Shown here piece after piece: positions 1 through 64,000 of a DNA stretch of 64,000 nucleotides. The stretch is taken from contig NZ_CP101125.1 in the NCBI RefSeq assembly GCF_024296925.1, positions 5,954,501-6,018,500 of the forward strand, written 5' to 3'. The notes below the pieces were generated by a model. That model saw only the letters and a program-made list of their open reading frames with translations, was not told the DNA's origin and searched no databases. Position 1 is the first letter of the stretch; the number at the start of each line of letters is the position of its first letter. A program made the position numbers and the translations under genes. Source of the stretch: Pseudomonas nunensis (GTDB taxonomy: Bacteria; Pseudomonadota; Gammaproteobacteria; Pseudomonadales; Pseudomonadaceae).

Positions 1-34
1 TTGAGCGGCAGCGAAACATTGCTCTATCTATATT

Positions 35-51
35 CTATTTAGGTCTAATAG
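35..51. promoter_or_regulatory. Inverted repeat in AT-rich promoter region of the LysR gene
   Basis: CTATT-TAGGTCT-AATAG lies about 100 bases upstream of the LysR gene in an AT-rich stretch. The core TTTAGGTCTA (38-47) recurs exactly at 2307-2316 in the atsR/atsB intergenic region. A LysR-type operator is possible. Which regulator binds is inference. Confidence 0.35.
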
Positions 52-154
52 ATATTCAGATGCTTCGTTGACGGAATAAGAGCTTGCATTTAAAACCTCA
101 AGCAACCTTCGTCGCAAATGCCTTCGAGCTATTTTTAGGATGCCGCAAAAGCAT

Positions 155-1075
155 ATGGATCTTCGCCAGTTGCGCTACTTCATCGCCCTCAACGAACACC
201 GCAGTTTTGTCCGCGCGGCCGACGCCATGGGCATCACTCAACCGGCGTTCAGCCGCAGTATCCAAGGGCTGGAGCAAGAGTTTGGCTGCGTGCTGGTGGA
301 CCGTGGCAACAAGGATTTGCGCCCGACACCCGAAGGTCAGGTGGTGCTGCAACACGCCCTGACCCTGGTGCAAGGCGCGGCGCTGCTCAGCGCTGAAGTG
401 ACGCAGATGACCAAGCTCGACGCCGGCGAACTGCGCTTCGGTTGCGGCCCGGCGCCCGCGGTGAAACTGGTGCCGGATGCGGTGGCGCAATTCATCAATG
501 CGCACCCGAAAGTGCGCACCTGTTTTCAGGTGGATAACTGGGAAAAACTCAGCCGCGCGCTAAGCCGGGAAGAGATCGAATTCTTCATCGCCGACATCCG
601 CCATTTCGAAGCCGACCCGAACTTCCAGACCCAGGCCCTGACGCCCAAGCGCGGTGTGTTTTTCTGCCGGCCGGGGCATCCGCTGCTGGTCAAGGACAGC
701 TTGTCGACCAATGACATGTTCGACTATCCGCTGGCGACCACATTGATCCCGCCGGGCATTCGCAAACTGCTGGCGAACCTCAGTGGGCGGATGGATTTTT
801 CACCGACCATCGAGACCGAGCACTTTCCGGCGCTGGTGAAAGTGGTGCTGCAATCGAACGCCATCGGCATCGGCACGGAAGAGGCGTTTGTCGAGGACAT
901 TGCCAAGGGTTCACTGGTGCTGCTGCACTGGCGCAACTTGCCGCAGAACATTGAAAGCATGAACGCGCGGTGCGGGATTGTGAGCCGCACGGGGTTCCGG
1001 TTGTCGCCTGCGGCGCGGGCGATGATTGAGACGTTGGTGGCGGTGGATAAGCAGCAGATTAGCGTAGCGGTTTAG
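155..1075 (+). CDS. LysR-family transcriptional regulator
   Basis: A 306-residue LysR-type regulator. The N-terminal winged helix-turn-helix is plain: it opens MDLRQLRYFIALNEHRSF and continues through AADAMGITQPAFSRSIQGLE. The rest is a LysR substrate-binding fold that should sense a small-molecule co-inducer. I chose the ATG at 155 because family members normally begin right at this MDLRQLRYF block. An in-frame ATG at 140 would add five residues, and neither start has a well-spaced ribosome-binding site. The gene converges on atsR across a REP pair. Proximity to the ats genes makes control of sulfate-ester use plausible (P. putida has a LysR-type regulator, SftR, for this), but identity with SftR is not shown here. 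Confidence 0.9.
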   Translation: MDLRQLRYFIALNEHRSFVRAADAMGITQPAFSRSIQGLEQEFGCVLVDRGNKDLRPTPEGQVVLQHALTLVQGAALLSAEVTQMTKLDAGELRFGCGPAPAVKLVPDAVAQFINAHPKVRTCFQVDNWEKLSRALSREEIEFFIADIRHFEADPNFQTQALTPKRGVFFCRPGHPLLVKDSLSTNDMFDYPLATTLIPPGIRKLLANLSGRMDFSPTIETEHFPALVKVVLQSNAIGIGTEEAFVEDIAKGSLVLLHWRNLPQNIESMNARCGIVSRTGFRLSPAARAMIETLVAVDKQQISVAV

Positions 1076-1079
1076 GGCC

Positions 1080-1178
1080 TCTTCGCGAGCAAGCCCGCTC
1101 CCACAGTGGATCTCTGTCGGACACAACATCTGTGTACGCCGAAAATCTACTGTGGGAGCGGGCTTGCTCGCGAAGGCG
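1080..1178. repeat. REP pair (BIME), family A
   Basis: Two inverted copies of the GTGGGAGCGGGCTTGCTCG palindrome flank a short spacer between the convergent LysR and atsR genes. It may act as a bidirectional transcript end. Confidence 0.9.
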
Positions 1179-1198
1179 CCTGCACAGGCGCCATAGAT

Positions 1199-2212
1199 TC
1201 AGAGTTTGGCAGCAGCCAACTCAGGCACCACCCAATCCGTCACTTTGAACGGCTTGCGAATCAACTTCTGCTGCGAAGCCAAATCCACCGCATCCTGCAA
1301 TTTCCCCAGGAACACCGGGTCCAGGGTCGACGGGAAGACTTCGCTCAACTTCTGATCCTTCAAATCCTGCTGAAGAATCACCGCCGGATAACTCGCCAGC
1401 CCCGACACCAACTGAATGTACGCATCCTTGTTGCTGTCCTGGGTCAGCCACTCCACCGCTTGCTGTTGCGCCTTCAGCAATTTCGCAACGACGTCAGGAT
1501 GCTCGTCGACAAACTTGCCAGTGCCGACCAACACCGCCTGCACACTGCCCGCGCCACCCAGATCCTTGGTGTTCAACGGCAACTCGGCCAGCCCTTTGGC
1601 TTGCAACGCCGTCAGCCCGGAGCTGCCCCAGGACGCATCGATCTGCTTGGCCGCCAACGCCGCGACCGCACCGTTGAAGTCCAGGTTGATCACCCTCACG
1701 TCTTTCTCGCTCAACCCCTGGCTGGCCAGTGCTGCGTCGAAGGACAACTGCGTAGCGGTGCCACGGAAGATCGCCACGCGTTTGCCTTTGAGGTCTTGCA
1801 GGGTTTTGATCCCCGAGCCGGGCACCACGCCCAGATACTGTTTCACGCCCCGCGCGGAGGCGCTGAGCAGCCGCGTATCCAAACCGTTGGACTTACCGAT
1901 GATTGCCGCGAGATCGCCGAGATAAGCCAGGTCCACCTGACCGTTGGCGAACGCTTCGTTGATCACCGGACCAGCGCCCTTGAAGAAACTCCACTGAATC
2001 TTGATGCCCTGATCGGCGAAGGCTTTTTCGTAGATCTGCTGGTCGCGCAAGACATCCGCGATACCGCCGCCACTGTGCTGGGTACCGGCGCTGAGGTCGG
2101 GCACGGCGATGCGGATTTCCTTGAGTTCATCGGCGTGGGCAGTGAACGCCAACAACCCCGCCAGCGCCGGAATGGCGAACAGACTGATGACACGTTTGAA
2201 GGGACGATTCAT
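1199..2212 (-). CDS. atsR: ABC transporter periplasmic substrate-binding protein, sulfate ester/sulfonate type
   Basis: A 337-residue exported binding protein of the SsuA/TauA/NrtA superfamily. It begins MNRPFKRVISLFAIPALAG and shows a Sec signal peptide ending near AHA-DE. The mature part has the family pattern of a short first strand (EIRIAVPDL), a VDLAYLGDLAAI segment, a GKRVAIFRGTATQLSFDAAL segment and AKQIDASWGSSG. The start at 2212 is preceded by GGAG about 8 bases away; the upstream extension to 2275 has no such site. It is divergent from the permease-ATPase-sulfatase genes atsBCA, and should deliver sulfate esters or sulfonates to AtsBC. The name atsR rests on this linkage to an AtsA-like sulfatase. 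Confidence 0.82.
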   Translation of the reverse strand: MNRPFKRVISLFAIPALAGLLAFTAHADELKEIRIAVPDLSAGTQHSGGGIADVLRDQQIYEKAFADQGIKIQWSFFKGAGPVINEAFANGQVDLAYLGDLAAIIGKSNGLDTRLLSASARGVKQYLGVVPGSGIKTLQDLKGKRVAIFRGTATQLSFDAALASQGLSEKDVRVINLDFNGAVAALAAKQIDASWGSSGLTALQAKGLAELPLNTKDLGGAGSVQAVLVGTGKFVDEHPDVVAKLLKAQQQAVEWLTQDSNKDAYIQLVSGLASYPAVILQQDLKDQKLSEVFPSTLDPVFLGKLQDAVDLASQQKLIRKPFKVTDWVVPELAAAKL

Positions 2213-2594
2213 GGGTGCGGCTCCTGGTGGCAACGGCGTTGAGGAGCAGAACGTAGGCTGAATCTGAGCCAGCACTTAAATACTATAAATTCACATTTTT
2301 ATATCTTTTAGGTCTATGCCAGTCAGGACGCGGCTCTTGGACGGGTATGCATAAACAGCATCGAAAATATTCTTCGAATGCATTGGATGCGTGTGGGCTG
2401 TAGGCCTTAAATGGCTTGGCTTATCTCTCAATAGTATTGATTTGAATTTTTATAGATCAAATTTGCATACACCTAAAACCCCTGTGGGAGCGGGCTTGCT
2501 CGCGAAAGCGGTGTGTCAGTCGCCATCAATGTTGGATGTGCTGACGCTTTCGCGAGCAAGCCCGCTCCCACAGGGTCAAAAACGGAGGTCATCC
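2213..2594. other. Divergent intergenic region between atsR and atsB
   Basis: 382 bases without a gene. They hold an AT-rich segment (about 2276-2320) that probably carries the atsR promoter and contains TTTAGGTCTA at 2307-2316, matching a site upstream of the LysR gene. A second AT-rich stretch (2425-2475) could serve atsB. A REP pair follows at 2481-2575, and the atsB ribosome-binding site GGAGG is at 2584-2588. Confidence 0.6.
2481..2575. repeat. REP pair, family A
   Basis: Inverted GTGGGAGCGGGCTTGCTCG palindromes immediately upstream of atsB, only 19 bases before its start. This is an unusual place because most REPs lie downstream of genes. The transcript would carry the hairpins in its 5' leader. 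Confidence 0.88.
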
Positions 2595-4189
2595 ATGGCC
2601 CGTGTTTCCCTTCTCAGCCTGCCGCTGCTCGCGCCGCCGCTCAACGGCCAGCGTCTTTGGTCGAGCCTGAGTCAGCGACTATTGCCCTGGTTGCTGCCCG
2701 TCAGCCTGTTCACACTCTGGTGGCTCGCCAGCCGCAATCACTGGATGAGCGAGCAAATCCTGCCAGCGCCTTCGCTGGTCTGGAGCAGCGCCGTCGAACT
2801 GTCCCAAGGCGAGTTGTGGAGTCATCTGTGGATCAGCCTGCAACGCCTGTTCTGGGGTTTGCTGGCCGGGGTCAGCGCCGGTGCGGTGTTGGGCGCGTCA
2901 CTGGGTTTCAGTCGGCGTCTGGAGCGTCTGGTGTTCCCGACGTTCGCCGGGTTGGCGCAAGTTCCGACCCTGGCCTGGATTCCGCTGTTCATGGTGTTTT
3001 TCGGCATCGGCGAAGTATTGAAACTGGTGGTGCTGGTGAAGGCCATCGTGGTGCCGGTGACGTTGCACACGTTGGTCGGCGTACGTGATGCGCAACCGAA
3101 ACTGCGGGAAGCCGCCGCCGTGCTGCGACTGCCCACCCGATTGTTGATTCGTCGTCTGGTGTTGCCCGCTGCGTTGCCGGCGTTCATGGCCGGTGTACGG
3201 TTGGCGCTAGCGGCCGGGTGGACGTCGTTGCTGGCAGTTGAACTGTTGGCCTCCAGCGAAGGCATCGGTTACCTGATGGTCTGGGCGCGGCAGTTGTTCA
3301 TGCTCGACATCGTCTTCGTGGTGATCGTGGTGATTGGAGTGATCGGCGTGGCCATGGATCGCGGTATCGGTCTGCTGGATAAAAAACTGGTGCATTGGCC
3401 GCACCCGGCCACCGCCGAGATTCGCCGAGGCCCGCGTTATGAAGGCTGGCAACGCCTGCAACCCTGGCTGCTGCCTCTAGCGCTGCTGGCGCTGTGGCAA
3501 GTGACTACGGATCAGCAATGGATCGACGCGAATATTCTGGTCAGCCCTTTGGCGGTTCTGGAAACCACCTGGCACGGTTTGCTCGACGGCACTTTGATCG
3601 GTGGCATGGCCCTGAGTCTGGGCCGCACACTCGGCGGATTGCTGCTGGGCGGTGGCCTCGGGTTTGCGTTGGGCTTGCTGCTGGGTTTGTCGCGCACCAG
3701 TGAACGGGTGCTCGGCCCAACCCTCGCCGCCATCCGCCAGATCGCGATTTTCGCCTGGGTGCCGCTGCTCACCGCATGGTTCGGCCTCGGGGAATTGGCC
3801 AAATGGGTATTCGTCGCCCTCGCCGCGTTTTTCCCGCTGTTCATCGCGACCCAACGCAGCGTCGCCAACCTCTCGCCACAACTCAACGAAGCCGCGCAAG
3901 TGCTGCGCCTGAACCTCGGCCAGCGCTTGCGCCGTTTGGTCTTGCCGGGCGCCGCGCCAGGGATTTTCGCCGGCCTGCGCCTGAGCCTGATCTACGCCTG
4001 GCTCGGCACTATCGGCGCCGAATATTTCATGCCGTCCAATGGCGGCATCGGCAGCCAGATGATCGGTGCCCAGCAACTGCTGCGCATGGACCTGATCATG
4101 GCCGGCATGCTCCTGGTGGGCCTGACCGGCGCCCTGCTCAACCTTATTGGCCAACGCCTGGAAATCCGCGCGACCCGCTGGAGACACGC

Positions 4190-4193
<4 letters not shown>
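2595..4193 (+). CDS. atsB: Fused two-domain ABC transporter permease, sulfate ester/sulfonate type
   Basis: A 532-residue inner-membrane permease made of two SsuC-like halves. Each half has about five to six hydrophobic segments and an EAA loop that contacts the ATPase: EAAAVLRLPTRLLIRRLVLP in the first half and EAAQVLRLNLGQRLRRLVLP in the second. Most SsuC/TauC permeases are about 260 residues and homodimeric, so this is a tandem fusion giving the whole membrane pore. The start at 2595 (MARVSLLSL) has GGAGG 6 bases upstream; a longer reading frame to 2391 runs through a REP and is rejected. It overlaps atsC by four bases (ATGA), so translation is probably coupled. Confidence 0.88.
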
Positions 4194-6630
<2,437 letters not shown>

Positions 6631-6646
6631 TGTCGCCTGAGCGACC

Positions 6647-6745
6647 GCTTTCGCGAGCAAGCCCGCTCCCACATTGGATCTTCAGTGAACACAAAATTTG
6701 TGAACACCCAATATCCCCTGTGGGAGCGGGCTTGCTCGCGAAGAG
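6647..6745. repeat. REP pair, family A
   Basis: Inverted REP palindromes between the convergent atsA and desaturase genes; probable shared transcript end. Confidence 0.88.
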
Positions 6746-6749
6746 GCCA

Positions 6750-7823
6750 TCAGACCCGCACACCTTCTACCGGTTGACTCTGAACTTCTTCCTTGCGAAC
6801 AAACCGATTCGCCCGCCCAAACGTCCCGAAATCATTAAACCGCACCCCCATCTCGCGCATGACCTTATGCGCCACCGGCACGGTCATCTGGCGGATGTAA
6901 AACGGTTCCTTCACCACAAAATGGTGAATCCCGTGGCTGCTGCCAAAGTTGAAGCAGAACGCCTGTAGCGGCCACATCCACCATGGGTTCAGCACCTGGG
7001 TTTGCTGGATCACATTGCCCAGTTCAACGTCACCGTAGTAGTGCATGTTCGAGCTGACAAAGTGCAGGCAAAACGTGCGCAACACGTTCGGCCCGATGAT
7101 CACCACCGCCGCGATGTCGATCACCTGCATCACCGACAACGTCGTCGCTGACCACTCAATCGGAGTGCCCAGCAAAGCCGCGATGCCATTCGCCGCGTGG
7201 AAGCCGAGAAACACATACCACGCGCCCCAGTGCACCAACGCCAGCGGCGCATACACCTTCAACGTACGCTTGATGATGCTGAATTTGTGCACCCAGGTTT
7301 TCGCCCGGAGCATGCGGATAAACGCCGACATCACGTTATCGCCGACCATCAGCAACCGCGCGATGCCCCACGGCTCGCCGTTGGTGATCGCCCGTTCTTC
7401 CATGTCGGTTTCGGTGCCGGACACTTTGTGATGATTGAGGTGCAGATGCCGACGAATCCACGGATTGATCGTGCTCGGCCGCGCCAGCCAGACCAGGCCC
7501 ATCATCAGGTTATGTGGCAGCCGCTGTTTGCGGAAATACATGCTGTGGATCAGGTCGTGTTCCAGCTCATGGGTCAACGAAGCGAAAAATGCATTGAGCA
7601 ACAGGCACACCCACCAGGCCATGTGCCCGGTGATGTAGAGCGCCGCCGAACCGATCATTCCGGCCAGCGCAAAGGCCAGAATGCCCGCGCCCAAGGCGTC
7701 CTGGTGGTTAAGAATCGGGTAGCTTTTTCGCAGCTCAACACCTCTGGCCAGCACCACTTCGCGAATATGTGCTGATCGTTGGGCTGCATTCAGTCGCTGG
7801 GGACTTGCAGAAGTACCGTCCAT
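6750..7823 (-). CDS. Membrane fatty acid desaturase/hydroxylase family protein
   Basis: A 357-residue integral membrane di-iron enzyme. Three histidine boxes are present: HELEHD, HLNHH and HGIHH, the arrangement of membrane desaturases and alkane hydroxylases. Hydrophobic segments lie around residues 47-70, 75-90, 195-220 and 235-255. The start at 7823 is supported by GAGGA 7-8 bases upstream. It is divergent from an AraC regulator, a pairing that suggests direct control by it. The sequence differs from DesA at 17639, whose boxes and C-terminal tail are different. Substrate (fatty acyl chain, alkane or other lipid) cannot be told from motifs. Confidence 0.87.
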   Translation of the reverse strand: MDGTSASPQRLNAAQRSAHIREVVLARGVELRKSYPILNHQDALGAGILAFALAGMIGSAALYITGHMAWWVCLLLNAFFASLTHELEHDLIHSMYFRKQRLPHNLMMGLVWLARPSTINPWIRRHLHLNHHKVSGTETDMEERAITNGEPWGIARLLMVGDNVMSAFIRMLRAKTWVHKFSIIKRTLKVYAPLALVHWGAWYVFLGFHAANGIAALLGTPIEWSATTLSVMQVIDIAAVVIIGPNVLRTFCLHFVSSNMHYYGDVELGNVIQQTQVLNPWWMWPLQAFCFNFGSSHGIHHFVVKEPFYIRQMTVPVAHKVMREMGVRFNDFGTFGRANRFVRKEEVQSQPVEGVRV

Positions 7824-7923
7824 GCTTCCATCCTCTGGTTATTGATGGTCACATCCTGCCTTGTGATGCATTCCAGGGTAGTAGCCGTGAACGCCAACCT
7901 GTTGACCGGAAGCGCCAATCAGC

Positions 7924-8928
7924 ATGACTGAACCGACCTCCCTCGCCAGCTGGACCCGCGCCCTGCGCAAGCAACTCGATGCGCTGGGCCTCGACAGCAC
8001 CGCCCTGTGCCAACAGGCGGGGCTTGACCCGCAGTTGATGGACGACCCTAACGCCCGTTATCCGTTGTCCAACACCACGCGCCTGTGGGAAATCGCCGTG
8101 CAAGTCAGCGGCGACCCGGCGATAGGCTTGCGGGTCTCGCGTTTCGTCAGCCCGACTACGTTTCACGCGCTCGGTTATGCACTGGTGGCCAGCGGCAGTC
8201 TGCGGGAAGTGTTCGAGCGGATCGTGCGTTATCACCAGGTGGTCAGCGATGCGCTGGAACTGGAATTGACCCGCACCGAGGATCGCTACCGTTTTCGCCT
8301 GAAAGTCCCGCCCGGCAACCCGGCCCCAGCCTTCGAAGCCATCGACGCCTTTGCCGCGATTTACGTGCGCACCTGCCGCAATCGCCTGGGCCGCGACTAC
8401 GCCCCGCTGGCGGTGTACCTGCGCCGGCCGGAACCGGCGGACCCGCACCAATGGCACAAAGTCTTCCGCTCGCCGGTGTACTTCGCCGCCGACGAAGATC
8501 GACTGGAATTCGCCCTGGTGGACTTCGACAGCCACCTCGACGACGCCAACCCGGAATTGGCCGAACACAACGAAACCGTCCTCAAACGCACCCTGGCCCA
8601 GCTCAAACCGCTGACCTGGGAACGCAAAGTGCGCGACGCGATTGAAGAACAACTGCCCGAAGGCGAACCCAGCGCCGAACGCATCGCCCAGGCCTTGCAC
8701 CTGAGCCTGCGCAGCCTGCAACGGCACCTGGCGGACGAGGGTTGTCGCTTCGATACGCTGCTGAACGAAAGCCGCGAAAACCTGGCGCTGCTGCACCTGC
8801 GCGACCCGCAGTGCTCGTTGAGTGAGATCAGCTATTTGCTGGGGTTTGCCGACACGAGCAGCTTCAGCCGCGCATTCAAGCGCTGGACCGGGATGACACC
8901 GGGGCAGTTTCGGGATGGGTTGCGTTGA
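7924..8928 (+). CDS. AraC-family transcriptional regulator (Arabinose_bd N-terminal type)
   Basis: A 334-residue regulator. Residues about 20-200 match the OruR/ArgR-like ligand domain found on many Pseudomonas AraC regulators (ARYPLSNTTRLWEIAVQVSG, FVSPTTFHALGYALVASGS). The C-terminal 100 residues are a double helix-turn-helix: IAQALHLSLRSLQRHLADEG then LSEISYLLGFADTSSFSRAF and WTGMTPGQFR. It diverges from the membrane desaturase across 100 bases and is likely its activator. No strong Shine-Dalgarno is seen; a GGAAG lies 9 bases upstream. Confidence 0.92.
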   Translation: MTEPTSLASWTRALRKQLDALGLDSTALCQQAGLDPQLMDDPNARYPLSNTTRLWEIAVQVSGDPAIGLRVSRFVSPTTFHALGYALVASGSLREVFERIVRYHQVVSDALELELTRTEDRYRFRLKVPPGNPAPAFEAIDAFAAIYVRTCRNRLGRDYAPLAVYLRRPEPADPHQWHKVFRSPVYFAADEDRLEFALVDFDSHLDDANPELAEHNETVLKRTLAQLKPLTWERKVRDAIEEQLPEGEPSAERIAQALHLSLRSLQRHLADEGCRFDTLLNESRENLALLHLRDPQCSLSEISYLLGFADTSSFSRAFKRWTGMTPGQFRDGLR

Positions 8929-8959
8929 CGAGCCTGGAAATGTATTGCCTGGGCTGACC

Positions 8960-9056
8960 CCTTCGCGAGCAAGCTCGCTCCCACAGGGGATCTCTGTTGG
9001 TCACAAATTTTGTGTCCACTGAAGATCAACTGTGGGAGCGAGCTTGCTCGCGATGG
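8960..9056. repeat. REP pair, family A variant
   Basis: Inverted palindromes with the variant core GAGCTTGCTCGCGA between the AraC gene and the receiver protein. The right arm ends only 26 bases from the stop codon of the minus-strand receiver gene. Confidence 0.85.
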
Positions 9057-9082
9057 CGATCGTTAAGACGACACAGAATCGC

Positions 9083-9448
9083 TTACCGCCCCCGATCCCG
9101 CCGCAACAACTTGCGCACCCGCGCCACGAGCTCACTCACGGCAAATGGTTTGAGCAGGTAGTCATCCTCATGCAGCTCCAAGCCGCGCAAGCGATCTTCG
9201 ATGCCGTCCTTGGTGGTGAGGAACAGCACCGGGGTTTCGCCGAGCTTGCGGATTTGTTGCTGCAGCTGCCAGCCGTTGAGGCCCGGGAGCATGACGTCGA
9301 GGATGATCAGGTCGTATTCGCCGGACTCGATGAAGCGGCGGCCGTCCATGCCGTTGAGCGCCACATCCACCGAATAGCTCGCTTCGCTCAGGCCGTTGGC
9401 CAGGCGTTTGGCGATTTCGGGTTCGTCTTCCACTAACAGGACACGCAT
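9083..9448 (-). CDS. Orphan receiver-domain protein, probably a truncated OmpR-type response regulator
   Basis: A 121-residue protein consisting of one receiver domain. The acidic pair is D8/E9 (LLVEDEPEI), the phosphoacceptor is D51 (LIILDVMLPG), T78/T79 forms the switch (FLTTKDG) and K100 is the conserved lysine (LLKPFAVSEL). The sequence resembles the N-terminal half of CopR/CzcR-type regulators, including the inter-domain start VARVRKLLRRDRGR, but stops where the winged helix should begin. No kinase gene is adjacent. GAGGTG stands 4 bases before the ATG. Either a decayed regulator or a real single-domain receiver; the linker-like ending favours truncation. Confidence 0.85.
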   Translation of the reverse strand: MRVLLVEDEPEIAKRLANGLSEASYSVDVALNGMDGRRFIESGEYDLIILDVMLPGLNGWQLQQQIRKLGETPVLFLTTKDGIEDRLRGLELHEDDYLLKPFAVSELVARVRKLLRRDRGR

Positions 9449-9528
9449 GGCACACCTCGATTATTCAGGGGTACAGGCTAGGCGCGTTTGGGCTGGTTGC
9501 CCATCACAAACTTCAACATATTCCTCCT

Positions 9529-9621
9529 GTGGGAGCGGGCTTGCTCGCGAATGCGGAGTGTCAGTCGGCATTGTTGGTGGCTGACACGACGCCTTCGCGA
9601 GCAAGCCCGCTCCCACAGGGT
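9529..9621. repeat. REP pair, family A
   Basis: Inverted REP palindromes between the receiver gene and the Crp/Fnr gene; the right arm ends 14 bases from the Crp/Fnr stop codon. Confidence 0.88.
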
Positions 9622-9634
9622 TCGGTGGTTGCGG

Positions 9635-10321
9635 TTAGATTGTGGCGAGTGCTCGTAACCGCTCGGCATCGAGGATTTCGATTTCGCCATAACCTAACCC
9701 GATGATCCCCTGCCCCTGCAACTCCTTGAGCATTTGGTTGGTGGTCTGGCGCGATAGGGACAGCATCGACGCCAGTTGCTCCTGGGGCAATTGCAGCACT
9801 CGGCGCGGCGGGTCGATTTCGCCGTAGCCTTCGGCAATCATCAGCAGGCGATGGGCCAGGCGCGCCGGGGCTGGCATCAGGCTGAGCTGTTCGAGGTTGA
9901 TGAAGGTCAGGCGCAGTTTGTGACTCATCAGCAGCGCCAGTTGCCGCCAGTACAGCGGTTGTTCATCGAGCAGTTTCAGCAGCGCCGACTGCGGGATATG
10001 CAACAGCGTGCACAGCCCGGCGCCGAACGCATCGTGGGTCCGCGGCTGGCCATCGAACAGGCAGATTTCGCCGAACCAGTGCGGCGGTTCCACCAGGCTC
10101 AACAACGCCTCCTTGCCCTGCTCGCTTACCGCACCGATGCGCACAGTGCCTTCCAGCACCGCGTACAACCCGCACGGCGGATCGCCGCGTTTGAACAGGC
10201 GTTGCCCCGCCGTCAACCGTCGCACCCGGGCCAGCGCCAGCAGACTATCCTGTAGGGAAACGGGTAAATGACTGAACCACTGCCCACTCATCAGGCGTGG
10301 ACGCCAAACCTGCATATCCAT
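9635..10321 (-). CDS. Crp/Fnr-family transcriptional regulator
   Basis: A 228-residue regulator with a cyclic-nucleotide-type beta roll (residues about 20-130, with LFKRGDPPCGLYAVLEGTVR and FGEICLFDGQPRTHDAFGAG) and a C-terminal winged helix (QEQLASMLSLSRQTTNQMLK). There is no N-terminal cysteine cluster as in Fnr/Anr, so it is not an obvious oxygen sensor. Whether it binds cAMP is not evident. Start taken at 10321, where GGAGAG stands 3 bases upstream; the in-frame extension to 10477 overlaps the divergent gene. It is divergent from the Mpo1-like gene across 84 bases. Confidence 0.9.
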   Translation of the reverse strand: MDMQVWRPRLMSGQWFSHLPVSLQDSLLALARVRRLTAGQRLFKRGDPPCGLYAVLEGTVRIGAVSEQGKEALLSLVEPPHWFGEICLFDGQPRTHDAFGAGLCTLLHIPQSALLKLLDEQPLYWRQLALLMSHKLRLTFINLEQLSLMPAPARLAHRLLMIAEGYGEIDPPRRVLQLPQEQLASMLSLSRQTTNQMLKELQGQGIIGLGYGEIEILDAERLRALATI

Positions 10322-10405
10322 TAACTCTCCTAGAGATTGTCGCCTGGCTGACAGAGCGAACACTGTACCCGGGGCATGATCAATCACCCTACAGGAGGAA
10401 TAACA

Positions 10406-10924
10406 ATGAAAAGCCTCGTTGACCATCTCAGTCAATACGCCGCTTACCATCGTGACCCACGCAATATCGCCAGCCACTTTATCGGCATTCCACTGATTGT
10501 GGTGGCGGTGGCGGTTTTACTGTCGCGGCCACAATGGGCCGGCGGCTGGATTTCACCTGCGGTGCTGGTGGCGTTGGCGTCGGCGTGGTTTTACCTGCGT
10601 CTGGAACTGCGCCTCGGGGTGCTGATGACGGTGTTGCTGGGCTTGTGCATTTGGGCGGGTCAGATTCTCGCGCAGCAAAGCACGATGGTCTGGTTGAGCA
10701 GTGGCGTGGGAATGTTTGTGATTGGCTGGGCGATTCAGTTTGTCGGCCATCACTATGAGGGGCGCAAACCGGCGTTTGTCGATGATGTGACGGGGTTGAT
10801 TGTCGGGCCGTTGTTTGTGGTGGCGGAGTTGGCGTTTTTGTTGGGGTTGCGGCGGGATCTCAAGGAGCAGATTGAGGCGCGGGTTGGCGGGGTGAGAATT
10901 AATCCGAATCGCGCTGCGGCGTAG
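10406..10924 (+). CDS. Mpo1-like (DUF962/YGL010w family) membrane protein
   Basis: A 172-residue protein with the hallmark opening YAAYHRDPRNIASHFIGIP and later FVGHHYEGRKPAF of the DUF962 family, whose yeast member Mpo1 is an iron-dependent dioxygenase acting in alpha-oxidation of 2-hydroxy fatty acids. Four hydrophobic segments fit an inner-membrane protein. The start at 10406 follows a strong AGGAGG; the upstream frame to 10376 lacks this. The bacterial substrate is not established. Confidence 0.88.
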   Translation: MKSLVDHLSQYAAYHRDPRNIASHFIGIPLIVVAVAVLLSRPQWAGGWISPAVLVALASAWFYLRLELRLGVLMTVLLGLCIWAGQILAQQSTMVWLSSGVGMFVIGWAIQFVGHHYEGRKPAFVDDVTGLIVGPLFVVAELAFLLGLRRDLKEQIEARVGGVRINPNRAAA

Positions 10925-10927
10925 GAC

Positions 10928-11009
10928 GCCTTCGCGAGCAAGCCCGCTCCCACAGGGGATTTATGTACGCCATAGATCCAATGTGGGAGCGGGCTTGCTC
11001 GCGAAGCTT
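10928..11009. repeat. REP pair, family A
   Basis: Inverted REPs between the convergent Mpo1-like gene and cysA. Confidence 0.88.
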
Positions 11010-11014
11010 TTGCT

Positions 11015-12004
11015 TTAGATGTTGGCGACTTTCTGCCAAACCTTGGGTTTGAAGAACAACGTCTCACCCTTGGCCAAGCCAACCAGGCTGTCGTGATCCT
11101 TCACCACTTCGGCCTCGATCAATTCGCTCTGCCCTTCCACCTTCAACGTCACCCGGGTGGTGGCGCCCAATGGCCGGATATCCCGCACTTCTGCCGCGTG
11201 GTGATCCTCCAGCTCATGCCGCGACAGCGACACTTCGTGCGGGCGGAACAGCACGTGATTGTCGTCGCCCAGGTGCAGACGGTTCGAATCACCGAGGAAG
11301 TGATAAACGAAATCGCTGGCCGGGTTTTCGTAGACGTCGCCCGGTGAGCCGATTTGCTCGATCACACCCTTGTTCATCACCACGATGCGGTCCGCGACTT
11401 CCATCGCCTCTTCCTGGTCGTGAGTCACGAACACGGAAGTCAGGTTGATGTCTTCGTGCAGCCGCGCCAGCCAGCGACGCAGTTCTTTACGGACCTTGGC
11501 GTCGAGAGCACCGAAGGGTTCATCCAGCAGCAACACTTTCGGCTCCACCGCCAACGCGCGGGCCAAAGCAATCCGCTGGCGTTGGCCACCGGACAGTTGC
11601 TCCGGGTAGCGATCCGACAGCCAATCCAGTTGCACCATGTTCAGCAGTTCGTGGACTTTCACCGCGATCTGGCTTTCGCTCGGGCGCTGGTTTTTCGGCT
11701 TCATGCGTAGGCCGAACGCGACGTTGTCGAACACCGTCATGTGGCGGAACAAGGCGTAGTGCTGGAACACGAACCCGACGTTGCGATCACGCACGTCGTG
11801 GCCGGAAACGTCTTCACCGTGGAACACGATGTTGCCCTGGTCCGGGGTTTCCAGGCCGGCGATGATCCGCAGCAGCGTGGTCTTGCCGCAACCGGACGGG
11901 CCAAGCAGCGCCACGAGCTCGCCGCTGTGGATGTCCAGGCTGATGTCGTTCAGGGCCTTGAACGCGTTGAAATTCTTGCTGACGTTACGCACTTCGATCG
12001 ACAT
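11015..12004 (-). CDS. cysA: Sulfate/thiosulfate ABC transporter ATP-binding protein CysA
   Basis: A 329-residue ATPase. Motifs: Walker [11 protein letters not shown]-loop FQHYALF, signature [15 protein letters not shown], Walker [13 protein letters not shown], switch [16 protein letters not shown]. The C-terminal part (about residues 240-329, from [10 protein letters not shown]) is the TOBE-like regulatory extension of CysA/MalK-type ATPases. It powers sulfate import with CysT, CysW and Sbp. GAGGA precedes the ATG, and the gene begins 3 bases after the cysW stop. Last gene of the operon, ending against a REP pair. Confidence 0.96.
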
Positions 12005-12007
12005 GAG

Positions 12008-12880
12008 TTATTCCTCCGCGGCGCTGGCGCGCAGGCGGTTAATACGGTTTTCGCTCCACTGCTTCAGCAGCAGGATGAAGAGCGCCATGATCAGCAACAG
12101 GCTCGCCACAGCGAACGCGGCCACGTGGTTGTATTCGTTGTAGAGGATCTCGACGTGCAGCGGCAGGGTGTTGGTCACCCCGCGAATGTGCCCGGAAACC
12201 ACCGACACCGCACCGAACTCACCCATCGCCCGCGCGGTACACAGCACCACGCCGTAGATCAGGCCCCATTTGATATTGGGAACGGTGACGTGCCAGAACA
12301 TCTGCCAGCCATTGGCGCCAAGCAGGCGCGCGGCTTCTTCTTCCTGGGTGCCTTGTTCCTGCATCAGCGGGATCAGCTCGCGCGCCACGAACGGCACGGT
12401 GACGAAAATCGTCGCCAGCACGATGCCCGGCAAGGCGAAGACAATCTGGATGTCGTGGTCCTGCAGCCACGGCCCGAACAGGCCTTGGGCGCCGAACATC
12501 AGCACGTAGACCAGACCGGCAATCACCGGCGACACCGAGAATGGCAGGTCGATCAGCGTCACCAGCATGCTCTTGCCACGGAACGAGTATTTACTCACGC
12601 ACCACGCCGCGCTGACGCCGAACACCACGTTCAGCGGCACCGAAATCAGCACGGCGATCACCGTGAGTTTCAGCGCCGACAAGGCGTCCGGTTCAAAGAT
12701 CGCGGTGAAGAACGCACCCAAGCCGTTTTTCAAACCTTGGGACACCACGATAAACAGCGGCAGCAATAAAAACAGGGTGAAGACCAGCCAGCACAGGCCG
12801 ATCAGGATGCGCCGCGAAGTAGCGCTGCCACGGCGCGCAGCGTTGGCCGAAGAGGCGGCCGCAATAGACGATTGGGACAT
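12008..12880 (-). CDS. cysW: Sulfate ABC transporter permease CysW
   Basis: A 290-residue inner-membrane permease with six hydrophobic segments after a polar N-terminus of about 25 residues. The ATPase-contacting loop is [20 protein letters not shown]. Pairs with CysT to form the sulfate/thiosulfate channel. AAGGAGG stands 7 bases before the ATG. It lies 13 bases after cysT. Confidence 0.95.
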
Positions 12881-12893
12881 TATTCGCGCCTCC

Positions 12894-13712
12894 TTATGGG
12901 GTTTCGATGCGCCGCTGCAGCAAGTTGATCAGCAGCAACAGGACGAAGGAAACCACCAGCATCAACACGCCAATGGAGGTAGCACCGGTGTAATCGTATT
13001 GGTCGAGTTTGACCATGATCAGCAGCGGCAGGATTTCGGTTTTCATCGGCATGTTGCCGGCGATGAAAATCACCGAACCGTACTCACCGACGCCACGGGC
13101 AAACGCCAGGGCGAAACCGGTCAGCCAGGCCGGCAACAGCGCCGGTACCAGGATGTAGCGGAACACTTGCAACGGCTTGGCACCGAGGCAGGCAGCGGCT
13201 TCTTCGACTTCACGCGGGATGTCGGCCAACACCGGCTGCACCGTGCGCACCACGAACGGCAGCGTGACGAAAGTCAGCGCCAGGGTGATACCGAGTGGGG
13301 TGTAGGCGATTTTGAAACCCAGGTCCGCAGCGAATTGCCCGACAAGACCGGTCGGCGTGTACAGCGCGGTCAGCGCGATACCGGCCACGGCGGTGGGCAG
13401 GGCGAACGGCAGGTCAATCATCGCGTCGATGATCTTGCGGCCGGGGAAGGTGTAGCGCACCAACACCCAGGCCAGCAACGTGCCGATGATGCCGTTGATG
13501 ATCGCGGCGTACAGCGCGGTGCCGAAGCTCAACTTCAACGCCGCCAGCACCCGAGGCGCGGTGACGATGGCGTAGAACTGATCCCAGGTGAGCTGGGCGG
13601 CATGCACGAACATCGCCGCCAGTGGAATGAGCACAATCAGGCTGAGGTACACCAAGGTGTAGCCCAGCGTCAGCCCGAAGCCGGGTATGACGGGGGAGAT
13701 ACGACGCGACAT
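12894..13712 (-). CDS. cysT: Sulfate ABC transporter permease CysT (CysU)
   Basis: A 272-residue inner-membrane permease with about six hydrophobic segments and the loop [20 protein letters not shown]. Partner of CysW. AAGGA precedes the ATG at 13712. It is separated from sbp by 177 bases containing a REP pair, so sbp is probably more abundant than the permease message, as is common for binding proteins. Confidence 0.95.
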
Positions 13713-13754
13713 AAAAGTCCTTGGTTGAAAAAATCAATCAGCTAAACGCATCAA

Positions 13755-13844
13755 TGTGGGAGCGGGCTTGCTCGCGAAGAGGGAGCATCATTCAACAATT
13801 ACGTCGTTTGACACACCGCCTTCGCGAGCAAGCCCGCTCCCACA
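13755..13844. repeat. REP pair, family A, between sbp and cysT
   Basis: Inverted REPs inside the sulfate operon. Such elements can stabilise the upstream message, here sbp, against 3' decay; that role is inference. Confidence 0.88.
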
Positions 13845-13889
13845 TGTTCAGTGCCTAAGCTTAAGGCTCGCTGCGTGGCTTATGGCAGA

Positions 13890-14903
13890 TTACTGCGCCT
13901 GGTAAATCTGGTCGAACACGCCACCGTCATTGAAGAATTTCGGTTGCGCAGTTTTCCAGCCGCCGAAGTCTTTGTCGATGGTCACCAGGTCCAGGGTCGG
14001 GAACTGCTTGGAATACTTCGCCGCTACGTCTTTGTCACGAGGACGGTAGAAGTTTTTCGCAGCGATTTCCTGACCAGCCGGGCTGTAAAGGTGCTTGAGA
14101 TAGGCTTCGGCGATCTGCTCGTTGCCCTTCTTCTCGGCGTTCTTGTCGACCACGGCCACCGGTGGTTCGGCGAGGATCGACAGCGAAGGCACAACGATTT
14201 CGAACTTGTCCGCGCCGCCGTCTTCTTTCAATGCCAGGAACGCTTCGTTTTCCCAGGCCAGCAACACGTCGCCCTGACCGTTGTTGACGAAGGTGATGGT
14301 CGAACCGCGAGCACCGGTGTCCAGCACTGGCACGTGTTTGAACAGGGTCTGGATGTATTCTTTGGCCTTGGCCTCGTCACCGCCATTGGCTTTCAGGCCA
14401 TAGGCCCAGGCCGCGAGGAAGTTCCAGCGTGCACCGCCGGAGGTTTTCGGGTTCGGAGTGATGACCGACACGTCATTCTTGATCAGGTCGCCCCAATCCT
14501 TGATGCCTTTAGGGTTGCCCTTGCGCACCAGGAACACGATGGTCGAGGTGTAAGGAGTGCTCGCATCCGGCAGGCGTTTTTGCCAGTCAGCCGGCAAGGT
14601 CTTGCCGAGTTTGGCGATTTCGTCGATGTCACCGGCCAGGGCCAGGGTCACTACGTCAGCACGCAGGCCGTCGATTACCGCGCGGCCCTGTTTGCCCGAA
14701 CCACCGTGGGATTGCTGGATTTTCACGTTGTCGCCAGCGTGGTCTTTCTTCCAGAAGTTGATGAATTCGGCGTTGTAATCCTGATACAGCTCACGGGTCG
14801 GGTCGTACGACACGTTGAGCAGCACGTAATCCTTGGCAACCGCGGAACCCGCAAAAAGGGCGCTGGCCAGCGCGGCCAAAGCGAAATGACGAATCGACGA
14901 CAT
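13890..14903 (-). CDS. sbp: Periplasmic sulfate-binding protein
   Basis: A 337-residue exported protein. The signal peptide ends at AVA-KDY around residue 23. The mature protein shows the Sbp/CysP pattern [38 protein letters not shown] and [19 protein letters not shown], which line the sulfate site. AGGAG stands 8 bases before the ATG. It delivers sulfate to CysTWA and follows oscA by 145 bases. Confidence 0.96.
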
Positions 14904-14972
14904 GGTGAAAGCTCCTGGAATTCTATTGGTGTTGGCTTTTCTTATGGGTTTCTGGAATTGCGGTTGCCGGTT

Positions 14973-15046
14973 AAAAGATCGCCGCCTTCGACAGCTCCTA
15001 CATCAATCCCCTGTAGGAGCTGCCGAAGGCTGCGATCTTTTGATCT
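14973..15046. repeat. REP pair, family C
   Basis: An inverted pair built on GATCGCAGCCTTCGGCAGCTCCTACA, between oscA and sbp. This intact pair is the reference for recognising the same repeat split by the IS element at 48.3-49.7 kb. Confidence 0.85.
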
Positions 15047-15048
15047 TT

Positions 15049-15231
15049 TCAGCTCGGCTTGTTGGTCGGGTTCTGCAAGCGGAATTTCTCTTTGCGTTCG
15101 ATCTGGACCACCTGCGCGTTGTGCACGGTGATTTCCACTGCGCCGAAACGCAGGTCGCGCAATGCGCTCTGGATCTCACGCAAAATGGTTGCTTCGTCCT
15201 GGCCGTCAACGCTACGTAGGGATGCGCTCAT
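15049..15231 (-). CDS. oscA: OscA, small DUF2292/YezD-family protein of organosulfur use
   Basis: A 60-residue cytoplasmic protein with the family core LREIQSALRDLRFGAVEITV followed by VVQIERKEKFRLQ. In pseudomonads this small gene sits directly upstream of sbp and has been linked to organosulfur use and chromate tolerance under sulfur limitation. AGGAG stands 7 bases before the ATG. First gene of the sulfate uptake block here. Biochemical function is unknown. Confidence 0.9.
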   Translation of the reverse strand: MSASLRSVDGQDEATILREIQSALRDLRFGAVEITVHNAQVVQIERKEKFRLQNPTNKPS

Positions 15232-15313
15232 GGTGCTGCTCCTTCGACTGAGAGGTTGCCTGGCAGTGGCGGCACTGCTTGCGGCGTGAGGGCAATAGTA
15301 GATAGGCGCGGAT

Positions 15314-15338
15314 ATTCTTAAAAAGACTATTTAAGAAT
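15314..15338. promoter_or_regulatory. Inverted repeat upstream of oscA-sbp, possible sulfur-regulator site
   Basis: ATTCTTAAA and TTTAAGAAT form a perfect 9-base inverted repeat with a 7-base spacer, about 85 bases upstream of oscA in AT-rich DNA. A LysR-type regulator such as CysB is the natural candidate for a sulfate operon. No experimental support. Confidence 0.45.
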
Positions 15339-15415
15339 GTTTATATAACCAGAAAGTATTATTTGATGGGACAAGGGGTTGCGAGGGATTTCGCTTTTTC
15401 GAAAGCCACACAAAA

Positions 15416-15554
15416 CCCCTGTGGCGAGGGAGCTTGCTCCCGCTGGACTGGGTAGCAGTCGTAAATTCTGCTAGCGCGGTGTATCAGACATTTTGGGGCG
15501 GCTTCGCCACCCGACGGGGGCAAGCCCCCTCGCCACACAAGCTCCCTCGCCACA
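15416..15554. repeat. REP-like repeats, family D
   Basis: Copies of a GTGGCGAGGGAGCTTGCTCCC palindrome and the related GGGGGCAAGCCCCCTCGCC in opposite orientation, 3' to the GGDEF-EAL gene. A different sequence family from the other REPs in the window. Confidence 0.8.
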
Positions 15555-15571
15555 AAAGTAGGTCGTGGGCC

Positions 15572-17503
15572 TCATCCAATCACCGGAGCCCGCGTCCAAT
15601 CCAGTTGCTCAGCCGGCACCGGCCGGCCAAACCAGTAGCCCTGCCCCAGATCACATTCCTGTTCGAGCAGGAAACCCGCCTGCTCCACCTGCTCTATCCC
15701 TTCGGCGTGCACCTGCATCCCCATGCTTTTGGCCAACGCAATAATCACCCGCACAATCGCGCCATCGTCCTCGTCCCACGGCAGCCCGGCGACAAAACCC
15801 TGATCGATCTTGAGCTTCTGCACCGGCAATCGCTTGAGCCGCAGCAGCGACGAATACCCGGTGCCAAAATCGTCGATGGCCAGCCGAACCCCCAACTCGC
15901 GCAGGCGATGCATCTGCTCCAGCGCCACTTCCGGATCATCCATCACCGCGCTTTCGGTGACTTCCAGCTCCAGATACGCCGGATCCAGACCGGTTTCGCG
16001 CAGCACCTGCGCCACCTGCTGATACAACTCGCGGCGAGCAAACAAACGCGAAGACACGTTCACTGCGACAAACGACAACACCACGCCCGCCTGCTGCCAA
16101 TCGCACATCTGCTGACAGGCCTGCTGCATGACCCAGGCATCGATCTCGGAAATCAGCCCCGTGCGCTCGGCGACGGGGATGAATTCTGCCGGCGAGATCA
16201 ACCCGCGCTGCGGATGCTCCCAGCGCACCAGCGCTTCGACACCCACTAAACGACTGGTTTTGAGGTCATGGACCGGTTGGTAGTAGACGCGCAGCTCCTG
16301 CATTTCCAGGGCGCGGCGCAGTTCGAAGGCAATCTCGACCCGCTGCTGGGCATGCGCGGTCAATTCTTCGGTGTACAGCGCATAGCCATCGCGACCGGCG
16401 CTCTTGGCTTTGAACAGCGCCGAATCGGCATTGCGCAGCAATTGCTCGGCGCCCAGGGCGTCGCTGGGGAACAGGCTGATGCCGATGCTGGCGTTGATGA
16501 ACAACTGATGCCCGTCGATCTCGAACGGCTGCTTGAGGCCATCGATGATTCGCTGCGCCAGCGCGGCGGCCTGCACCAGTTGCGGACAGTTTTCCGCGAG
16601 GACCGCAAACTCGTCGCCTCCCAGACGCGCCAGGGTGATGCCCGGCACGAACAGGCCCTTGAAACGCTCGGCCACGGCCTTGAGCAATTGATCGCCGACG
16701 TTGTGACCGAGGCTGTCGTTGATCATCTTGAAGTGATCCAGATCGATCATCAGCAAGGCGCAGCCGCGTTTGTGCAGTTGCGCCGAGGTCAACGCCTGCT
16801 CGACGCGATCGGTGAACAGCAGGCGGTTGGGCAGATCAGTCAGCGGATCGTGGTGGGCCAGGTGCGTCAGTTCGTGCTCGGAGTTCTTGATCGCACTGAT
16901 GTCGGAAAACACTGCCACGTAATGACTGATTCGGCCCAGATCGTCATGAATGATGCGAATGGTCTGCCATTGCGGGTAGATCTCGCCGCTTTTACGCCGG
17001 TTCCAGATCTCCCCGCTCCACTGGCCGGCGCTGTTTAGCATCGCAAACATCGCCTGATAGAACGCCGGCGGGTGGTGGCCGGACTTGAACATGCTGGGCT
17101 GCTGACCAAGGACTTCTTCACTTTGATAACCGGTGATTTCCATGAACGCCCGGTTCACATGCACGATCAGGCCTTGGCTGTCGGTGACAAGCACCCCTTC
17201 GTGGGTGCAATCGAACACGGCGGCGGCCTGGCGCAGCCGTTCCCGGTCTTCACTGCGCTCACGCAATTTCGCGCCGATCCCCAGGCAGCGGAACAATCTG
17301 GCCCGGGCGAGGAAGATTAATCCGGCGCTGAGCAGCACCCAGGCGTAACCGTTGATCAGTTGCCATCGCAACAGTTCGGTGGAGCTATCGAAGAAACTGT
17401 TCAATAAATAACCACTGAACTGGAGCCAGACTACTGAAAGCACCAGGTAAAGCAGCGCTGCACGCAAGGCATCGCGGTGTGTGGCTGACATTCGACCGTC
17501 CAT
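15572..17503 (-). CDS. Membrane-anchored PAS-GGDEF-EAL cyclic-di-GMP enzyme
   Basis: A 643-residue c-di-GMP turnover protein. Two membrane segments lie near residues 13-32 and 45-65. A PAS domain follows (about 90-205, with GLIVHVNRAFMEITGYQSEE), then a GGDEF domain with the intact motif LARLGGDEFAVLAE, then an EAL domain with VGVEALVRWEHP and the downstream DDFGTGYSSL. Both catalytic signatures are intact, so cyclase, phosphodiesterase or both are possible; many such proteins act mainly as phosphodiesterases. Gene order next to oscA and desA matches the P. aeruginosa gene PA0285 as I recall it. Start at 17503 with a weak AGGGA site. Confidence 0.93.
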   Translation of the reverse strand: MDGRMSATHRDALRAALLYLVLSVVWLQFSGYLLNSFFDSSTELLRWQLINGYAWVLLSAGLIFLARARLFRCLGIGAKLRERSEDRERLRQAAAVFDCTHEGVLVTDSQGLIVHVNRAFMEITGYQSEEVLGQQPSMFKSGHHPPAFYQAMFAMLNSAGQWSGEIWNRRKSGEIYPQWQTIRIIHDDLGRISHYVAVFSDISAIKNSEHELTHLAHHDPLTDLPNRLLFTDRVEQALTSAQLHKRGCALLMIDLDHFKMINDSLGHNVGDQLLKAVAERFKGLFVPGITLARLGGDEFAVLAENCPQLVQAAALAQRIIDGLKQPFEIDGHQLFINASIGISLFPSDALGAEQLLRNADSALFKAKSAGRDGYALYTEELTAHAQQRVEIAFELRRALEMQELRVYYQPVHDLKTSRLVGVEALVRWEHPQRGLISPAEFIPVAERTGLISEIDAWVMQQACQQMCDWQQAGVVLSFVAVNVSSRLFARRELYQQVAQVLRETGLDPAYLELEVTESAVMDDPEVALEQMHRLRELGVRLAIDDFGTGYSSLLRLKRLPVQKLKIDQGFVAGLPWDEDDGAIVRVIIALAKSMGMQVHAEGIEQVEQAGFLLEQECDLGQGYWFGRPVPAEQLDWTRAPVIG

Positions 17504-17638
17504 GTCCCTACAAAAGGGTTGGAATTATAGGTGAAAGAAACATCCAGCCACTCTTATCTGAAAGGGCGACTGGTTTTATCTGTGGGCTTAGTGATAATGC
17601 AACGGCTGTTTTTTTATTTATCGAGGGCCCTATAGCCT

Positions 17639-18823
17639 ATGTGGTACGAAGGTTTTCTCGGCTTGTCGCCCTGGTCACTGGTGGCAGTCACCCTGCTGAT
17701 GACCCACGTCACGATTGTTGGCGTCACGGTCTATCTGCATCGTTATTCAGCCCATCGCTCCCTGGAGCTCAATGCCGGCCTGAAACATTTCTTCCGCTTC
17801 TGGCTGTGGTTGACCACGGCGCAGAACACCCGCGAGTGGACAGCCATCCACCGCAAGCATCACGCCAAATGCGAAACCGTCGATGACCCGCACAGCCCGG
17901 TCATCAAGGGCCTTTCCACCGTGTTGCGCAAGGGCGCCGAGTTGTACCGCGAGGAAGCGGAAAACCCGGAAACCCTGCGCATCTACGGCAAGAACTGCCC
18001 CGAAGACTGGATCGAACGCAACCTCTACACCCGTTTCCCGCTGTTGGGCGTGGCGATCATGGGCGTCATCGACCTGCTGCTGTTCGGCACCATCGGCATC
18101 ACCATCTGGGCCATCCAGATGATGTGGATCCCGGTCTGGGCCGCCGGCGTAGTCAATGGCCTGGGTCATGCCATCGGTTATCGCAACTTCGAATGCCGCG
18201 ACGCGGCGACCAATCTGGTGCCTTGGGGCATCCTGATCGGCGGCGAAGAACTGCATAACAACCATCACACCTACCCTAACTCGGCAAAACTGTCGGTGAA
18301 GAAGTGGGAGTTCGACCTCGGTTGGGCCTGGATCCAGGTCTTCAGTTTCTTCCGTCTGGCCAAAGTCCAGCGTGTTGCGCCGATCGCCCACCGGGTCGAA
18401 GGCAAGGGCAGCCTGGACATGGACACCGCCATGGCCATCCTCAACAACCGCTTCCAGATCATGGCTCAGTACCGCAAGCTGGTCATCGCGCCGCTGGTCA
18501 AGCAAGAGCTGGAAAAGGTCGATCACTCGGTCCGTCACCAGTTCCATCGCGCCAAGCGTTTGCTGTCGCGGGAAACCAGCCTGCTGGATGACAAGCACCA
18601 TATCCGCATCCAGAACATGCTCGAGCACAGCCAGGCGCTGAAGGTAATTTACGAGAAACGCTTGGCCTTGCAGCAGATCTGGGTCAAGACCAGCTCAAAT
18701 GGTCACGACATGCTTGCCGCGATAAAGGATTGGGTGCACGAAGCCGAAGCCAGCGGGATTCAATCCCTGCGCGACTTCGCCGATCAGTTGAAAACCTACT
18801 CCCTGCGCCCAGCTGCCGTTTGA
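17639..18823 (+). CDS. desA: Acyl-lipid delta-9 fatty acid desaturase DesA
   Basis: A 394-residue membrane desaturase. Histidine boxes: HRYSAHR (residues 34-40), HRKHH and HNNHH. Hydrophobic segments lie at about 12-32 and 150-185. A long C-terminal extension from about residue 240 is rich in charged helices. Pseudomonas DesA introduces a cis double bond at position 9 of phospholipid acyl chains under aerobic conditions. The ATG at 17639 has GAGGG about 11 bases upstream. The neighbourhood (c-di-GMP enzyme, oscA-sbp-cys) supports the symbol. Confidence 0.9.
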   Translation: MWYEGFLGLSPWSLVAVTLLMTHVTIVGVTVYLHRYSAHRSLELNAGLKHFFRFWLWLTTAQNTREWTAIHRKHHAKCETVDDPHSPVIKGLSTVLRKGAELYREEAENPETLRIYGKNCPEDWIERNLYTRFPLLGVAIMGVIDLLLFGTIGITIWAIQMMWIPVWAAGVVNGLGHAIGYRNFECRDAATNLVPWGILIGGEELHNNHHTYPNSAKLSVKKWEFDLGWAWIQVFSFFRLAKVQRVAPIAHRVEGKGSLDMDTAMAILNNRFQIMAQYRKLVIAPLVKQELEKVDHSVRHQFHRAKRLLSRETSLLDDKHHIRIQNMLEHSQALKVIYEKRLALQQIWVKTSSNGHDMLAAIKDWVHEAEASGIQSLRDFADQLKTYSLRPAAV

Positions 18824-18842
18824 CCTGTAGCAGTCGCAAAAA

Positions 18843-18881
18843 CTGACGACGCGTTCTTTCACTGAAAAAACGCGTCGCCAG
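18843..18881 (+). terminator. Stem-loop 3' of desA
   Basis: CTGACGACGCGTT and AACGCGTCGCCAG form a 13-base stem with one mismatch, 20 bases after the desA stop. There is no clear T-run, so termination strength is uncertain. Confidence 0.45.
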
Positions 18882-19108
18882 TACCGCCCGGCGGGAGCCC
18901 CCTCCCTGTCCCCGTCAGCCGGGAACTAAGCTCCGAATCCCCTATCTCAAAGACACTTCGCCATCCAGGCGGGACGAGACCTGTTATCAATTATTTCCCA
19001 CCAAAGCGTGACAGCGCCTGCTGTGGCACAAGAAATAATCGATAAAGGGCCCACGTAGTGGCCGCTTTCGAAACCTCGAGCGGTGCACGCCCTTTGAGAT
19101 CTGTGCCG

Positions 19109-20098
19109 ATGGTCACCAAAAACCTACAAGACTCATCCCACCCGCAGTGGCCCGAGGCCGCGCAAACCCTGATGGCGCTCATGCATGCCCAAGGTGAAGT
19201 TGCACGCCTGAGCGAACGCGAACAACTCTTCAGCTCGCTACTGGTCAGCGTCAACGCCGTGCTTTGGGCATTCAACTGGGAAACCCGGCAGGTGCTTTAC
19301 GTCAGCCCAGCCTATGAACGGATTTTCGGCCGTTCCGCCGGCCTGTTGCTGGCCGACTACAACCAGTGGCGCGACAGCATCTACCCCGACGATCTGGACT
19401 ACGCCGAGCGCAGCCTGGCCGAGGTGCTGGTCAAAGGTGCCGTCGAAGACCGCGAGTACCGCATCATCGCGGCCGACGGCCAAGTGCGCTGGCTCAGCGA
19501 CAAATGCTTCATCAACCGTCAGGCCGAACCGGGGCAACCGGTGATCATCGTCGGCATTGCCGAGGACATCACCGAAAAGAAGCAGATGGAAACCGAGCTG
19601 CAACGCCTGGCGACCACCGACGTGCTGACCCAAAGCAGCAACCGCCGACACTTCTTCGAATGCGCCCATCGCGAATTTGAACAGGCGAAGCTGCAAGGCG
19701 CGCCGCTGGCCTTCCTGCTGCTGGACATTGATGACTTCAAAGTGGTCAACGACAGCTATGGCCACCCGGCAGGCGATAACGTGCTGCAACACATTGCCGA
19801 AAGCGGTCGTGCGGCATTACGCCGGGGTGATCTGTTCGGGCGAATTGGCGGGGAAGAGTTTGCTGCCGTATTCCCGGGCTGCGCGCCAGACATGGCCATG
19901 CAAGTGGCCGAGCGCCTGCAACGGGAGATCCAGCGGTTGAGCTTCAGCCATGAAGACCAGACCTTCGGCATCACCGTCAGCCAGGGCCTGACCAGCCTCA
20001 CCGCCGAGGACGAAAGCCTCGACAGCCTGTTCGCCCGCGCCGATGCGGCGATGTACGAAGCCAAGCGCCAGGGCAAGAACCGGATTATCTCGGCCTGA
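19109..20098 (+). CDS. PAS-containing diguanylate cyclase
   Basis: A 329-residue soluble protein. After a helical N-terminus comes a PAS domain (about residues 45-165, with VLYVSPAYERIFGRSAGLLL and a PAC-like VRWLSDKC), then a GGDEF domain (about 175-329) with active-site GRIGGEEFAAVFP, so it should make c-di-GMP. No membrane segment. An upstream GTG at 19058 is in frame, but ATG 19109 gives the normal N-terminus, with GAGAT about 9 bases before it. Acts on the same second messenger as the GGDEF-EAL protein nearby. Confidence 0.9.
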   Translation: MVTKNLQDSSHPQWPEAAQTLMALMHAQGEVARLSEREQLFSSLLVSVNAVLWAFNWETRQVLYVSPAYERIFGRSAGLLLADYNQWRDSIYPDDLDYAERSLAEVLVKGAVEDREYRIIAADGQVRWLSDKCFINRQAEPGQPVIIVGIAEDITEKKQMETELQRLATTDVLTQSSNRRHFFECAHREFEQAKLQGAPLAFLLLDIDDFKVVNDSYGHPAGDNVLQHIAESGRAALRRGDLFGRIGGEEFAAVFPGCAPDMAMQVAERLQREIQRLSFSHEDQTFGITVSQGLTSLTAEDESLDSLFARADAAMYEAKRQGKNRIISA

Positions 20099-20118
20099 CT
20101 GACTCAACATAGATCCCT

Positions 20119-20212
20119 TGTGGGAGCGGGCTTGCTCGCGAAGGCGGTGGGTCATTCAACTTTAATGTTGCCTGACACGACGCCTTCGCGAGCAAGCCCG
20201 CTCCCACAGGGG
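20119..20212. repeat. REP pair, family A
   Basis: Inverted REPs between the convergent cyclase and receiver-HDOD genes. Confidence 0.88.
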
Positions 20213-20225
20213 AACAATGCGATGC

Positions 20226-21440
20226 CTACTTCTTGCGCAGTCGCATCAGTTCCGGCAACCCAATCTTGAGCAATCGCGCTGTCCGGCTCTTGGCCAACTC
20301 CTCAATGCCTTCATGCTCGGTCAGGCGCGCCAGTTGCGCGGCCATGTTCATCACCAGCGCTTCGCGGGAGTAAACCCCGCCACCGAGTTGGTAGACCGCT
20401 GCAATCAGCTCTCGCAACTCCAGCGGCAAGCGCCAGCGAGTCCGCAGTGCCGAACCGTAGCTCGCGCCGAACTCGGCCAGGGCATCGCCGATTTCTTCCC
20501 ACTCGTCCAGCTCGCCCCCGGCCTGCTTCCATTCCTGCAAGCAGCGCAGCAACGCCAGGTCACCGAGGCGGTGCAGCATTCCCGCGCAATAACAGCGCTC
20601 CTGATCCAGATCCAGCAAGCGCGCCAGGGTCCGGCCATATTCGGCGGTACGCAGCGACAAATCCCAATAGCGTTCGGCATAGTCAGCCAGCAGCGGATCA
20701 CTGAGCCGCGCGCAACGCTTGAGGGCCAGGCCCAGAATCAGGTTCATGCTTTGCCCGGTGCCCAAGCGATGCAGCGCCTGCGACAGGGTTTGCACCCCGA
20801 CGCCATGGTGCTGGGCCGCACTGTTGGCGGCGGCGATCAGCACAGCGGTGATTTGTGGATCATTGCGGATCTCCGCTTCCAGCAGCGTCAGATCGAGGCC
20901 ATTGGGATTCAGGCTGCGTTTGACCGCCAACTGCACGTCAGTCATCAGCGGCGCGCCGTCAGTCGATTCACGTCGACGCTCCAAGTACACCGACAACGTC
21001 ATGCCCGGCGACAGCGCCGGCACCTCGCAGGACACTTCCTCACCGGCGTTCAGCAGCAACTCTTGCAAGCGATGAGTCAAGTTTTCCATGTCGAGGGGTT
21101 TGGTCAGGTACGCGGTCGGCGCCAAGGGCAAAGCTTCGCGCACACTGGCGCTATCGTTGCGGCTGCTCAACAAAATGAACGGTAACGGCGGATTGCGTTT
21201 GCGCTGACGAACACTGCGCAACACGTTCAGGCCATCGATACCGGGCAATTCCCAGTCAACGAGCACCAAGTCGTAAGGCACCGTCGCCAGCAGCTCCATC
21301 GCTTGCTGGCCATCGGAGCACAGGTCCAGCCGTGCGTCGCAACGCACATTCAACAACACCTGCTTGAGCAGGTCGCGGGACCAGGGGTCGGCCTCGGCAA
21401 TCAGCACTCGCGGAACAGCGGGTAGAACCACAGCGGTCAT
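20226..21440 (-). CDS. Response regulator with receiver and HDOD-like output domain
   Basis: A 404-residue two-domain protein. The receiver occupies about residues 10-135, with phosphoacceptor Asp in LVLVDWELPGIDGL and conserved Lys in AYLTKPLDMENL. The C-terminal 200 residues look like an HDOD domain (LTLLEAEIRNDPQITAVLIA, then a helical bundle with GMLHRLGDLALL), a signalling output related to HD phosphohydrolases but usually lacking catalysis. The start at 21440 is set by GGAGG 5 bases upstream. No partner kinase is adjacent. Cross-talk with the neighbouring c-di-GMP enzymes is a guess. Confidence 0.85.
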   Translation of the reverse strand: MTAVVLPAVPRVLIAEADPWSRDLLKQVLLNVRCDARLDLCSDGQQAMELLATVPYDLVLVDWELPGIDGLNVLRSVRQRKRNPPLPFILLSSRNDSASVREALPLAPTAYLTKPLDMENLTHRLQELLLNAGEEVSCEVPALSPGMTLSVYLERRRESTDGAPLMTDVQLAVKRSLNPNGLDLTLLEAEIRNDPQITAVLIAAANSAAQHHGVGVQTLSQALHRLGTGQSMNLILGLALKRCARLSDPLLADYAERYWDLSLRTAEYGRTLARLLDLDQERCYCAGMLHRLGDLALLRCLQEWKQAGGELDEWEEIGDALAEFGASYGSALRTRWRLPLELRELIAAVYQLGGGVYSREALVMNMAAQLARLTEHEGIEELAKSRTARLLKIGLPELMRLRKK

Positions 21441-21517
21441 TCGTACCTCCAACGGCAATGCATGAACCTTAGTCAATGCTGGCCATTCGATACAGCGCGA
21501 TGTGTTCCGCGGACACG

Positions 21518-21544
21518 AAAAAACCCGCCGAAGCGGGTTTTTTT
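21518..21544 (-). terminator. Rho-independent terminator of gabT
   Basis: AACCCGC-CGAA-GCGGGTT hairpin with T-runs on both strands, placed 24 bases after the gabT stop codon. Confidence 0.85.
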
Positions 21545-21567
21545 GTCGATCAGGTCACACTTGGCGA

Positions 21568-22845
21568 TCAGAGTTCCGAGAAGCACTCTTCGATGATTGC
21601 CAGACCTTTGTCCAGTTGCTCGTCCGGCGAAGTCAGCGGTACCAGGACGCGCAGAACGTTGCCGTAGGTGCCGCAAGACAGCAGGATCAGACCTTTATCG
21701 CGAGCCTTCGCCACAACGGCTGCTACTGCAGGAGCGTTAGGCTTGTGGCTGTCGCCATCGACGAACAGCTCGACCGCGATCATCGCGCCCAGGGCACGGA
21801 CTTCACCGATCACCGGGTACTTGGCCTGGATGGCTTTCAAACCAGTAACCAGACGCTCGCCGACTGCCTTGCAACGGTCCAGCAGGTGTTCTTCTTCGAA
21901 CACTTCCATTACGGCCAGGGCCGCGGCGCAAGCGATCGGGCTACCAGCGTAAGTGCCGCCAAGGCCGCCTGGAGCAATGGCGTCCATGTATTCGGCTTTA
22001 CCGCACACACCGGCCAACGGGAAGCCGCCAGCGATGGATTTGGCGAAAGTGGTCAGGTCGGCAGCAACGCCCATCTGTTCCATGGCGAAGAAGGTGCCGG
22101 TACGGCCAGCGCCGGTTTGCACTTCGTCAGCGATCAACAGGATGCCGTGCTGGTCGCACAGAGCGCGCAGGCGCTTCATGAACTCTTTAGGCGCGACGTA
22201 GAAACCGCCTTCGCCCTGAACCGGCTCGATGATGATCGCAGCGATATCACGCGGTTCGGCGTCGTTCTTGAAGATGCGTTCGATGCTGGCGATCGAATCG
22301 TCGATGCTCACACCGTGCAGTTCGTTCGGGTACAGCGCGCGGAAGACGCCGCCTGGCATCAGGCCCATGCCGGCCGAGTAAGGCACGACTTTACCGGTCA
22401 GGCCCAGGGTCATCATGGTGCGACCGTGATAGGCGCCAGTGAACGCGATCACGCCGGCACGGCCAGTGGCGGCGCGGGCGATTTTCACGGCGTTCTCTAC
22501 CGCTTCGGAACCGGTGGTCACCAGCAGGGTTTTCTTGGCGAAATCACCTGGCACCTTGGCGTTGATTTTTTCGCACACTTCTACGTACGGCTCGTAAGCC
22601 AGAACCTGGAAGCAAGTGTGGGTCAGCTTGTTCAGCTGTTCGGTCACGGCGGCGATGATTTTCGGGTGCACGTGGCCGGTGTTCAGCACAGCGATACCGC
22701 CGGCGAAGTCGATGAACTCGCGACCTTCAACGTCAGTTACGGTGGCGTTCTTCGCGGACTCGGCGAAGATCGGGTGAATCTGGCCAACACCGCGTGGTAC
22801 TGCGGCTTCGCGGCGTTTCATCAGGGATGCGTTAGTCTTGCTCAT
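21568..22845 (-). CDS. gabT: 4-aminobutyrate--2-oxoglutarate aminotransferase
   Basis: A 425-residue PLP enzyme converting GABA and 2-oxoglutarate to succinate semialdehyde and glutamate. Class-III aminotransferase features: TGSEAVENAVKIARAATGR, AFTGAYHGRTMM, LLIADEVQTGAGRTG and the PLP lysine in TFAKSIAGGFPLAG. The start at 22845 has GAGG 5 bases upstream. It lies 185 bases downstream of gabD on the same strand; the pair completes the GABA shunt to succinate. Ends at a strong terminator. Confidence 0.96.
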   Translation of the reverse strand: MSKTNASLMKRREAAVPRGVGQIHPIFAESAKNATVTDVEGREFIDFAGGIAVLNTGHVHPKIIAAVTEQLNKLTHTCFQVLAYEPYVEVCEKINAKVPGDFAKKTLLVTTGSEAVENAVKIARAATGRAGVIAFTGAYHGRTMMTLGLTGKVVPYSAGMGLMPGGVFRALYPNELHGVSIDDSIASIERIFKNDAEPRDIAAIIIEPVQGEGGFYVAPKEFMKRLRALCDQHGILLIADEVQTGAGRTGTFFAMEQMGVAADLTTFAKSIAGGFPLAGVCGKAEYMDAIAPGGLGGTYAGSPIACAAALAVMEVFEEEHLLDRCKAVGERLVTGLKAIQAKYPVIGEVRALGAMIAVELFVDGDSHKPNAPAVAAVVAKARDKGLILLSCGTYGNVLRVLVPLTSPDEQLDKGLAIIEECFSEL

Positions 22846-22972
22846 AAAGTCCTCATTCACCGCTCATCGGGCGGCGTAGCTCAAGGAAAATGCGGCGGGG
22901 AGGCAACTACGACAGCATGCGATGATCGACTGCCACAGCTTTCCCGGCCACAGAGAAAATTCCGTTTGAAGC

Positions 22973-23006
22973 GCAGAAAGGGACAGCGCTCTCGTGCCCT
23001 TTCTGC
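22973..23006 (-). other. Stable stem-loop between gabD and gabT
   Basis: GCAGAAAGGG and CCCTTTCTGC form a perfect 10-base stem with a 14-base loop in the gabD-gabT gap. No T-run follows on either strand. It may protect the gabD message end or set the gabD:gabT ratio; this role is inferred. Confidence 0.55.
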
Positions 23007-23030
23007 TTGAAGCAAAACGCCTTGCCGGGC

Positions 23031-24473
23031 TTAGATGCCCAGGCAGAGGTATTTGATTTCCAGGTAATCTTCGATGCCGTACTTGGAGCCTTCACGGCCC
23101 AGGCCCGACGCCTTGATGCCGCCGAACGGCGCGACTTCGTTGGAGATCAACCCGGTGTTGACGCCGACCATGCCGTATTCCAGGGCTTCAGCCACACGGA
23201 ACACACGGCCCAGGTCACGGGCATAGAAGTACGAAGCCAGGCCGAACTCGGTGTCGTTGGACATCGCGATCACTTCGGCTTCGTCTTTGAAACGGAACAG
23301 CGGCGCCAGTGGGCCGAAAGTTTCTTCCTTGGCCACGGCTGCATTTTTCGGCACGTTGGTCAGGATGGTCGGCTCGAAGAAGTTGCCTTCCATCACCTTG
23401 CCACCGGCCAGAACGGTTGCGCCTTTGCTGATCGCGTCAGCAATGTGCTCTTGAACCTTGGCCACGGCTTTTTCGTCGATCAGCGGGCCAGTGGTGGTGC
23501 CTTCTTCCAGACCGTTGCCGATCTTGAGTTTGGCCACAGCCACTTTCAGCTTCTCGGCGAACGCGTCGTAGACCGAATCCTGAATGTACAGACGATTGGC
23601 GCAGACACAGGTCTGGCCGTTGTTGCGGTACTTGGAAATGATCGCGCCTTCGACGGCCTTATCCAGGTCCGCATCGTCGAACACGATGAACGGCGCGTTG
23701 CCGCCCAGTTCCAGGGAAACCTTTTTGATGTCCTTGGCGCATTCGGCCATCAGCTGACGACCGATTTCGGTCGAGCCAGTGAAGGACAATTTACGCACGA
23801 TCGGGTTGCTGGTCAGCTCGCTGCCGATGTCGCCGGCGCTGCCGGAAACAACGCTGAACACACCGTTCGGGATGCCGGCGCGCTGGGCCAGTTCAGCCAG
23901 AGCGAATGCCGAGAATGGAGTTTGCGAAGCAGGCTTGAGCACCATGGTGCAACCGGCGGCCAATGCTGGACCCGCCTTACGGGTGATCATCGCGGCCGGG
24001 AAGTTCCACGGGGTGATCGCTGCGGTCACGCCGATTGGCTGCTTGATCACGATCAGGCGCTTGTCCGGCTGGTGACCCGGAATCACATCACCATAGACGC
24101 GCTTGGCTTCCTCGGCGAACCACTCGATAAAGGAAGCGGCGTAAACGATTTCGCCCTTGGCTTCGGCCAATGGCTTGCCTTGCTCGAGGGTCATCAGGCG
24201 AGCGAGGTCGTCCTGGTTCTCGATGATCAGCTCGAACCAGCGACGCAGCTTGTTCGCGCGGTCCTTGGCGGTCAGTGCACGCCAGGCCGGCAGCGCTTTG
24301 TCAGCGGCTTCGATTGCACGGCGGGTTTCGGCAGCGCCCATCTTCGGCACGGTGCCCAGAATTTCGCCCGTTGCCGGGTTGTTGACCTTGATCGTCTGAC
24401 CGTTGTCCGCATCGACCCAAGCGCCATCGATAAAGGCTTGCTGGCGGAACAACTGGGTGTCTTTAAGCTGCAT
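23031..24473 (-). CDS. gabD: Succinate-semialdehyde dehydrogenase (NADP+)
   Basis: A 480-residue aldehyde dehydrogenase oxidising succinate semialdehyde to succinate. Motifs: ITPWNFPAAMITRKAGPALA, NAD-binding FTGSTEIGRQLM, catalytic Glu in SLELGGNAPFIVF and catalytic Cys in NNGQTCVCANRLY. Start at 24473 (MQLKDTQLF), with GGAAA 7 bases upstream; the seven-residue upstream extension is unneeded. First gene of the gabDT unit. Confidence 0.96.
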   Translation of the reverse strand: MQLKDTQLFRQQAFIDGAWVDADNGQTIKVNNPATGEILGTVPKMGAAETRRAIEAADKALPAWRALTAKDRANKLRRWFELIIENQDDLARLMTLEQGKPLAEAKGEIVYAASFIEWFAEEAKRVYGDVIPGHQPDKRLIVIKQPIGVTAAITPWNFPAAMITRKAGPALAAGCTMVLKPASQTPFSAFALAELAQRAGIPNGVFSVVSGSAGDIGSELTSNPIVRKLSFTGSTEIGRQLMAECAKDIKKVSLELGGNAPFIVFDDADLDKAVEGAIISKYRNNGQTCVCANRLYIQDSVYDAFAEKLKVAVAKLKIGNGLEEGTTTGPLIDEKAVAKVQEHIADAISKGATVLAGGKVMEGNFFEPTILTNVPKNAAVAKEETFGPLAPLFRFKDEAEVIAMSNDTEFGLASYFYARDLGRVFRVAEALEYGMVGVNTGLISNEVAPFGGIKASGLGREGSKYGIEDYLEIKYLCLGI

Positions 24474-24822
24474 GTCGGCTTTCCTTAACAGCACCGCGAC
24501 CAGCGCGGAGCGAATTATGATTGTAGAAAGGCGCCTCGAAGGCTGCCGTCAGGGAAATCATTCACCGGGCTGAAGCACATAAATAGCGCACTGATTGAAA
24601 CTCGTGCGGTTCAGCACCCAGACAAGAGCGTTTGAAATCTCGAACGAATCCTAGGATCAATGCTGGAAAAGGACAATAGGCCGTTCGAAAAAAAGAACGA
24701 AAACGGCGCATTTGCCTATTTTTTCTGATCAACGTAGCAAACGGCTGTTACAGCTTGGAAAAACACAGGCTATTCAGCAGCATGGACGCCCGCAACGCAT
24801 ATGAGTATCATGGCGCCCGCTT
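24474..24822. other. Intergenic region upstream of gabD and tRNA-Arg
   Basis: 349 bases with no gene, carrying the divergent promoters of gabD (minus) and tRNA-Arg (plus). A small inverted repeat, CGTTC-(8)-GAACG, is centred near 24690. I cannot assign it to a regulator. Confidence 0.5.
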
Positions 24823-24899
24823 GCACCAGTAGCTCAGCTGGATAGAGTACTGCCCTCCGAAGGCAGTGGTCGTGGGTTCGAATCCCGCCTGGTGCACCA
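24823..24899 (+). tRNA. tRNA-Arg (anticodon CCG)
   Basis: A 77-base cloverleaf. The acceptor stem pairs GCACCAG with CTGGTGC, the D arm has AGCTCAGCTGGAT, the anticodon stem CTGCC/GGCAG encloses loop CTCCGAA giving anticodon CCG, and the T arm has GGTTCGAATCC. CCA is encoded. It reads the arginine codon CGG. Confidence 0.97.
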
Positions 24900-24916
24900 T
24901 ATAGAAGAAACGAGAA

Positions 24917-24949
24917 AGCCTCAGGCCCGTAGGGTCTGGGGCTTTTTTT
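24917..24949 (+). terminator. Terminator of tRNA-Arg
   Basis: An AGCCTCAGGCCC / GGGTCTGGGGCT stem followed by seven T residues, 17 bases after the tRNA. Confidence 0.85.
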
Positions 24950-24990
24950 GTGGGTGCTCGATATCTCAGAACGAAACAGATGCTGGGACA

Positions 24991-25021
24991 TTCAGTTGTT
25001 CGGTTTAGCCGAATAACTGAA
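24991..25021. repeat. 31-base hairpin between tRNA-Arg and a minus-strand operon
   Basis: Arms TTCAGTT-G-TTCGG and CCGAA-T-AACTGAA enclose loop TTTAG: 12 Watson-Crick pairs plus one G-T pair. No T-run. Could be an operator or an RNA hairpin; function unknown. Confidence 0.5.
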
Positions 25022-25027
25022 CCCGAT

Positions 25028-25052
25028 AAAAAACCGCCGAAGCGGTTTTTTT
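25028..25052 (-). terminator. Terminator of the VWA-sigma operon
   Basis: AACCGC-CGAA-GCGGTT hairpin with A-run before and T-run after, immediately beyond the stop codon of the small acidic gene on the minus strand. Confidence 0.82.
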
Positions 25053-25053
25053 G

Positions 25054-25326
25054 TCATTCAGTCGTCCAATCAAACTCGTCATATTCCTCATCGTCCTCGT
25101 CCCCCTCCTCAAACACCTCATCCTCAACAGTGTCTTCCTCAGGGGCGACTCCTTCCTGCTTGTTCAGCAGAAATTCCTTACGACTCTCGGCAATGGCCCG
25201 TCTCAACTCCTCCCCTTTATCAGGGCAGTTGAACATTTGGGCGATGCGATCGATTTTTTTCGCCACGGCTTCCTCCAACGCATCGGCTATGCCCCGATAG
25301 TGCGCGCTTTCGGGGGTTGTTGCCAA
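25054..25326 (-). CDS. Small acidic hypothetical protein
   Basis: A 90-residue reading frame ending at a strong terminator 1 base away, which argues that it is transcribed. The N-terminal half looks helical (RGIADALEEAVAKKIDRIAQ), and the last 30 residues are strongly acidic (EGDEDDEEYDEFDW). The start is unclear: TTG at 25326 lacks a Shine-Dalgarno, and the next methionine is at residue 31. It follows the anti-sigma-like gene by 20 bases. I do not recognise a family. Confidence 0.55.
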   Translation of the reverse strand: MATTPESAHYRGIADALEEAVAKKIDRIAQMFNCPDKGEELRRAIAESRKEFLLNKQEGVAPEEDTVEDEVFEEGDEDDEEYDEFDWTTE

Positions 25327-25346
25327 ATTGGTGGAGGGTCTTTGGC

Positions 25347-25967
25347 TCAGTTTTTCTTCAAGGCCTTGAGTCGGGCGGTGAGGTTTTCGTTAGGGAACCG
25401 CTTGTGCAAGGTCTTCAACAGTTCATCGGCGGCCTGGGTTTGACCGGTTTTTTGCAGGCGAATCACTTCGTGCAATTGATCATCCAGCGTTTTCACTGGA
25501 GCAGCCGCGCGTTTGCTGACTTTTGCTTCATCAGCCATTTCCGCGTTGACCGATTCGCTCTGAGCGGGCGCGGCGAAATCGGCCATTGGCGCTGCGGGTG
25601 CTGGTGCGGATATCGCACCGGCGGGGGCGGACAATGAACGTGCAATCGGTGCCGGGGCTTCTTTTTTGGCAGCAAAGGATGACGTTTTGGGCGCGGGGGC
25701 GGAGTCGAACTGCGGCTCTTGTTCCGGCGTGCGTTGCACCAGCGCCAACATCAGCGCCACGCCAACCAGGCTGGCAAACGCAACCTGCCAACGGGGTTTC
25801 TGGCAAGCCTGAACCCAACGCTGCCATAGGCTCGGTTTACGCTCAGGTGTTTCCCGGTGTGCAGCGGCCAGGATGAAGGCGTCGAGATGCGCCGGTGGGC
25901 CATCGTGGCTGTGTTCACGATAGTGTTTCAACACTTCGTCTTCTTTTGTAGAACGGGCGTCAGTCAT
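25347..25967 (-). CDS. Probable anti-sigma factor, single-pass membrane protein
   Basis: A 206-residue protein with a cytoplasmic N-terminus of about 60 residues, one membrane segment (VAFASLVGVALMLALV, about 62-77) and a periplasmic part rich in Ala/Pro followed by a helical end (DDQLHEVIRLQKTGQTQAAD). The layout and four-base ATGA overlap with the ECF sigma gene fit an anti-sigma factor. No zinc-finger HxxxCxxC motif is visible, so binding mode is unknown. Confidence 0.75.
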   Translation of the reverse strand: MTDARSTKEDEVLKHYREHSHDGPPAHLDAFILAAAHRETPERKPSLWQRWVQACQKPRWQVAFASLVGVALMLALVQRTPEQEPQFDSAPAPKTSSFAAKKEAPAPIARSLSAPAGAISAPAPAAPMADFAAPAQSESVNAEMADEAKVSKRAAAPVKTLDDQLHEVIRLQKTGQTQAADELLKTLHKRFPNENLTARLKALKKN

Positions 25968-26545
25968 GTCAGTACCTCCTCGGCCAGCAGCCGACGCAGT
26001 TTTTGCTGGGCGTAGCGCAAGCGGCTTTTGACGGTTTCCAGCGGTGTTTCGGTGAGGGTGGCGATTTGTGGCAGGTCGAGGTCGCCGTGGGCGCGTAGCA
26101 GGAAGACTTCGCGTTGATCGGCGGGCAGGGTTTGCAGGGCGGTTTCGAGGCGCTGGGTGTCGCGGCTCAGGCTCAGCAGTTGCTCGGGGTCGGCGGCGTT
26201 GTCGATCACGGCGTGGGCCTGTTCGTCGTAGCTGTCGTGCAAGGGGTTGTGGATGCCATGTTTGCGCCAGTGGTCGATCAGTCGGTTGCGGGCAATCTGG
26301 TAAAGCCAGGTACGAAAATTCGCCCGGCCTTGTGGCTGACTGGTGCTGCGGATCAGGCTCAGCCAGGTCTCCTGATAAACCTCTTCGGCGAGTTCGGCTT
26401 TGCCACTGAGGCCGAGCAGGAATCGATAAAGGCCCTGGCGATGGCGGGCGTACAAGATCTCGAACGCCGGCCCGTCGCCCGAGCGATAACGCGCCAGCAG
26501 CGATTCGTCGCTGCTGGCGTCGGTGCTCAATTCAGGAGCAGTCAT
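25964..26545 (-). CDS. ECF-type RNA polymerase sigma factor
   Basis: A 193-residue group-4 sigma factor. Region 2 reads ILYARHRQGLYRFLLGL and RANFRTWLYQIARNRLIDHW, the core and -10 binding part. Region 4 reads LQTLPADQREVFLLRAHGDL then IATLTETPLETVKSRLRYAQ. ATG 26545 is taken as the start; a GTG at 26566 overlapping the upstream TGA (GTGA) is an alternative that would add seven residues. It is sandwiched between the VWA lipoprotein and the anti-sigma gene. Confidence 0.92.
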   Translation of the reverse strand: MTAPELSTDASSDESLLARYRSGDGPAFEILYARHRQGLYRFLLGLSGKAELAEEVYQETWLSLIRSTSQPQGRANFRTWLYQIARNRLIDHWRKHGIHNPLHDSYDEQAHAVIDNAADPEQLLSLSRDTQRLETALQTLPADQREVFLLRAHGDLDLPQIATLTETPLETVKSRLRYAQQKLRRLLAEEVLT

Positions 26546-26562
26546 ATCAGCGATGATCCCTT

Positions 26563-28284
26563 TCACTCGATGCGGTTGGCATTGGACACCTGATTCGATG
26601 CCGTGGAAAGCCGCAGGCTCTGGGCCAATTCGACCAACTGCACAAACTCCGCGCGCAGGCCGAAGCGGTCTTCACCCCGGGCGCCACGGGCCAGGGCTTC
26701 GGTGTCTTTCAGGCTGAAACTGCCGGTGTAGCGGCCGTCCTTCAACTGCTGGGAAAACGCTGCCACCGCCGCGGCAAAGCGCAGGTCATCACTGGCAGGC
26801 GCTGAACTCAAACCGATCGGCCGCTCAATCAGACGACTATTCCCACCTTCCGGCAGTTGGTATCGCACACGCAGCATCGCCATTTCCCCGGATTTACCGG
26901 AAGAGACTGACGAAGAATCACCATACCGCAACGGCTCCAACCAACCCTTCTCGCCCTTCGGCACAATTTCATACAACGCCGTCACCGTATGCCCTGCACC
27001 GATTTCCCCGGCATCGACTTTGTCGTTGTTGAAATCCTCACGCTTCAACGCGCGATTTTCATACCCCAACAACCGATATTCACTGACCTGCGCCGGGTTG
27101 AATTCCACTTGCAGCTTCACGTTCTTCGCCACCACATCGAGGGTCGAGCCGAGTTGATCCACCAGCACCTTGCGCGCTTCACGCAGGTTGTCGATGTAGG
27201 CGTAGTTACCGTCGCCGGCGTCGGCCAGTTGTTCCATCAGGTGTTCATTGTAGTTATCCACACCAAAACCCAGGGTGGTCAGGGAAATGCCGGTCTTGCG
27301 TTTATCCACAGCCATTTGCTTGAGGCTGTCGAAGTCGCTGATGCCGACGTTGAAGTCACCGTCGGTGGCCAGCAGGATGCGGTTGATGCCTTTGGGGATA
27401 AATGCCTGTTGCGCCATCTGATAGGCGAGTTCGATGCCTGATGCTCCAGCGGTTGAGCCACCGGCAGTCAATTGGTCGATGGCTGTACGAATCTTCGCTT
27501 TTTCCCGTCCGGAAGTCGGCTCCAGTACCACACGGGATTCTCCGGCGTAGACCACCAGTGACACCCGATCCTGTTCACGCAATTGATCGACCAATAGCTT
27601 CAACGTGCTTTTGACCAAGGGCAGCCCCTCCCGGCGGTCCATCGAACCGGACACGTCCACCAGAAACACCAAATTCGCCGGAGCCAATGACGCCACCGCA
27701 CGATCCGAGGCCTTGATGCCGATGCGCAGCAAGCGGGTATGCGGGTTCCACGGCGACGGCGCCAGTTCGGTGGTCACGCCGAACGGCGAGCCATCGGTGG
27801 GCAAGGCGTAATCGTAGGGAAAGTAATTGACCATCTCCTCCAGCCGCACCGCACCTTCGGGTGGCAAACGCCCTTGATTCAGCAAACGGCGGACGTTGGC
27901 ATAGGCGCCGGTATCGACATCGGCACTGAAGGTCGAAACCGGCGCTTCGGCCACGCTGTGGATCGGGTTGTCCGCCAGCGCCTGATATTGCTCGCGCTGC
28001 TCATCCCGATAACCGGGCGGAGCAGCTTCAGACATCGGCGCAAAACTGGCCATCGGCGCCGCCCGTACACTGCGCTTTGCCATCACGGCATCCGCCATCA
28101 CCGCTTCAGGCGACACCACGGCTTCAGTTTTCAACTCACCTTGAGCCGGTGCCGGTGAAGATGACGACGGCGCCACAACAGCGGAATCAGGCTTGGACGA
28201 AACACCGCAACCCGCAACGGCCAGCAGCAGCCCAATGGCGAAACCATGGGCGGCCGGGCGGAGAAAATGCAGAGGGAGGGACAT
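26563..28284 (-). CDS. VWA-domain lipoprotein, YfbK-like
   Basis: A 573-residue lipoprotein. The lipobox LAVAGC puts the acylated Cys at residue 26. After an Ala/Pro-rich linker comes the YfbK-type N-terminal domain (FSADVDTGAYANVRRLLNQG) and a von Willebrand A domain with a complete MIDAS start, DVSGSMD, plus ATDGDFNVG. The C-terminal part matches the domain that follows VWA in this family (GENRALKREDFNND-like region, then TALYEIVPKG). First gene of an operon with the sigma and anti-sigma genes. Why a VWA lipoprotein is tied to an ECF sigma factor is not known to me; it may sense the envelope or be the main regulated product. Confidence 0.88.
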   Translation of the reverse strand: MSLPLHFLRPAAHGFAIGLLLAVAGCGVSSKPDSAVVAPSSSSPAPAQGELKTEAVVSPEAVMADAVMAKRSVRAAPMASFAPMSEAAPPGYRDEQREQYQALADNPIHSVAEAPVSTFSADVDTGAYANVRRLLNQGRLPPEGAVRLEEMVNYFPYDYALPTDGSPFGVTTELAPSPWNPHTRLLRIGIKASDRAVASLAPANLVFLVDVSGSMDRREGLPLVKSTLKLLVDQLREQDRVSLVVYAGESRVVLEPTSGREKAKIRTAIDQLTAGGSTAGASGIELAYQMAQQAFIPKGINRILLATDGDFNVGISDFDSLKQMAVDKRKTGISLTTLGFGVDNYNEHLMEQLADAGDGNYAYIDNLREARKVLVDQLGSTLDVVAKNVKLQVEFNPAQVSEYRLLGYENRALKREDFNNDKVDAGEIGAGHTVTALYEIVPKGEKGWLEPLRYGDSSSVSSGKSGEMAMLRVRYQLPEGGNSRLIERPIGLSSAPASDDLRFAAAVAAFSQQLKDGRYTGSFSLKDTEALARGARGEDRFGLRAEFVQLVELAQSLRLSTASNQVSNANRIE

Positions 28285-28373
28285 GGGGGCTGACCTCAGG
28301 AGGAAATTGATCCATTCATCCTCTGAGACGGACAGCCCGCCAGGTTCGGGTTAAACCGCTGTGAAATAAATCT

Positions 28374-28934
28374 TCAGCGGTGATAACGCCGCACCACGCT
28401 GCTGTTGCGCAGCACGTGATCTTTGATCTTTTCCAGCAATTGCGCGCGGGTCAGGCCGGCCGGCAAGGCGTCCGGTGCCAGGTCCAGGGCGTAAATCTGG
28501 ATGATGTAGTGGTGCGCGCTGTCGCCGACTGGTGGGCAAGGACCGACATAAGTCGTGGTGCCTTTGACGTTGGTGCCGCCGACGCCTTCGAGGGCGGATT
28601 TTGCACCGACACCCGCCGGGATCTGGTGGGTGGTTGCCTTGATGCCGTAATGCACCCAGTGATCGACGCCCTGGCCTTTCGCGCCGTCGGGGTCATGCAT
28701 GACGATGGCGTAGCTGAGGGTGCCTGCCGGGCCGGCGTTCCAGTTCAGGGCTGGGGACTGGTTGTGTCCGCCGCAATTGGGCGCATCGCTGGCAGCCGCC
28801 GAAGTAAACAGTCGATCATCCGTGACACCGGGGATATTAAGGGTGAAACGCTCCTGGGCCTGCACGGGCAATTGCACGCAAAGGGCGACTGCAACGGCCG
28901 CCAGCCAAGGGTTCAGAGAGGTCAATCGGGTCAT
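28374..28934 (-). CDS. Exported PEBP/YbhB-family protein
   Basis: A 186-residue protein with a signal peptide (MTRLTSLNPWLAAVAVAL... ending PVQA-QE) and the phosphatidylethanolamine-binding fold: NQSPALNWN, AIVMHDPDG, DHWVHYGI, YVGPCPPVGDSAHHYIIQIY. This is the YbhB/YbcL group of bacterial PEBPs, predicted periplasmic. ATG 28934 was chosen because it starts the signal peptide; the frame further upstream is an artefact. It is divergent from the Rieske-reductase gene across 141 bases. Ligand unknown. Confidence 0.9.
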   Translation of the reverse strand: MTRLTSLNPWLAAVAVALCVQLPVQAQERFTLNIPGVTDDRLFTSAAASDAPNCGGHNQSPALNWNAGPAGTLSYAIVMHDPDGAKGQGVDHWVHYGIKATTHQIPAGVGAKSALEGVGGTNVKGTTTYVGPCPPVGDSAHHYIIQIYALDLAPDALPAGLTRAQLLEKIKDHVLRNSSVVRRYHR

Positions 28935-29075
28935 TACCGGAGCACCTTGTGCGGGTTGGGCCGTCGTCGGCTGGCAGACTATAGCCGGACCGTTCGCGCG
29001 GTGGCAGTGGCAATTGAGCTGAACCTCGGGATAAGGGCCAAACTCAATAGAGAAACACCTGCCTGGAGAGCGCTC

Positions 29076-30605
29076 ATGGCACTGCACCGCGTTGCCCGTT
29101 TCGCCGATGTGCCGGAAAACCGGGGCCTTGAGGTCCGGATCGACGACACCAAGATTCTCCTGCTGCGGGTCGGTGATCAACTGCGCGCCTTTCAGGGCGA
29201 ATGTCCCCACGCGGGGGCGCCGCTGGCCGAGGGCGCGCTGTGTCACGGCCGGCTGATCTGTCCGTGGCACAAAGCTGCTTTCCGAATCGAAGACGGCGCG
29301 CTGTGTGAGCCGCCATCGTTGGACAGTCTCAAACGCTACCCGCTGGAAATGCGCGAAGACGAAGTCTGGGTCGACGATCAGCCCATGTCCGACCCGCACA
29401 CGCCGCCAGCGGACGATGAACGCACCTTTGTGATCGTCGGCGCCGGAGCCGCAGGCACAGCAGCGGCGGCTGCGTTGCGTGAGAAAGGCTTCGGCGGTCG
29501 CATCCAACTGATCGACCGCGAGGCTGACGCCGGCTACGACCGCACCGTACTGAGCAAATTCGTGATCGCCGGGGAAATGCCGCCGGAAGAAGTCCCACCG
29601 CTGCGCGACGAGGAGTTTTATCGCAAACAACGCATAGAACGCATCCACGGCGAAGTCGCGAGCCTCAACGCGCAAGACAAAACCTTAACACTGGCCGACG
29701 GACAAACCCTGAGCTACGACGCGGCGTTGCTGGCGACTGGCGGCATTCCCAAACCTCTGGAATTACCCGGTGCCGACCTGCCGCAAGTGTTCCTGCTGCG
29801 CTCGAAAGATCAGGCGCAGCGCATTATCGACGCGGCCAAACCCGGCCAGCGGGCAGTCATCATCGGTGACAGTTTTATTGCCTTGGAATCGGCTTCATCC
29901 CTGCGCACTTATGGGTTGGACGTGACCGTACTCGCCCGCCACGCCGTCCCCTTCGCCGCCCAATTTGGCGAGGCCGTCGGCAAGGCGATACGCGCCCTGC
30001 ATGAGGCACATGGCGTGGTCTTTCACACCGAGGGTGAAGCTGCGTCCATCGAGGGAACCGGCAAAGTCGAGGCGGTGCTTCTGGATAACGGGCAACGCTT
30101 ACCGGCGGATCTGGTGCTGGTCGGCATCGGCGTGAGCCCGGCCACTGCGGTGTTTTCCGACCTGCCCAAGGAAAAAGACCAATCACTGAAAGTCGACGGC
30201 GGGATGCGTCTGGCCCAAGGCCTGTGGGCGGTCGGCGATATCGCCACCTTCCCGCTCAACGGTCAGCCGCAACGGATCGAGCACTGGCGTCTGGCGCAGC
30301 AACAGGCGCGGATCGCGGCGACCAACATGCTCGGCGGCGACGAGCATTATCTCGACGTGCCGTATTTCTGGACCTGGCACTTCGGCAAAAACTACGACTA
30401 CCTGGGCCATGCCGAGAGCTGGGATGAAGTCGAATTCAAGGGTGATCCAGACCATCCACCGTTTATTGGCCTGTTCGGCAAACACGGGGTGGTGGTGGCT
30501 GCGGTGGCCTGTGAAGAAGAGCGGGCGATGGCGATGCTGGCCGAGCGGATGAAACAGCCACTGCCGGTGGATGAGGCGTGGCGGCTGGTTCGGGATTTGA
30601 ATTGA
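29076..30605 (+). CDS. Rieske [2Fe-2S] domain-containing FAD/NAD(P)-dependent oxidoreductase
   Basis: A 509-residue flavoprotein. The N-terminal Rieske domain (about 1-100) has CPHAG and CPWH cluster ligands. A pyridine-nucleotide-disulfide reductase follows, with the FAD motif VIVGAGAAGTAAAAALREKG, NAD motif AVIIGDSFIALESASSLR and second FAD motif LWAVGDIATFP. The end (YFWTWHFGKNYDYLGHA) is the reductase C-terminal domain of AIF-like/ferredoxin-reductase proteins. Fusion of cluster and flavin suggests an electron-transfer component. ATG 29076 has GGAGAG 5 bases upstream. Redox partner unknown. Confidence 0.92.
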   Translation: MALHRVARFADVPENRGLEVRIDDTKILLLRVGDQLRAFQGECPHAGAPLAEGALCHGRLICPWHKAAFRIEDGALCEPPSLDSLKRYPLEMREDEVWVDDQPMSDPHTPPADDERTFVIVGAGAAGTAAAAALREKGFGGRIQLIDREADAGYDRTVLSKFVIAGEMPPEEVPPLRDEEFYRKQRIERIHGEVASLNAQDKTLTLADGQTLSYDAALLATGGIPKPLELPGADLPQVFLLRSKDQAQRIIDAAKPGQRAVIIGDSFIALESASSLRTYGLDVTVLARHAVPFAAQFGEAVGKAIRALHEAHGVVFHTEGEAASIEGTGKVEAVLLDNGQRLPADLVLVGIGVSPATAVFSDLPKEKDQSLKVDGGMRLAQGLWAVGDIATFPLNGQPQRIEHWRLAQQQARIAATNMLGGDEHYLDVPYFWTWHFGKNYDYLGHAESWDEVEFKGDPDHPPFIGLFGKHGVVVAAVACEEERAMAMLAERMKQPLPVDEAWRLVRDLN

Positions 30606-30615
30606 CGCTGAATTC

Positions 30616-30684
30616 TGTAGGAGCGAGGCTTGCCCGCGAAGGCGATCTTGCGGGCGCCTTCGCGGGCAAGCCTCGCTCCTACAG
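30616..30684. repeat. REP pair, family B
   Basis: Two inverted copies of TGTAGGAGCGAGGCTTGCCC flank a GATCTTGCGG spacer between convergent genes. Different core from family A. Confidence 0.88.
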
Positions 30685-30699
30685 GGATTTGTGCCGAGT

Positions 30700-31227
30700 T
30701 TAGAGATGGATCACCGGTTCGCGATTGTCGTCATCTTCCGCCGGCAATCGAATCACCAACGGATGCTCCAGCGGTGCCAGCCGCGTCACTGGCGGCGCCG
30801 GATCAATCGGAAAGTAGTGCGTGACCACATGGCTCACATCGCCATCCTGGTTGTTGTGAATCGTCATCGAGCCCGGCGTGCGCAATTTCTCCAACCGATC
30901 ACCGCTCAGCTTGAAGCTCTTGCTCAACCCGTGATCATCCACCACCGGTGCCGGCAAACGACGCTGGGCGAAGCTTTTGCTTTTACGATGTTGATAACGC
31001 GCCCAGGAAATCAGGATCACCGCGTTCAACACCGCCACCCACAAATAAATCTGCAAGGTGCCGAGTGCGTCGAACACCGACGCATCGATGCGTGGCCCGT
31101 CGTGGGTATCGATCAGCGGCCACAACCCGCGCACCAACAGATAGAGCAGGCCGATCCAGGCCAGCACCGTGAAGCAGGCATCGATCACGACCAGAAAGGG
31201 CCGCTGCCGGGTTCTGATAATTTTCAT
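30700..31227 (-). CDS. pgaD: Poly-beta-1,6-N-acetylglucosamine synthesis protein PgaD
   Basis: A 175-residue inner-membrane partner of the PgaC synthase. Two membrane segments lie near residues 10-35 ([20 protein letters not shown]) and 60-85 ([16 protein letters not shown]), then a cytoplasmic tail of about 90 residues, longer than I recall for E. coli PgaD. In E. coli the PgaC-PgaD interface binds c-di-GMP. The ATG overlaps the pgaC stop (ATGA). Confidence 0.88.
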
Positions 31228-32579
31228 TTGATGACCTCTTCCTCTTCATCATGCAGCGGTTTGATACCCCGGTCAGGGCTGACCCAACGCGCGCGTTTCT
31301 GATGTTGGCCGAACAGCACTTTGGGGAAGCTGACCAGCGTGGTAAGCAGACTGATGAGCCAGAACATCAAGGGATACCAGACGACCCAGAACATGGTCTT
31401 GCCCAGGCCTTTTTCATAACGCCGGTCGATCAAGATACTGACCGCAAATTGCACCAGGCAGACCATCGCCAGCAGCAACCCGGTAAACGCCGGTGGCAGC
31501 AAATGGTCCACAGCAATTGCAGAAGGCATTTCGATGAATTTGCCCACGGCCCAGAAGATCACCGACAGCAGGAAAGTGAAGGCCCAACCGGTGGACAGGC
31601 AGTATTCGAACAGCAGCGGCCACAGGTAGCGGTGGCGGTACTGCCAGATGCCGCGAATGTTCTTGAACAGCACTTCGGCGCCGCCCTGGGCCCAGCGCAG
31701 ACGCTGCTTCCACAGGCCGCCGAGGGTTTCCGGCATCAGAATCCAGCACAGGGCGCGGGGCTCGTAGAAGATGCTCCAGTGATCCAGTTGCAGCTTCCAA
31801 CTGATGTCGATGTCTTCGGTAATCATGTCCGGGCTCCAGAAGCCGACCCGATTCAGCGCCGTGCGCCGGAACGCGACGATCACCCCGGAGACGGTAAAGA
31901 TCCGTCCGAACACCCGTTGCGTACGCTTGATCAAACCAATGATCGACGAGAACTCGCCGACCTGCACCCGTCCCACCAGCGTCGAACGGGTGCGAATACG
32001 CGGGTTGCCGGTCACCGCACCGAGGCGTGCGTTATCGAGCATTGGCGCGACCAGATACGCCGCCGTGTTCGGCGCCAACAGCGCGTCACCGTCGATGCAC
32101 ACCAGATATTCGCTATGCGCCGCAATGGCCCCCATGCGCAGGGCCACGGCTTTGCCCTGGTTTTCCGCCAGGTGCAGCACCCGCAGGCGGGGATCTTGTG
32201 TCGCCAACGCGTCGAGCACGGCGGCGGTGTTGTCCTTGGAGCCGTCGTTGATCGCGATCACTTCGATGTTCGGGTAATGCTGGGCCAGCGCCGCGTGAAT
32301 GGTGTCGGCGGCGTTGTCGCCTTCGTTGTAGCAAGGGATCAGGATCGAAATCAGCGGCTCGCCGGCCAATGGCGGCGGCAACGTGTCGTCCTTCCACGGC
32401 CAGTGGCGTTCCCAGTGCAGCCAGAAATACAGGCCACCGGCGATCCACAGCCCGGACATGAACAGGGGATAAAAGAACACGAAGTCCATCAGGAATTGCC
32501 CGGTGACCAGGAAGATCAGCCCCAGGGGTATCCCGAGGACGATCGCCAGTACCAGCAGGGCCAAAAGTCTATCCAGCAT
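31224..32579 (-). CDS. pgaC: Poly-beta-1,6-N-acetylglucosamine synthase PgaC
   Basis: A 451-residue processive GT2 glycosyltransferase that polymerises UDP-GlcNAc. Two N-terminal membrane segments precede the catalytic domain: [21 protein letters not shown] (metal-binding Asp pair), [11 protein letters not shown] (catalytic Asp) and QRLRWAQGG (QxxRW). Further membrane segments follow from about residue 310. Length is typical. Start follows the pgaB stop almost directly. Confidence 0.96.
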
Positions 32580-32580
32580 G

Positions 32581-34584
32581 TTATGGATTCCACTTGTTGG
32601 AGAGCGCGGGCCGTATGGTTTTCAGGTCCGGCTGGTTCTCGAGGAAATTGTCCGGGTAGTAGCCGAAACTGGTGGCGCCCTGACGCTTGAGGCGGCCCAT
32701 CCAGTCGCTCAGCTGCGCGCCGTCGATGTCGGAATCGGTTTGTTTCGTCCAGTCCTTGGCCTGCAATTCGAACACCGTGCGATTGAGCGCACCGGGACGC
32801 GCCTTAACCGTGGCCACCAGCGCTTCGAGCCATGGCCCGGATTGCGCGTGGCTTTGTTTTTCCATCAGCGGCATGGCCATCGGCGCCGTCCAGTTGTAGG
32901 CGCCAAGGAAGTCGTCGAGGTTCTGCGCAAACCAGGCTTCGCTCTGGGGATTGAGCATCGGCTCGGCGAAGATATTGCGCGCGGTCAGCACCTGCGGACC
33001 GCGAATGGCGCGGACCTTGGCGGTGAGTTCGTTAGTGAAATCGATCAGGTAACGGCTCTTGAACCGCGTCCAGCGTTGCAACGTGGCCGGATCTTCGCCC
33101 AGCGCCGCAATCGAACCCGGCAAGCCATTGGCCGCGTATACCTTGAGGGCTTCGGGGCTGGCGTCTTCGAAGTCCGAGAGCACCGCGTCATCGTGATAGA
33201 GAATCCCGTCCACCGAGGTCAGGCGTGCGACGTCTTCGTAGATTTCCCCAATGATCCGTCGCACATTCGGGTCGAAGGGCGACAGGCGTTTGTACTGGTC
33301 CGGATCAACCGACGTGGTGCCGGTTTTCGGGTCCCAACGCGTGACACGCGGCAGCTTGGAATCCAGGGCAAAACTCAGCACCGGCATCCAGGCGAAGACT
33401 TGGACGTGAGCGCGAGTACGCAGCTGCCAGGCCACGCGGTCGAAGATGTCGGCGCGCACCGGCAAATGGCGGTTCGGGAAGTACAACGAATGCACCAGGC
33501 CATCGCCTTTCGGGTCGGCGAAGGCTTGCAGGAACACCGTGTTGGCGCCCATATCGGCCATGCGCTGGATCAGTTTGCCGAGGTTGATTTCCTGCTGGGC
33601 CGGGTCGGCGTCGTAGACGTTATCCAGGTCCACATGCACCACACGCATCGGCGATTCGGCCTGCACCGAAACGATGCTGTTAGCGAAGTGCTCGCCGTCC
33701 GGGTCCGAAGCCACCAGAAAGCGCGGGCTGCTCATCAGGTTGTCGAGGGCATCGAGGCCGTCGTCCAGGGTCAGGGCCATTTTGTAGCCCTGCTCGCTGA
33801 CCACTTGCAGCGAAGTACCGTCCGCCGCGCCGTACGGCCAGACCCAGATGCGCGGCTTGTAACCGGTGACTTTGCGGATTTTCTCGGTGATGGTCGCGAC
33901 GTCGCTGCGCATCCGCGCCTGGAATTCGGCCTCGGTTTCGTAGCGACCGTTGACCGCGTCATAGCGACGAGTCGCAGCCGCCGGTTGCAGATTGCCTTGA
34001 GGGTTGGCCAACACGCCCTTGTGGCTGGCATCGGTGTGCGCGGCGATTTCTACCAGACCGGATGTCGAAATTTCGCGGATCTGATCCCAGGTCAAGAAGT
34101 CCGAACGCTGGCGCGGTGTGCCGGCGAAATCCACCGGTTGGTTCAGCGGCGTATCGATCCACACCCCGACCGGCGCCAGCAAGGCGTGCCAGTTATAGGC
34201 GCGCAACACCGGCAGCACGCGGGTATAGAAGCTTGAATAGCCGTCGTCGAAACTCAGCAGGATCGCCTTGGGCGGCAGCTCTGGACCGCCATTACGCGCG
34301 GCGATGATCTGGTCGACGGTGACCGGTTTGTAGTTGTTCTCCCTTAACCAGGCGAGCTGCTCGATCATGCGCTCGGTGCGCACCGCCACAACAGCCTGGT
34401 CCGGGTCGCGGTCTTCGACGTCGTGGTAAGCGATGCCGAGTACATGGTTTTTCGGCCACGGCTTTTCGCTGGCCGGCAACGTGCGCTCGGACGGCGGCGT
34501 GAACGCCGGGGCTTGCTGGGCGCAGGCGCTGACCAGCAGCGCTCCCAGCAAAAGGATGAAACGCGAGATAAATGGCATCTTCAA
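32581..34584 (-). CDS. pgaB: Poly-beta-1,6-N-acetylglucosamine deacetylase PgaB
   Basis: A 667-residue outer-membrane lipoprotein; the lipobox ends LVSAC with acylated Cys near residue 21. The N-terminal CE4 polysaccharide deacetylase has [18 protein letters not shown] (catalytic Asp and metal Asp) and [13 protein letters not shown] (metal His). The C-terminal half from about residue 310 is the PgaB glycoside-hydrolase-like domain ([29 protein letters not shown]). It partially deacetylates PNAG, which is needed for export through PgaA. Confidence 0.96.
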
Positions 34585-34590
34585 ACTCTT

Positions 34591-37071
34591 CTAGAAGCGG
34601 TAAGTGAGGTCGACGAGCAGGCGCAGATCGGTTTCGCGGTCGCCGTCATAGGGCCGGTTGATCACAGTCAACAAGCCGCCCACCTCGAAGACGTCATTCC
34701 AGCTGTAGCGCTGGCCGTAACCCAGCAAGCCAATGCCGCCGGTGCCGTGATCGCGCTGGCTATACGTGCCCGCGCCGGCCTGGAATTGCTGGCTCCAGGA
34801 GGTTTCGTAGCGGCGATAAAGCACGTGGTTGACGTTGACTGTCGGCAGCACGCTGAAGTCGGATTTTGGGTTGAAGTACGGCACGTCCTCGGACGCGGAG
34901 TTGTGGCTGGTGCCGACTTCCAGGCCGAGATCGACTTGCACTTTCGGCGCGGTGTAGACGCCCTCGCGTCCGGTAAGCAAGGCTTCGACGCGGTTGTTGC
35001 CGTCGCTGAAGTGCGACGGGCTGACCGCGAGTTTCCACTCGCGGCTTTCATTGGCGCGCCAGCGAATGAAACCGCTGCCGCCGTTGGCCGTGACATCGCT
35101 GTTCAATGCGCGCAGCGGTGTGTCGGCCGAGAGGTAAGCGAGGCTGCCGCCGTACTGCCAGTGATCGTCGATGTCCCGGGCAATCGCCAGGCGTGCGCCC
35201 TGTTTGTTGCCGTAACCGAAGTTGTGATTGGAGACTTCCGCTTCCAGGGTCATGTCGCGAGTGCGGCGCTCAACGCCAAGTCGTTGCGTGCGATCACGCC
35301 CGGTACCTTCCTGGAAATCACCGGTGGCGTAACCGACACCGGCAAAAACGCGCCAGTCTTCGTCGATGGGCGGGCTGTAGAGCACGGTTTCGATGCCGAA
35401 GTCCTTGCTGCCGGACACCGCACCGGCGCCGCTGTCGCCACCGCCATTACTTTTGCCGCCATAGCTCTGCACCCGCAGCTCGGCCATGTCATGCACCTCG
35501 CGCTGGCGCTGCAAACGCTGGACCTGACGGTTGTCCGGAAAACGCGCGGCCACATCGTCGGTCAGCGCGTCCATCTGCCGCCACTCCTGCAAATCCATGG
35601 CGGTGTGGGCTTGAGCGACTTCAAGGCCCACGTCTCGCGGGACCATGCTCTCGGTTTCCTTGAGCTGCAATTCCGCGCGACGTGGCCAGTCCCGGGCCAG
35701 GTACAAATCGGCCTGGGCCAGGCGCAAACCGATATTGCCCGGCGCCTGATCGACCAAGGTTTGCAAACGCTGCTCACCGGACGGCAGATCGGCGCCGTAA
35801 GTCCCGGCCTGGGCGGCGAGTTGTTGTGCGTCCATCCATTCATCGTTGGGATTGCCCACCGGCAAGCCCTTGAGTTCGACTCGTGGCTTCTGGGTTTTTG
35901 CCAGATCCTCGGCGACTGTGCGCGCTTCGTCAGCCTTGTCGCTTTCGAGCAGCGCGTAATAGAGCGCGGTGCTGTCTTCGAGGCGATCACCGACGTCAGC
36001 GTCTGGCGCGACCAGCACTTTGCGATAGAGATCAGTGGCGATTTCTGGCTTACGCTGGTCCAGGTAGGACGACGCCACCCAACGCAGGGCGTAGGTCGGA
36101 ATCTGCACCCCTTCGCCATTGAGTTTCTGGTATTCGCTGATCACATCAGCGGTGCGCGCACGAGCCTTGAGCGCGCCCATGCGGTCGATGCGCCAACGGG
36201 TGACGTCGTCGTGGGCGGCCGGGTCCGGGGTCCAGGTGGCGAGCAATTTGTCGTAATCGGCCAACGCTCGGTCGGCGATCACATAACGTTCTTTTTCGCT
36301 GCGGGTCGCCAGCTCCGCCAGACGCACGCGCTCGGCGGCGAGGTCGCCTTCGATGCGCCGCAATTGCACCGGATCGATCAGCCCCGGCCGTTGCTGAGCC
36401 AAGCGCAAGGCCGGTTCCGGCAGGCGCGCACGTTGCAGGGCAAACACGTATTCACGGGCGACTTCCGGTTTGCTGCCGGCGCGGATGAAGGCCTGATCGT
36501 ATTCGAACAGGGCGTCGTAGTTATTCCCGGCACGGGTCAAGGCATAGGCCAGGGCCAATCGCCGGGACGGATCCTCGGGTTTAGCAGCCACCAAGGCTCT
36601 GGTGCGGGTCACGGCTTCGTCGGGTTTGCCGGCGTCAGCCTGAGTCATGGCCAAACCGAGTTGCAGGTCCGGGTTTTGTGGCTCCAGCGCCAGCGCCTTG
36701 TTGTAGAGCCCGGTTGCCGAGTCCCAGCGCTTGAGGTTGCGATAGGCGCGGGCGGTGGCGGTCAAGGCCTGAACCGGCAGCACGCGGTTGCGGCCTTGGG
36801 TTTCATAGACCTGCACCACTTCGGCGTCCAGGCCGGCCCAACTGGCGATCTGCAAATGATCGCTGACCTGGCTGGTGGTGGCCTGGTTCACCGGCACCTG
36901 GCGCAGTACGGTCAGCGCTGGCGCGTAATTGCCCGCACGGGCATCGCGGACCATCTGGTCATAAGGCGTGTCGGCGAACGCCAGCGCCGGCCAGAGCAAC
37001 TGGCTGCACAGCGCAACGCGAAACAACGGGCGTAAGCCACGATGAATAAAGGGACCTGCAAAACGCGGCAT
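34591..37071 (-). CDS. pgaA: Poly-beta-1,6-N-acetylglucosamine export porin PgaA
   Basis: An 826-residue outer-membrane exporter. A signal peptide ends near ALAFA-DTP (residue 33). The next 450 residues are TPR-like helical repeats (for example YNKALALEPQNPDLQLGLAM) in the periplasm. The C-terminal 300 residues are a beta barrel ending in the typical terminal aromatic, LTYRF. First gene of pgaABCD; AAGGA about 10 bases before the ATG. PNAG is a biofilm matrix polymer and its synthesis responds to c-di-GMP in E. coli, notable given two c-di-GMP enzymes at 15.6-20.1 kb. Confidence 0.95.
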   Translation of the reverse strand: MPRFAGPFIHRGLRPLFRVALCSQLLWPALAFADTPYDQMVRDARAGNYAPALTVLRQVPVNQATTSQVSDHLQIASWAGLDAEVVQVYETQGRNRVLPVQALTATARAYRNLKRWDSATGLYNKALALEPQNPDLQLGLAMTQADAGKPDEAVTRTRALVAAKPEDPSRRLALAYALTRAGNNYDALFEYDQAFIRAGSKPEVAREYVFALQRARLPEPALRLAQQRPGLIDPVQLRRIEGDLAAERVRLAELATRSEKERYVIADRALADYDKLLATWTPDPAAHDDVTRWRIDRMGALKARARTADVISEYQKLNGEGVQIPTYALRWVASSYLDQRKPEIATDLYRKVLVAPDADVGDRLEDSTALYYALLESDKADEARTVAEDLAKTQKPRVELKGLPVGNPNDEWMDAQQLAAQAGTYGADLPSGEQRLQTLVDQAPGNIGLRLAQADLYLARDWPRRAELQLKETESMVPRDVGLEVAQAHTAMDLQEWRQMDALTDDVAARFPDNRQVQRLQRQREVHDMAELRVQSYGGKSNGGGDSGAGAVSGSKDFGIETVLYSPPIDEDWRVFAGVGYATGDFQEGTGRDRTQRLGVERRTRDMTLEAEVSNHNFGYGNKQGARLAIARDIDDHWQYGGSLAYLSADTPLRALNSDVTANGGSGFIRWRANESREWKLAVSPSHFSDGNNRVEALLTGREGVYTAPKVQVDLGLEVGTSHNSASEDVPYFNPKSDFSVLPTVNVNHVLYRRYETSWSQQFQAGAGTYSQRDHGTGGIGLLGYGQRYSWNDVFEVGGLLTVINRPYDGDRETDLRLLVDLTYRF

Positions 37072-37256
37072 TCGTCAGCATCCTTACACGGCCAGCCGGG
37101 TCGCAATGCTCCCCTTGCCCATTCGTAAAAGCCGGGTCGACAGGACTCGGCTAACTTGTCGGGGCGCAGTCTTGCACGCGAGTTTGGTCAGCTATTCAGA
37201 ACGCAATATTTATTCAGATTCGTGACATCACTTGGCCCTGTTCAAATCCCGGACAG

Positions 37257-37285
37257 CAAAACGCCCGGCGTCTGAGGCCGGGCGT
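37257..37285 (-). terminator. Hairpin upstream of the DUF945 gene and downstream of pga promoter region
   Basis: ACGCCCGGC-(7)-GCCGGGCGT with an A-run on its plus-strand left side (T-run on the minus strand), just past the stop codon of the minus-strand gene's neighbour at 37305. It fits a terminator for the DUF945 gene reading leftward. Confidence 0.75.
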
Positions 37286-37304
37286 CGCTGTGTAACCCTT
37301 GGTT

Positions 37305-38810
37305 TTACTGGACTTGCCCAGCGCCGCCGAGTTTGCCCATGACGAAGCCGACAAACTGCTCGACGGTCATTTTCTGGCCGTTGAATTCCACCTGATTGTT
37401 GGCGTAATGCAGTTTTGTGACGACGTCTGAGCCTTCCAGTTTGGCCAGTTGCGTGCCCACGGCCATGCTGCTGAACATGTCGCTGGTGGCGGTTGCCTGA
37501 TCGACGATGGTCTTGGCGTCGGTCTGGCCATCCGCTTGCGCCTGAATGCTGAGCAGGTCAACCAGCATTGGCTTGGACACTTTGATGTTGATGTCCAGCA
37601 ACGCGATCAACTGGCGGACCAATTGGTCTGGCGGCAGGTCCATGGAGGCCGGTTTAGTCAGGTCCAGCACCAGGTTGGCGCGGCTTTCACCGTTGGCCGA
37701 GTTGAACGACAGATTCTCCAGAGCGAACTGCGGACCGGCGGCCAACAGTTTTTCCAGACCAGCCTTCACTTGCTTCTCTTCTTCTGGCGTCAGGTTCAGC
37801 TCGGGGGCTGGCTCACCGGCGGCAGCGGCTTTGGCGGCGGCTTGCTCGTACGGCTGCAACTTGGTCTGGTAAATCTCCATCAACGACATGGTCGACGGGA
37901 TGTCGAGGTTCTTCAGGCTCATGGCCATCTGAGCAGAACCAACGGTTTTACCGTTGAACGACACTTCGCCAATCTTGTAATCCGCACGCCCGGAAGCGCT
38001 GGTGCCGGATTCTTCGGTCTGGTTCTTCATTTCGAATTTGTTGACGCCCACGACCGACTGCTTGGGACCGAAAGTGGTCTTGCTGCTGGTCAGCTCGACG
38101 GTGTTTTCGCCGGTGTAGTAGCCGTAAGTGCTTTTGACCAGGTTGCTGGCCACGGTCAGGCCGTTCATCTCGACGGTGACCGGCGCCTGATCTTCCGACA
38201 CGGTGGTCAGCTTGAGGCTGTCCATGTAGCCGTCTGCCTTGACCTTCTTGGCCTCGGCGCTGGCGGCGATGTCCATGTTCAAACCGGAAAACTTCAGGCT
38301 GGACTTGTCATCCAGTGCCACTTCCAGCGGCAGCAATTCGAAAGTGCCGTTGGTGGAGTTGTCATAGCCGATGTTGACCACGCCTTTGACCGGCGACTGG
38401 CCGTTGGCGGCAGCGAACCATTTTTCCGTGGTCGAAGTCTTTTCCAGCTCGAAGTGGTTGGTGGCCATAACCGGCAACCATTTCAACGAAGCCAGGCGCG
38501 AGAACGGCAGCGGGCCGTGTTCGACGCGATCGACGAAGAGCAATTCGACCGGTGCTTCACCGAACATCTCGCCTTCGCCCTTCAGGCGATAGTGAGCGGT
38601 GCTGCTGAACACGCCACGCTCCAGGGACACCAGTTCCAGGGACGCCGTGCCGTTTGAACCGACCAGCGCGGCTTGCAGTTCTTTGTTGGCGTCGGCGACG
38701 GAGGCGTTGAGCACGCCTTCCAGTTTAGTGCCGGTGTACCAGGCACCGCCGGCGCTGATTGCACCGATGGCAACGACAATTCCGAGAAGCACGCCTGCTG
38801 ATTTATTCAT
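37305..38810 (-). CDS. YdgA/DUF945 family protein
   Basis: A 501-residue protein with one N-terminal membrane segment (GVLLGIVVAIGAISAGGAWY) and a long beta-rich domain of the DUF945 family (TGTKLEGVL, then SLELVSLERGVFSSTAHYRL), related to AsmA-like envelope proteins. Predicted to be anchored in the inner membrane with the bulk in the periplasm. Ends at a terminator and is probably monocistronic. Function unknown; a role in envelope maintenance is inference. Confidence 0.85.
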   Translation of the reverse strand: MNKSAGVLLGIVVAIGAISAGGAWYTGTKLEGVLNASVADANKELQAALVGSNGTASLELVSLERGVFSSTAHYRLKGEGEMFGEAPVELLFVDRVEHGPLPFSRLASLKWLPVMATNHFELEKTSTTEKWFAAANGQSPVKGVVNIGYDNSTNGTFELLPLEVALDDKSSLKFSGLNMDIAASAEAKKVKADGYMDSLKLTTVSEDQAPVTVEMNGLTVASNLVKSTYGYYTGENTVELTSSKTTFGPKQSVVGVNKFEMKNQTEESGTSASGRADYKIGEVSFNGKTVGSAQMAMSLKNLDIPSTMSLMEIYQTKLQPYEQAAAKAAAAGEPAPELNLTPEEEKQVKAGLEKLLAAGPQFALENLSFNSANGESRANLVLDLTKPASMDLPPDQLVRQLIALLDINIKVSKPMLVDLLSIQAQADGQTDAKTIVDQATATSDMFSSMAVGTQLAKLEGSDVVTKLHYANNQVEFNGQKMTVEQFVGFVMGKLGGAGQVQ

Positions 38811-38999
38811 GAATTACCCGATCAATGTCCGTTGTTGAAAATGTGGTCGTCTTCCCTGAACCCATGACGGGCCGTGGTCACGACTGCGCAAAAGTGCGAT
38901 GGAGATTAGCATTTGCGGGGCGAGAGGGCTTAATGATTAAAGGTTAAAGAGTGTCTATGGACAGGTTACGAGGGTTGAGAGTTTCAGCGACCATAAAAT

Positions 39000-39073
39000 C
39001 GCCTTCGCGGGCAAGCCTCGCTCCTACAGAGGATCGCATCCGTCCTGTAGGAGCGAGGCTTGCCCGCGAAGGC
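39000..39073. repeat. REP pair, family B
   Basis: Inverted TGTAGGAGCGAGGCTTGCCC copies in the gap between the DUF945 gene and the small membrane protein gene. Confidence 0.88.
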
Positions 39074-39094
39074 GTCATTCCAGCCACCATCGAA

Positions 39095-39730
39095 TCAGGA
39101 ATACTGCATTTCAATCTCATCCAGCTGATGATCAAAGCTTTTGAGCCGCGCCGTCCACGTATAGACCAGCACTTCAAAATCCCGATTGATCACCGCCCCG
39201 CCCGTCACTTCCGCGCGCGGGTCGCAGAAGTCCAGTTGATAGCGCTCGCGGGCCATGGCGTTGGCGACATCGGAGAGTTCGCGGGCGTTGTTGAGCCAGT
39301 GCCAGCCTTCTTCGGTGACTTGCTTGTCGAGGGCCAGGCATTGGGTCTTCAAGGCTTCGAGGCTTTTTTCCAGCGGCGTGCCGGTGAGTTCGCCCATGAC
39401 TTCCTGGAACGTGCGCCCCGGTTGCCAGTAGCTGCCCCAGAAGTAGCGATCAAACACCGTTTCGACCCGACGCAGCGCAACCTTGGTGTCCCAGATCAGC
39501 ACCAGCGTCTTGCCTTGCTCGAGGTGTCTTCTTTTGATGCGCGTGCCCTGGACTGAAGCCCAGGCGACCACGACGATGGACATCACGGCAATCAGTGCCG
39601 CCGCGCTGTCGAGGAACACCAGCGCCTTGTCGATCTGGTGGGCGAGCATGATGCCGTAGAAATAGGTGGCCGACAGCAACACTAATGCCGCAATAGCGCA
39701 CCAGAAGCCGGGAGCATAAGGGTTTTTCAT
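39095..39730 (-). CDS. Small membrane protein of unknown function
   Basis: A 211-residue protein with two N-terminal membrane segments (about residues 7-27 and 38-60: FWCAIAALVLLSATYFYGIM and ALIAVMSIVVVAWASV) and a cytoplasmic helical domain of about 150 residues (RRVETVFDRYFWGSYW, NNARELSDVANAMARERY). The ATG at 39730 is preceded by GGGGA 8 bases away; longer frames start at 39745 or 39751. I do not recognise the family. Confidence 0.75.
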   Translation of the reverse strand: MKNPYAPGFWCAIAALVLLSATYFYGIMLAHQIDKALVFLDSAAALIAVMSIVVVAWASVQGTRIKRRHLEQGKTLVLIWDTKVALRRVETVFDRYFWGSYWQPGRTFQEVMGELTGTPLEKSLEALKTQCLALDKQVTEEGWHWLNNARELSDVANAMARERYQLDFCDPRAEVTGGAVINRDFEVLVYTWTARLKSFDHQLDEIEMQYS

Positions 39731-39812
39731 TATTAGAGTCCCCATGACCAACGCGAGCCTTGATTGACGGGATCGTCACGCGATCCCGTCAAGTCAAAGC
39801 ATAGCAACGGCC

Positions 39813-41261
39813 TCAGGGTTTGCCGGGCTGTGACGCTTGCGTTCGTCCGCTTTCCCAACCGCCGCCGAGGGCGAGGAACAAATCGATCTGGCTCATCGCG
39901 ACCTGAGTGTTGGCCGACGCCAGTTGCGCCGTGACATCGGTGTAGGTGCGGGTGGCTTGCAGGTCCGCCAGGAACGACGCGCGGCCAGCCTGGAAGAAGC
40001 GGTGAGTCTGGTCCGCCGCCAGTTGCGCCGACTGCTCGGCATCGGCCAGGGCATCGCGGCGTTGCAGCAGCGCGGAGTACTGGGCCAGACCGGTTTGCGT
40101 CTCGCGGATCGCGTTGAGCACCACGCCGTCAAAGTGCGCCAGCGCGCCTTGGGTCGAGGCTTCGGCCTCACGGATTCGCGCGCGGGAGCCGTTGGACGGT
40201 ACGGTCCAGCTCAACAATGGGCCGAAGCCCCAGCGATTGGTCTGCGGTTTGCCGAGGTTTTCCAGGGTGCCGACGGTGCCGATGGACGCGCCGATGCTGA
40301 TGTCCGGGTACAACTCACCAGTAGCGATGCCGATACCGGCGGTCGCGGCGGCCAAACGGCGCTCGGCCTGACGTACATCCGGGCGACGCTTGAGCAGCGT
40401 GGCGCCGTCACCGACCGGCAACAATTGCGCAATCTTCGGCAGTTCGGCGCAACTGGCGGTACCGGCCGGCAGTTGATCCAGCGGTTTGGCCAGCAGCATC
40501 GACAAGCGGAACAACCCGGCCTGACGTGACGCCTCATAACGCGGCATGTCGGCGCGCAAGGATTTGAATTGGGTTTGCGAGCGGGTGACCTGAGTTTCAT
40601 CGCCACGCCCGGCATCGCGCAGACGCTGGGTCAACGTCGTGCTCTGGGCTTGCAGATCGAGGGAATGCTGAGCGATTTCCTGCTCTTCATTGGCCGCGCA
40701 GACTTGGGTGTAAGCCCGAACTACATCGGCCACCAGGGTGATGCGCGCCGTGTCCGCCGCCGCTTGGGTCGCATCGGCGTTGGCCTTGGCCGCCTCGATG
40801 CCGCGCTGCAAGGTGCCGAATAGGTCGAATTGATAAGACGTGGTGATGCCGATGTCGCCGACGTTGGCCACTGGTACTTTCTCAGGCAACAGGAAGGCTT
40901 CGCCGGATTCCTGCAAACGCTGGGCGCCCATCTTCACGCCGCCGCTCCAGCCGCCAGCAGCCTGGGCTTCATCGACCTGCGCCCGGGCCCGGGACAGGTT
41001 CGCCGCCGCCACGCGCAAATCGGTGTTAGAGGCCATAGCCTGCTCCACCAACTGATCGAGACGCGGGTCTTGATACAAGCGCCACCAATCACTGGGCACC
41101 GGCGCCGAGACCACATCTTTGTCGTTCGTTGCGAGGTTGCCCTGCAAGTCTTCACGGTGCACGGCGGCTTCGTCCGGCAAGTGATAATCCGGCCCGACCA
41201 CCTGACACGCCGACAGCAACAGGCCTAACCCGGCCACCGCCAAAGCCGAGGCTTTGCTCAT
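39813..41261 (-). CDS. NodT-family outer-membrane efflux lipoprotein
   Basis: A 482-residue TolC-like channel. Signal with lipobox LLLSACQ (Cys near residue 19), then VGPDYHLPD, a standard start of NodT/OprM-type lipoproteins. Two OEP repeats are seen through RVAAANLSRARAQVDEAQAA and KRRPDVRQAERRLAAATAGI. Last gene of a five-gene operon with the MFP, DUF1656, FUSC and MarR genes; its ATG overlaps the MFP stop. It should complete a tripartite pump. Confidence 0.93.
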   Translation of the reverse strand: MSKASALAVAGLGLLLSACQVVGPDYHLPDEAAVHREDLQGNLATNDKDVVSAPVPSDWWRLYQDPRLDQLVEQAMASNTDLRVAAANLSRARAQVDEAQAAGGWSGGVKMGAQRLQESGEAFLLPEKVPVANVGDIGITTSYQFDLFGTLQRGIEAAKANADATQAAADTARITLVADVVRAYTQVCAANEEQEIAQHSLDLQAQSTTLTQRLRDAGRGDETQVTRSQTQFKSLRADMPRYEASRQAGLFRLSMLLAKPLDQLPAGTASCAELPKIAQLLPVGDGATLLKRRPDVRQAERRLAAATAGIGIATGELYPDISIGASIGTVGTLENLGKPQTNRWGFGPLLSWTVPSNGSRARIREAEASTQGALAHFDGVVLNAIRETQTGLAQYSALLQRRDALADAEQSAQLAADQTHRFFQAGRASFLADLQATRTYTDVTAQLASANTQVAMSQIDLFLALGGGWESGRTQASQPGKP

Positions 41262-42145
41262 TTCGCGGGCTCCTCGGTTTTATCGTCGATGATCGACACC
41301 GTCGCAGTGCGACCGGCAATCATGCGGAAATCCGCTGGCACGTCGTCAAAGGCGATCCGCACCGGAATCCGCTGGGCCAGCCGCACCCAACTGAACGCCG
41401 GGTTGACGTTGGGCAACAGGTTGCTGCCGCTGCTGCGGTCGCGGTCTTCGATGCCGGCGACGATGCTTTCCACATGCCCGCGCAAGCGAGCGCGGCCGCC
41501 GATCACGCGGATATCCACACCTTGGCCGACGTGAATGCCGTCGAGTTTGGTTTCTTCGAAATAGCCGTCGATGTGGAACGAATTGCTGTCCACCACCGAC
41601 AACACGGGCCGCCCGGCGGTGACGAATTCCTGGGCGCGGGGCGCACGGTCGTTGATGTAGCCGTCCACCGGGCTGCGGATGGTCGAGCGATCGAGGTTGA
41701 GCTGGGCGCTGTCCACCGTCACCAGCGCTTCAGACAGCGCCGATTGCGCACGGGCAACTTTCGACAGGCTTTCTTCAAGCTGTTCGCCCGGCACCAGATT
41801 GCCGAGGCCACGGTTACGCTTGGCCTCGCGCTGGGCCTGGGCCAGGGTTTCTTCACGATCGGCTACGGCGGCTTTCGCCTGGCGCAGGGCCAGTTTGAAA
41901 CGGTCCTGGTCGATGCTGAACAGCACCTGGCCGCGCTGCACCAACTGGTTGTCGCGCACCTGCACTTGCTGGATCAGGCCGGACACATCCGGGGCGATCT
42001 GCACGATGTCGGCACGGATGTGCCCGTCCCGGGTCCAGGGCGCGAACATGTAATACATCACCATGCGCCAGACCACGACAACGGCGAAGCTCACGATCAG
42101 CAAGGTCAGCAGGACGCGACCAATGGTCAAAAAAGGTTTTTTCAT
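41258..42145 (-). CDS. HlyD-family efflux membrane fusion protein (AaeA/EmrA-like)
   Basis: A 295-residue periplasmic adaptor with one N-terminal membrane segment (VLLTLLIVSFAVVVVWRMVM) and the lipoyl-like motif DIVQIAPDVSGLIQQVQVRD. A short coiled-coil hairpin (about 85-150) precedes the beta barrel (GYFEETKLDGIHVGQGVDIR). Size and context match AaeA-type adaptors. Start overlaps the DUF1656 stop. Confidence 0.93.
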   Translation of the reverse strand: MKKPFLTIGRVLLTLLIVSFAVVVVWRMVMYYMFAPWTRDGHIRADIVQIAPDVSGLIQQVQVRDNQLVQRGQVLFSIDQDRFKLALRQAKAAVADREETLAQAQREAKRNRGLGNLVPGEQLEESLSKVARAQSALSEALVTVDSAQLNLDRSTIRSPVDGYINDRAPRAQEFVTAGRPVLSVVDSNSFHIDGYFEETKLDGIHVGQGVDIRVIGGRARLRGHVESIVAGIEDRDRSSGSNLLPNVNPAFSWVRLAQRIPVRIAFDDVPADFRMIAGRTATVSIIDDKTEEPAK

Positions 42146-42351
42146 GTCATCAGGTATCGACTGAGTGAGTCCACGGCGCCGAGCAGCAAAGCGTAGAGAG
42201 CCACGTTGAACAATGCCCGGTGCCAGACCAGACGGTAAAAGTGCAGGCGCGTGAGCACCCCGTGCACCAACAGGTAAAACAGGTAGGTAATGCCCATCAG
42301 CACCAGCAGCGTGGGCAGGAATACACCGCTGATATCCAGATCACCGATCAT
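42142..42351 (-). CDS. DUF1656 (AaeX-like) small membrane protein
   Basis: A 69-residue protein with two hydrophobic segments (LLVLMGITYLFYLLVHGVL and LFNVALYALLLGAV) and the family opening DLDISGVFLPTLLV. Regularly found between FUSC permeases and HlyD adaptors. Overlaps both neighbours by 4 bases. Confidence 0.92.
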   Translation of the reverse strand: MIGDLDISGVFLPTLLVLMGITYLFYLLVHGVLTRLHFYRLVWHRALFNVALYALLLGAVDSLSRYLMT

Positions 42352-44420
42352 AAAGGCGCTCCATCGATGCCATGGGGAAGCGGTTCTTCGAGTGCGCTGG
42401 TGCCGACGAATTCAACACCGGGCAACAAGGCCAGGCGCAACCCGCTCAACGCGTGCAGCAAATGTAGCCGGGCGCCGTCGTCGCACTCGGTGTTGAGGGC
42501 GCGACGAGTGCGGTCGAGGGTCATCAACAACGGACTCGGCGCCGGCAAACGCTCACCGGCCTTGAGGCACGCCTTGAAGTACTCACCGACTTCCGCCACC
42601 ACTTGCTGCAGCAACACTTGCGGCACGCCGAGCACTCGCGGGGTGTAGGCCAGCAGGTCGAGCAGGTTCAGCGCCACGCGCACTTCGCGCAGGGCGACGC
42701 CAGTGTCCTGGCCGATCAAGCCCAGACGCGGCAAGTGCTGCATCAGGCGATCAAGCATCTGCACACCCAACTTGCGATGTTCAGATAACGTCGCCGGTTC
42801 GGTAAGGCTGACGATGTCGCGCCAACTGAAACGGGTCAGGCGCTTGGCCGCCAGTTCCGCGCCGAACGGTCGCGCAATCAGCGTCCAGACAAACGCGAAC
42901 AGCAAGCCAATCGGCCCGGCCAGGTTGGAGTTGGCGAAGCTGAGGAAATCTGCGTCGTAGGCACCCTGGATACTGATGAAGGACGAGGTATTCACCAGCG
43001 TCAGCAGCATGCCCAGGTAAAACTGCGGCTTGACCGTCAGGGTGCCGATGCAGATAAACGGCACGGCAAACGCCAGCACCAGCATCGGGAAGTCATGCAG
43101 GTTGGGCAGGACCAGAAACAGGTAAAGACTGGCGAACAACACCGACATCGCCGTCCAGAAAAAGAACCGGAAAATCTGCGGCGCCGGGTCGTCCATCGAG
43201 GCGAAGAAGCTGCACGCCACCGCTGCCAGAATCACCGCGCTGCCGCCATCGGTCCAGCCGAGCAGAATCCAGAGCACCGAGGCGACAATGATCGCGCTGA
43301 CCGTGGACATCGCCGAGTAAAACATCAGGCCACGGTCGAGAAACGGCGTCAGCCGACCGAGGCGCCAGTGGCGATACACCGCGCGCCAGTTGTCCTGGCT
43401 TTCGCACTGGATGGCGTATTGCAGGCTGCGGCAGTCTTGCCACAAATCGATCCACTCGCCGAGGCGATACAACGCGTTGGAGAACAGTAATTGCTTGCGA
43501 TCCTCCAGCGCCTCGGAACTCGGTTGCAGCGCTTCGAGCTGGTCTTTCAGCGCCTGCCAACGCTCGAGGTCGGCGTCTTTGTGCTCAAGCCATTCGGTGG
43601 TCGCGGCCAGCAGTGGCGCGAACTTATCCACAAGCTCAGGCGTGCGCCGTTCCAGAGCGTAGAGCGCATCATCGAGGGCATCGATCACCGGCAGCAGGTG
43701 GATCATCCGCCCGCGCAATTCCTTGGTATTACGCACCGTTTGCGGCCGCGCGCCTTCGTGGGGCAACTGGCCGATCATCAGCTCCAGGCTATTGAACGTC
43801 GTGACCATCGCCGAACGCAGGGCGCTGACTTCCTCTGGCTGCACGTTACGACTGAGGAACCGCAGGCTGTAGGTCGAGGCATCGGCGAACCATTTATTCA
43901 CCGAGTCGTTGAACACCGGCGCCAGACGTCGAGGCCAGAACATCGCACCGACCACCGCCGCCACGGCGATGCCGAGAAAAATTTCTTCGGTGCGCGCTTC
44001 GGCGATGTCCCACACCGCCAGCGGGTTATCCAGCACTGGCAGGGCGATCAGCGGCAAGGTGTAACCGGCGAGCATCAAGGCGTAACTGTTGGCGGTGCGC
44101 AGATGCAGGGACAGGAACAGCAAGGTCCCGGTCCACAACGCGATGATCACCACCAGCACCCACGGGCTCTGGACAAACATCGGCACAAAAAACACCGCCG
44201 CCGCCGCGCCCATGAACGTACCGACCGCGCGGTACAGCGCCTTGGAGCTGGTCGGGCCGACAAACGGGCTGGAAACGATATACACCGTGGCCATCGCCCA
44301 ATACGGACGCGGCATTTGCATCAGCATGGCGATGTACAGCGCGGTCATCGACGCAGCGAAAGTACGCACGCCGTAGAACCAGTCCCGCGCCGGGGGAACG
44401 CCTGTCCAGAAACCGCTCAA
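42348..44420 (-). CDS. FUSC-family aromatic acid efflux permease (AaeB-like)
   Basis: A 690-residue inner-membrane protein with two clusters of hydrophobic segments (about 20-170 and 350-500) separated by cytoplasmic domains, the organisation of AaeB/YccS. The opening FYGVRTFAASMTALYIAMLM and PYWAMATVYIVSSPFVG are typical of the family. It should export aromatic carboxylates or related compounds with the adaptor and NodT channel. Starts within the MarR stop (ATGA). Confidence 0.92.
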   Translation of the reverse strand: MSGFWTGVPPARDWFYGVRTFAASMTALYIAMLMQMPRPYWAMATVYIVSSPFVGPTSSKALYRAVGTFMGAAAAVFFVPMFVQSPWVLVVIIALWTGTLLFLSLHLRTANSYALMLAGYTLPLIALPVLDNPLAVWDIAEARTEEIFLGIAVAAVVGAMFWPRRLAPVFNDSVNKWFADASTYSLRFLSRNVQPEEVSALRSAMVTTFNSLELMIGQLPHEGARPQTVRNTKELRGRMIHLLPVIDALDDALYALERRTPELVDKFAPLLAATTEWLEHKDADLERWQALKDQLEALQPSSEALEDRKQLLFSNALYRLGEWIDLWQDCRSLQYAIQCESQDNWRAVYRHWRLGRLTPFLDRGLMFYSAMSTVSAIIVASVLWILLGWTDGGSAVILAAVACSFFASMDDPAPQIFRFFFWTAMSVLFASLYLFLVLPNLHDFPMLVLAFAVPFICIGTLTVKPQFYLGMLLTLVNTSSFISIQGAYDADFLSFANSNLAGPIGLLFAFVWTLIARPFGAELAAKRLTRFSWRDIVSLTEPATLSEHRKLGVQMLDRLMQHLPRLGLIGQDTGVALREVRVALNLLDLLAYTPRVLGVPQVLLQQVVAEVGEYFKACLKAGERLPAPSPLLMTLDRTRRALNTECDDGARLHLLHALSGLRLALLPGVEFVGTSALEEPLPHGIDGAPL

Positions 44421-44875
44421 GACTGGATCACCGACGGATAACTCGCGGCTTCAAACGCCCGTAGCACACGCAGTGCCGCTTCAAGATCGCCCTGGTCGAT
44501 GCCTTCCAGCACTTCGTGGCGCAGACGCACCAACTCGACCTCGACGGCTTGCACCAGCTCCCGACCGGTGTCGGTCAGGCTCAGGCACTTGGCGCGGCGG
44601 TCGTGAGCATCTTCCGTCCGGCGCACATAGCCGGAGTTGCACAACTGATCGAGCAAACGCACCAGCGACGGACTCTCCATCCCCGCCGCCTGCGCCACCG
44701 TCACCTGCCGCACACCCTCCCCCAAACGCCCGATCATCAACAACGGGACGGCGCAGGCTTCGGAGATTCCATAATTGACCAGCGTGGTCTGGCAGATCTT
44801 CCGCCAATGCCTGGCGGCCACCACCATGGCACTGCTGATGTTCATCTGGAGAGCGTCGAGGTTTTTTGGCACGGG
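44417..44875 (-). CDS. MarR-family repressor of the FUSC efflux operon
   Basis: A winged-helix regulator of about 150 residues: VTVAQAAGMESPSLVRLLDQ (recognition helix region) and RRTEDAHDRRAKCLSLTDTG (wing). First gene of the operon, overlapping the FUSC gene by 4 bases. The exact start is uncertain. The frame is open to a TTG at 44908, but that would place the palindrome at 44888-44903 inside the gene, so I take the GTG at 44875; ATG 44845 is also possible. Autorepression through the palindrome is expected for this family. Confidence 0.88.
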   Translation of the reverse strand, partial: PVPKNLDALQMNISSAMVVAARHWRKICQTTLVNYGISEACAVPLLMIGRLGEGVRQVTVAQAAGMESPSLVRLLDQLCNSGYVRRTEDAHDRRAKCLSLTDTGRELVQAVEVELVRLRHEVLEGIDQGDLEAALRVLRAFEAASYPSVIQS

Positions 44876-44887
44876 GGAATGACACAC

Positions 44888-44903
44888 TGTTAGTTTGCTA
44901 ACT
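44888..44903. promoter_or_regulatory. Probable MarR operator
   Basis: GTTAG-TTTG-CTAAC forms a near-perfect palindrome just upstream of the MarR start, the size and form usual for MarR-family boxes. It lies where an operon promoter should be. Confidence 0.6.
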
Positions 44904-45031
44904 ATCAATATCGCATTCGAGGGAAAGGGTGGTCAAGTTTTGAAACAATTTGGCGATCAACGACACCGCAGTTACTTTCCAATAGATGTCATTCAGAAAT
45001 GTCTTCATATGTATTTGGCACAATGGGTAGG

Positions 45032-45060
45032 TTGTGAATTCTGAGTCTCGCGCCTAGAAT
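45032..45060 (+). promoter_or_regulatory. Candidate sigma-70 promoter of higBA
   Basis: TTGTGA (45032-45037) and TAGAAT (45055-45060) are separated by 17 bases, with the palindrome TCTCCC-AAAAT-GGGAGA beginning on the last -10 base. Confidence 0.5.
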
Positions 45061-45076
45061 CTCCCAAAATGGGAGA
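45060..45076. promoter_or_regulatory. Probable HigA operator
   Basis: TCTCCC-AAAAT-GGGAGA is a perfect 6-base inverted repeat covering the expected transcription start of higBA. The right arm also supplies the GGGAGA that could serve as ribosome-binding site for the GTG at 45087. Toxin-antitoxin operons are typically autorepressed at such sites. Confidence 0.6.
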
Positions 45077-45086
45077 AACTCGATTC

Positions 45087-45389
45087 GTGCGAATAATTGC
45101 CAAAGGGACATTGAAAATTTTCTGGGAAAGTAGCCCGGCCTACGCCGACGCGGTCACTCCTCTCTCAGAGTGGTATCGACACATGGAGAAGTCGTCATAT
45201 CGCACACCCCAGGAAGTAAAAGCCGAGCTGAGAACCGCCAGCGTTCTAAAGGGTGGACGTGTGGTATTCAATATTGCCGGCAACAAGTATCGAGTGATCC
45301 TGGCAATTGACTACGAACGGCAATTGGGTTTTGTGCGCTTCGTCGGCACGCATGCCCAATACGATCAGATCAATGCGGAGACTGTGTAA
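45087..45389 (+). CDS. higB: HigB-type mRNA interferase toxin
   Basis: A 100-residue RelE-superfamily toxin of the HigB_toxin group. It opens RIIAKGTLKIFWE, typical of the family, and has EVKAELRTASVLKGGRVVFN and KYRVILAIDYERQLGFVRFV with FVGTHAQYDQI at the end. It should cleave ribosome-bound mRNA when free. GTG 45087 gives the conventional N-terminus; ATG 45069 lies inside the operator-like palindrome and lacks a ribosome-binding site. Toxin-before-antitoxin order is typical of hig loci. Confidence 0.9.
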   Translation: MRIIAKGTLKIFWESSPAYADAVTPLSEWYRHMEKSSYRTPQEVKAELRTASVLKGGRVVFNIAGNKYRVILAIDYERQLGFVRFVGTHAQYDQINAETV

Positions 45390-45748
45390 TGAACATCAAA
45401 CCCATCCGAACCGATGAGGACCTCACCAATGCGCTTTTGCGTATTGAGCAACTGTGGGGGGCGGCTTTGGACTCACCTGAGGGTGACGAACTCGAGATAC
45501 TGGCCCTGCTGGTCGAAAAGTATGAAGACGAGCACTTTCCGATTCCAGCCTCCGACCCCATCGAGGCGATCAAATTTCGCATGGACCAGCAAGGTTTGAC
45601 TGCCCGAGACCTGGAAGCCTTTATCGGTCCCAGCGGTCGAGTATCCGAAGTGCTGAACCGTAAGCGCCCGCTGAGCTTGAAAATGATCAAGCGCCTGCAC
45701 GACGGATTGCGAATTCCTTATGAATGTTTGTTTGCAGAGATAGTTTGA
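45389..45748 (+). CDS. higA: HigA-type antitoxin
   Basis: A 119-residue antitoxin. The N-terminal 60 residues should wrap the toxin, and the C-terminal part carries a helix-turn-helix (MDQQGLTARDLEAFIGPSGR, VSEVLNRKRPLSLKMIKRLH). Its ATG shares one base with the higB stop (TAATG), so translation is coupled. Expected to repress its own promoter at the palindrome 45060-45076. Confidence 0.9.
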   Translation: MNIKPIRTDEDLTNALLRIEQLWGAALDSPEGDELEILALLVEKYEDEHFPIPASDPIEAIKFRMDQQGLTARDLEAFIGPSGRVSEVLNRKRPLSLKMIKRLHDGLRIPYECLFAEIV

Positions 45749-45805
45749 AATTCACTGGGCTCACCCTCCTTTGAACGAAGGAGGGCAGAAGTGGGAAATT
45801 AGAGC

Positions 45806-45988
45806 CTATAGGTCATCCAGACTCACCGGGATCGGTTTTTCATGCCTTCGCGAGCGGATGATTTCTGACAATTCAAGATCATCGAGACGCTCCATCAAGG
45901 CCTCGGGAACATCGGCAGGAACCTCGACCGCAGGCCCGCCACGGATGTCACCCAGTACCACTAAAGGATTTTTCTTCATCTCAGACAC
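45806..45988 (-). CDS. Small hypothetical protein, possibly antitoxin-like
   Basis: A 60-residue reading frame ending SRRHEKPIPVSLDDL, reminiscent of the C-termini of RelB/StbD-like antitoxins, but no toxin gene adjoins. Starts are a GTG at 45988 or ATG at 45979, neither with a good ribosome-binding site. It lies 6 bases after the DUF2789 gene, which favours co-transcription. Confidence 0.5.
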   Translation of the reverse strand: MSEMKKNPLVVLGDIRGGPAVEVPADVPEALMERLDDLELSEIIRSRRHEKPIPVSLDDL

Positions 45989-45994
45989 GATTTT

Positions 45995-46240
45995 TCACAC
46001 CCCCCGCCCCTTCCTCATCAACACATCCAACTGATCCACCACCTCCGCCCAATCCGCATCATCCAGAATCTCGTCCCGCAAAAAGGCAGCTTGGCTTTCG
46101 GACCAGAAAAACGCCTGTGCCAGGTGCAGTTCCGGTTTGAGTGGTGAATGGGTGGCTATGAATTGGTCAATGCTTTCTGCGTCATCAGGCAAGCCGAGTT
46201 GTTTGAACAGGGAGGGCAGGCTGTGGGTCGGGGATTCCAT
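45995..46240 (-). CDS. DUF2789 family protein
   Basis: An 81-residue cytoplasmic protein matching DUF2789: MESPTHSLPSLFKQLGLPDD at the start, then FWSESQAAFLRDEILDDADW. Common single-copy small protein in gamma-proteobacteria, function unknown. Confidence 0.85.
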   Translation of the reverse strand: MESPTHSLPSLFKQLGLPDDAESIDQFIATHSPLKPELHLAQAFFWSESQAAFLRDEILDDADWAEVVDQLDVLMRKGRGV

Positions 46241-46269
46241 GTTGGGCTCCTGGGTGATTGGGGAAATTG

Positions 46270-46338
46270 TTCGCGGGCAAGCCTCGCTCCTACAGGAGAA
46301 CGCGATCCCTTGTAGGAGCGAGGCTTGCCCGCGAAGGC
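46270..46338. repeat. REP pair, family B
   Basis: Inverted TGTAGGAGCGAGGCTTGCCC palindromes between the DUF2789 and YbaK-like genes. Confidence 0.88.
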
Positions 46339-46359
46339 TATATCACTGACACCGTAAAC

Positions 46360-46821
46360 CTAATGACTCAACTCGCAAACCTCCGCATGCGGCACCATTT
46401 TCAGGAACTCCGGCATGCTCATGTGCAGCAGGTTGTTGTGGTTGCCGGCTTCCAGATAAATATCTTTCTGCCGGGTCAGCAACGGGTCGATGAGCATGTC
46501 CAGGCCATAGGATTCACCCAGCGCCGGCACCGCGCCGCGTTCGCAGTCGTTGAACAGGTGCGCCAGGGTGCTTTCCCGGGTGATTTGCCATTCGCCGCTG
46601 CCGCGTACTTTGCTCAGGTCCAGGTGACGGCTGGCGGGGAGCACGGCCATCAGGTAATGCCCGTGGTGGTCGTCGAGGATCACCGATTTGGCCACCCGTT
46701 CGGCAGGAATGCCCGACACGCGAGCCGTTTCAAGGCTGCTGGCCGAGTGCGGGTGGGTGACGATGTCGAATTCGCATTGAGCCCGATTCAGGCTGTCCTG
46801 CACGGTTCTTGCCATACGCAT
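46360..46821 (-). CDS. YbaK/ProX-type aminoacyl-tRNA deacylase
   Basis: A 153-residue protein with the YbaK/EbsC fold: FDIVTHPHSASSLETARVSG, catalytic-type lysine in RVAKSVILDDHHGHYLMAVL, and VPALGESYGLDMLIDPLL followed by IYLEAGNHNNLLHMS. Members hydrolyse mischarged tRNA (for example Cys- or Ala-tRNAPro). GAGGTG sits 4 bases before ATG 46821; the longer frame to 46968 is not needed. Exact tRNA substrate is not predictable. Confidence 0.88.
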   Translation of the reverse strand: MRMARTVQDSLNRAQCEFDIVTHPHSASSLETARVSGIPAERVAKSVILDDHHGHYLMAVLPASRHLDLSKVRGSGEWQITRESTLAHLFNDCERGAVPALGESYGLDMLIDPLLTRQKDIYLEAGNHNNLLHMSMPEFLKMVPHAEVCELSH

Positions 46822-47017
46822 GATGCACCTCGGTGTCCGCTGCAACGACAAACGGACGATGGTTAACGCTGTTTCTTCCACTAAAAGTCTAGGCCCGCCG
46901 ACGCCTTCGCGTGGGAAATCTGCCCGTCGGAACCACCGCAAAAACTGGTCAAAATTCGTACAACTCACAGCTCAGCTAGACTCAATACAGAACCACCCGA
47001 CTCTCGCGGAGGGTCAC

Positions 47018-47551
47018 GTGAACATTCGTTGCTGTGCTGTGGCGCTGTTGTTGGCTTTGAGCGGATCTGTATTCGCGGCGGACACGGTTTTCCTGTTCGC
47101 ACCCGATCCCCTCGGTATGTGGCTGATCGTGTTTGGCGTCGCGTTTCTGGTGGCCGAGGCGACCTTGCCTAATTACGGCGTGATCGGGCTCGGCGGGCTG
47201 GTGATGTTCGTCGCCGGCGCGGTGATCATGAGCAATACCGAGGTGCCCGTGCCGCTGATCATCGGTCTGGGACTGATCAGCATCCTGCTGCTGATTTTCC
47301 TGGTGATTCACGCCCTGAAAACCCGCCCGCGCCGCATCGTCAGCGGCGATGCCGGACTAGTGGGCAGCGTGACGCCGGTGATGGCGTTGCAGGCCGACAG
47401 TGCCTACAACGGCTGGGTGCATTTGCAAGGCGAAAAATGGCAAGTGCTCAGCGCAACGCCGCTGCAACCGGGGCAGAACGTCCGGGTCGTGGGGCGCAAG
47501 GGATTACTGCTACAAGTGGCCGCGGCTGACGCGGCGCCGGCTGGAGAATAA
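47018..47551 (+). CDS. Short NfeD-family membrane protein
   Basis: A 177-residue protein: signal-like N-terminus ([18 protein letters not shown]), three to four membrane segments ([55 protein letters not shown]) and a C-terminal OB-fold ([13 protein letters not shown]..., [16 protein letters not shown]). The ClpP-like protease domain of long NfeD proteins is absent. GTG start with GGAGGG 4 bases upstream. Forms a pair with the slipin gene 2 bases downstream. Confidence 0.88.
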
Positions 47552-47553
47552 CC

Positions 47554-48312
47554 ATGGGCCTGCAACTGGGTTTTGCCGCGCTGCTGCTGTTGGTGATTGC
47601 GCTGGCGGGGTCGACCTTTCGCATCCTGCGTGAATACGAGCGCGGCGTGGTGTTCCAGCTCGGACGCTTCTGGCAGGTCAAGGGTCCGGGTCTGATTCTG
47701 CTGATCCCGGCGGTGCAGCAAATGGTTCGCGTGGATCTGCGAACCATCGTTCTCGATGTTCCACCTCAAGACGTGATCACCCGGGACAACGTCTCGGTGA
47801 AGGTCAACGCGGTGCTTTATTTCCGCGTACTCGATCCGCAGAAGGCGATCATTCAGGTCGAAGACTTCCTCATGGCCACCAGCCAACTGGCGCAGACCAC
47901 GTTGCGTGCGGTGCTGGGGAAACATGAGCTGGATGAATTGCTGGCCGAGCGCGAGCGGTTGAACGTGGATATCCAGCAAGTGCTCGACGCCCAGACGGAT
48001 AACTGGGGAATCAAGGTTGCCAACGTCGAAATCAAGCACGTGGACCTTAATGAATCGATGGTGCGTGCCATCGCCAAACAGGCCGAGGCCGAACGGGAAC
48101 GACGGGCCAAGGTGATTCACGCCGAGGGCGAATTGCAGGCTTCGGAAAAATTGATGCAAGCGGCGGAAATGCTCGGGCGTCAGCCGGGGGCGATGCAGTT
48201 GCGGTACATGCAGACGTTGAGTTCGATTGCCGGGGACAAGAGTTCGACGATTGTCTTTCCGCTGCCGATTGAATTGCTCAAGGGGATGGCGGATTTGTCT
48301 TCGAAACCTTGA
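47554..48312 (+). CDS. Slipin/stomatin-like SPFH-domain protein
   Basis: A 252-residue protein: one N-terminal membrane segment ([18 protein letters not shown]), then the SPFH domain with [40 protein letters not shown] and a helical tail rich in [17 protein letters not shown]. Slipins form membrane microdomain scaffolds and commonly pair with NfeD, as here. Confidence 0.93.
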
Positions 48313-48314
48313 GG

Positions 48315-48350
48315 AAGATCAAAAGATCGCAGCCTTCGGCGGCTCCTACA
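48315..48350. repeat. REP family C, left arm, split by the IS element
   Basis: AAAAGATCGCAGCCTTCGGC-GGCTCCTACA. Its inverted partner is at 49619-49653, on the far side of the transposase. In the intact pair at 14973-15046 the arms are only about 10 bases apart. Confidence 0.85.
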
Positions 48351-48409
48351 GACGGTGTTTCCAACCCGAAACGGCGGCAACCCACGTCCCGTAGATACCG
48401 TCTTGAACC

Positions 48410-49381
48410 TCACCGGGCAAGCGCAAGTTTCGGGTCATAAGGCTGGCCCGACTTGAGCACGCCGTAAACGAAGTGCAGCAGCTTGCGCATTGCTGCACAG
48501 ATGATCTGCTTGGGGGCCTTGCCGTTGGCCTTCAAGCGATCCTTCATCGCCATGATCGCCTTGTTATGCTGCAGCGCCACCAGGCCAGGCATGTAAAGGC
48601 CTGCCCGCACGCGCGCTGAGCCGATTTTCGAGATCACGGTGCGGCCTTTGAGCAGTCCCGAGTCCTGTAGCTTGGGGTTCAACCCTGCCGCAGCGACCAA
48701 CTTGCGAGGATCGTCATATTTGCGCAGGTCGCCCAGCTCAGCCAGCAGCCGCTCAAGCGTTTTCTGCCCGATACCGTCGATGGTCACGATCAAGTCGCGC
48801 ATCTCGCGCATATCCGGGTCGTCATCGATGTGTTTTTTGATCGCTTTGTGCGTTTGCGCGATCTCTTTTTCGATATGACGCAGCACGGAGTTGATTGAGC
48901 CTTTGACCTTTTCGTCAGACACCTCCAGACGATTGAGCTCCATTCGTTCCATTTCCTGAAGGTCATCCAGGCGGCGAACCAAGGCTTTCAGCTGGCGATA
49001 CTTCAGAGGCTCCGGCGCCCACAGCTGAAGCTTTTCAGCCTTTTCCCGGGCGAAGTCAGCGATCAGCTTGGCGTCGCTTTTATCGGTTTTGATCCGGCGC
49101 AATTCGCTGCCGGCGTAGGCATGGGTCGTGGCCGGATTGACCACACAGACCCGGTAACCCTTGTTGTAGACGAACTCAGCGAGTTCCAGGTGATAGACAC
49201 TGGTGGCTTCCATCACGATTAGCGCTGAAGGTTCGACCTGCTTCTGCAACCAAGCTTCAAACTCGTTGAAACCCTTGGCGTCGTTAGCCAGTTTGGCTTT
49301 GGTTTTGTGCTTGCCGTTTGGCAAATGTGTAGCGATATCAAAGGTGTTTTTAGCAACATCAACGCCGACGAAACTGGACAT
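48410..49381 (-). CDS. IS110-family transposase
   Basis: A 323-residue DEDD recombinase. The RuvC-like domain begins SFVGVDVAKNTFDIATHLPN, with later acidic residues in VMEATSVYHLELAEF and RIKTDKSDAKLIADFA. A coiled middle part (about 130-190) follows. The C-terminal Transposase_20 domain shows IDGIGQKTLERLLAELGDLR, LVAAAGLNPKLQDSG and the Ser-containing ISKIGSARVRAGLYMPGL. ATG 49381 follows GGAGACGGTC; the frame upstream to 49549 is the non-coding end. The gene is intact. Confidence 0.95.
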   Translation of the reverse strand: MSSFVGVDVAKNTFDIATHLPNGKHKTKAKLANDAKGFNEFEAWLQKQVEPSALIVMEATSVYHLELAEFVYNKGYRVCVVNPATTHAYAGSELRRIKTDKSDAKLIADFAREKAEKLQLWAPEPLKYRQLKALVRRLDDLQEMERMELNRLEVSDEKVKGSINSVLRHIEKEIAQTHKAIKKHIDDDPDMREMRDLIVTIDGIGQKTLERLLAELGDLRKYDDPRKLVAAAGLNPKLQDSGLLKGRTVISKIGSARVRAGLYMPGLVALQHNKAIMAMKDRLKANGKAPKQIICAAMRKLLHFVYGVLKSGQPYDPKLALAR

Positions 49382-49399
49382 GACCGTCTCCCCAATTAG

Positions 49400-49618
49400 A
49401 TCCCTTGCGATCATCACTGCACTCTGTCCAACCTTGTGAATGCGGGCTCTCGCCAGAGACGGGCCCAAGATACCGTTCGAACTGTACGAGTGAGTGTGGA
49501 GGGCTGGAGCACAATCTACGTCACAGGCAAAAAGCCTAAGGAGCTGCACGGCTTCCAGGTCCCTCCCTCGATGATCAGTCGAGAACTATCGCTCCTGACG
49601 GAGCGATAGTCGAGATAC
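49400..49618 (-). ncRNA. Candidate bridge RNA of the IS110 element
   Basis: The 5' non-coding end of the element. A hairpin with stem AAGCC/GGCTT (49532-49536, 49550-49554) has a 13-base loop that contains AAGGAGCTGC (49538-49547), identical to the sequence at the right element/REP junction (49619-49628). A target-guide loop of an IS110 bridge RNA should look like this. A second strong hairpin, CTATCGCTCC-TGAC-GGAGCGATAG (49586-49609), lies at the element end. RNA ends are not known. Confidence 0.5.
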
Positions 49619-49653
49619 AAGGAGCTGCCGAAGGCTGCGATCTTTTGATCTTT
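49619..49653. repeat. REP family C, right arm, split by the IS element
   Basis: AAGGAGCTGCCGAAGGCTGC then GATCTTTTGATC; inverted partner of 48315-48350. Confidence 0.85.
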
Positions 49654-49734
49654 CCTACAAACACCCTTGTCCGGCAATCCCGTCGGAGATTTCCTTCAAG
49701 TTGTAGCGGCATTGGTGAACTTGTTCCGGTCCGG

Positions 49735-49753
49735 AGCCAGGTCTAGTCTGGCT
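49735..49753 (+). other. Small hairpin before the structured leader
   Basis: AGCCAG-GTCTAGT-CTGGCT, a perfect 6-base stem, in the stretch between the IS-split REP and the leader. Only a short T-run follows; could be a weak terminator insulating the leader from the IS. Confidence 0.4.
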
Positions 49754-49754
49754 T

Positions 49755-49993
49755 TGTCACTGAATAAACGGTGACACGGACGTGCAAGTCCGACGAAACT
49801 GTTTAGGTTGCAATTGCCATATAACCCAATGAGCCTTTATTGGCTCGCTGCTTTATGGCGGCTGCGCGCAGGAGATCCTCGGATCTGCTGGGTGTCCTAA
49901 ACAGTCCCGGTCTTGCACACCTGCGCTCGGCCGCCACCCCATTCGCGTGCAAGCGAACGGTGACGGCTCTCACTTACTGTTTAGGATTTTTAT
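49755..49993 (+). promoter_or_regulatory. Structured 5' leader with three copies of a GTGCAAG...ACTGTTTAGG unit
   Basis: Unit 1 (direct): GTGCAAG 49782-49788 and ACTGTTTAGG 49798-49807. Unit 2 (inverted): TCCTAAACAGT 49895-49905 and CTTGCAC 49912-49918. Unit 3 (direct): GTGCAAG 49947-49953 and ACTGTTTAGGA 49976-49986, which contains the AGGA ribosome-binding site 7 bases before the ATG. Unit 2 can pair with unit 3 (11+7 base pairs, hiding AGGA) or with unit 1 (10+7 base pairs, freeing it). Local hairpins: TGTCAC/GTGACA, GGAC-GTGCAA-GTCC, GAGCC/GGCTC, AGATCC/GGATCT and TTCGC-GTGCAA-GCGAA. This looks like a bistable regulatory RNA. Confidence 0.6.
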
Positions 49994-50368
49994 ATGCACA
50001 AGATCACTCCGAATCCTCCAGACAACTCTGGAACCGATTCCCCCGAAGCACTCGACGCCGAAAAAATGAAAGAAGCCGCCGACCGCGCCTTCGCCCATTA
50101 CTTCCCCCCGGCCGAAGAAAAACGATCCAAGCGCCAGAAATACCAGCTCTTCGCCGTCGCCGAGGGTATCAACGACCCCGAAGCCATGCTGGCCAATGCT
50201 TCCGAAGACTTGATGTCCATCAGCGCGATTGCGGCTGACCTGGCAGACGATGTCGAAGGCACACGCCGTTCGGTAGTCCTGGCGATCAGCCGTCTGTCAG
50301 ATGGCGTTCAATTGCTGGTGGAGCGAGTGCTGGATCACCATCAGGCGATGGCTGAAGCCAAGGTCTAG
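49994..50368 (+). CDS. DUF6124/DUF3077-type small cytoplasmic protein
   Basis: A 124-residue protein. A charged N-terminal half (AEKMKEAADRAFAHYFPP) leads to a helical segment LFAVAEGINDPEAMLANASE and LMSISAIAADLADDVEGTRR, then RSVVLAISRLSDGVQLLVER. This resembles the DUF3077/DUF6124 proteins that occur in several copies in fluorescent pseudomonads; function unknown. ATG 49994 has AGGA 7 bases upstream, embedded in the switch-like leader. No partner gene; followed by REPs. Confidence 0.8.
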   Translation: MHKITPNPPDNSGTDSPEALDAEKMKEAADRAFAHYFPPAEEKRSKRQKYQLFAVAEGINDPEAMLANASEDLMSISAIAADLADDVEGTRRSVVLAISRLSDGVQLLVERVLDHHQAMAEAKV

Positions 50369-50392
50369 CCGTTAAATTTCGGTGATTTGAAG

Positions 50393-50467
50393 GGCGCCTT
50401 CGCGGGCAAGCCTCGCTCCTACAAGGACAGCGCAAATCCTGTAGGAGCGAGGCTTGCCCGCGAAGGG
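50393..50467. repeat. REP pair, family B
   Basis: Inverted TGTAGGAGCGAGGCTTGCCC palindromes directly after the DUF6124-type gene. Confidence 0.88.
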
Positions 50468-50501
50468 GCCATAAGCTTCAACATCCATGCAGGCCGACAC
50501 A

Positions 50502-50603
50502 CCGCCTTCGCGAGCAAGCTCGCTCCCACAGGGGATTGAGGTCGGACACACCATTTGTATTCACCGAAGATCACCTGTGGGAGCGGGCTTGCTCGCGAAG
50601 GCG
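50502..50603. repeat. REP pair, family A
   Basis: Inverted family A REPs abutting the stop codon of the sulfotransferase gene; with the family B pair next to it this gap holds two REP types. Likely 3' end of the six-gene operon. Confidence 0.88.
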
Positions 50604-51548
50604 TCAAACCTGCCGATCATTTTCCAGCGCCAGATACGGCCCCCGCGCCCAACGCTCTACCCGCTCAACCAAAAGCGCCGAAGCCTCGCGCCGCTTGCTG
50701 TCACTGTCCCCGACAAACACTTCCGACGGCTGCTTGGCATGCCGCCCAACCGCCGCAAACACCCGCTCTCGCTGCACATCATCCAGCCCAAAAAACCCGG
50801 CCAACCGCCCCGCCATGGCCCCTGGCAACTCACTGTAATTCACCGCCAACCCGCCAAACTCACGGCATTGCGCCAACCCCAAACCCAACAACCGCCCCAA
50901 CCGTCGCGCGATGTAATCCTCACGGCTATCGGAGGCCAAATCATCATCCAACCCGCTAGCCCCAATCATCCCCGGCACCATATGCATCCCCGGCCGGCGC
51001 AGATGGGAAACGGCAATTTCCAGCGGATCGCGGTACAAAAACATCCAGGGCGTCTCAGGAAAACACTCACGCAACAGCGGCAGTTCAGCAATGTTCCACG
51101 CATCGAGTTTGATCACCAACCGTTGCTCCGAACCTCCGCGACGCTGGCCATAAGCGGACATCAACCCTTCAATCGCCCTACGCCGTTCAGCCGCCGGCAA
51201 ATCACTGCGCAGCAACGCATCGAGCGGCGGCGCTTCGCTGATAACGATGTGATCATCAAGCCGCGCAAGCATCTGACTGATCAACGTCGACCCGCACCGC
51301 GACGCGTGAAAGATAAACGCACTCGGCGCCAATCCCGGACTCATCACCTGCCAATCACTAAGAACAGCCAACGGCGTTTGCCGACGAAACGCCTGGTTAA
51401 ACGGCAGCCGCAGCGCATCATCTACAGCCTCGCGAAAAAACGGCTGATGCAGCGGCGTATCACCGAACCAACACCAATCCACCAGCCATTCGCCGGCCTG
51501 CTGCCAGACCCGAATCGGCAACCAACCTTCCAGGTTCAGGCGTTCCAT
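50604..51548 (-). CDS. PAPS-dependent sulfotransferase-like protein (second of the operon)
   Basis: A 314-residue protein. Residues 1-70 form a separate N-terminal part (VWQQAGEWLVDWCWFGD). The sulfotransferase P-loop for the PAPS 5'-phosphosulfate is FHASRCGSTLIS (about 80-91). The 3'-phosphate site is probably MFLYRDPLEIAVSHLRR (about 170-186), with Arg and Ser as in the family. It overlaps the upstream oxygenase gene by 13 bases. Last gene of the operon and, with the APS kinase two genes upstream, likely supplied with PAPS locally. Acceptor unknown; the giant repeat protein is the natural candidate (inference). Confidence 0.83.
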   Translation of the reverse strand: MERLNLEGWLPIRVWQQAGEWLVDWCWFGDTPLHQPFFREAVDDALRLPFNQAFRRQTPLAVLSDWQVMSPGLAPSAFIFHASRCGSTLISQMLARLDDHIVISEAPPLDALLRSDLPAAERRRAIEGLMSAYGQRRGGSEQRLVIKLDAWNIAELPLLRECFPETPWMFLYRDPLEIAVSHLRRPGMHMVPGMIGASGLDDDLASDSREDYIARRLGRLLGLGLAQCREFGGLAVNYSELPGAMAGRLAGFFGLDDVQRERVFAAVGRHAKQPSEVFVGDSDSKRREASALLVERVERWARGPYLALENDRQV

Positions 51549-52321
51549 TGTTCATTCCATTGGCGACGACCGTTGCGCATCGCGGCGCGCAGTTCTTCGC
51601 GGGAAAACACCAGGCCTCGCTCAGCCGCCATCTCTAAAACGCGGGCGACGAAAACCTCTGTATCCACCAAGCCCTGCAACGCTTTCGAAAGCTGCGGATC
51701 ACTGGCCACTAAGCGCTGAAATTGCAGCAAAGCCCCGTCCCCACCATCAGGCGCAGGCGTGGTCGGCAGACCATCGACAATCGCCTGCTCCAACCAAGGA
51801 CCAGGACGGCAATCCAGCACCAAATGAACCCGCGCCGAACAATCGCGATTGTCCACGCGATGCGGCCGCGACAAATCAAGAAACCAACACTCCCCCGCCG
51901 CCATCGGCATGCGCTGGCCATCGAGCATAAAGTCCACCTGAGGCGGACTCAGCAGCGGAATATGCAGGCGCAAATCGGCCCCCGGCTCGCCCAGGTCATA
52001 ATCGCGATGTTCATGAATTTGCCCGCCCGGACCGAGCCGCAACAGGCGCGCCGAAACGATGTCCAGCGGCAGGTCGCGCAAGCCTTGCTGCCAGCGCACA
52101 TCCCGCCGCCACGGCGCACGCACCAACGGTGCACCAAGACCCGGCGACAATTCGGTCAACGCATCCGCCGCCGAAATCAGCGCCACGCCGCTCCAGTCGC
52201 CGGCGAAATAAGCCGTGTTGAAATGACCGTGCCACTCGTCTTCGCCAATCGCCGCCAGCGCCTGCAACAGCAACGGTAGATCCACCGTTACTGGCAGGCG
52301 AGAGAACGCGGCTCGACTCAT
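51536..52321 (-). CDS. Aspartyl/asparaginyl beta-hydroxylase-like Fe(II)/2-oxoglutarate oxygenase
   Basis: A 261-residue protein whose first 190 residues carry the AspH-type double-stranded beta helix: HEHRD at 103-107 with iron ligand His, LHIPLLSPPQVDFMLDG, and the distal His154 in DLSRPHRVDN followed by RVHLVLDC. These motifs mark aspartyl/asparaginyl beta-hydroxylases and related LPS/peptide hydroxylases. The last 70 residues form a separate helical part. The ATG at 52321 overlaps the cysC stop (ATGA), so it is translationally coupled to cysC. It presumably hydroxylates a protein or peptide in this pathway; substrate unproved. Confidence 0.85.
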   Translation of the reverse strand: MSRAAFSRLPVTVDLPLLLQALAAIGEDEWHGHFNTAYFAGDWSGVALISAADALTELSPGLGAPLVRAPWRRDVRWQQGLRDLPLDIVSARLLRLGPGGQIHEHRDYDLGEPGADLRLHIPLLSPPQVDFMLDGQRMPMAAGECWFLDLSRPHRVDNRDCSARVHLVLDCRPGPWLEQAIVDGLPTTPAPDGGDGALLQFQRLVASDPQLSKALQGLVDTEVFVARVLEMAAERGLVFSREELRAAMRNGRRQWNEQWNA

Positions 52322-52923
52322 CGTTGTGGCAGCACCGAACATTCACCGAGCCAGGTCAGCAAGCGGTCAAGACAGGCCTCCACCGACTGCCCGCCGGTGT
52401 CGAGCACCAGCGACGCGGACGGCGGCGATTCGTAAGGCGCGGAGACGCCGGTGAAACCCGCCAGATCGCCGCGACGGGCGCGGGCGTAATGCCCCTTCGG
52501 GTCGCGCTGCTCGCACACCGCCAGGGAGGCGCTGCACCAGACTTCGCGGTAATCCTCGCCGAGGCGTTGGGCAAACATCTCCCGCAGTTCCACCAGCGGC
52601 GCAATCATCGCCAGGATCACAATCTGCCCGTTCTCCACCAGCAACGCGGCCAGTTCACTGGCGCGGCGGATGTTTTCCTGACGATCGCTGTCGGTAAAGC
52701 CCAAATCGCGATTGAGCCCGACCCGCAGCCCGTCGCCGTCGAGCACCACGCTTTGCACGCCGCGTTCGAACAACGTGGCGTGCAGCGCCTGGGCCAGGGT
52801 TGATTTGCCCGCCGCCGGCAAACCGGTCAGCAAAATCGCCGTGCCGCGATGGCCGTTGCGGGCCTCGCGTTGGGCACGGCTGATGCTGGCGGTCGGCGCC
52901 AGTAAATTACTGGGCCGGGGCAT
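52318..52923 (-). CDS. cysC: Adenylylsulfate (APS) kinase CysC
   Basis: A 201-residue stand-alone APS kinase making PAPS from APS and ATP. Walker A GLPAAGKST is at 34-42, then VVLDGDGLRVGLNRDLGFTD, SDRQENIRRASELAALL and DPKGHYARARRGDLAGFTGV, all hallmark segments. Standard length for the family. ATG 52923 overlaps the end of the TolC-like gene by 17 bases; a longer frame to 53022 lies wholly inside that gene. Pseudomonads assimilate sulfate through APS reductase and do not need PAPS for cysteine, so a kinase next to two sulfotransferases is best read as their dedicated donor supply. Confidence 0.94.
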   Translation of the reverse strand: MPRPSNLLAPTASISRAQREARNGHRGTAILLTGLPAAGKSTLAQALHATLFERGVQSVVLDGDGLRVGLNRDLGFTDSDRQENIRRASELAALLVENGQIVILAMIAPLVELREMFAQRLGEDYREVWCSASLAVCEQRDPKGHYARARRGDLAGFTGVSAPYESPPSASLVLDTGGQSVEACLDRLLTWLGECSVLPQR

Positions 52924-54424
52924 GGGCCGCCACCGGCACCGCAATGTTGCCCGACGCCCACGCCGCTTCGCGATTGGCCAACGCGGTGGCGATGGACTGG
53001 ACTTGAGTGGATTGCACTTCATCCGGCATCGGGTCGAGCCCGGCGCTGGCGAAGATCTGGCCGTAGGCGTTACGCAGATCGGCGTAGGACAGGTCCCGGC
53101 GCAAATCCGCCTGCAAGGTGTTCAGTTCACCCTGGATCAAGTCCAGTTCGCCGATGCCGGCCGCCTGGTGACGGTTACGCAACTGGCCGAGGATCTGCCC
53201 GTCGATGCTCGACAGTTCCTGGTTGGTCTGGAACTGATGCAGCGCTTCCTGATAGTTGGCGTTGGCCACGTAGAGCTGCGCCAGCACGGCGATGGACATC
53301 GCCTGACGACGGGCCTTGGCCACTTCTTCGCCGGCCTTGGCCACGTTGATCGCCGCCGGGGCAGAAATCACGTTGAACAGGTTCCAGGTCAATTTCACGC
53401 CGTAGTCGGCCCACTTGTCGTTGACCAAAAACGAGTTGCTGTCGTAGTGCCCGCCGGCCGAAAACTCGATCCCTGGCAACAACCGCAACATGGCTTTGCG
53501 GGTTTCAGCGGTGCTGATACGCGTCTGGTAATCCTGCTCGCGCAGTTCTGGACGACTGGCCAGCGCCTCGTGTTCGAGGCTGGCCATGCCGACTTTCAGT
53601 TGCGGAATGGTGTAGTCATCCGGCGTCGCCAATTTCAGATCGGTGCCCATCGGCAGGTTGATCAGGGTCGACAGTTCGGTCTTTGCCAAGGACAACGCGC
53701 GGCGCTGCTCCTGCAACTGACGGGTCGCCTCGATCAGCGAGCGCTGGTAACCCAACGCCACGACCGGGTCGCCGATGCGTTGTTCGCTCATGCTCTGGCT
53801 GTTGTTGCGCGCGGTATCGACCCGCGCCATCAGGCTGTCGATTTGCGTAAGCAAGCGTTCGGCGGCCACTGCGCGCCAATAGGCCGAGCGCACGTCCTGA
53901 ACGATCGTGTTGATCACTTTGCGCCGGCGTTCCTGAACGATCAGGCGCTGGTCACCCTGCTGCTTGGCGCTGATGTAGCTGACGCCGAAGTCGAGGACGT
54001 TCCAGACCATGGTCAGGTCAGCCACGCGACGGTCGCGGTCCTGGGAAGTCGACGGTTCCAATGACTGGGTGCCGGTGAGCACGCTCTGGCTACTGGAAGC
54101 GCCGACGTTGCTACGTCCGACATAGCCTGCATCCAGGGCCATGCGCGGCAGCATGTCGAAACTGGCGAGGTCGAGTTGGCGTTTGGCCAAAGCCTCTTCC
54201 ATGATCTTGAGCCGGCCTTCTAGGTTGTACTTCACCGCGCGGGCCATCGCCTGGTGCAAGGTCAACGGACCGCTGAGCGGTTCCTGACCTGTGTACATCG
54301 TCTGCATATCGCTTTTGGCACGTTGCTCGCTGACGCTGCGTTCAATCGGTTCACTTTTGACCGCACATCCGCTGATCGCCAGCGCCAGCAGGCTGGCGCC
54401 GAATAACTTATGACTTCTTTTCAT
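52907..54424 (-). CDS. TolC-family outer-membrane lipoprotein, probable type I secretion channel
   Basis: A 505-residue outer-membrane factor. Lipobox AISGCAV (acylated Cys20). Two OEP repeats are visible: LTLHQAMARAVKYNLEGRLK with NTIVQDVRSAYWRAVAAERL, and SLEHEALASRPELREQDYQT with INVAKAGEEVAKARRQAMSI. It differs from the NodT efflux channel at 39813 and lies 43 bases after the giant repeat protein, so it is the likely exit channel for that protein. No ABC exporter or HlyD adaptor gene is present in the window to complete a type I system. Confidence 0.9.
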   Translation of the reverse strand: MKRSHKLFGASLLALAISGCAVKSEPIERSVSEQRAKSDMQTMYTGQEPLSGPLTLHQAMARAVKYNLEGRLKIMEEALAKRQLDLASFDMLPRMALDAGYVGRSNVGASSSQSVLTGTQSLEPSTSQDRDRRVADLTMVWNVLDFGVSYISAKQQGDQRLIVQERRRKVINTIVQDVRSAYWRAVAAERLLTQIDSLMARVDTARNNSQSMSEQRIGDPVVALGYQRSLIEATRQLQEQRRALSLAKTELSTLINLPMGTDLKLATPDDYTIPQLKVGMASLEHEALASRPELREQDYQTRISTAETRKAMLRLLPGIEFSAGGHYDSNSFLVNDKWADYGVKLTWNLFNVISAPAAINVAKAGEEVAKARRQAMSIAVLAQLYVANANYQEALHQFQTNQELSSIDGQILGQLRNRHQAAGIGELDLIQGELNTLQADLRRDLSYADLRNAYGQIFASAGLDPMPDEVQSTQVQSIATALANREAAWASGNIAVPVAAHAPAQ

Positions 54425-54467
54425 CCCTGGATCGCCCCTAGGTGCCGCACTGAATTATGTGTGTGTT

Positions 54468-57400
54468 TCAAGCCTGCATTTCGCTGATGCCGACTTGTTG
54501 CAAAGCCGCGGCCAGGCTGTTGACCTGCCGTTGCTCGGTGTCTTTGATTTCTTGTAGTTGCTGACTCAGGCTCGGCGCGCCAAACACGCCGCGCAGGCCT
54601 TGGGCAGCGTCGCCGCCACGAATCGAATGACTGCCGAAACTGTTCAGCGAATCGCGCTCGGCGCTGGTGTCCTGATTGAACAGGCTCGACAACGTACTGG
54701 TGCTGAACACACCGCCATCGCCGCCACCAAACCCGAGGAAGCCGTGGCCCGAACCATCGCCCGTGCCGCTGTCGCTGCTGCTGAACACCTGGGCAATAAA
54801 GCTCGGCGCCAGCGCCCCGCGGTTGATGAAGATGTCGCCCAATGGCCGGATGCCGTCCCCCAGCACCCGGTCTTCGAACAACGGCGCAAACGTCAGCGGC
54901 GAGGCCAGCGTGCCGGTTGGCGCGGCGAAGATGACCGGTTGCAGCGGCAGGTGCGGCTGGTCAGGAACGGTCACGGGTTGCGAGACGCGGAACTCCGGAT
55001 CCGGCGGCACCACCACAATCGTCGCCGACGGTGCCGGCACGGTGTTGATCGCGTAACCGTTCGATTGGCTGGTGCCGCTGCCGGCGTTGCCCGAGCCGTC
55101 CGTCACGCCCGCGACGTTCAGGCTGATCGCGTTATTGGCGTTGCTCAGGTTGCTGGTCGGCGTCAGGGTCGCGGTCCAGGTTTTGCCACCGTCGTTGCTC
55201 GACAGGTTAGACAAAGTGCCGTTGGCCACGTTGACGTCGGACAGGTCGAAACCGCTCACTGCTTCGTTGAAGGTGAAGGTCACCAGAGAGGTCTGGCCCA
55301 CGCCCAGGTTCGGGTTGGCCACAACGACCGTGGCGGTCGGCCGCTCGCCGTCGATCACGTAGTTGTTGGACACCGCCACGCCATCGCCGGTGTTACCCGC
55401 CAGGTCGCTGACGTTGCTGGTGTCCAGCGCGATGAAGTTGCTCGGGTCGGTGATGTTGGCGGTCGGCGTGAAGGTGCCGATCCAGGTCTTGCCGCCGTCG
55501 CTGCTGGCCAGGTTGGTCAGTTCGCCGTTGGTCACGCTGAGGTCCGACAGGTCGAAGTTGTTCACCGCTTCGCTGAAGGTGATCGTCACCAGCGTAGTCT
55601 GGCCCATGCCCAGGTTCGGGTTGGCGACCACGATGGTTGCGGTCGGCCGCGTGGCATCGAGCGCGTAGTTGTTGGAGATCGCGATCCCGGCGCCAGCATT
55701 GCCGGCGGCGTCCGCGACATTGCTGCTGTCGAGCAGGATCAGGTTGGTGGTGTCGTTGATGTTGGCCGTCGGGGTCAGGGTCGCCGTCCAGGTTTTGCCG
55801 CCGTCACTGCTGAGCAGGTTGGACAGGTTACCATTGGCGACGCTGAGGTCCGACAGGTCAAAACCGGATACCGCTTCGGTGAAGGTGATGGTGACCGTGG
55901 TGGTCTCGCCGATGCCCAAGCGGTTGTCCGCCACCACGATGGTCGCGGTCGGCCGCGCGGTGTCGATCGCGTAGTTGTTGGAATTGGTCACACCCACGCC
56001 GCTGTTGCCCGAACCGTTGATCACGCCGGTGTTGTCGAGGCTGATCAGGTTGGTGGTGCCGGTCACGTTGGTGGTCGGGGTGAAAGTCGCGGTCCAGGTG
56101 ATACCGCCGTCGCTGCTGCTGACATTGCTCAACGTGCCGTTGGCGATGGTCAGGTCGGCGTTGGTGAAACCGCTGACGGCTTCGCTGAAGGTGATGGTCA
56201 CCGCCGACGTTTCACCGGCCTTGAGGGCGTTGTCGGCGACCACGATGGTCGCGGTCGGCAAGCTGGTTTCTACCACGTAGTTGGCGGAATCGGTGGTGCC
56301 TGCGCCCGCGTTACCGGCCACATCGGCGATGCCGGTGTTGTTGAGGGTGATCACGTTGGTCGCGTCCGTCACACCAATGGTCGGGGTGAAGGTCGCGGTC
56401 CAGGTAATGCCGCCGTCGCTGCTGCTCACCGCACTCAAGGTGCCGTTGGCGATGGTCAGGTCACTGTTATCGAAACCGCTGACCGCTTCGCTGAAGGTGA
56501 TGGTCACCAGCGAGGTTTCGCCCGGTTTCAGGGTGGTGTCGCTCAACACGATGGTGGCGGTTGGGCGCTGGCTATCGACGGCGTAATTATTCGAATCGGT
56601 GGTGCCGCTGCCAGCGTTGCCGGACAGATCCTGCACGCCAGTATTGTCCAGGCGCACGATGTTGCTGGTGTCGGTGATGCCGGCCAACGGCGTCAACGTG
56701 GCTGTCCAGGTAATCCCGCCGTCGCTGCTGCTGACGTTGCTCAGGGTGGCGTTGTCGATAGTCAGGTCGCTGTTATCGAAACCGCTCACCGCTTCGCTGA
56801 AGGTGATGGTCACCAGCGTGGTCTGGCCGACGCCCAAGGCTGGATCGGCCACGACGATGGTCGCGGTCGGACGCTGGGTGTCGATGGCGTAGTTGTTGGA
56901 GTCGGTGGTGCCGCTACCGGCGTTGCCCGAGGCGTTTTGTACGCCAGTGTTGTCCAGAGTGATCAGGTTGGTCGCATCGGTGATCGCGCTGGTCGGCGTA
57001 AACGTTGCCGTCCAGGTAATGCCGCCGTCACTGCTGCTTACCGCCGTGAGTGTGCCGTTAGCGATGGTCAAATCGGCATTGCTGAAACCGGTCACGGCTT
57101 CAGAGAAGGTCACGGTCACCAGCGAGGTTTCACCGATGTTCAGCGAGGTATCCGCGACCACTATGGTGGCCGTCGGCAGCACGGTGTCGATGGTGAAGTT
57201 GGCCGAGTTGGTGGTACCGGTGCCCGTGTTGCCGGCAATGTCGGTCACCCCGGTGTTGTTCAGGACGATCAGGTTGGTGGTGTCCTTGACGCCGACTGTC
57301 GGGGTGAAGGTCGCGGTCCAGGTAATCCCACCGTCACTGCTGCTCACCGCACTCAAGGTGCCATTCGGCACGCTCAAATCGCTGTTGTCGAAACCGCTGA

Positions 57401-60400
57401 CCGCTTCACTGAAAGTGATAGTCACCAGCGAAGTTTCGCCCGCGCTCAGGGTCGGATCGGCGACCACGATGGTCGCGGTCGGACGCAGGCTGTCGATCAC
57501 GTAATTGTTGGAATCGGTAGTGCCCGAACCCGCGTTGCCGGCCAGGTCCGCGACACCGGTGTTGTCCAGCGTAATGAGGTTGGTCGCGTCGTTGATGCTC
57601 GCGGTCGGGGTGAAAGTCGCGGTCCAGGTCACGCCGCCGTCGCTGCTGCTGACGGCGGTCAATGTGCCGTTGGCGATGCTCAGGTCGGCGTTGGTAAAAC
57701 CGCTCACCGCTTCGCTGAACGTGATGGTCACCAGCGAGGTTTGGCCCGCCGCCAGGGTTGGGTCGGCCACCACAATGGTCGCGGTTGGACGCTGGGTGTC
57801 GATGGCGTAGTTGTTGGAGTCGGTGGTGCCGCTACCGGCGTTGCCCGAGGCGTTTTGTACGCCAGTGTTGTCCAGAGTGATCAGGTTGGTCGCATCGGTG
57901 ATCGCGCTGGTCGGCGTAAACGTTGCCGTCCAGGTAATGCCGCCGTCGCTGCTGCTTACCGCCGTGAGTGTGCCGTTGGCGATGGTCAAATCGGCATTGC
58001 TGAAACCGGTCACGGCTTCAGAGAAGGTTACGGTCACCAGTGAGGTTTCACCGATGTTCAGCGCAGTGTCGGCAACCACGATGGTGGCGGTCGGCAGCAC
58101 GGTGTCGATGCTGAAGTTGGCCGAGTTGGTGGTGCCGGTGCCCGTGTTGCCGGCAATGTCGGTCACCCCGGTGTTGTTCAGGGTGATCAGGTTGGTGGTA
58201 TCCCGCACGCCCACTGTCGGCGTGAAAGTTGCGGTCCAGGTGATGCCGCCGTCGCTGCTGCTCACCGCACTCAAGGTGCCATTCGGCACGCTCAAATCGC
58301 TGTTGTCGAAACCGCTGACCGCTTCGCTGAAAGTGATGGTTACCAGCGAAGTTTCGCCCGCACTCAGGATCGGGTCGGCGACCACGATGGTGGCGGTCGG
58401 ACGCAGGCTGTCGATCACGTAGTTGTTGGAATCGGTGGTGCCCGAGCCAGCGTTGCCGGCCACGTCCGCGACACCGGTGTTGTCCAGCGTGATGAGGTTG
58501 GTCGCGTCGTTGACGCTCGCGCTTGGCGTGAAGGTCGCGGTGTAGGTGATGTTGTCGCTGGTGGTCAGGCCGGAAAGGGCGCCGTTCGCGACAGTGAAGT
58601 CGGCGAGGGTCAGGCCGGTCACCGCTTCGCTGAAGGTGATGGTCACCAGCGAGGTTTGACCCGCCGCCAGGGTTGGGTCAGCCACCACGACAGTCGCGGT
58701 TGGACGCACGGTGTCGATGGCGTAGTTGTTGGAATTGGTAGTGCCGCTGCCGGCGTTACCCGAGGCGTTTTGTACGCCAGTGTTGTCCAGGGTGATCAGG
58801 TTGGTCGCGTCGGTGATGGCGCTGGTCGGTGTAAACGTCGCTGTCCAGGTAATGCCGCCGTCGCTGCTGCTCACGGCGGTGAGTGTACCGTTGGCGATGG
58901 TCAGATCGGCGTTGCTGAAACCGGTCACGGCTTCAGAGAAAGTCACTGTCACCAGCGAGGTTTCACCAATGTTCAGCGCGTTGTCCGCGACCACGATGGT
59001 CGCCGTCGGCGCCACGGTATCGATGGTGTAATTGCCGGAGTTGGTGGTGCCCGCGCCGGCGTTGCCAGCCAGGTCAGCCACGCCGGTATTGGCCAGGGTG
59101 ATGACGTTGGTCGCGTCATTGATGCCGGCAGTCGGGGTGAAAGTCGCAGTCCAAGTGATGCCACCGTCGCTGCTGCTCACGGCGGTCAACGTGCCGTTGG
59201 CGATGCTCAGGTCGGCGTTGGTGAAACCGCTGACCGCTTCGCTGAAGGTGATGGTCACCAGCGAGGTTTCGCCGGCACTCAGGGTCGGGTCGGCCAGGAC
59301 GATAGTCGCGGTTGGGCGCACGGTATCGATGGCGTAGTTGTTGGAATCGGTGGTGCCGCTGCCGGCGTTACCCGACGTGTCGCTGATCCCGGTGTTGTTC
59401 AGGGTGATCAGGTTGGTCGCGTCAGTGATGCTGGTGGTTGGCGTGAAGGTCGCGGTCCAGGTGATACCGCCGTCGCTGCTGCTCACCGCCGTCAGCGTAC
59501 CGTTGGCGATGCTCAGGTCAGCGTTGGTGAAACCGGTCACGGCCTCGCTGAAGGTGATAGTCACCAGCGAGGTTTCGCCGATTCTCAGCGCGTTGTCCGC
59601 CACTACGATGGTTGCCGTTGGGCGCACGGTGTCGATGGCGTAATTATTGGAATCGGTGGTGCCCGTGCCGGCGTTGCCCGCCGTGTCGCTGACCCCGGTG
59701 TTGTCCAGGGTGATCAGGTTGGTCGCGTCGTTGATGCTGGCGGTTGGTGTGAACGTCGCGGTCCAGGTGATGCCGCCGTCGCTGCTGCTCACCGCGGTGA
59801 GCGTGCCGTTGGCAATCGTCAGATCAGCGTTGGTGAAACCGGTCACGGCTTCGCTGAAGGTGATGGTCACCAGCGAGGTTTCGCCGATTTTCAGCGCATT
59901 GTCGGCCACGACGATGGTTGCGGTCGGGCGCTGGGTGTCGATCGCGTAGTTGTTGGAGTTGGTCGTACCGGTGCCGGCATTGCCGGACAGGTCCTGCACG
60001 CCGGTGTTGGCCAGGGTGATCAGGTTGGTGGAGTCATTGATGCTGGCGGTTGGGGTGAAGGTCGCCGTCCAGGTGATACCGCCGTCGCTGCTGCTCACGG
60101 CGGTGAGTGTGCCGTTAGCGATGGTCAGGTCGGCGTTGGTGAAACCGCTCACGGCCTCGCTGAAGGTGATGGTCACCAGCGAGGTTTCGCCAATGCTCAG
60201 CGCGTTGTCGGCCACGACGATGGTCGCGGTCGGGCGCACGGTGTCGATCGCATAGTTGTTCGAATCAGTGGTGCCGGTACCGGTGTTGCCGGCCGTGTCG
60301 CTGATCCCGGTGTTGGCCAGGGTGATCAGGTTGGTCGTGTCATTGATGCTGGCGGTCGGCGTGAAGGTCGCCGTCCAGGTGATGCCGCCGTCACTGCTGC

Positions 60401-63020
60401 TCACGGCCGTAAGCGTGCCGTTGGCGATGGTCAGGTCGGCGTTGGTGAAACCGGTCACAGCCTCGCTGAAGGTGAAGGTCACCAGCGAGGTTTCGCCGAT
60501 TTTCAGCGCGGTGTCCGTCACCACGATGGTCGCCGTCGGGCGCTGGGTGTCGATCGCGTAGTTGTTCGAGTTGATCACACCGAGCCCGGCATTGCCGGAC
60601 AGATCCTGCACGCCAGTCTTGTCCAGGGTGATCAGGTTGGTGGTGTCAGTGATGCCGGCGGTCGGCGTGAAAGTCGCGGTCCAGGTGACGCCGCCGTCGC
60701 TGCTGCTCACCGCCGTCAACGTGCCGTTGGCGATGGTCAGGTCGGCGTTGGTGAAACCGGTCACGGCTTCGCTGAAGGTGATGGTCACCAGCGAGGTTTC
60801 GCTGCTGTTGAGCGCGGTGTCCGCGACCACGATGGACGCGGTCGGCGCCACGGTGTCGTGGATCACGTAGTTGTTGGAGGTGCCGGAACCGGTGCCGACG
60901 TTGCCCGCCAAGTCCTGCACACCGGTGGTGTCGAGGGTAATGGCGTTGGTCGGTGCATTGATATTGCCCGCCGCCGTCAGGGTCGCGGTCCAGGTGATGC
61001 CGCCGTCGCTGCTGCTGACTGCGCTCAGCGTACCGTTGGCCACGGTCAGGTCGGCGTTGGTGAAATTGTTCACGGCCTCACTGAAAGTGATGGTCACCAG
61101 CGAGGTGCCGCCGGAGTTCAGGTTGGTGGTGCCGACCACGATGCTCGATACGGTCGGCGGGGTCACGTCCGGTGCGTAGTTGGTATTGAGCGTGCCGCCG
61201 TCGTTGAAGATGTTGCTGACAGCGGCCGGAGAGCTGCCGGTGCCGCCGCCGCCCGATGCCTGTCCGCCCGAACCGCTGCCGCCGGCATTGCCGGCCATGG
61301 CGCCGAAGTTGGCCGCCGTCATCAACAGCGTGCCTTTGTTCCAGATCGCGCCGACGCCTTTGCCGCCCGCGCCACCTGGGTCACTGGAACCGCCGTTGCC
61401 ACCACCGCCGCCACCGCCACCACCGGCCGCGACGTTGTTGGAGATCACCGACGTACCGACGACCGTCAGGGTGCCGGTGGAAGCGTTGTAGATGCCGCCG
61501 GCTGCCGAAGAACCGGCCCGGCCGACCTTGTCCCAACCGGAGCCACCGCCGCCACCGCCAATGGACACGGTGCCGTTGGTCGCCGTGCCACCGTTGCCGC
61601 CGTTACTGTAGTTGGAAGCGCCGAGGCCGCCAGCACCGCCGGTGGTCGTACCGCCGTGACCGCCCATGTAATTGGAGTTGTAGGTACCGCCATTACCGCC
61701 ACTGCCCGCCCCGCCGGCCGTACCGGCATACACACCAGTGCCGAAACCGGCGGTGCCGCCATGACCACCGGTTTGACCACCCAGTGCACCGCCACCGCCA
61801 CCGCCGCCACCAACCGCACCGCCGACATAAGGAGCGGTGACACCACCGCCGCCACCGCCGCCCGAGGCCGCGTTATCGGTCACCGTGACGTTTCTGAGGG
61901 TCAGGTTGCCGGAGTTAAGAATACCGCCGCCCATCGCCCCGGCGCCGTCCGTACCCGCCGCCGCGCCTACACCGGCCACCATGCCCTGCTTGATGACCAG
62001 GCCATCGAAGGTCGCGGTGACGCCGGAGTTCACCTGCAGCACGCGGGTTTTGTACTGACCGTTAAGGGTGACGTCGGCAACGCCGTCGTTATTCAGGTCA
62101 CCATCAATCGTGACGTTCTTGGTGATGGTCAGCTGCGTGTTCAGCCCGACGATCATGCTGGTGTTGAAGGTGACGGTGTCACCGGCCACGGCATTGGACA
62201 GGGCGGTACGCAAAGAACCCACGCCGCTGTCGCTGTTATTGAGCACGGTCACCGTCGCCAGGCTGTACTGGTAACCGGCCATGGACGCGTCGGACAACAC
62301 GCTGCGGCTTTCGATGCTGCCGGTGGTGATTTCCAGGTTCCAGTCGCCGCCCACACCGGTACGGTTGGTGGACGCGGCAATATCGCGGCCGGTGAGTTGC
62401 GCCAGCGAATCGACAAAACTCACGCCACGCTCACCTTCGCCGGTATTGCAGGCGTAGATCAGGATGTCGCCACCGACGTTCATATCCTTGCCGATCTGCG
62501 CCAGCACGTCGCTACGCGCGGCGACGTTATCCGCCGACAGGTAGCTGTTGCCCAGCCACAGGTCGCCGGAATAGCCGTGGGCGATGATCTGCACCGAGCT
62601 CACGCCCTGATGGGTGTCGAGGTAAGCGGCGATCTGCTGCAAGCCGTCCTTGCTGGCATCCAGTGTCACCACTTCGGTGCCCGGTGCCACGCCGTTGAGC
62701 AGGCTGTCGGTGTCTTTGATGCGTGAATCGACGAACACCACGCTCTGGCCGGGTACGGCAGTAGGTGTTGCCGCAGGTGCGGAGGTCGCGGCGGAGGCGT
62801 TGTCCGCCTGGCCATGCGTGTCTTTGCTGGCGGTCGGGTGATCGGCCGCTGGCGGCTTGGCAGCGTCAGCCGTGGGGTGACTGTCGGGCTGGGCCGCATC
62901 GGCCACGGTGGCCGCAACCGCGCCGTCGAACAGCATGCGCGGTTCCAGGGACATGATCATCGGCGATGCCAGCACGCGAGCGCCCTGGGCCTTTTTCGAC
63001 TTGCCGTTGTTCCACCACAT
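54468..63020 (-). CDS. Giant secreted repeat protein: LEPR motif, DUF4347, Gly-rich region, 20 Ig-like repeats
   Basis: A 2850-residue protein. Order: short N-terminus with MSLEPRMLFDGA (LEPR motif at 25-28, found on large surface proteins), an Ala/Pro/Thr linker, DUF4347 (about 92-250, with His148 and Cys191), a beta-helix-like stretch (SGVGSLRTALSNAVAGDTVT), a very Gly-rich region (about 380-600), then 20 tandem Ig-like repeats of about 102 residues (consensus ETSLVTITFSEAVTGFTNAD ... SSDGGITWTATFTP ... SNNYAID) and a unique C-terminus of about 190 residues. No signal peptide and no RTX nonapeptides. ATG 63020 follows GGTGAG; the frame above it overlaps the upstream gene. Likely a type I-secreted adhesin. 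Confidence 0.9.
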   Translation of the reverse strand: MWWNNGKSKKAQGARVLASPMIMSLEPRMLFDGAVAATVADAAQPDSHPTADAAKPPAADHPTASKDTHGQADNASAATSAPAATPTAVPGQSVVFVDSRIKDTDSLLNGVAPGTEVVTLDASKDGLQQIAAYLDTHQGVSSVQIIAHGYSGDLWLGNSYLSADNVAARSDVLAQIGKDMNVGGDILIYACNTGEGERGVSFVDSLAQLTGRDIAASTNRTGVGGDWNLEITTGSIESRSVLSDASMAGYQYSLATVTVLNNSDSGVGSLRTALSNAVAGDTVTFNTSMIVGLNTQLTITKNVTIDGDLNNDGVADVTLNGQYKTRVLQVNSGVTATFDGLVIKQGMVAGVGAAAGTDGAGAMGGGILNSGNLTLRNVTVTDNAASGGGGGGGVTAPYVGGAVGGGGGGGGALGGQTGGHGGTAGFGTGVYAGTAGGAGSGGNGGTYNSNYMGGHGGTTTGGAGGLGASNYSNGGNGGTATNGTVSIGGGGGGSGWDKVGRAGSSAAGGIYNASTGTLTVVGTSVISNNVAAGGGGGGGGGNGGSSDPGGAGGKGVGAIWNKGTLLMTAANFGAMAGNAGGSGSGGQASGGGGTGSSPAAVSNIFNDGGTLNTNYAPDVTPPTVSSIVVGTTNLNSGGTSLVTITFSEAVNNFTNADLTVANGTLSAVSSSDGGITWTATLTAAGNINAPTNAITLDTTGVQDLAGNVGTGSGTSNNYVIHDTVAPTASIVVADTALNSSETSLVTITFSEAVTGFTNADLTIANGTLTAVSSSDGGVTWTATFTPTAGITDTTNLITLDKTGVQDLSGNAGLGVINSNNYAIDTQRPTATIVVTDTALKIGETSLVTFTFSEAVTGFTNADLTIANGTLTAVSSSDGGITWTATFTPTASINDTTNLITLANTGISDTAGNTGTGTTDSNNYAIDTVRPTATIVVADNALSIGETSLVTITFSEAVSGFTNADLTIANGTLTAVSSSDGGITWTATFTPTASINDSTNLITLANTGVQDLSGNAGTGTTNSNNYAIDTQRPTATIVVADNALKIGETSLVTITFSEAVTGFTNADLTIANGTLTAVSSSDGGITWTATFTPTASINDATNLITLDNTGVSDTAGNAGTGTTDSNNYAIDTVRPTATIVVADNALRIGETSLVTITFSEAVTGFTNADLSIANGTLTAVSSSDGGITWTATFTPTTSITDATNLITLNNTGISDTSGNAGSGTTDSNNYAIDTVRPTATIVLADPTLSAGETSLVTITFSEAVSGFTNADLSIANGTLTAVSSSDGGITWTATFTPTAGINDATNVITLANTGVADLAGNAGAGTTNSGNYTIDTVAPTATIVVADNALNIGETSLVTVTFSEAVTGFSNADLTIANGTLTAVSSSDGGITWTATFTPTSAITDATNLITLDNTGVQNASGNAGSGTTNSNNYAIDTVRPTATVVVADPTLAAGQTSLVTITFSEAVTGLTLADFTVANGALSGLTTSDNITYTATFTPSASVNDATNLITLDNTGVADVAGNAGSGTTDSNNYVIDSLRPTATIVVADPILSAGETSLVTITFSEAVSGFDNSDLSVPNGTLSAVSSSDGGITWTATFTPTVGVRDTTNLITLNNTGVTDIAGNTGTGTTNSANFSIDTVLPTATIVVADTALNIGETSLVTVTFSEAVTGFSNADLTIANGTLTAVSSSDGGITWTATFTPTSAITDATNLITLDNTGVQNASGNAGSGTTDSNNYAIDTQRPTATIVVADPTLAAGQTSLVTITFSEAVSGFTNADLSIANGTLTAVSSSDGGVTWTATFTPTASINDATNLITLDNTGVADLAGNAGSGTTDSNNYVIDSLRPTATIVVADPTLSAGETSLVTITFSEAVSGFDNSDLSVPNGTLSAVSSSDGGITWTATFTPTVGVKDTTNLIVLNNTGVTDIAGNTGTGTTNSANFTIDTVLPTATIVVADTSLNIGETSLVTVTFSEAVTGFSNADLTIANGTLTAVSSSDGGITWTATFTPTSAITDATNLITLDNTGVQNASGNAGSGTTDSNNYAIDTQRPTATIVVADPALGVGQTTLVTITFSEAVSGFDNSDLTIDNATLSNVSSSDGGITWTATLTPLAGITDTSNIVRLDNTGVQDLSGNAGSGTTDSNNYAVDSQRPTATIVLSDTTLKPGETSLVTITFSEAVSGFDNSDLTIANGTLSAVSSSDGGITWTATFTPTIGVTDATNVITLNNTGIADVAGNAGAGTTDSANYVVETSLPTATIVVADNALKAGETSAVTITFSEAVSGFTNADLTIANGTLSNVSSSDGGITWTATFTPTTNVTGTTNLISLDNTGVINGSGNSGVGVTNSNNYAIDTARPTATIVVADNRLGIGETTTVTITFTEAVSGFDLSDLSVANGNLSNLLSSDGGKTWTATLTPTANINDTTNLILLDSSNVADAAGNAGAGIAISNNYALDATRPTATIVVANPNLGMGQTTLVTITFSEAVNNFDLSDLSVTNGELTNLASSDGGKTWIGTFTPTANITDPSNFIALDTSNVSDLAGNTGDGVAVSNNYVIDGERPTATVVVANPNLGVGQTSLVTFTFNEAVSGFDLSDVNVANGTLSNLSSNDGGKTWTATLTPTSNLSNANNAISLNVAGVTDGSGNAGSGTSQSNGYAINTVPAPSATIVVVPPDPEFRVSQPVTVPDQPHLPLQPVIFAAPTGTLASPLTFAPLFEDRVLGDGIRPLGDIFINRGALAPSFIAQVFSSSDSGTGDGSGHGFLGFGGGDGGVFSTSTLSSLFNQDTSAERDSLNSFGSHSIRGGDAAQGLRGVFGAPSLSQQLQEIKDTEQRQVNSLAAALQQVGISEMQA
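55050..61170 (-). repeat. Tandem array of 20 repeats of about 306 bases inside the giant gene
   Basis: Stops and starts of shadow frames recur every 306 bases across this span (one unit is 3 bases short), giving 20 units. Units 8-10 and 11-13 counted from the N-terminus repeat as blocks of three, so part of the array arose by duplication of 918-base blocks. Confidence 0.9.
61170..61890 (-). repeat. Glycine-rich low-complexity coding region
   Basis: Runs of GGN codons encode stretches of up to nine glycines broken by Ala, Thr, Ser and Asn. It lies between the beta-helix-like region and the first Ig-like repeat; composition resembles glycine-rich surface proteins. Confidence 0.85.
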
Positions 63021-63073
63021 GCTGCTCACCCGAACTCGAACTTTTATGACTGCCAAGAAAAAGCCGCGATCAA

Positions 63074-63919
63074 TTAATTGATCGCGGCGTCGGATTTCAT
63101 ACGAATGACATTGGCGGCGCTGGAGGACCCATCGTGCCAAAAGGAAAGCTCAGCATATTTGTCGAACAAGTCCGGCGGCAGGATCGTGCGCCGTGACTCC
63201 AATGCAACCTTGGGCTTGACCCGATGCAACCCCGAGACGCCGAGGGCCTGGTCAAACTCCGGCGCGTCGTAGACGAGGTTATCGAAGTCATGCTCGAACC
63301 ACGGCTCGCCAATGAATTCGTAGACCAGCCGAAGGACCCTTTCGGGCGCCTGACTGAGCAGGTCGTAATCGACAATCAGCAAGGACTCGGCGTTTTCGCC
63401 GTAGTAGGCTTCCTTGAGCGCGGTCCAGGCGAAACCCACCAGGCGATTGCGCTGGGCCAGGGTTTCACAACGGCTGTAGACGGTGTTGCGCTCGACTTCG
63501 TCGTTGAACAGCTTGGTGTTCTCGAACGGGTTGGCGCGGTAGAGGCGCTCGAGGCTGTCCATCACCCAGGCGACGTTGCGCACACAGGCAATGGTTTTGG
63601 CCTTGGGAAACAGGTCCTGCAACGCGGGCAGGCGCGAACACCACTGGCGATTGGTATCGAAGACGACGGGTTTGTCGGCCTGGTCGGCGTAGTAGGAGTC
63701 GAACAACCCGCGCAACAGACGGCGACGCAATGGCGTGTCGATGACCGAGCCAAATTCGCTGCCGGCGCTGCATTGTTCGAGAACGCTGGTAAAGAGGGTG
63801 CCAACAGGGCTGCTCATGCCGGCATGAAAGCGTGGGTTTTGCAGCAAAATAGCCGCCAGCAGGGTAGAACCTGAGCGTGGCAGCCCGGATATAAAGTGAT
63901 ACTGCTGCAATCCCTTCAC
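63074..63919 (-). CDS. PAPS-dependent sulfotransferase (first gene of the operon)
   Basis: A 281-residue sulfotransferase. The PAPS 5'-phosphosulfate loop PRSGSTLL is at residues 14-21, directly after the first strand (YHFISGL). The 3'-phosphate segment is IACVRNVAWVMDSLERLYRA (about 108-127), with Arg and Ser in family positions. LRLVYEFIGEPWFEHDFDNL follows near the end. The whole resembles small protein/tyrosine-type sulfotransferases more than the carbohydrate ones, but that is an impression. GTG start at 63919 with AAAGGGA about 12 bases upstream. It precedes the giant protein gene by 53 bases. Confidence 0.87.
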   Translation of the reverse strand: MKGLQQYHFISGLPRSGSTLLAAILLQNPRFHAGMSSPVGTLFTSVLEQCSAGSEFGSVIDTPLRRRLLRGLFDSYYADQADKPVVFDTNRQWCSRLPALQDLFPKAKTIACVRNVAWVMDSLERLYRANPFENTKLFNDEVERNTVYSRCETLAQRNRLVGFAWTALKEAYYGENAESLLIVDYDLLSQAPERVLRLVYEFIGEPWFEHDFDNLVYDAPEFDQALGVSGLHRVKPKVALESRRTILPPDLFDKYAELSFWHDGSSSAANVIRMKSDAAIN

Positions 63920-64000
63920 CCTAGTCGAAAGTCCCTTTATATGTCGGAGCGTAGTCTATGAAGCGGGGGCCGACTAGTGGTGTTTTGATATCAATTTGAA
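63920..64000 (-). other. Upstream region of the sulfation/secretion operon, cut by the window edge
   Basis: 81 bases with no reading frame joined to the operon. They contain the palindrome TTGATATCAA (63985-63994) and AT-rich patches. The promoter is probably here or just beyond the edge. Confidence 0.4.

Follow-up and report, generated by a model that had tools for sequence, protein, structure and literature searches.

In Pseudomonas nunensis, the AspH-like oxygenase and the sulfotransferase ST2 are encoded next to each other and probably act as a two-step modification pair, by which the C-terminal asparagine of a collar protein would be hydroxylated and then sulfated. As we read the sequence comparisons, AspH most likely hydroxylates the asparagine at the collar end (...P-S-R-N), ST2 would draw on PAPS to place a sulfate on the new hydroxyl, and the operon's CysC would top up the PAPS supply. 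The collar itself would be exported and, as its gene lies within the Pseudomonas locus that encodes HlyD, GAF-HlyD, PqqD-M50-HlyD, TolC and a giant protein, the modified collar probably works with the giant at the cell surface. The other sulfotransferase, ST1, would act elsewhere; the giant, or a glycan that it carries, is a possible target.

To our knowledge, RaxX is essentially the only described case of protein sulfation in bacteria. The locus described here would represent a second route, in soil pseudomonads, for which a candidate substrate and residue can be named and a mass shift predicted. In the open-access literature, we found no report of a hydroxylase-sulfotransferase pathway, of a sulfated adhesin, of a link between sulfotransferases and DUF4347, of a fusion between a sulfotransferase and an asparaginyl beta-hydroxylase or of collar, DUF6916 and GNAT genes together. 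If the chemistry were proven here, it would provide a first lead for numerous fused homologues. The locus also offers a handle on this collar type, on DUF6916 and on a possibly ABC-free exporter of giant proteins.

A minus-strand operon within a larger export locus

The window (the whole stretch of 64,000 nucleotides that was analysed) was checked for open reading frames. All six genes described by the first-pass annotation were confirmed at their positions on the minus strand; with starts at 63919, 63020, 54424, 52923, 52321 and 51548, they are separated by gaps of 53 and 43 bases and then overlap by 17, 4 and 13. The six-gene operon is real. The features are:

63074..63919, minus strand: ST1, a sulfotransferase of 281 amino acids with a GTG start (Pfam Sulfotransfer_3, 1.3e-14)
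54468..63020, minus strand: giant LEPR/DUF4347/Big_12 protein, 2850 amino acids from the ATG at 63020 (Pfam DUF4347, 1.7e-51)
62253..62741, minus strand: DUF4347 domain of the giant
52907..54424, minus strand: TolC/OEP-like lipoprotein (Pfam OEP, 3.7e-38)
52318..52923, minus strand: CysC, an accessory APS kinase for PAPS synthesis (Pfam APS_kinase, 5e-51)
51536..52321, minus strand: AspH-like Fe/2-oxoglutarate oxygenase with a C-terminal Nif11-like region (Asp_Arg_Hydrox, 1.9e-13)
50604..51548, minus strand: ST2, a sulfotransferase (sub-threshold Sulfotransfer_3, 24 bits, cut-off 27)
48410..49549, minus strand: IS110-family transposase (Pfam), downstream and outside the system
Stretch L005, 2377-3003: collar protein, single PF07484 domain (3.6e-24), ending FPSRN

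The six genes stand as an operon, but ST1 is not the first in the row; further genes on the same strand lie beyond the window: GT39/PMT_2, GNAT, PqqD/M50-HlyD, GAF-HlyD and HlyD genes. One collar gene and one DUF6916 gene lie there on the opposite strand. Conserved clustering in other Pseudomonas genomes, proposed as a check with the first-pass annotation, was found, with the order TolC-(CysC)-AspH-ST2 kept in 42/47 loci. The operon is also present in the soil strain P. fluorescens FW300-N2E3 (L034). No CysC reading frame was found in 10 of the 42 loci having TolC, AspH and ST2; CysC was therefore dropped as a fixed component and is dispensable.

Among 119 Pseudomonas genomes, from which shared descent was not removed, all 31 genomes with AspH and all 34 with ST1 (E up to 1e-60) also have TolC and an M50-HlyD relative. 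These counts include G092, whose sole ST1 match is a 48% relative located 33 kb from TolC, and G066 and G114, whose TolC/M50-HlyD partners are 37% relatives. The gene association exceeds chance. M50-HlyD is present in 58/59 genomes with the window's TolC or a relative of it, and the AspH-ST2 pair occupies two alternative sites of the same locus, one behind TolC and the other between the M50-HlyD gene and GNAT/collar. The core of the locus is an exporter, a giant and TolC, with the modifying enzymes as variable extras. These results support the earlier view that the sulfotransferases, the PAPS-making kinase and the oxygenase are members of one export locus, and some protein of this locus is likely modified by its enzymes.

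Covariation of AspH with the last collar residue

AspH scores 51 bits against PF05118 (Asp_Arg_Hydrox), whose curated cut-off is 22.6, and its C-terminal Nif11 match is weak and below cut-off (4.8e-4, Pfam). In a profile search, its best solved match was L-proline cis-4-hydroxylase (PDB 4p7w, 1e-15), and a Nif11 protein matched at 0.0011. In PF05118 oxygenases, the HxD...H motif binds iron and an arginine binds 2-oxoglutarate; the corresponding H112, D114, H161 and R171 are invariant in seven AspH sequences. AspH shares fold family, HxD...H site and arginine with 4p7w and other PF05118 oxygenases, but differs from them in its link to a sulfotransferase and to the final residue of a protein partner, and in its Nif11-like C-terminal region.

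The collar has PF07484 at its start, about 165-230 residues and an end of the form P-x-R-x, and we take this type to be an MdpB-like tail-collar protein. Of the 54 AspH genomes known at that stage, 40 were searched; in 24 of these, AspH and collar genes start at most 15 kb apart, where 0.28 would be expected. Outside Pseudomonadaceae, this holds for 5/20 AspH genomes against 0.13 expected, and the other 15 have no collar within 15 kb. AspH-ST2 also lies without collar or giant in the stretches of L048, L051, L052 and L053, which speaks against the collar reading. Some of the AspH screens scored six to seven candidates per genome, so that misses are possible there; a later screen scored all.

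The last collar residue was counted for reading frames inside the locus with a collar match of 120-260 residues reaching to at most 25 residues from the end. The edge-cut fragment L071 0-290 was left out, and six asparagine-ending background rows from genomes with AspH (G175, G255, G083 and three of G142) were excluded from the group without it. All 51 complete collars from 43 genomes or records with AspH end in asparagine, compared to 11/67 from 35 genomes without AspH. The last column ranked first of 174 alignment columns (p 1e-21 for the aligned column; next column 4e-9). After clustering at 50% identity, the contrast was 18/18 versus 5/40 (p 0.006 for the next column). It was seen within Pseudomonadaceae (34/34 versus 3/12) as well as outside (17/17 versus 8/55). 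In a tree-aware test with branches of any support, 22 edge-disjoint pairs gave 17 for, none against and five ties; restricted to well-supported branches, seven pairs gave a mean of 5.5 for and none against (median p 0.03, range 0.03-0.125).

Among close relatives lacking AspH, G004 has a collar ending in Asp, G021 one ending in Gly and G100 one ending in Ser. The genomes G007, G077 and G113, also without AspH, kept the asparagine. Because of these three, and the eight other such collars outside Pseudomonadaceae, the asparagine alone does not need AspH. A prediction was fixed beforehand for collars that do not lie beside AspH. It held for 6/6 collars of this type (G308, G316, two in G326, G434, G436), all ending in PSRN and located far from AspH or off its contig; the collar-domain frames L226 (G316) and L229 (G326) do not end in asparagine and were set aside as other types after viewing, which gives 6/8 if they are counted. 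Other-type frames left out of this test were L226, L229 and L235 and those of G029, G036, G037, G044, G070 and G076; the extra stretch of G018 yielded no collar-domain frame. Genomes with a fusion-type AspH break the pattern, with asparagine at the end of 2/11 collars.

Two sulfotransferases and a family of fused enzymes

ST2 has an SRCGST PAPS loop and a glutamate, Glu105, 21 residues after Arg84, both invariant in 11 sequences, and a single, insignificant solved match (E 0.89). In protein-tyrosine sulfotransferases (TPST), the catalytic glutamate lies at this same distance from the PAPS-loop arginine, a spacing in which ST2 resembles TPST1/2. With up to 39 candidates scored per genome, ST2 was found in 12/15 genomes with AspH, 0/34 without AspH and 0/5 with the fusion type, apart from one partial 46-bit hit in G194. 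The three genomes with AspH and without ST2 (G316, G317, G436) nonetheless have asparagine-ending collars of the same type. ST2 occurring only with AspH, and the asparagine being kept without ST2, is the pattern expected of hydroxylation followed by sulfation. L066 likewise has AspH and no ST2 in its stretch.

Distant homologues of AspH and ST2 are fused. PF05118 and PF13469 share one chain in all 120 listed of 2833 relatives of a 630-residue homologue, and in 7/9 proteins of a further search; among the matches listed, the fused proteins carry names without a function. It is possible, though we would not call it probable, that the collar carries a new modification, a hydroxylated and O-sulfated C-terminal asparagine, and that the fused PF05118-PF13469 enzymes do likewise on other surface proteins, e.g. 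beside TonB receptors and IPTL-CTERM proteins.

In ST1, the PAPS-binding loop GLPRSGST is invariant in 12 sequences. Among solved structures, it best matches the protein-tyrosine sulfotransferases TPST1 and TPST2 (6/6 at E up to 0.1), and the profile search gave weaker matches to NDST and to polyketide-synthase sulfotransferase chains as well. Unlike in TPST1/2, Ser36 occupies the place of the catalytic glutamate in an alignment that covers loop and glutamate and is ungapped there. Close relatives alone were seen for ST1 among the matches listed.

Alternative targets and related systems

The first-pass annotation had taken the giant as the sulfated and perhaps hydroxylated protein, which would make the collar covariation secondary. 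We consider this unlikely. In the stretches analysed from other classes (L054, L129, L131), AspH-ST2 occurs with collar genes and without a LEPR giant, and it is the collar's final residue with which AspH covaries; the claim is therefore not supported. Some loci with a giant (L096, L098, L103) have none of these enzymes. In the window's giant, Big_12 was detected in 20 stretches (Pfam) and a LEPRMLFDG motif lies near the N-terminus; each of the 23 giants inspected has the His-Gly and Tyr-Gly/Ala-Cys motifs of DUF4347. None of the 33 tyrosines of the window's giant has at least three acidic residues within five positions, and giants with at least one such tyrosine, several being cut by stretch ends, number 2/14 beside ST1 versus 8/15 without it. 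The acidic tyrosines gave nothing in favour and ST1-associated giants had no usable domain in common, so that these checks lent the giant no residue-level support and it was rejected as a proven target. Five of the eight listed giants beside ST1 (window, L092, L093, L028, L032) have a GSLRxAL start among their first 310 residues. This start is missing from the other three (L099, L089, L079) and, at that place, from all 15 other giants; it is not taken as proof because the five carriers are close relatives. What speaks for the giant is that ST1 lies immediately upstream of it in 37/37 cases, for which reason ST1 may still act on it. Neither ST1 nor AspH was found in a genome that lacks the exporter. 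Protein-tyrosine sulfotransferases are the best matches of ST1 among solved structures, although the TPST glutamate is not kept. In L135 (G317), moreover, a 2230-residue cadherin/Big-repeat frame adjoins collar and AspH, which makes a giant protein possible as partner or target.

The C-terminal asparagine could also be a tag, with AspH oxidising a nearby conserved proline or arginine and ST2 sulfating that residue or the serine two before the asparagine. Among solved structures, AspH best matches proline hydroxylases, so that oxidation might instead fall on a Pro, Arg or Ser next to the asparagine, and the penultimate arginine is enriched with AspH too (50/51 versus 43/67 collars). We regard this as improbable, since the column tied most strictly to AspH is the last one and the serine is missing from some collars with AspH: PSRN (43) and PSQN (1) have it, PTRN (2), PPRN (2), PARN (2) and PIRN (1) do not. 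Very unlikely, in our view, is that the pair acts on an envelope lipid, a glycan or another small molecule and that the covariation merely reflects a co-inherited gene set. PF05118 does include lipid hydroxylases and free amino-acid hydroxylases, the locus has a GT39-like enzyme, and HprK-like and lasso-cyclase-like AsnSyn genes occur in alphaproteobacterial loci. Co-inheritance, however, fits poorly with the asparagine-ending collars far from AspH. Nor does it readily account for close relatives that lack AspH and have another residue at the collar end, or for the absence of a similar signal from the remaining 173 columns.

Compared to known systems, the locus behind the proposed collar modification is like that of the type I secreted LapA-type giant adhesins in that TolC-like and HlyD-like genes accompany a giant Ig-repeat protein. 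It differs in having two HlyD proteins of another kind, one fused to M50 and the second GAF-like, and in that no ABC transporter or ABC ATPase was found among the seven window and nine upstream proteins scanned. In Xanthomonas, RaxX is the 60-residue precursor of a tyrosine-sulfated peptide, and RaxA and RaxB belong to a predicted type I system (PMC6637879). The parallel drawn by the first-pass annotation holds as an analogy only, in that a protein is sulfated (predicted for our locus) by a PAPS sulfotransferase whose gene neighbours those of an exporter. It does not extend to the ABC exporter, for the proteins scanned, or to a required CysC; the locus further differs by its oxygenase and by a candidate site at the collar's C-terminal asparagine. 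In Pontixanthobacter, a gene run of sulfotransferase, aspartyl beta-hydroxylase, PqqD, AsnSyn-related, lasso B2 and nucleotidyltransferase genes is listed among clusters co-occurring with halotolerance, with no substrate proposed in the available part of the paper (PMC10040529). As far as it is described there, this run resembles loci L129, L131 and L152.

The operon and its neighbours in Pseudomonas nunensis

An ORF and Pfam check of the window confirmed the six-gene operon of the first-pass annotation: two sulfotransferases (ST1 and ST2), a giant repeat protein, a TolC-like lipoprotein (TolC), an APS kinase (CysC) and an Fe/2-oxoglutarate oxygenase (AspH) all match their earlier description. 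The window occupies 5954501-6018500 of a single-contig 7.33 Mb genome, and reading beyond its right edge (L005, in which position 1 corresponds to window position 63500) extended the locus by the following genes.

Genes beyond the right window edge (L005 coordinates)
598-2445, operon strand, PMT_2/GT39-like protein
2377-3003, opposite strand, tail-collar protein with C-terminus FPSRN (PF07484, 3.6e-24)
3059-3370, opposite strand, DUF6916 protein (27.4 bits, cut-off 27)
3363-3881, operon strand, GNAT
3899-5995, operon strand, M50/HlyD fusion, 698 aa, HEFGH motif
5996-7315, operon strand, HlyD protein, 439 aa
7312-8094, operon strand, second HlyD

The M50-HlyD fusion (L005:3899-5995) is a membrane protein that opens with a PqqD-like part and also contains an M50 HExxH region and an HlyD domain; the labels "GAF" and "PqqD-like" are our own sequence reading, while Pfam assigned HlyD and M50. 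It is possibly an ABC-free exporter, and no ABC ATPase was found among the locus proteins scanned. The DUF4347 domain of the giant (62253-62741) carries a His-Gly and a Tyr-Gly/Ala-Cys motif, present in 23/23 giants inspected and resembling a clan CD cysteine protease dyad; it may cleave the giant during export.

An IS110-family transposase lies at 48410-49549, 1.1 kb downstream of ST2. Elsewhere, a second stand-alone APS kinase (genome 5620845-5621291, within L006, 5613000-5629000) has nearby a gene of Sulfotransfer_2-like appearance (HVPKCAGSS, judged by eye) and an HldE-like gene, which may point to a sulfated LPS core. The third APS kinase match in the genome falls inside a 635-aa frame.

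The C-terminal asparagine of the collar protein

Asn is the last residue of collar proteins adjoining AspH, whereas other collars mostly end in another residue. Overall, 51/51 collars from AspH-carrying genomes end in Asn versus 11/67 from genomes without AspH, making this the top-ranked of 174 columns; the contrast persists after 50% clustering (18/18 versus 5/40), within Pseudomonadaceae (34/34 versus 3/12) and outside (17/17 versus 8/55). On a collar tree built leaving out the last three residues, AspH status switches 22 times. Greedy pairs on the best tree, at any branch support, gave 17 for, 0 against and 5 ties; restriction to well-supported branches left 7 pairs, with a mean of 5.5 for, 0 against and a median p of 0.03.

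A prediction fixed in advance, that distant or unlinked collars of G308, G316, G326, G434 and G436 would end in Asn, held in 6/6 of this type, two further collar-domain ORFs that do not end in Asn having been excluded after inspection (L226, whose 341-aa frame contains several collar-like stretches, and the phage-like L229). The G308 collar adjoins ST2 and lies 10 kb from AspH; the remaining collars are either more than 500 kb from AspH or on a different contig. G076 carries AspH on a separate contig, and its collar has a terminal Asn. So does that of G113, even though this near relative lacks AspH. Genomes with the more distant fusion-type AspH, joined to a sulfotransferase domain, do not follow the pattern (2/11 collars). 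Re-searching 38 genomes for AspH with all candidates scored matched two controls and the fusion-type G261 only; 6/35 genomes counted as lacking AspH are <90% complete or >5% contaminated and could hide one. GNAT, exporter and giant do not account for the Asn end, since they also occur in loci without AspH whose collars have other last residues.

By profile A3, ST2 is present in 12/15 of the AspH-carrying genomes searched and, one partial 46-bit match aside, in 0/34 without AspH and 0/5 of fusion type. In the three AspH-carrying genomes that lack ST2 (G316, G317, G436), collars nevertheless end in Asn. AspH thus tracks Asn, and ST2 tracks AspH.

AspH retains H112-x-D114, H161 and R171, a pattern matched in 4p7w, and we take these residues to have ligand roles in both. 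With its free carboxylate, the end of a protein chain may mimic the free amino acids that such oxygenases bind. ST2 combines SRCGST with Glu105, 21 residues past the loop Arg, the same spacing as in TPST; ST1, in contrast, has the PAPS loop but Ser in place of Glu. PAPS and 2-oxoglutarate are cytosolic, and no obvious signal peptide was seen by eye in AspH, ST1, ST2 or the collar, so that modification should precede any export.

Gene order and variable modules

A search with AspH over one genome per species yielded 47 loci. Of these, 42 keep the order TolC, AspH, ST2, but CysC lies between TolC and AspH in only 32 of the 42. Two of the five remaining loci (L048, L052) read CysC-AspH-ST2. In L051 and L053, AspH-ST2 sits outside the giant-protein setting, at the end of clusters resembling type VI secretion by eye (about 10000-11700); in L054 (a Chromatiales MAG) it lies beside collar, DUF6916-like and GNAT genes. 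AspH of L049 is split over two frames.

Across 119 Pseudomonas genomes, AspH occurs in 31, TolC in 59, ST1 in 34 and M50-HlyD in 58; TolC and M50-HlyD coincide in 58, a set containing all AspH and ST1 genomes, and 58/59 TolC genomes carry M50-HlyD or a relative. Because these species have genes in common through descent, Fisher values for the co-occurrences cannot be read as probabilities. By the profiles used, three loci (L096, L098, L103) hold only HlyD, GAF-HlyD, M50-HlyD, giant and TolC, L099 adds ST1 alone, and L092 and L093 have ST1 and CysC and lack AspH-ST2. L087 and L088, without ST1 or CysC, place AspH-ST2-GNAT-collar between M50-HlyD and giant, as do L085, L125 and L126 as far as each stretch reaches. 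ST1 therefore forms one module and AspH-ST2 another, the latter sitting either after TolC or between M50-HlyD and the giant. In 37/37 cases, ST1 is immediately upstream of the giant.

Relatives beyond Pseudomonas

Profile A1 detected AspH relatives in 19/397 phylum genomes and 9/370 class genomes, the window's genome included in each. ST2 adjoins AspH in 7 of the 11 loci L125-L135 (L125-L131), lies about 9 kb away in L133 and was not found within the stretches of L132, L134 and L135, nor within that of the Pseudoalteromonas locus L066, which has AspH. Collar and GNAT genes are close to AspH in four loci of this series (L125, L126, L129, L131) and in three outside it (L054, L066, L089). All of these except L125 and L126 also have a DUF6916-like gene; L127, L128 and L130 have AspH-ST2 and no collar within the stretch.

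In the more distant clade, AspH is fused to a Sulfotransfer_3 domain in 7/9 proteins scanned and in all of the best 120 of 2833 matches. TonB receptors lie within the stretches of L139, L147 and L151, and another is annotated in L067. AspH is unfused in L139 and L151, close to a TPR-sulfotransferase gene, and an IPTL-CTERM protein adjoins the fusion in L065.

Two alphaproteobacterial loci (L129:7400-16686 and L131:1273-10223) each combine AspH, ST2, an HprK-like kinase, a lasso-cyclase-like AsnSyn, three collars, GNAT and a DUF6916-like gene, and L131 additionally carries a Sulfotransfer_1 gene.
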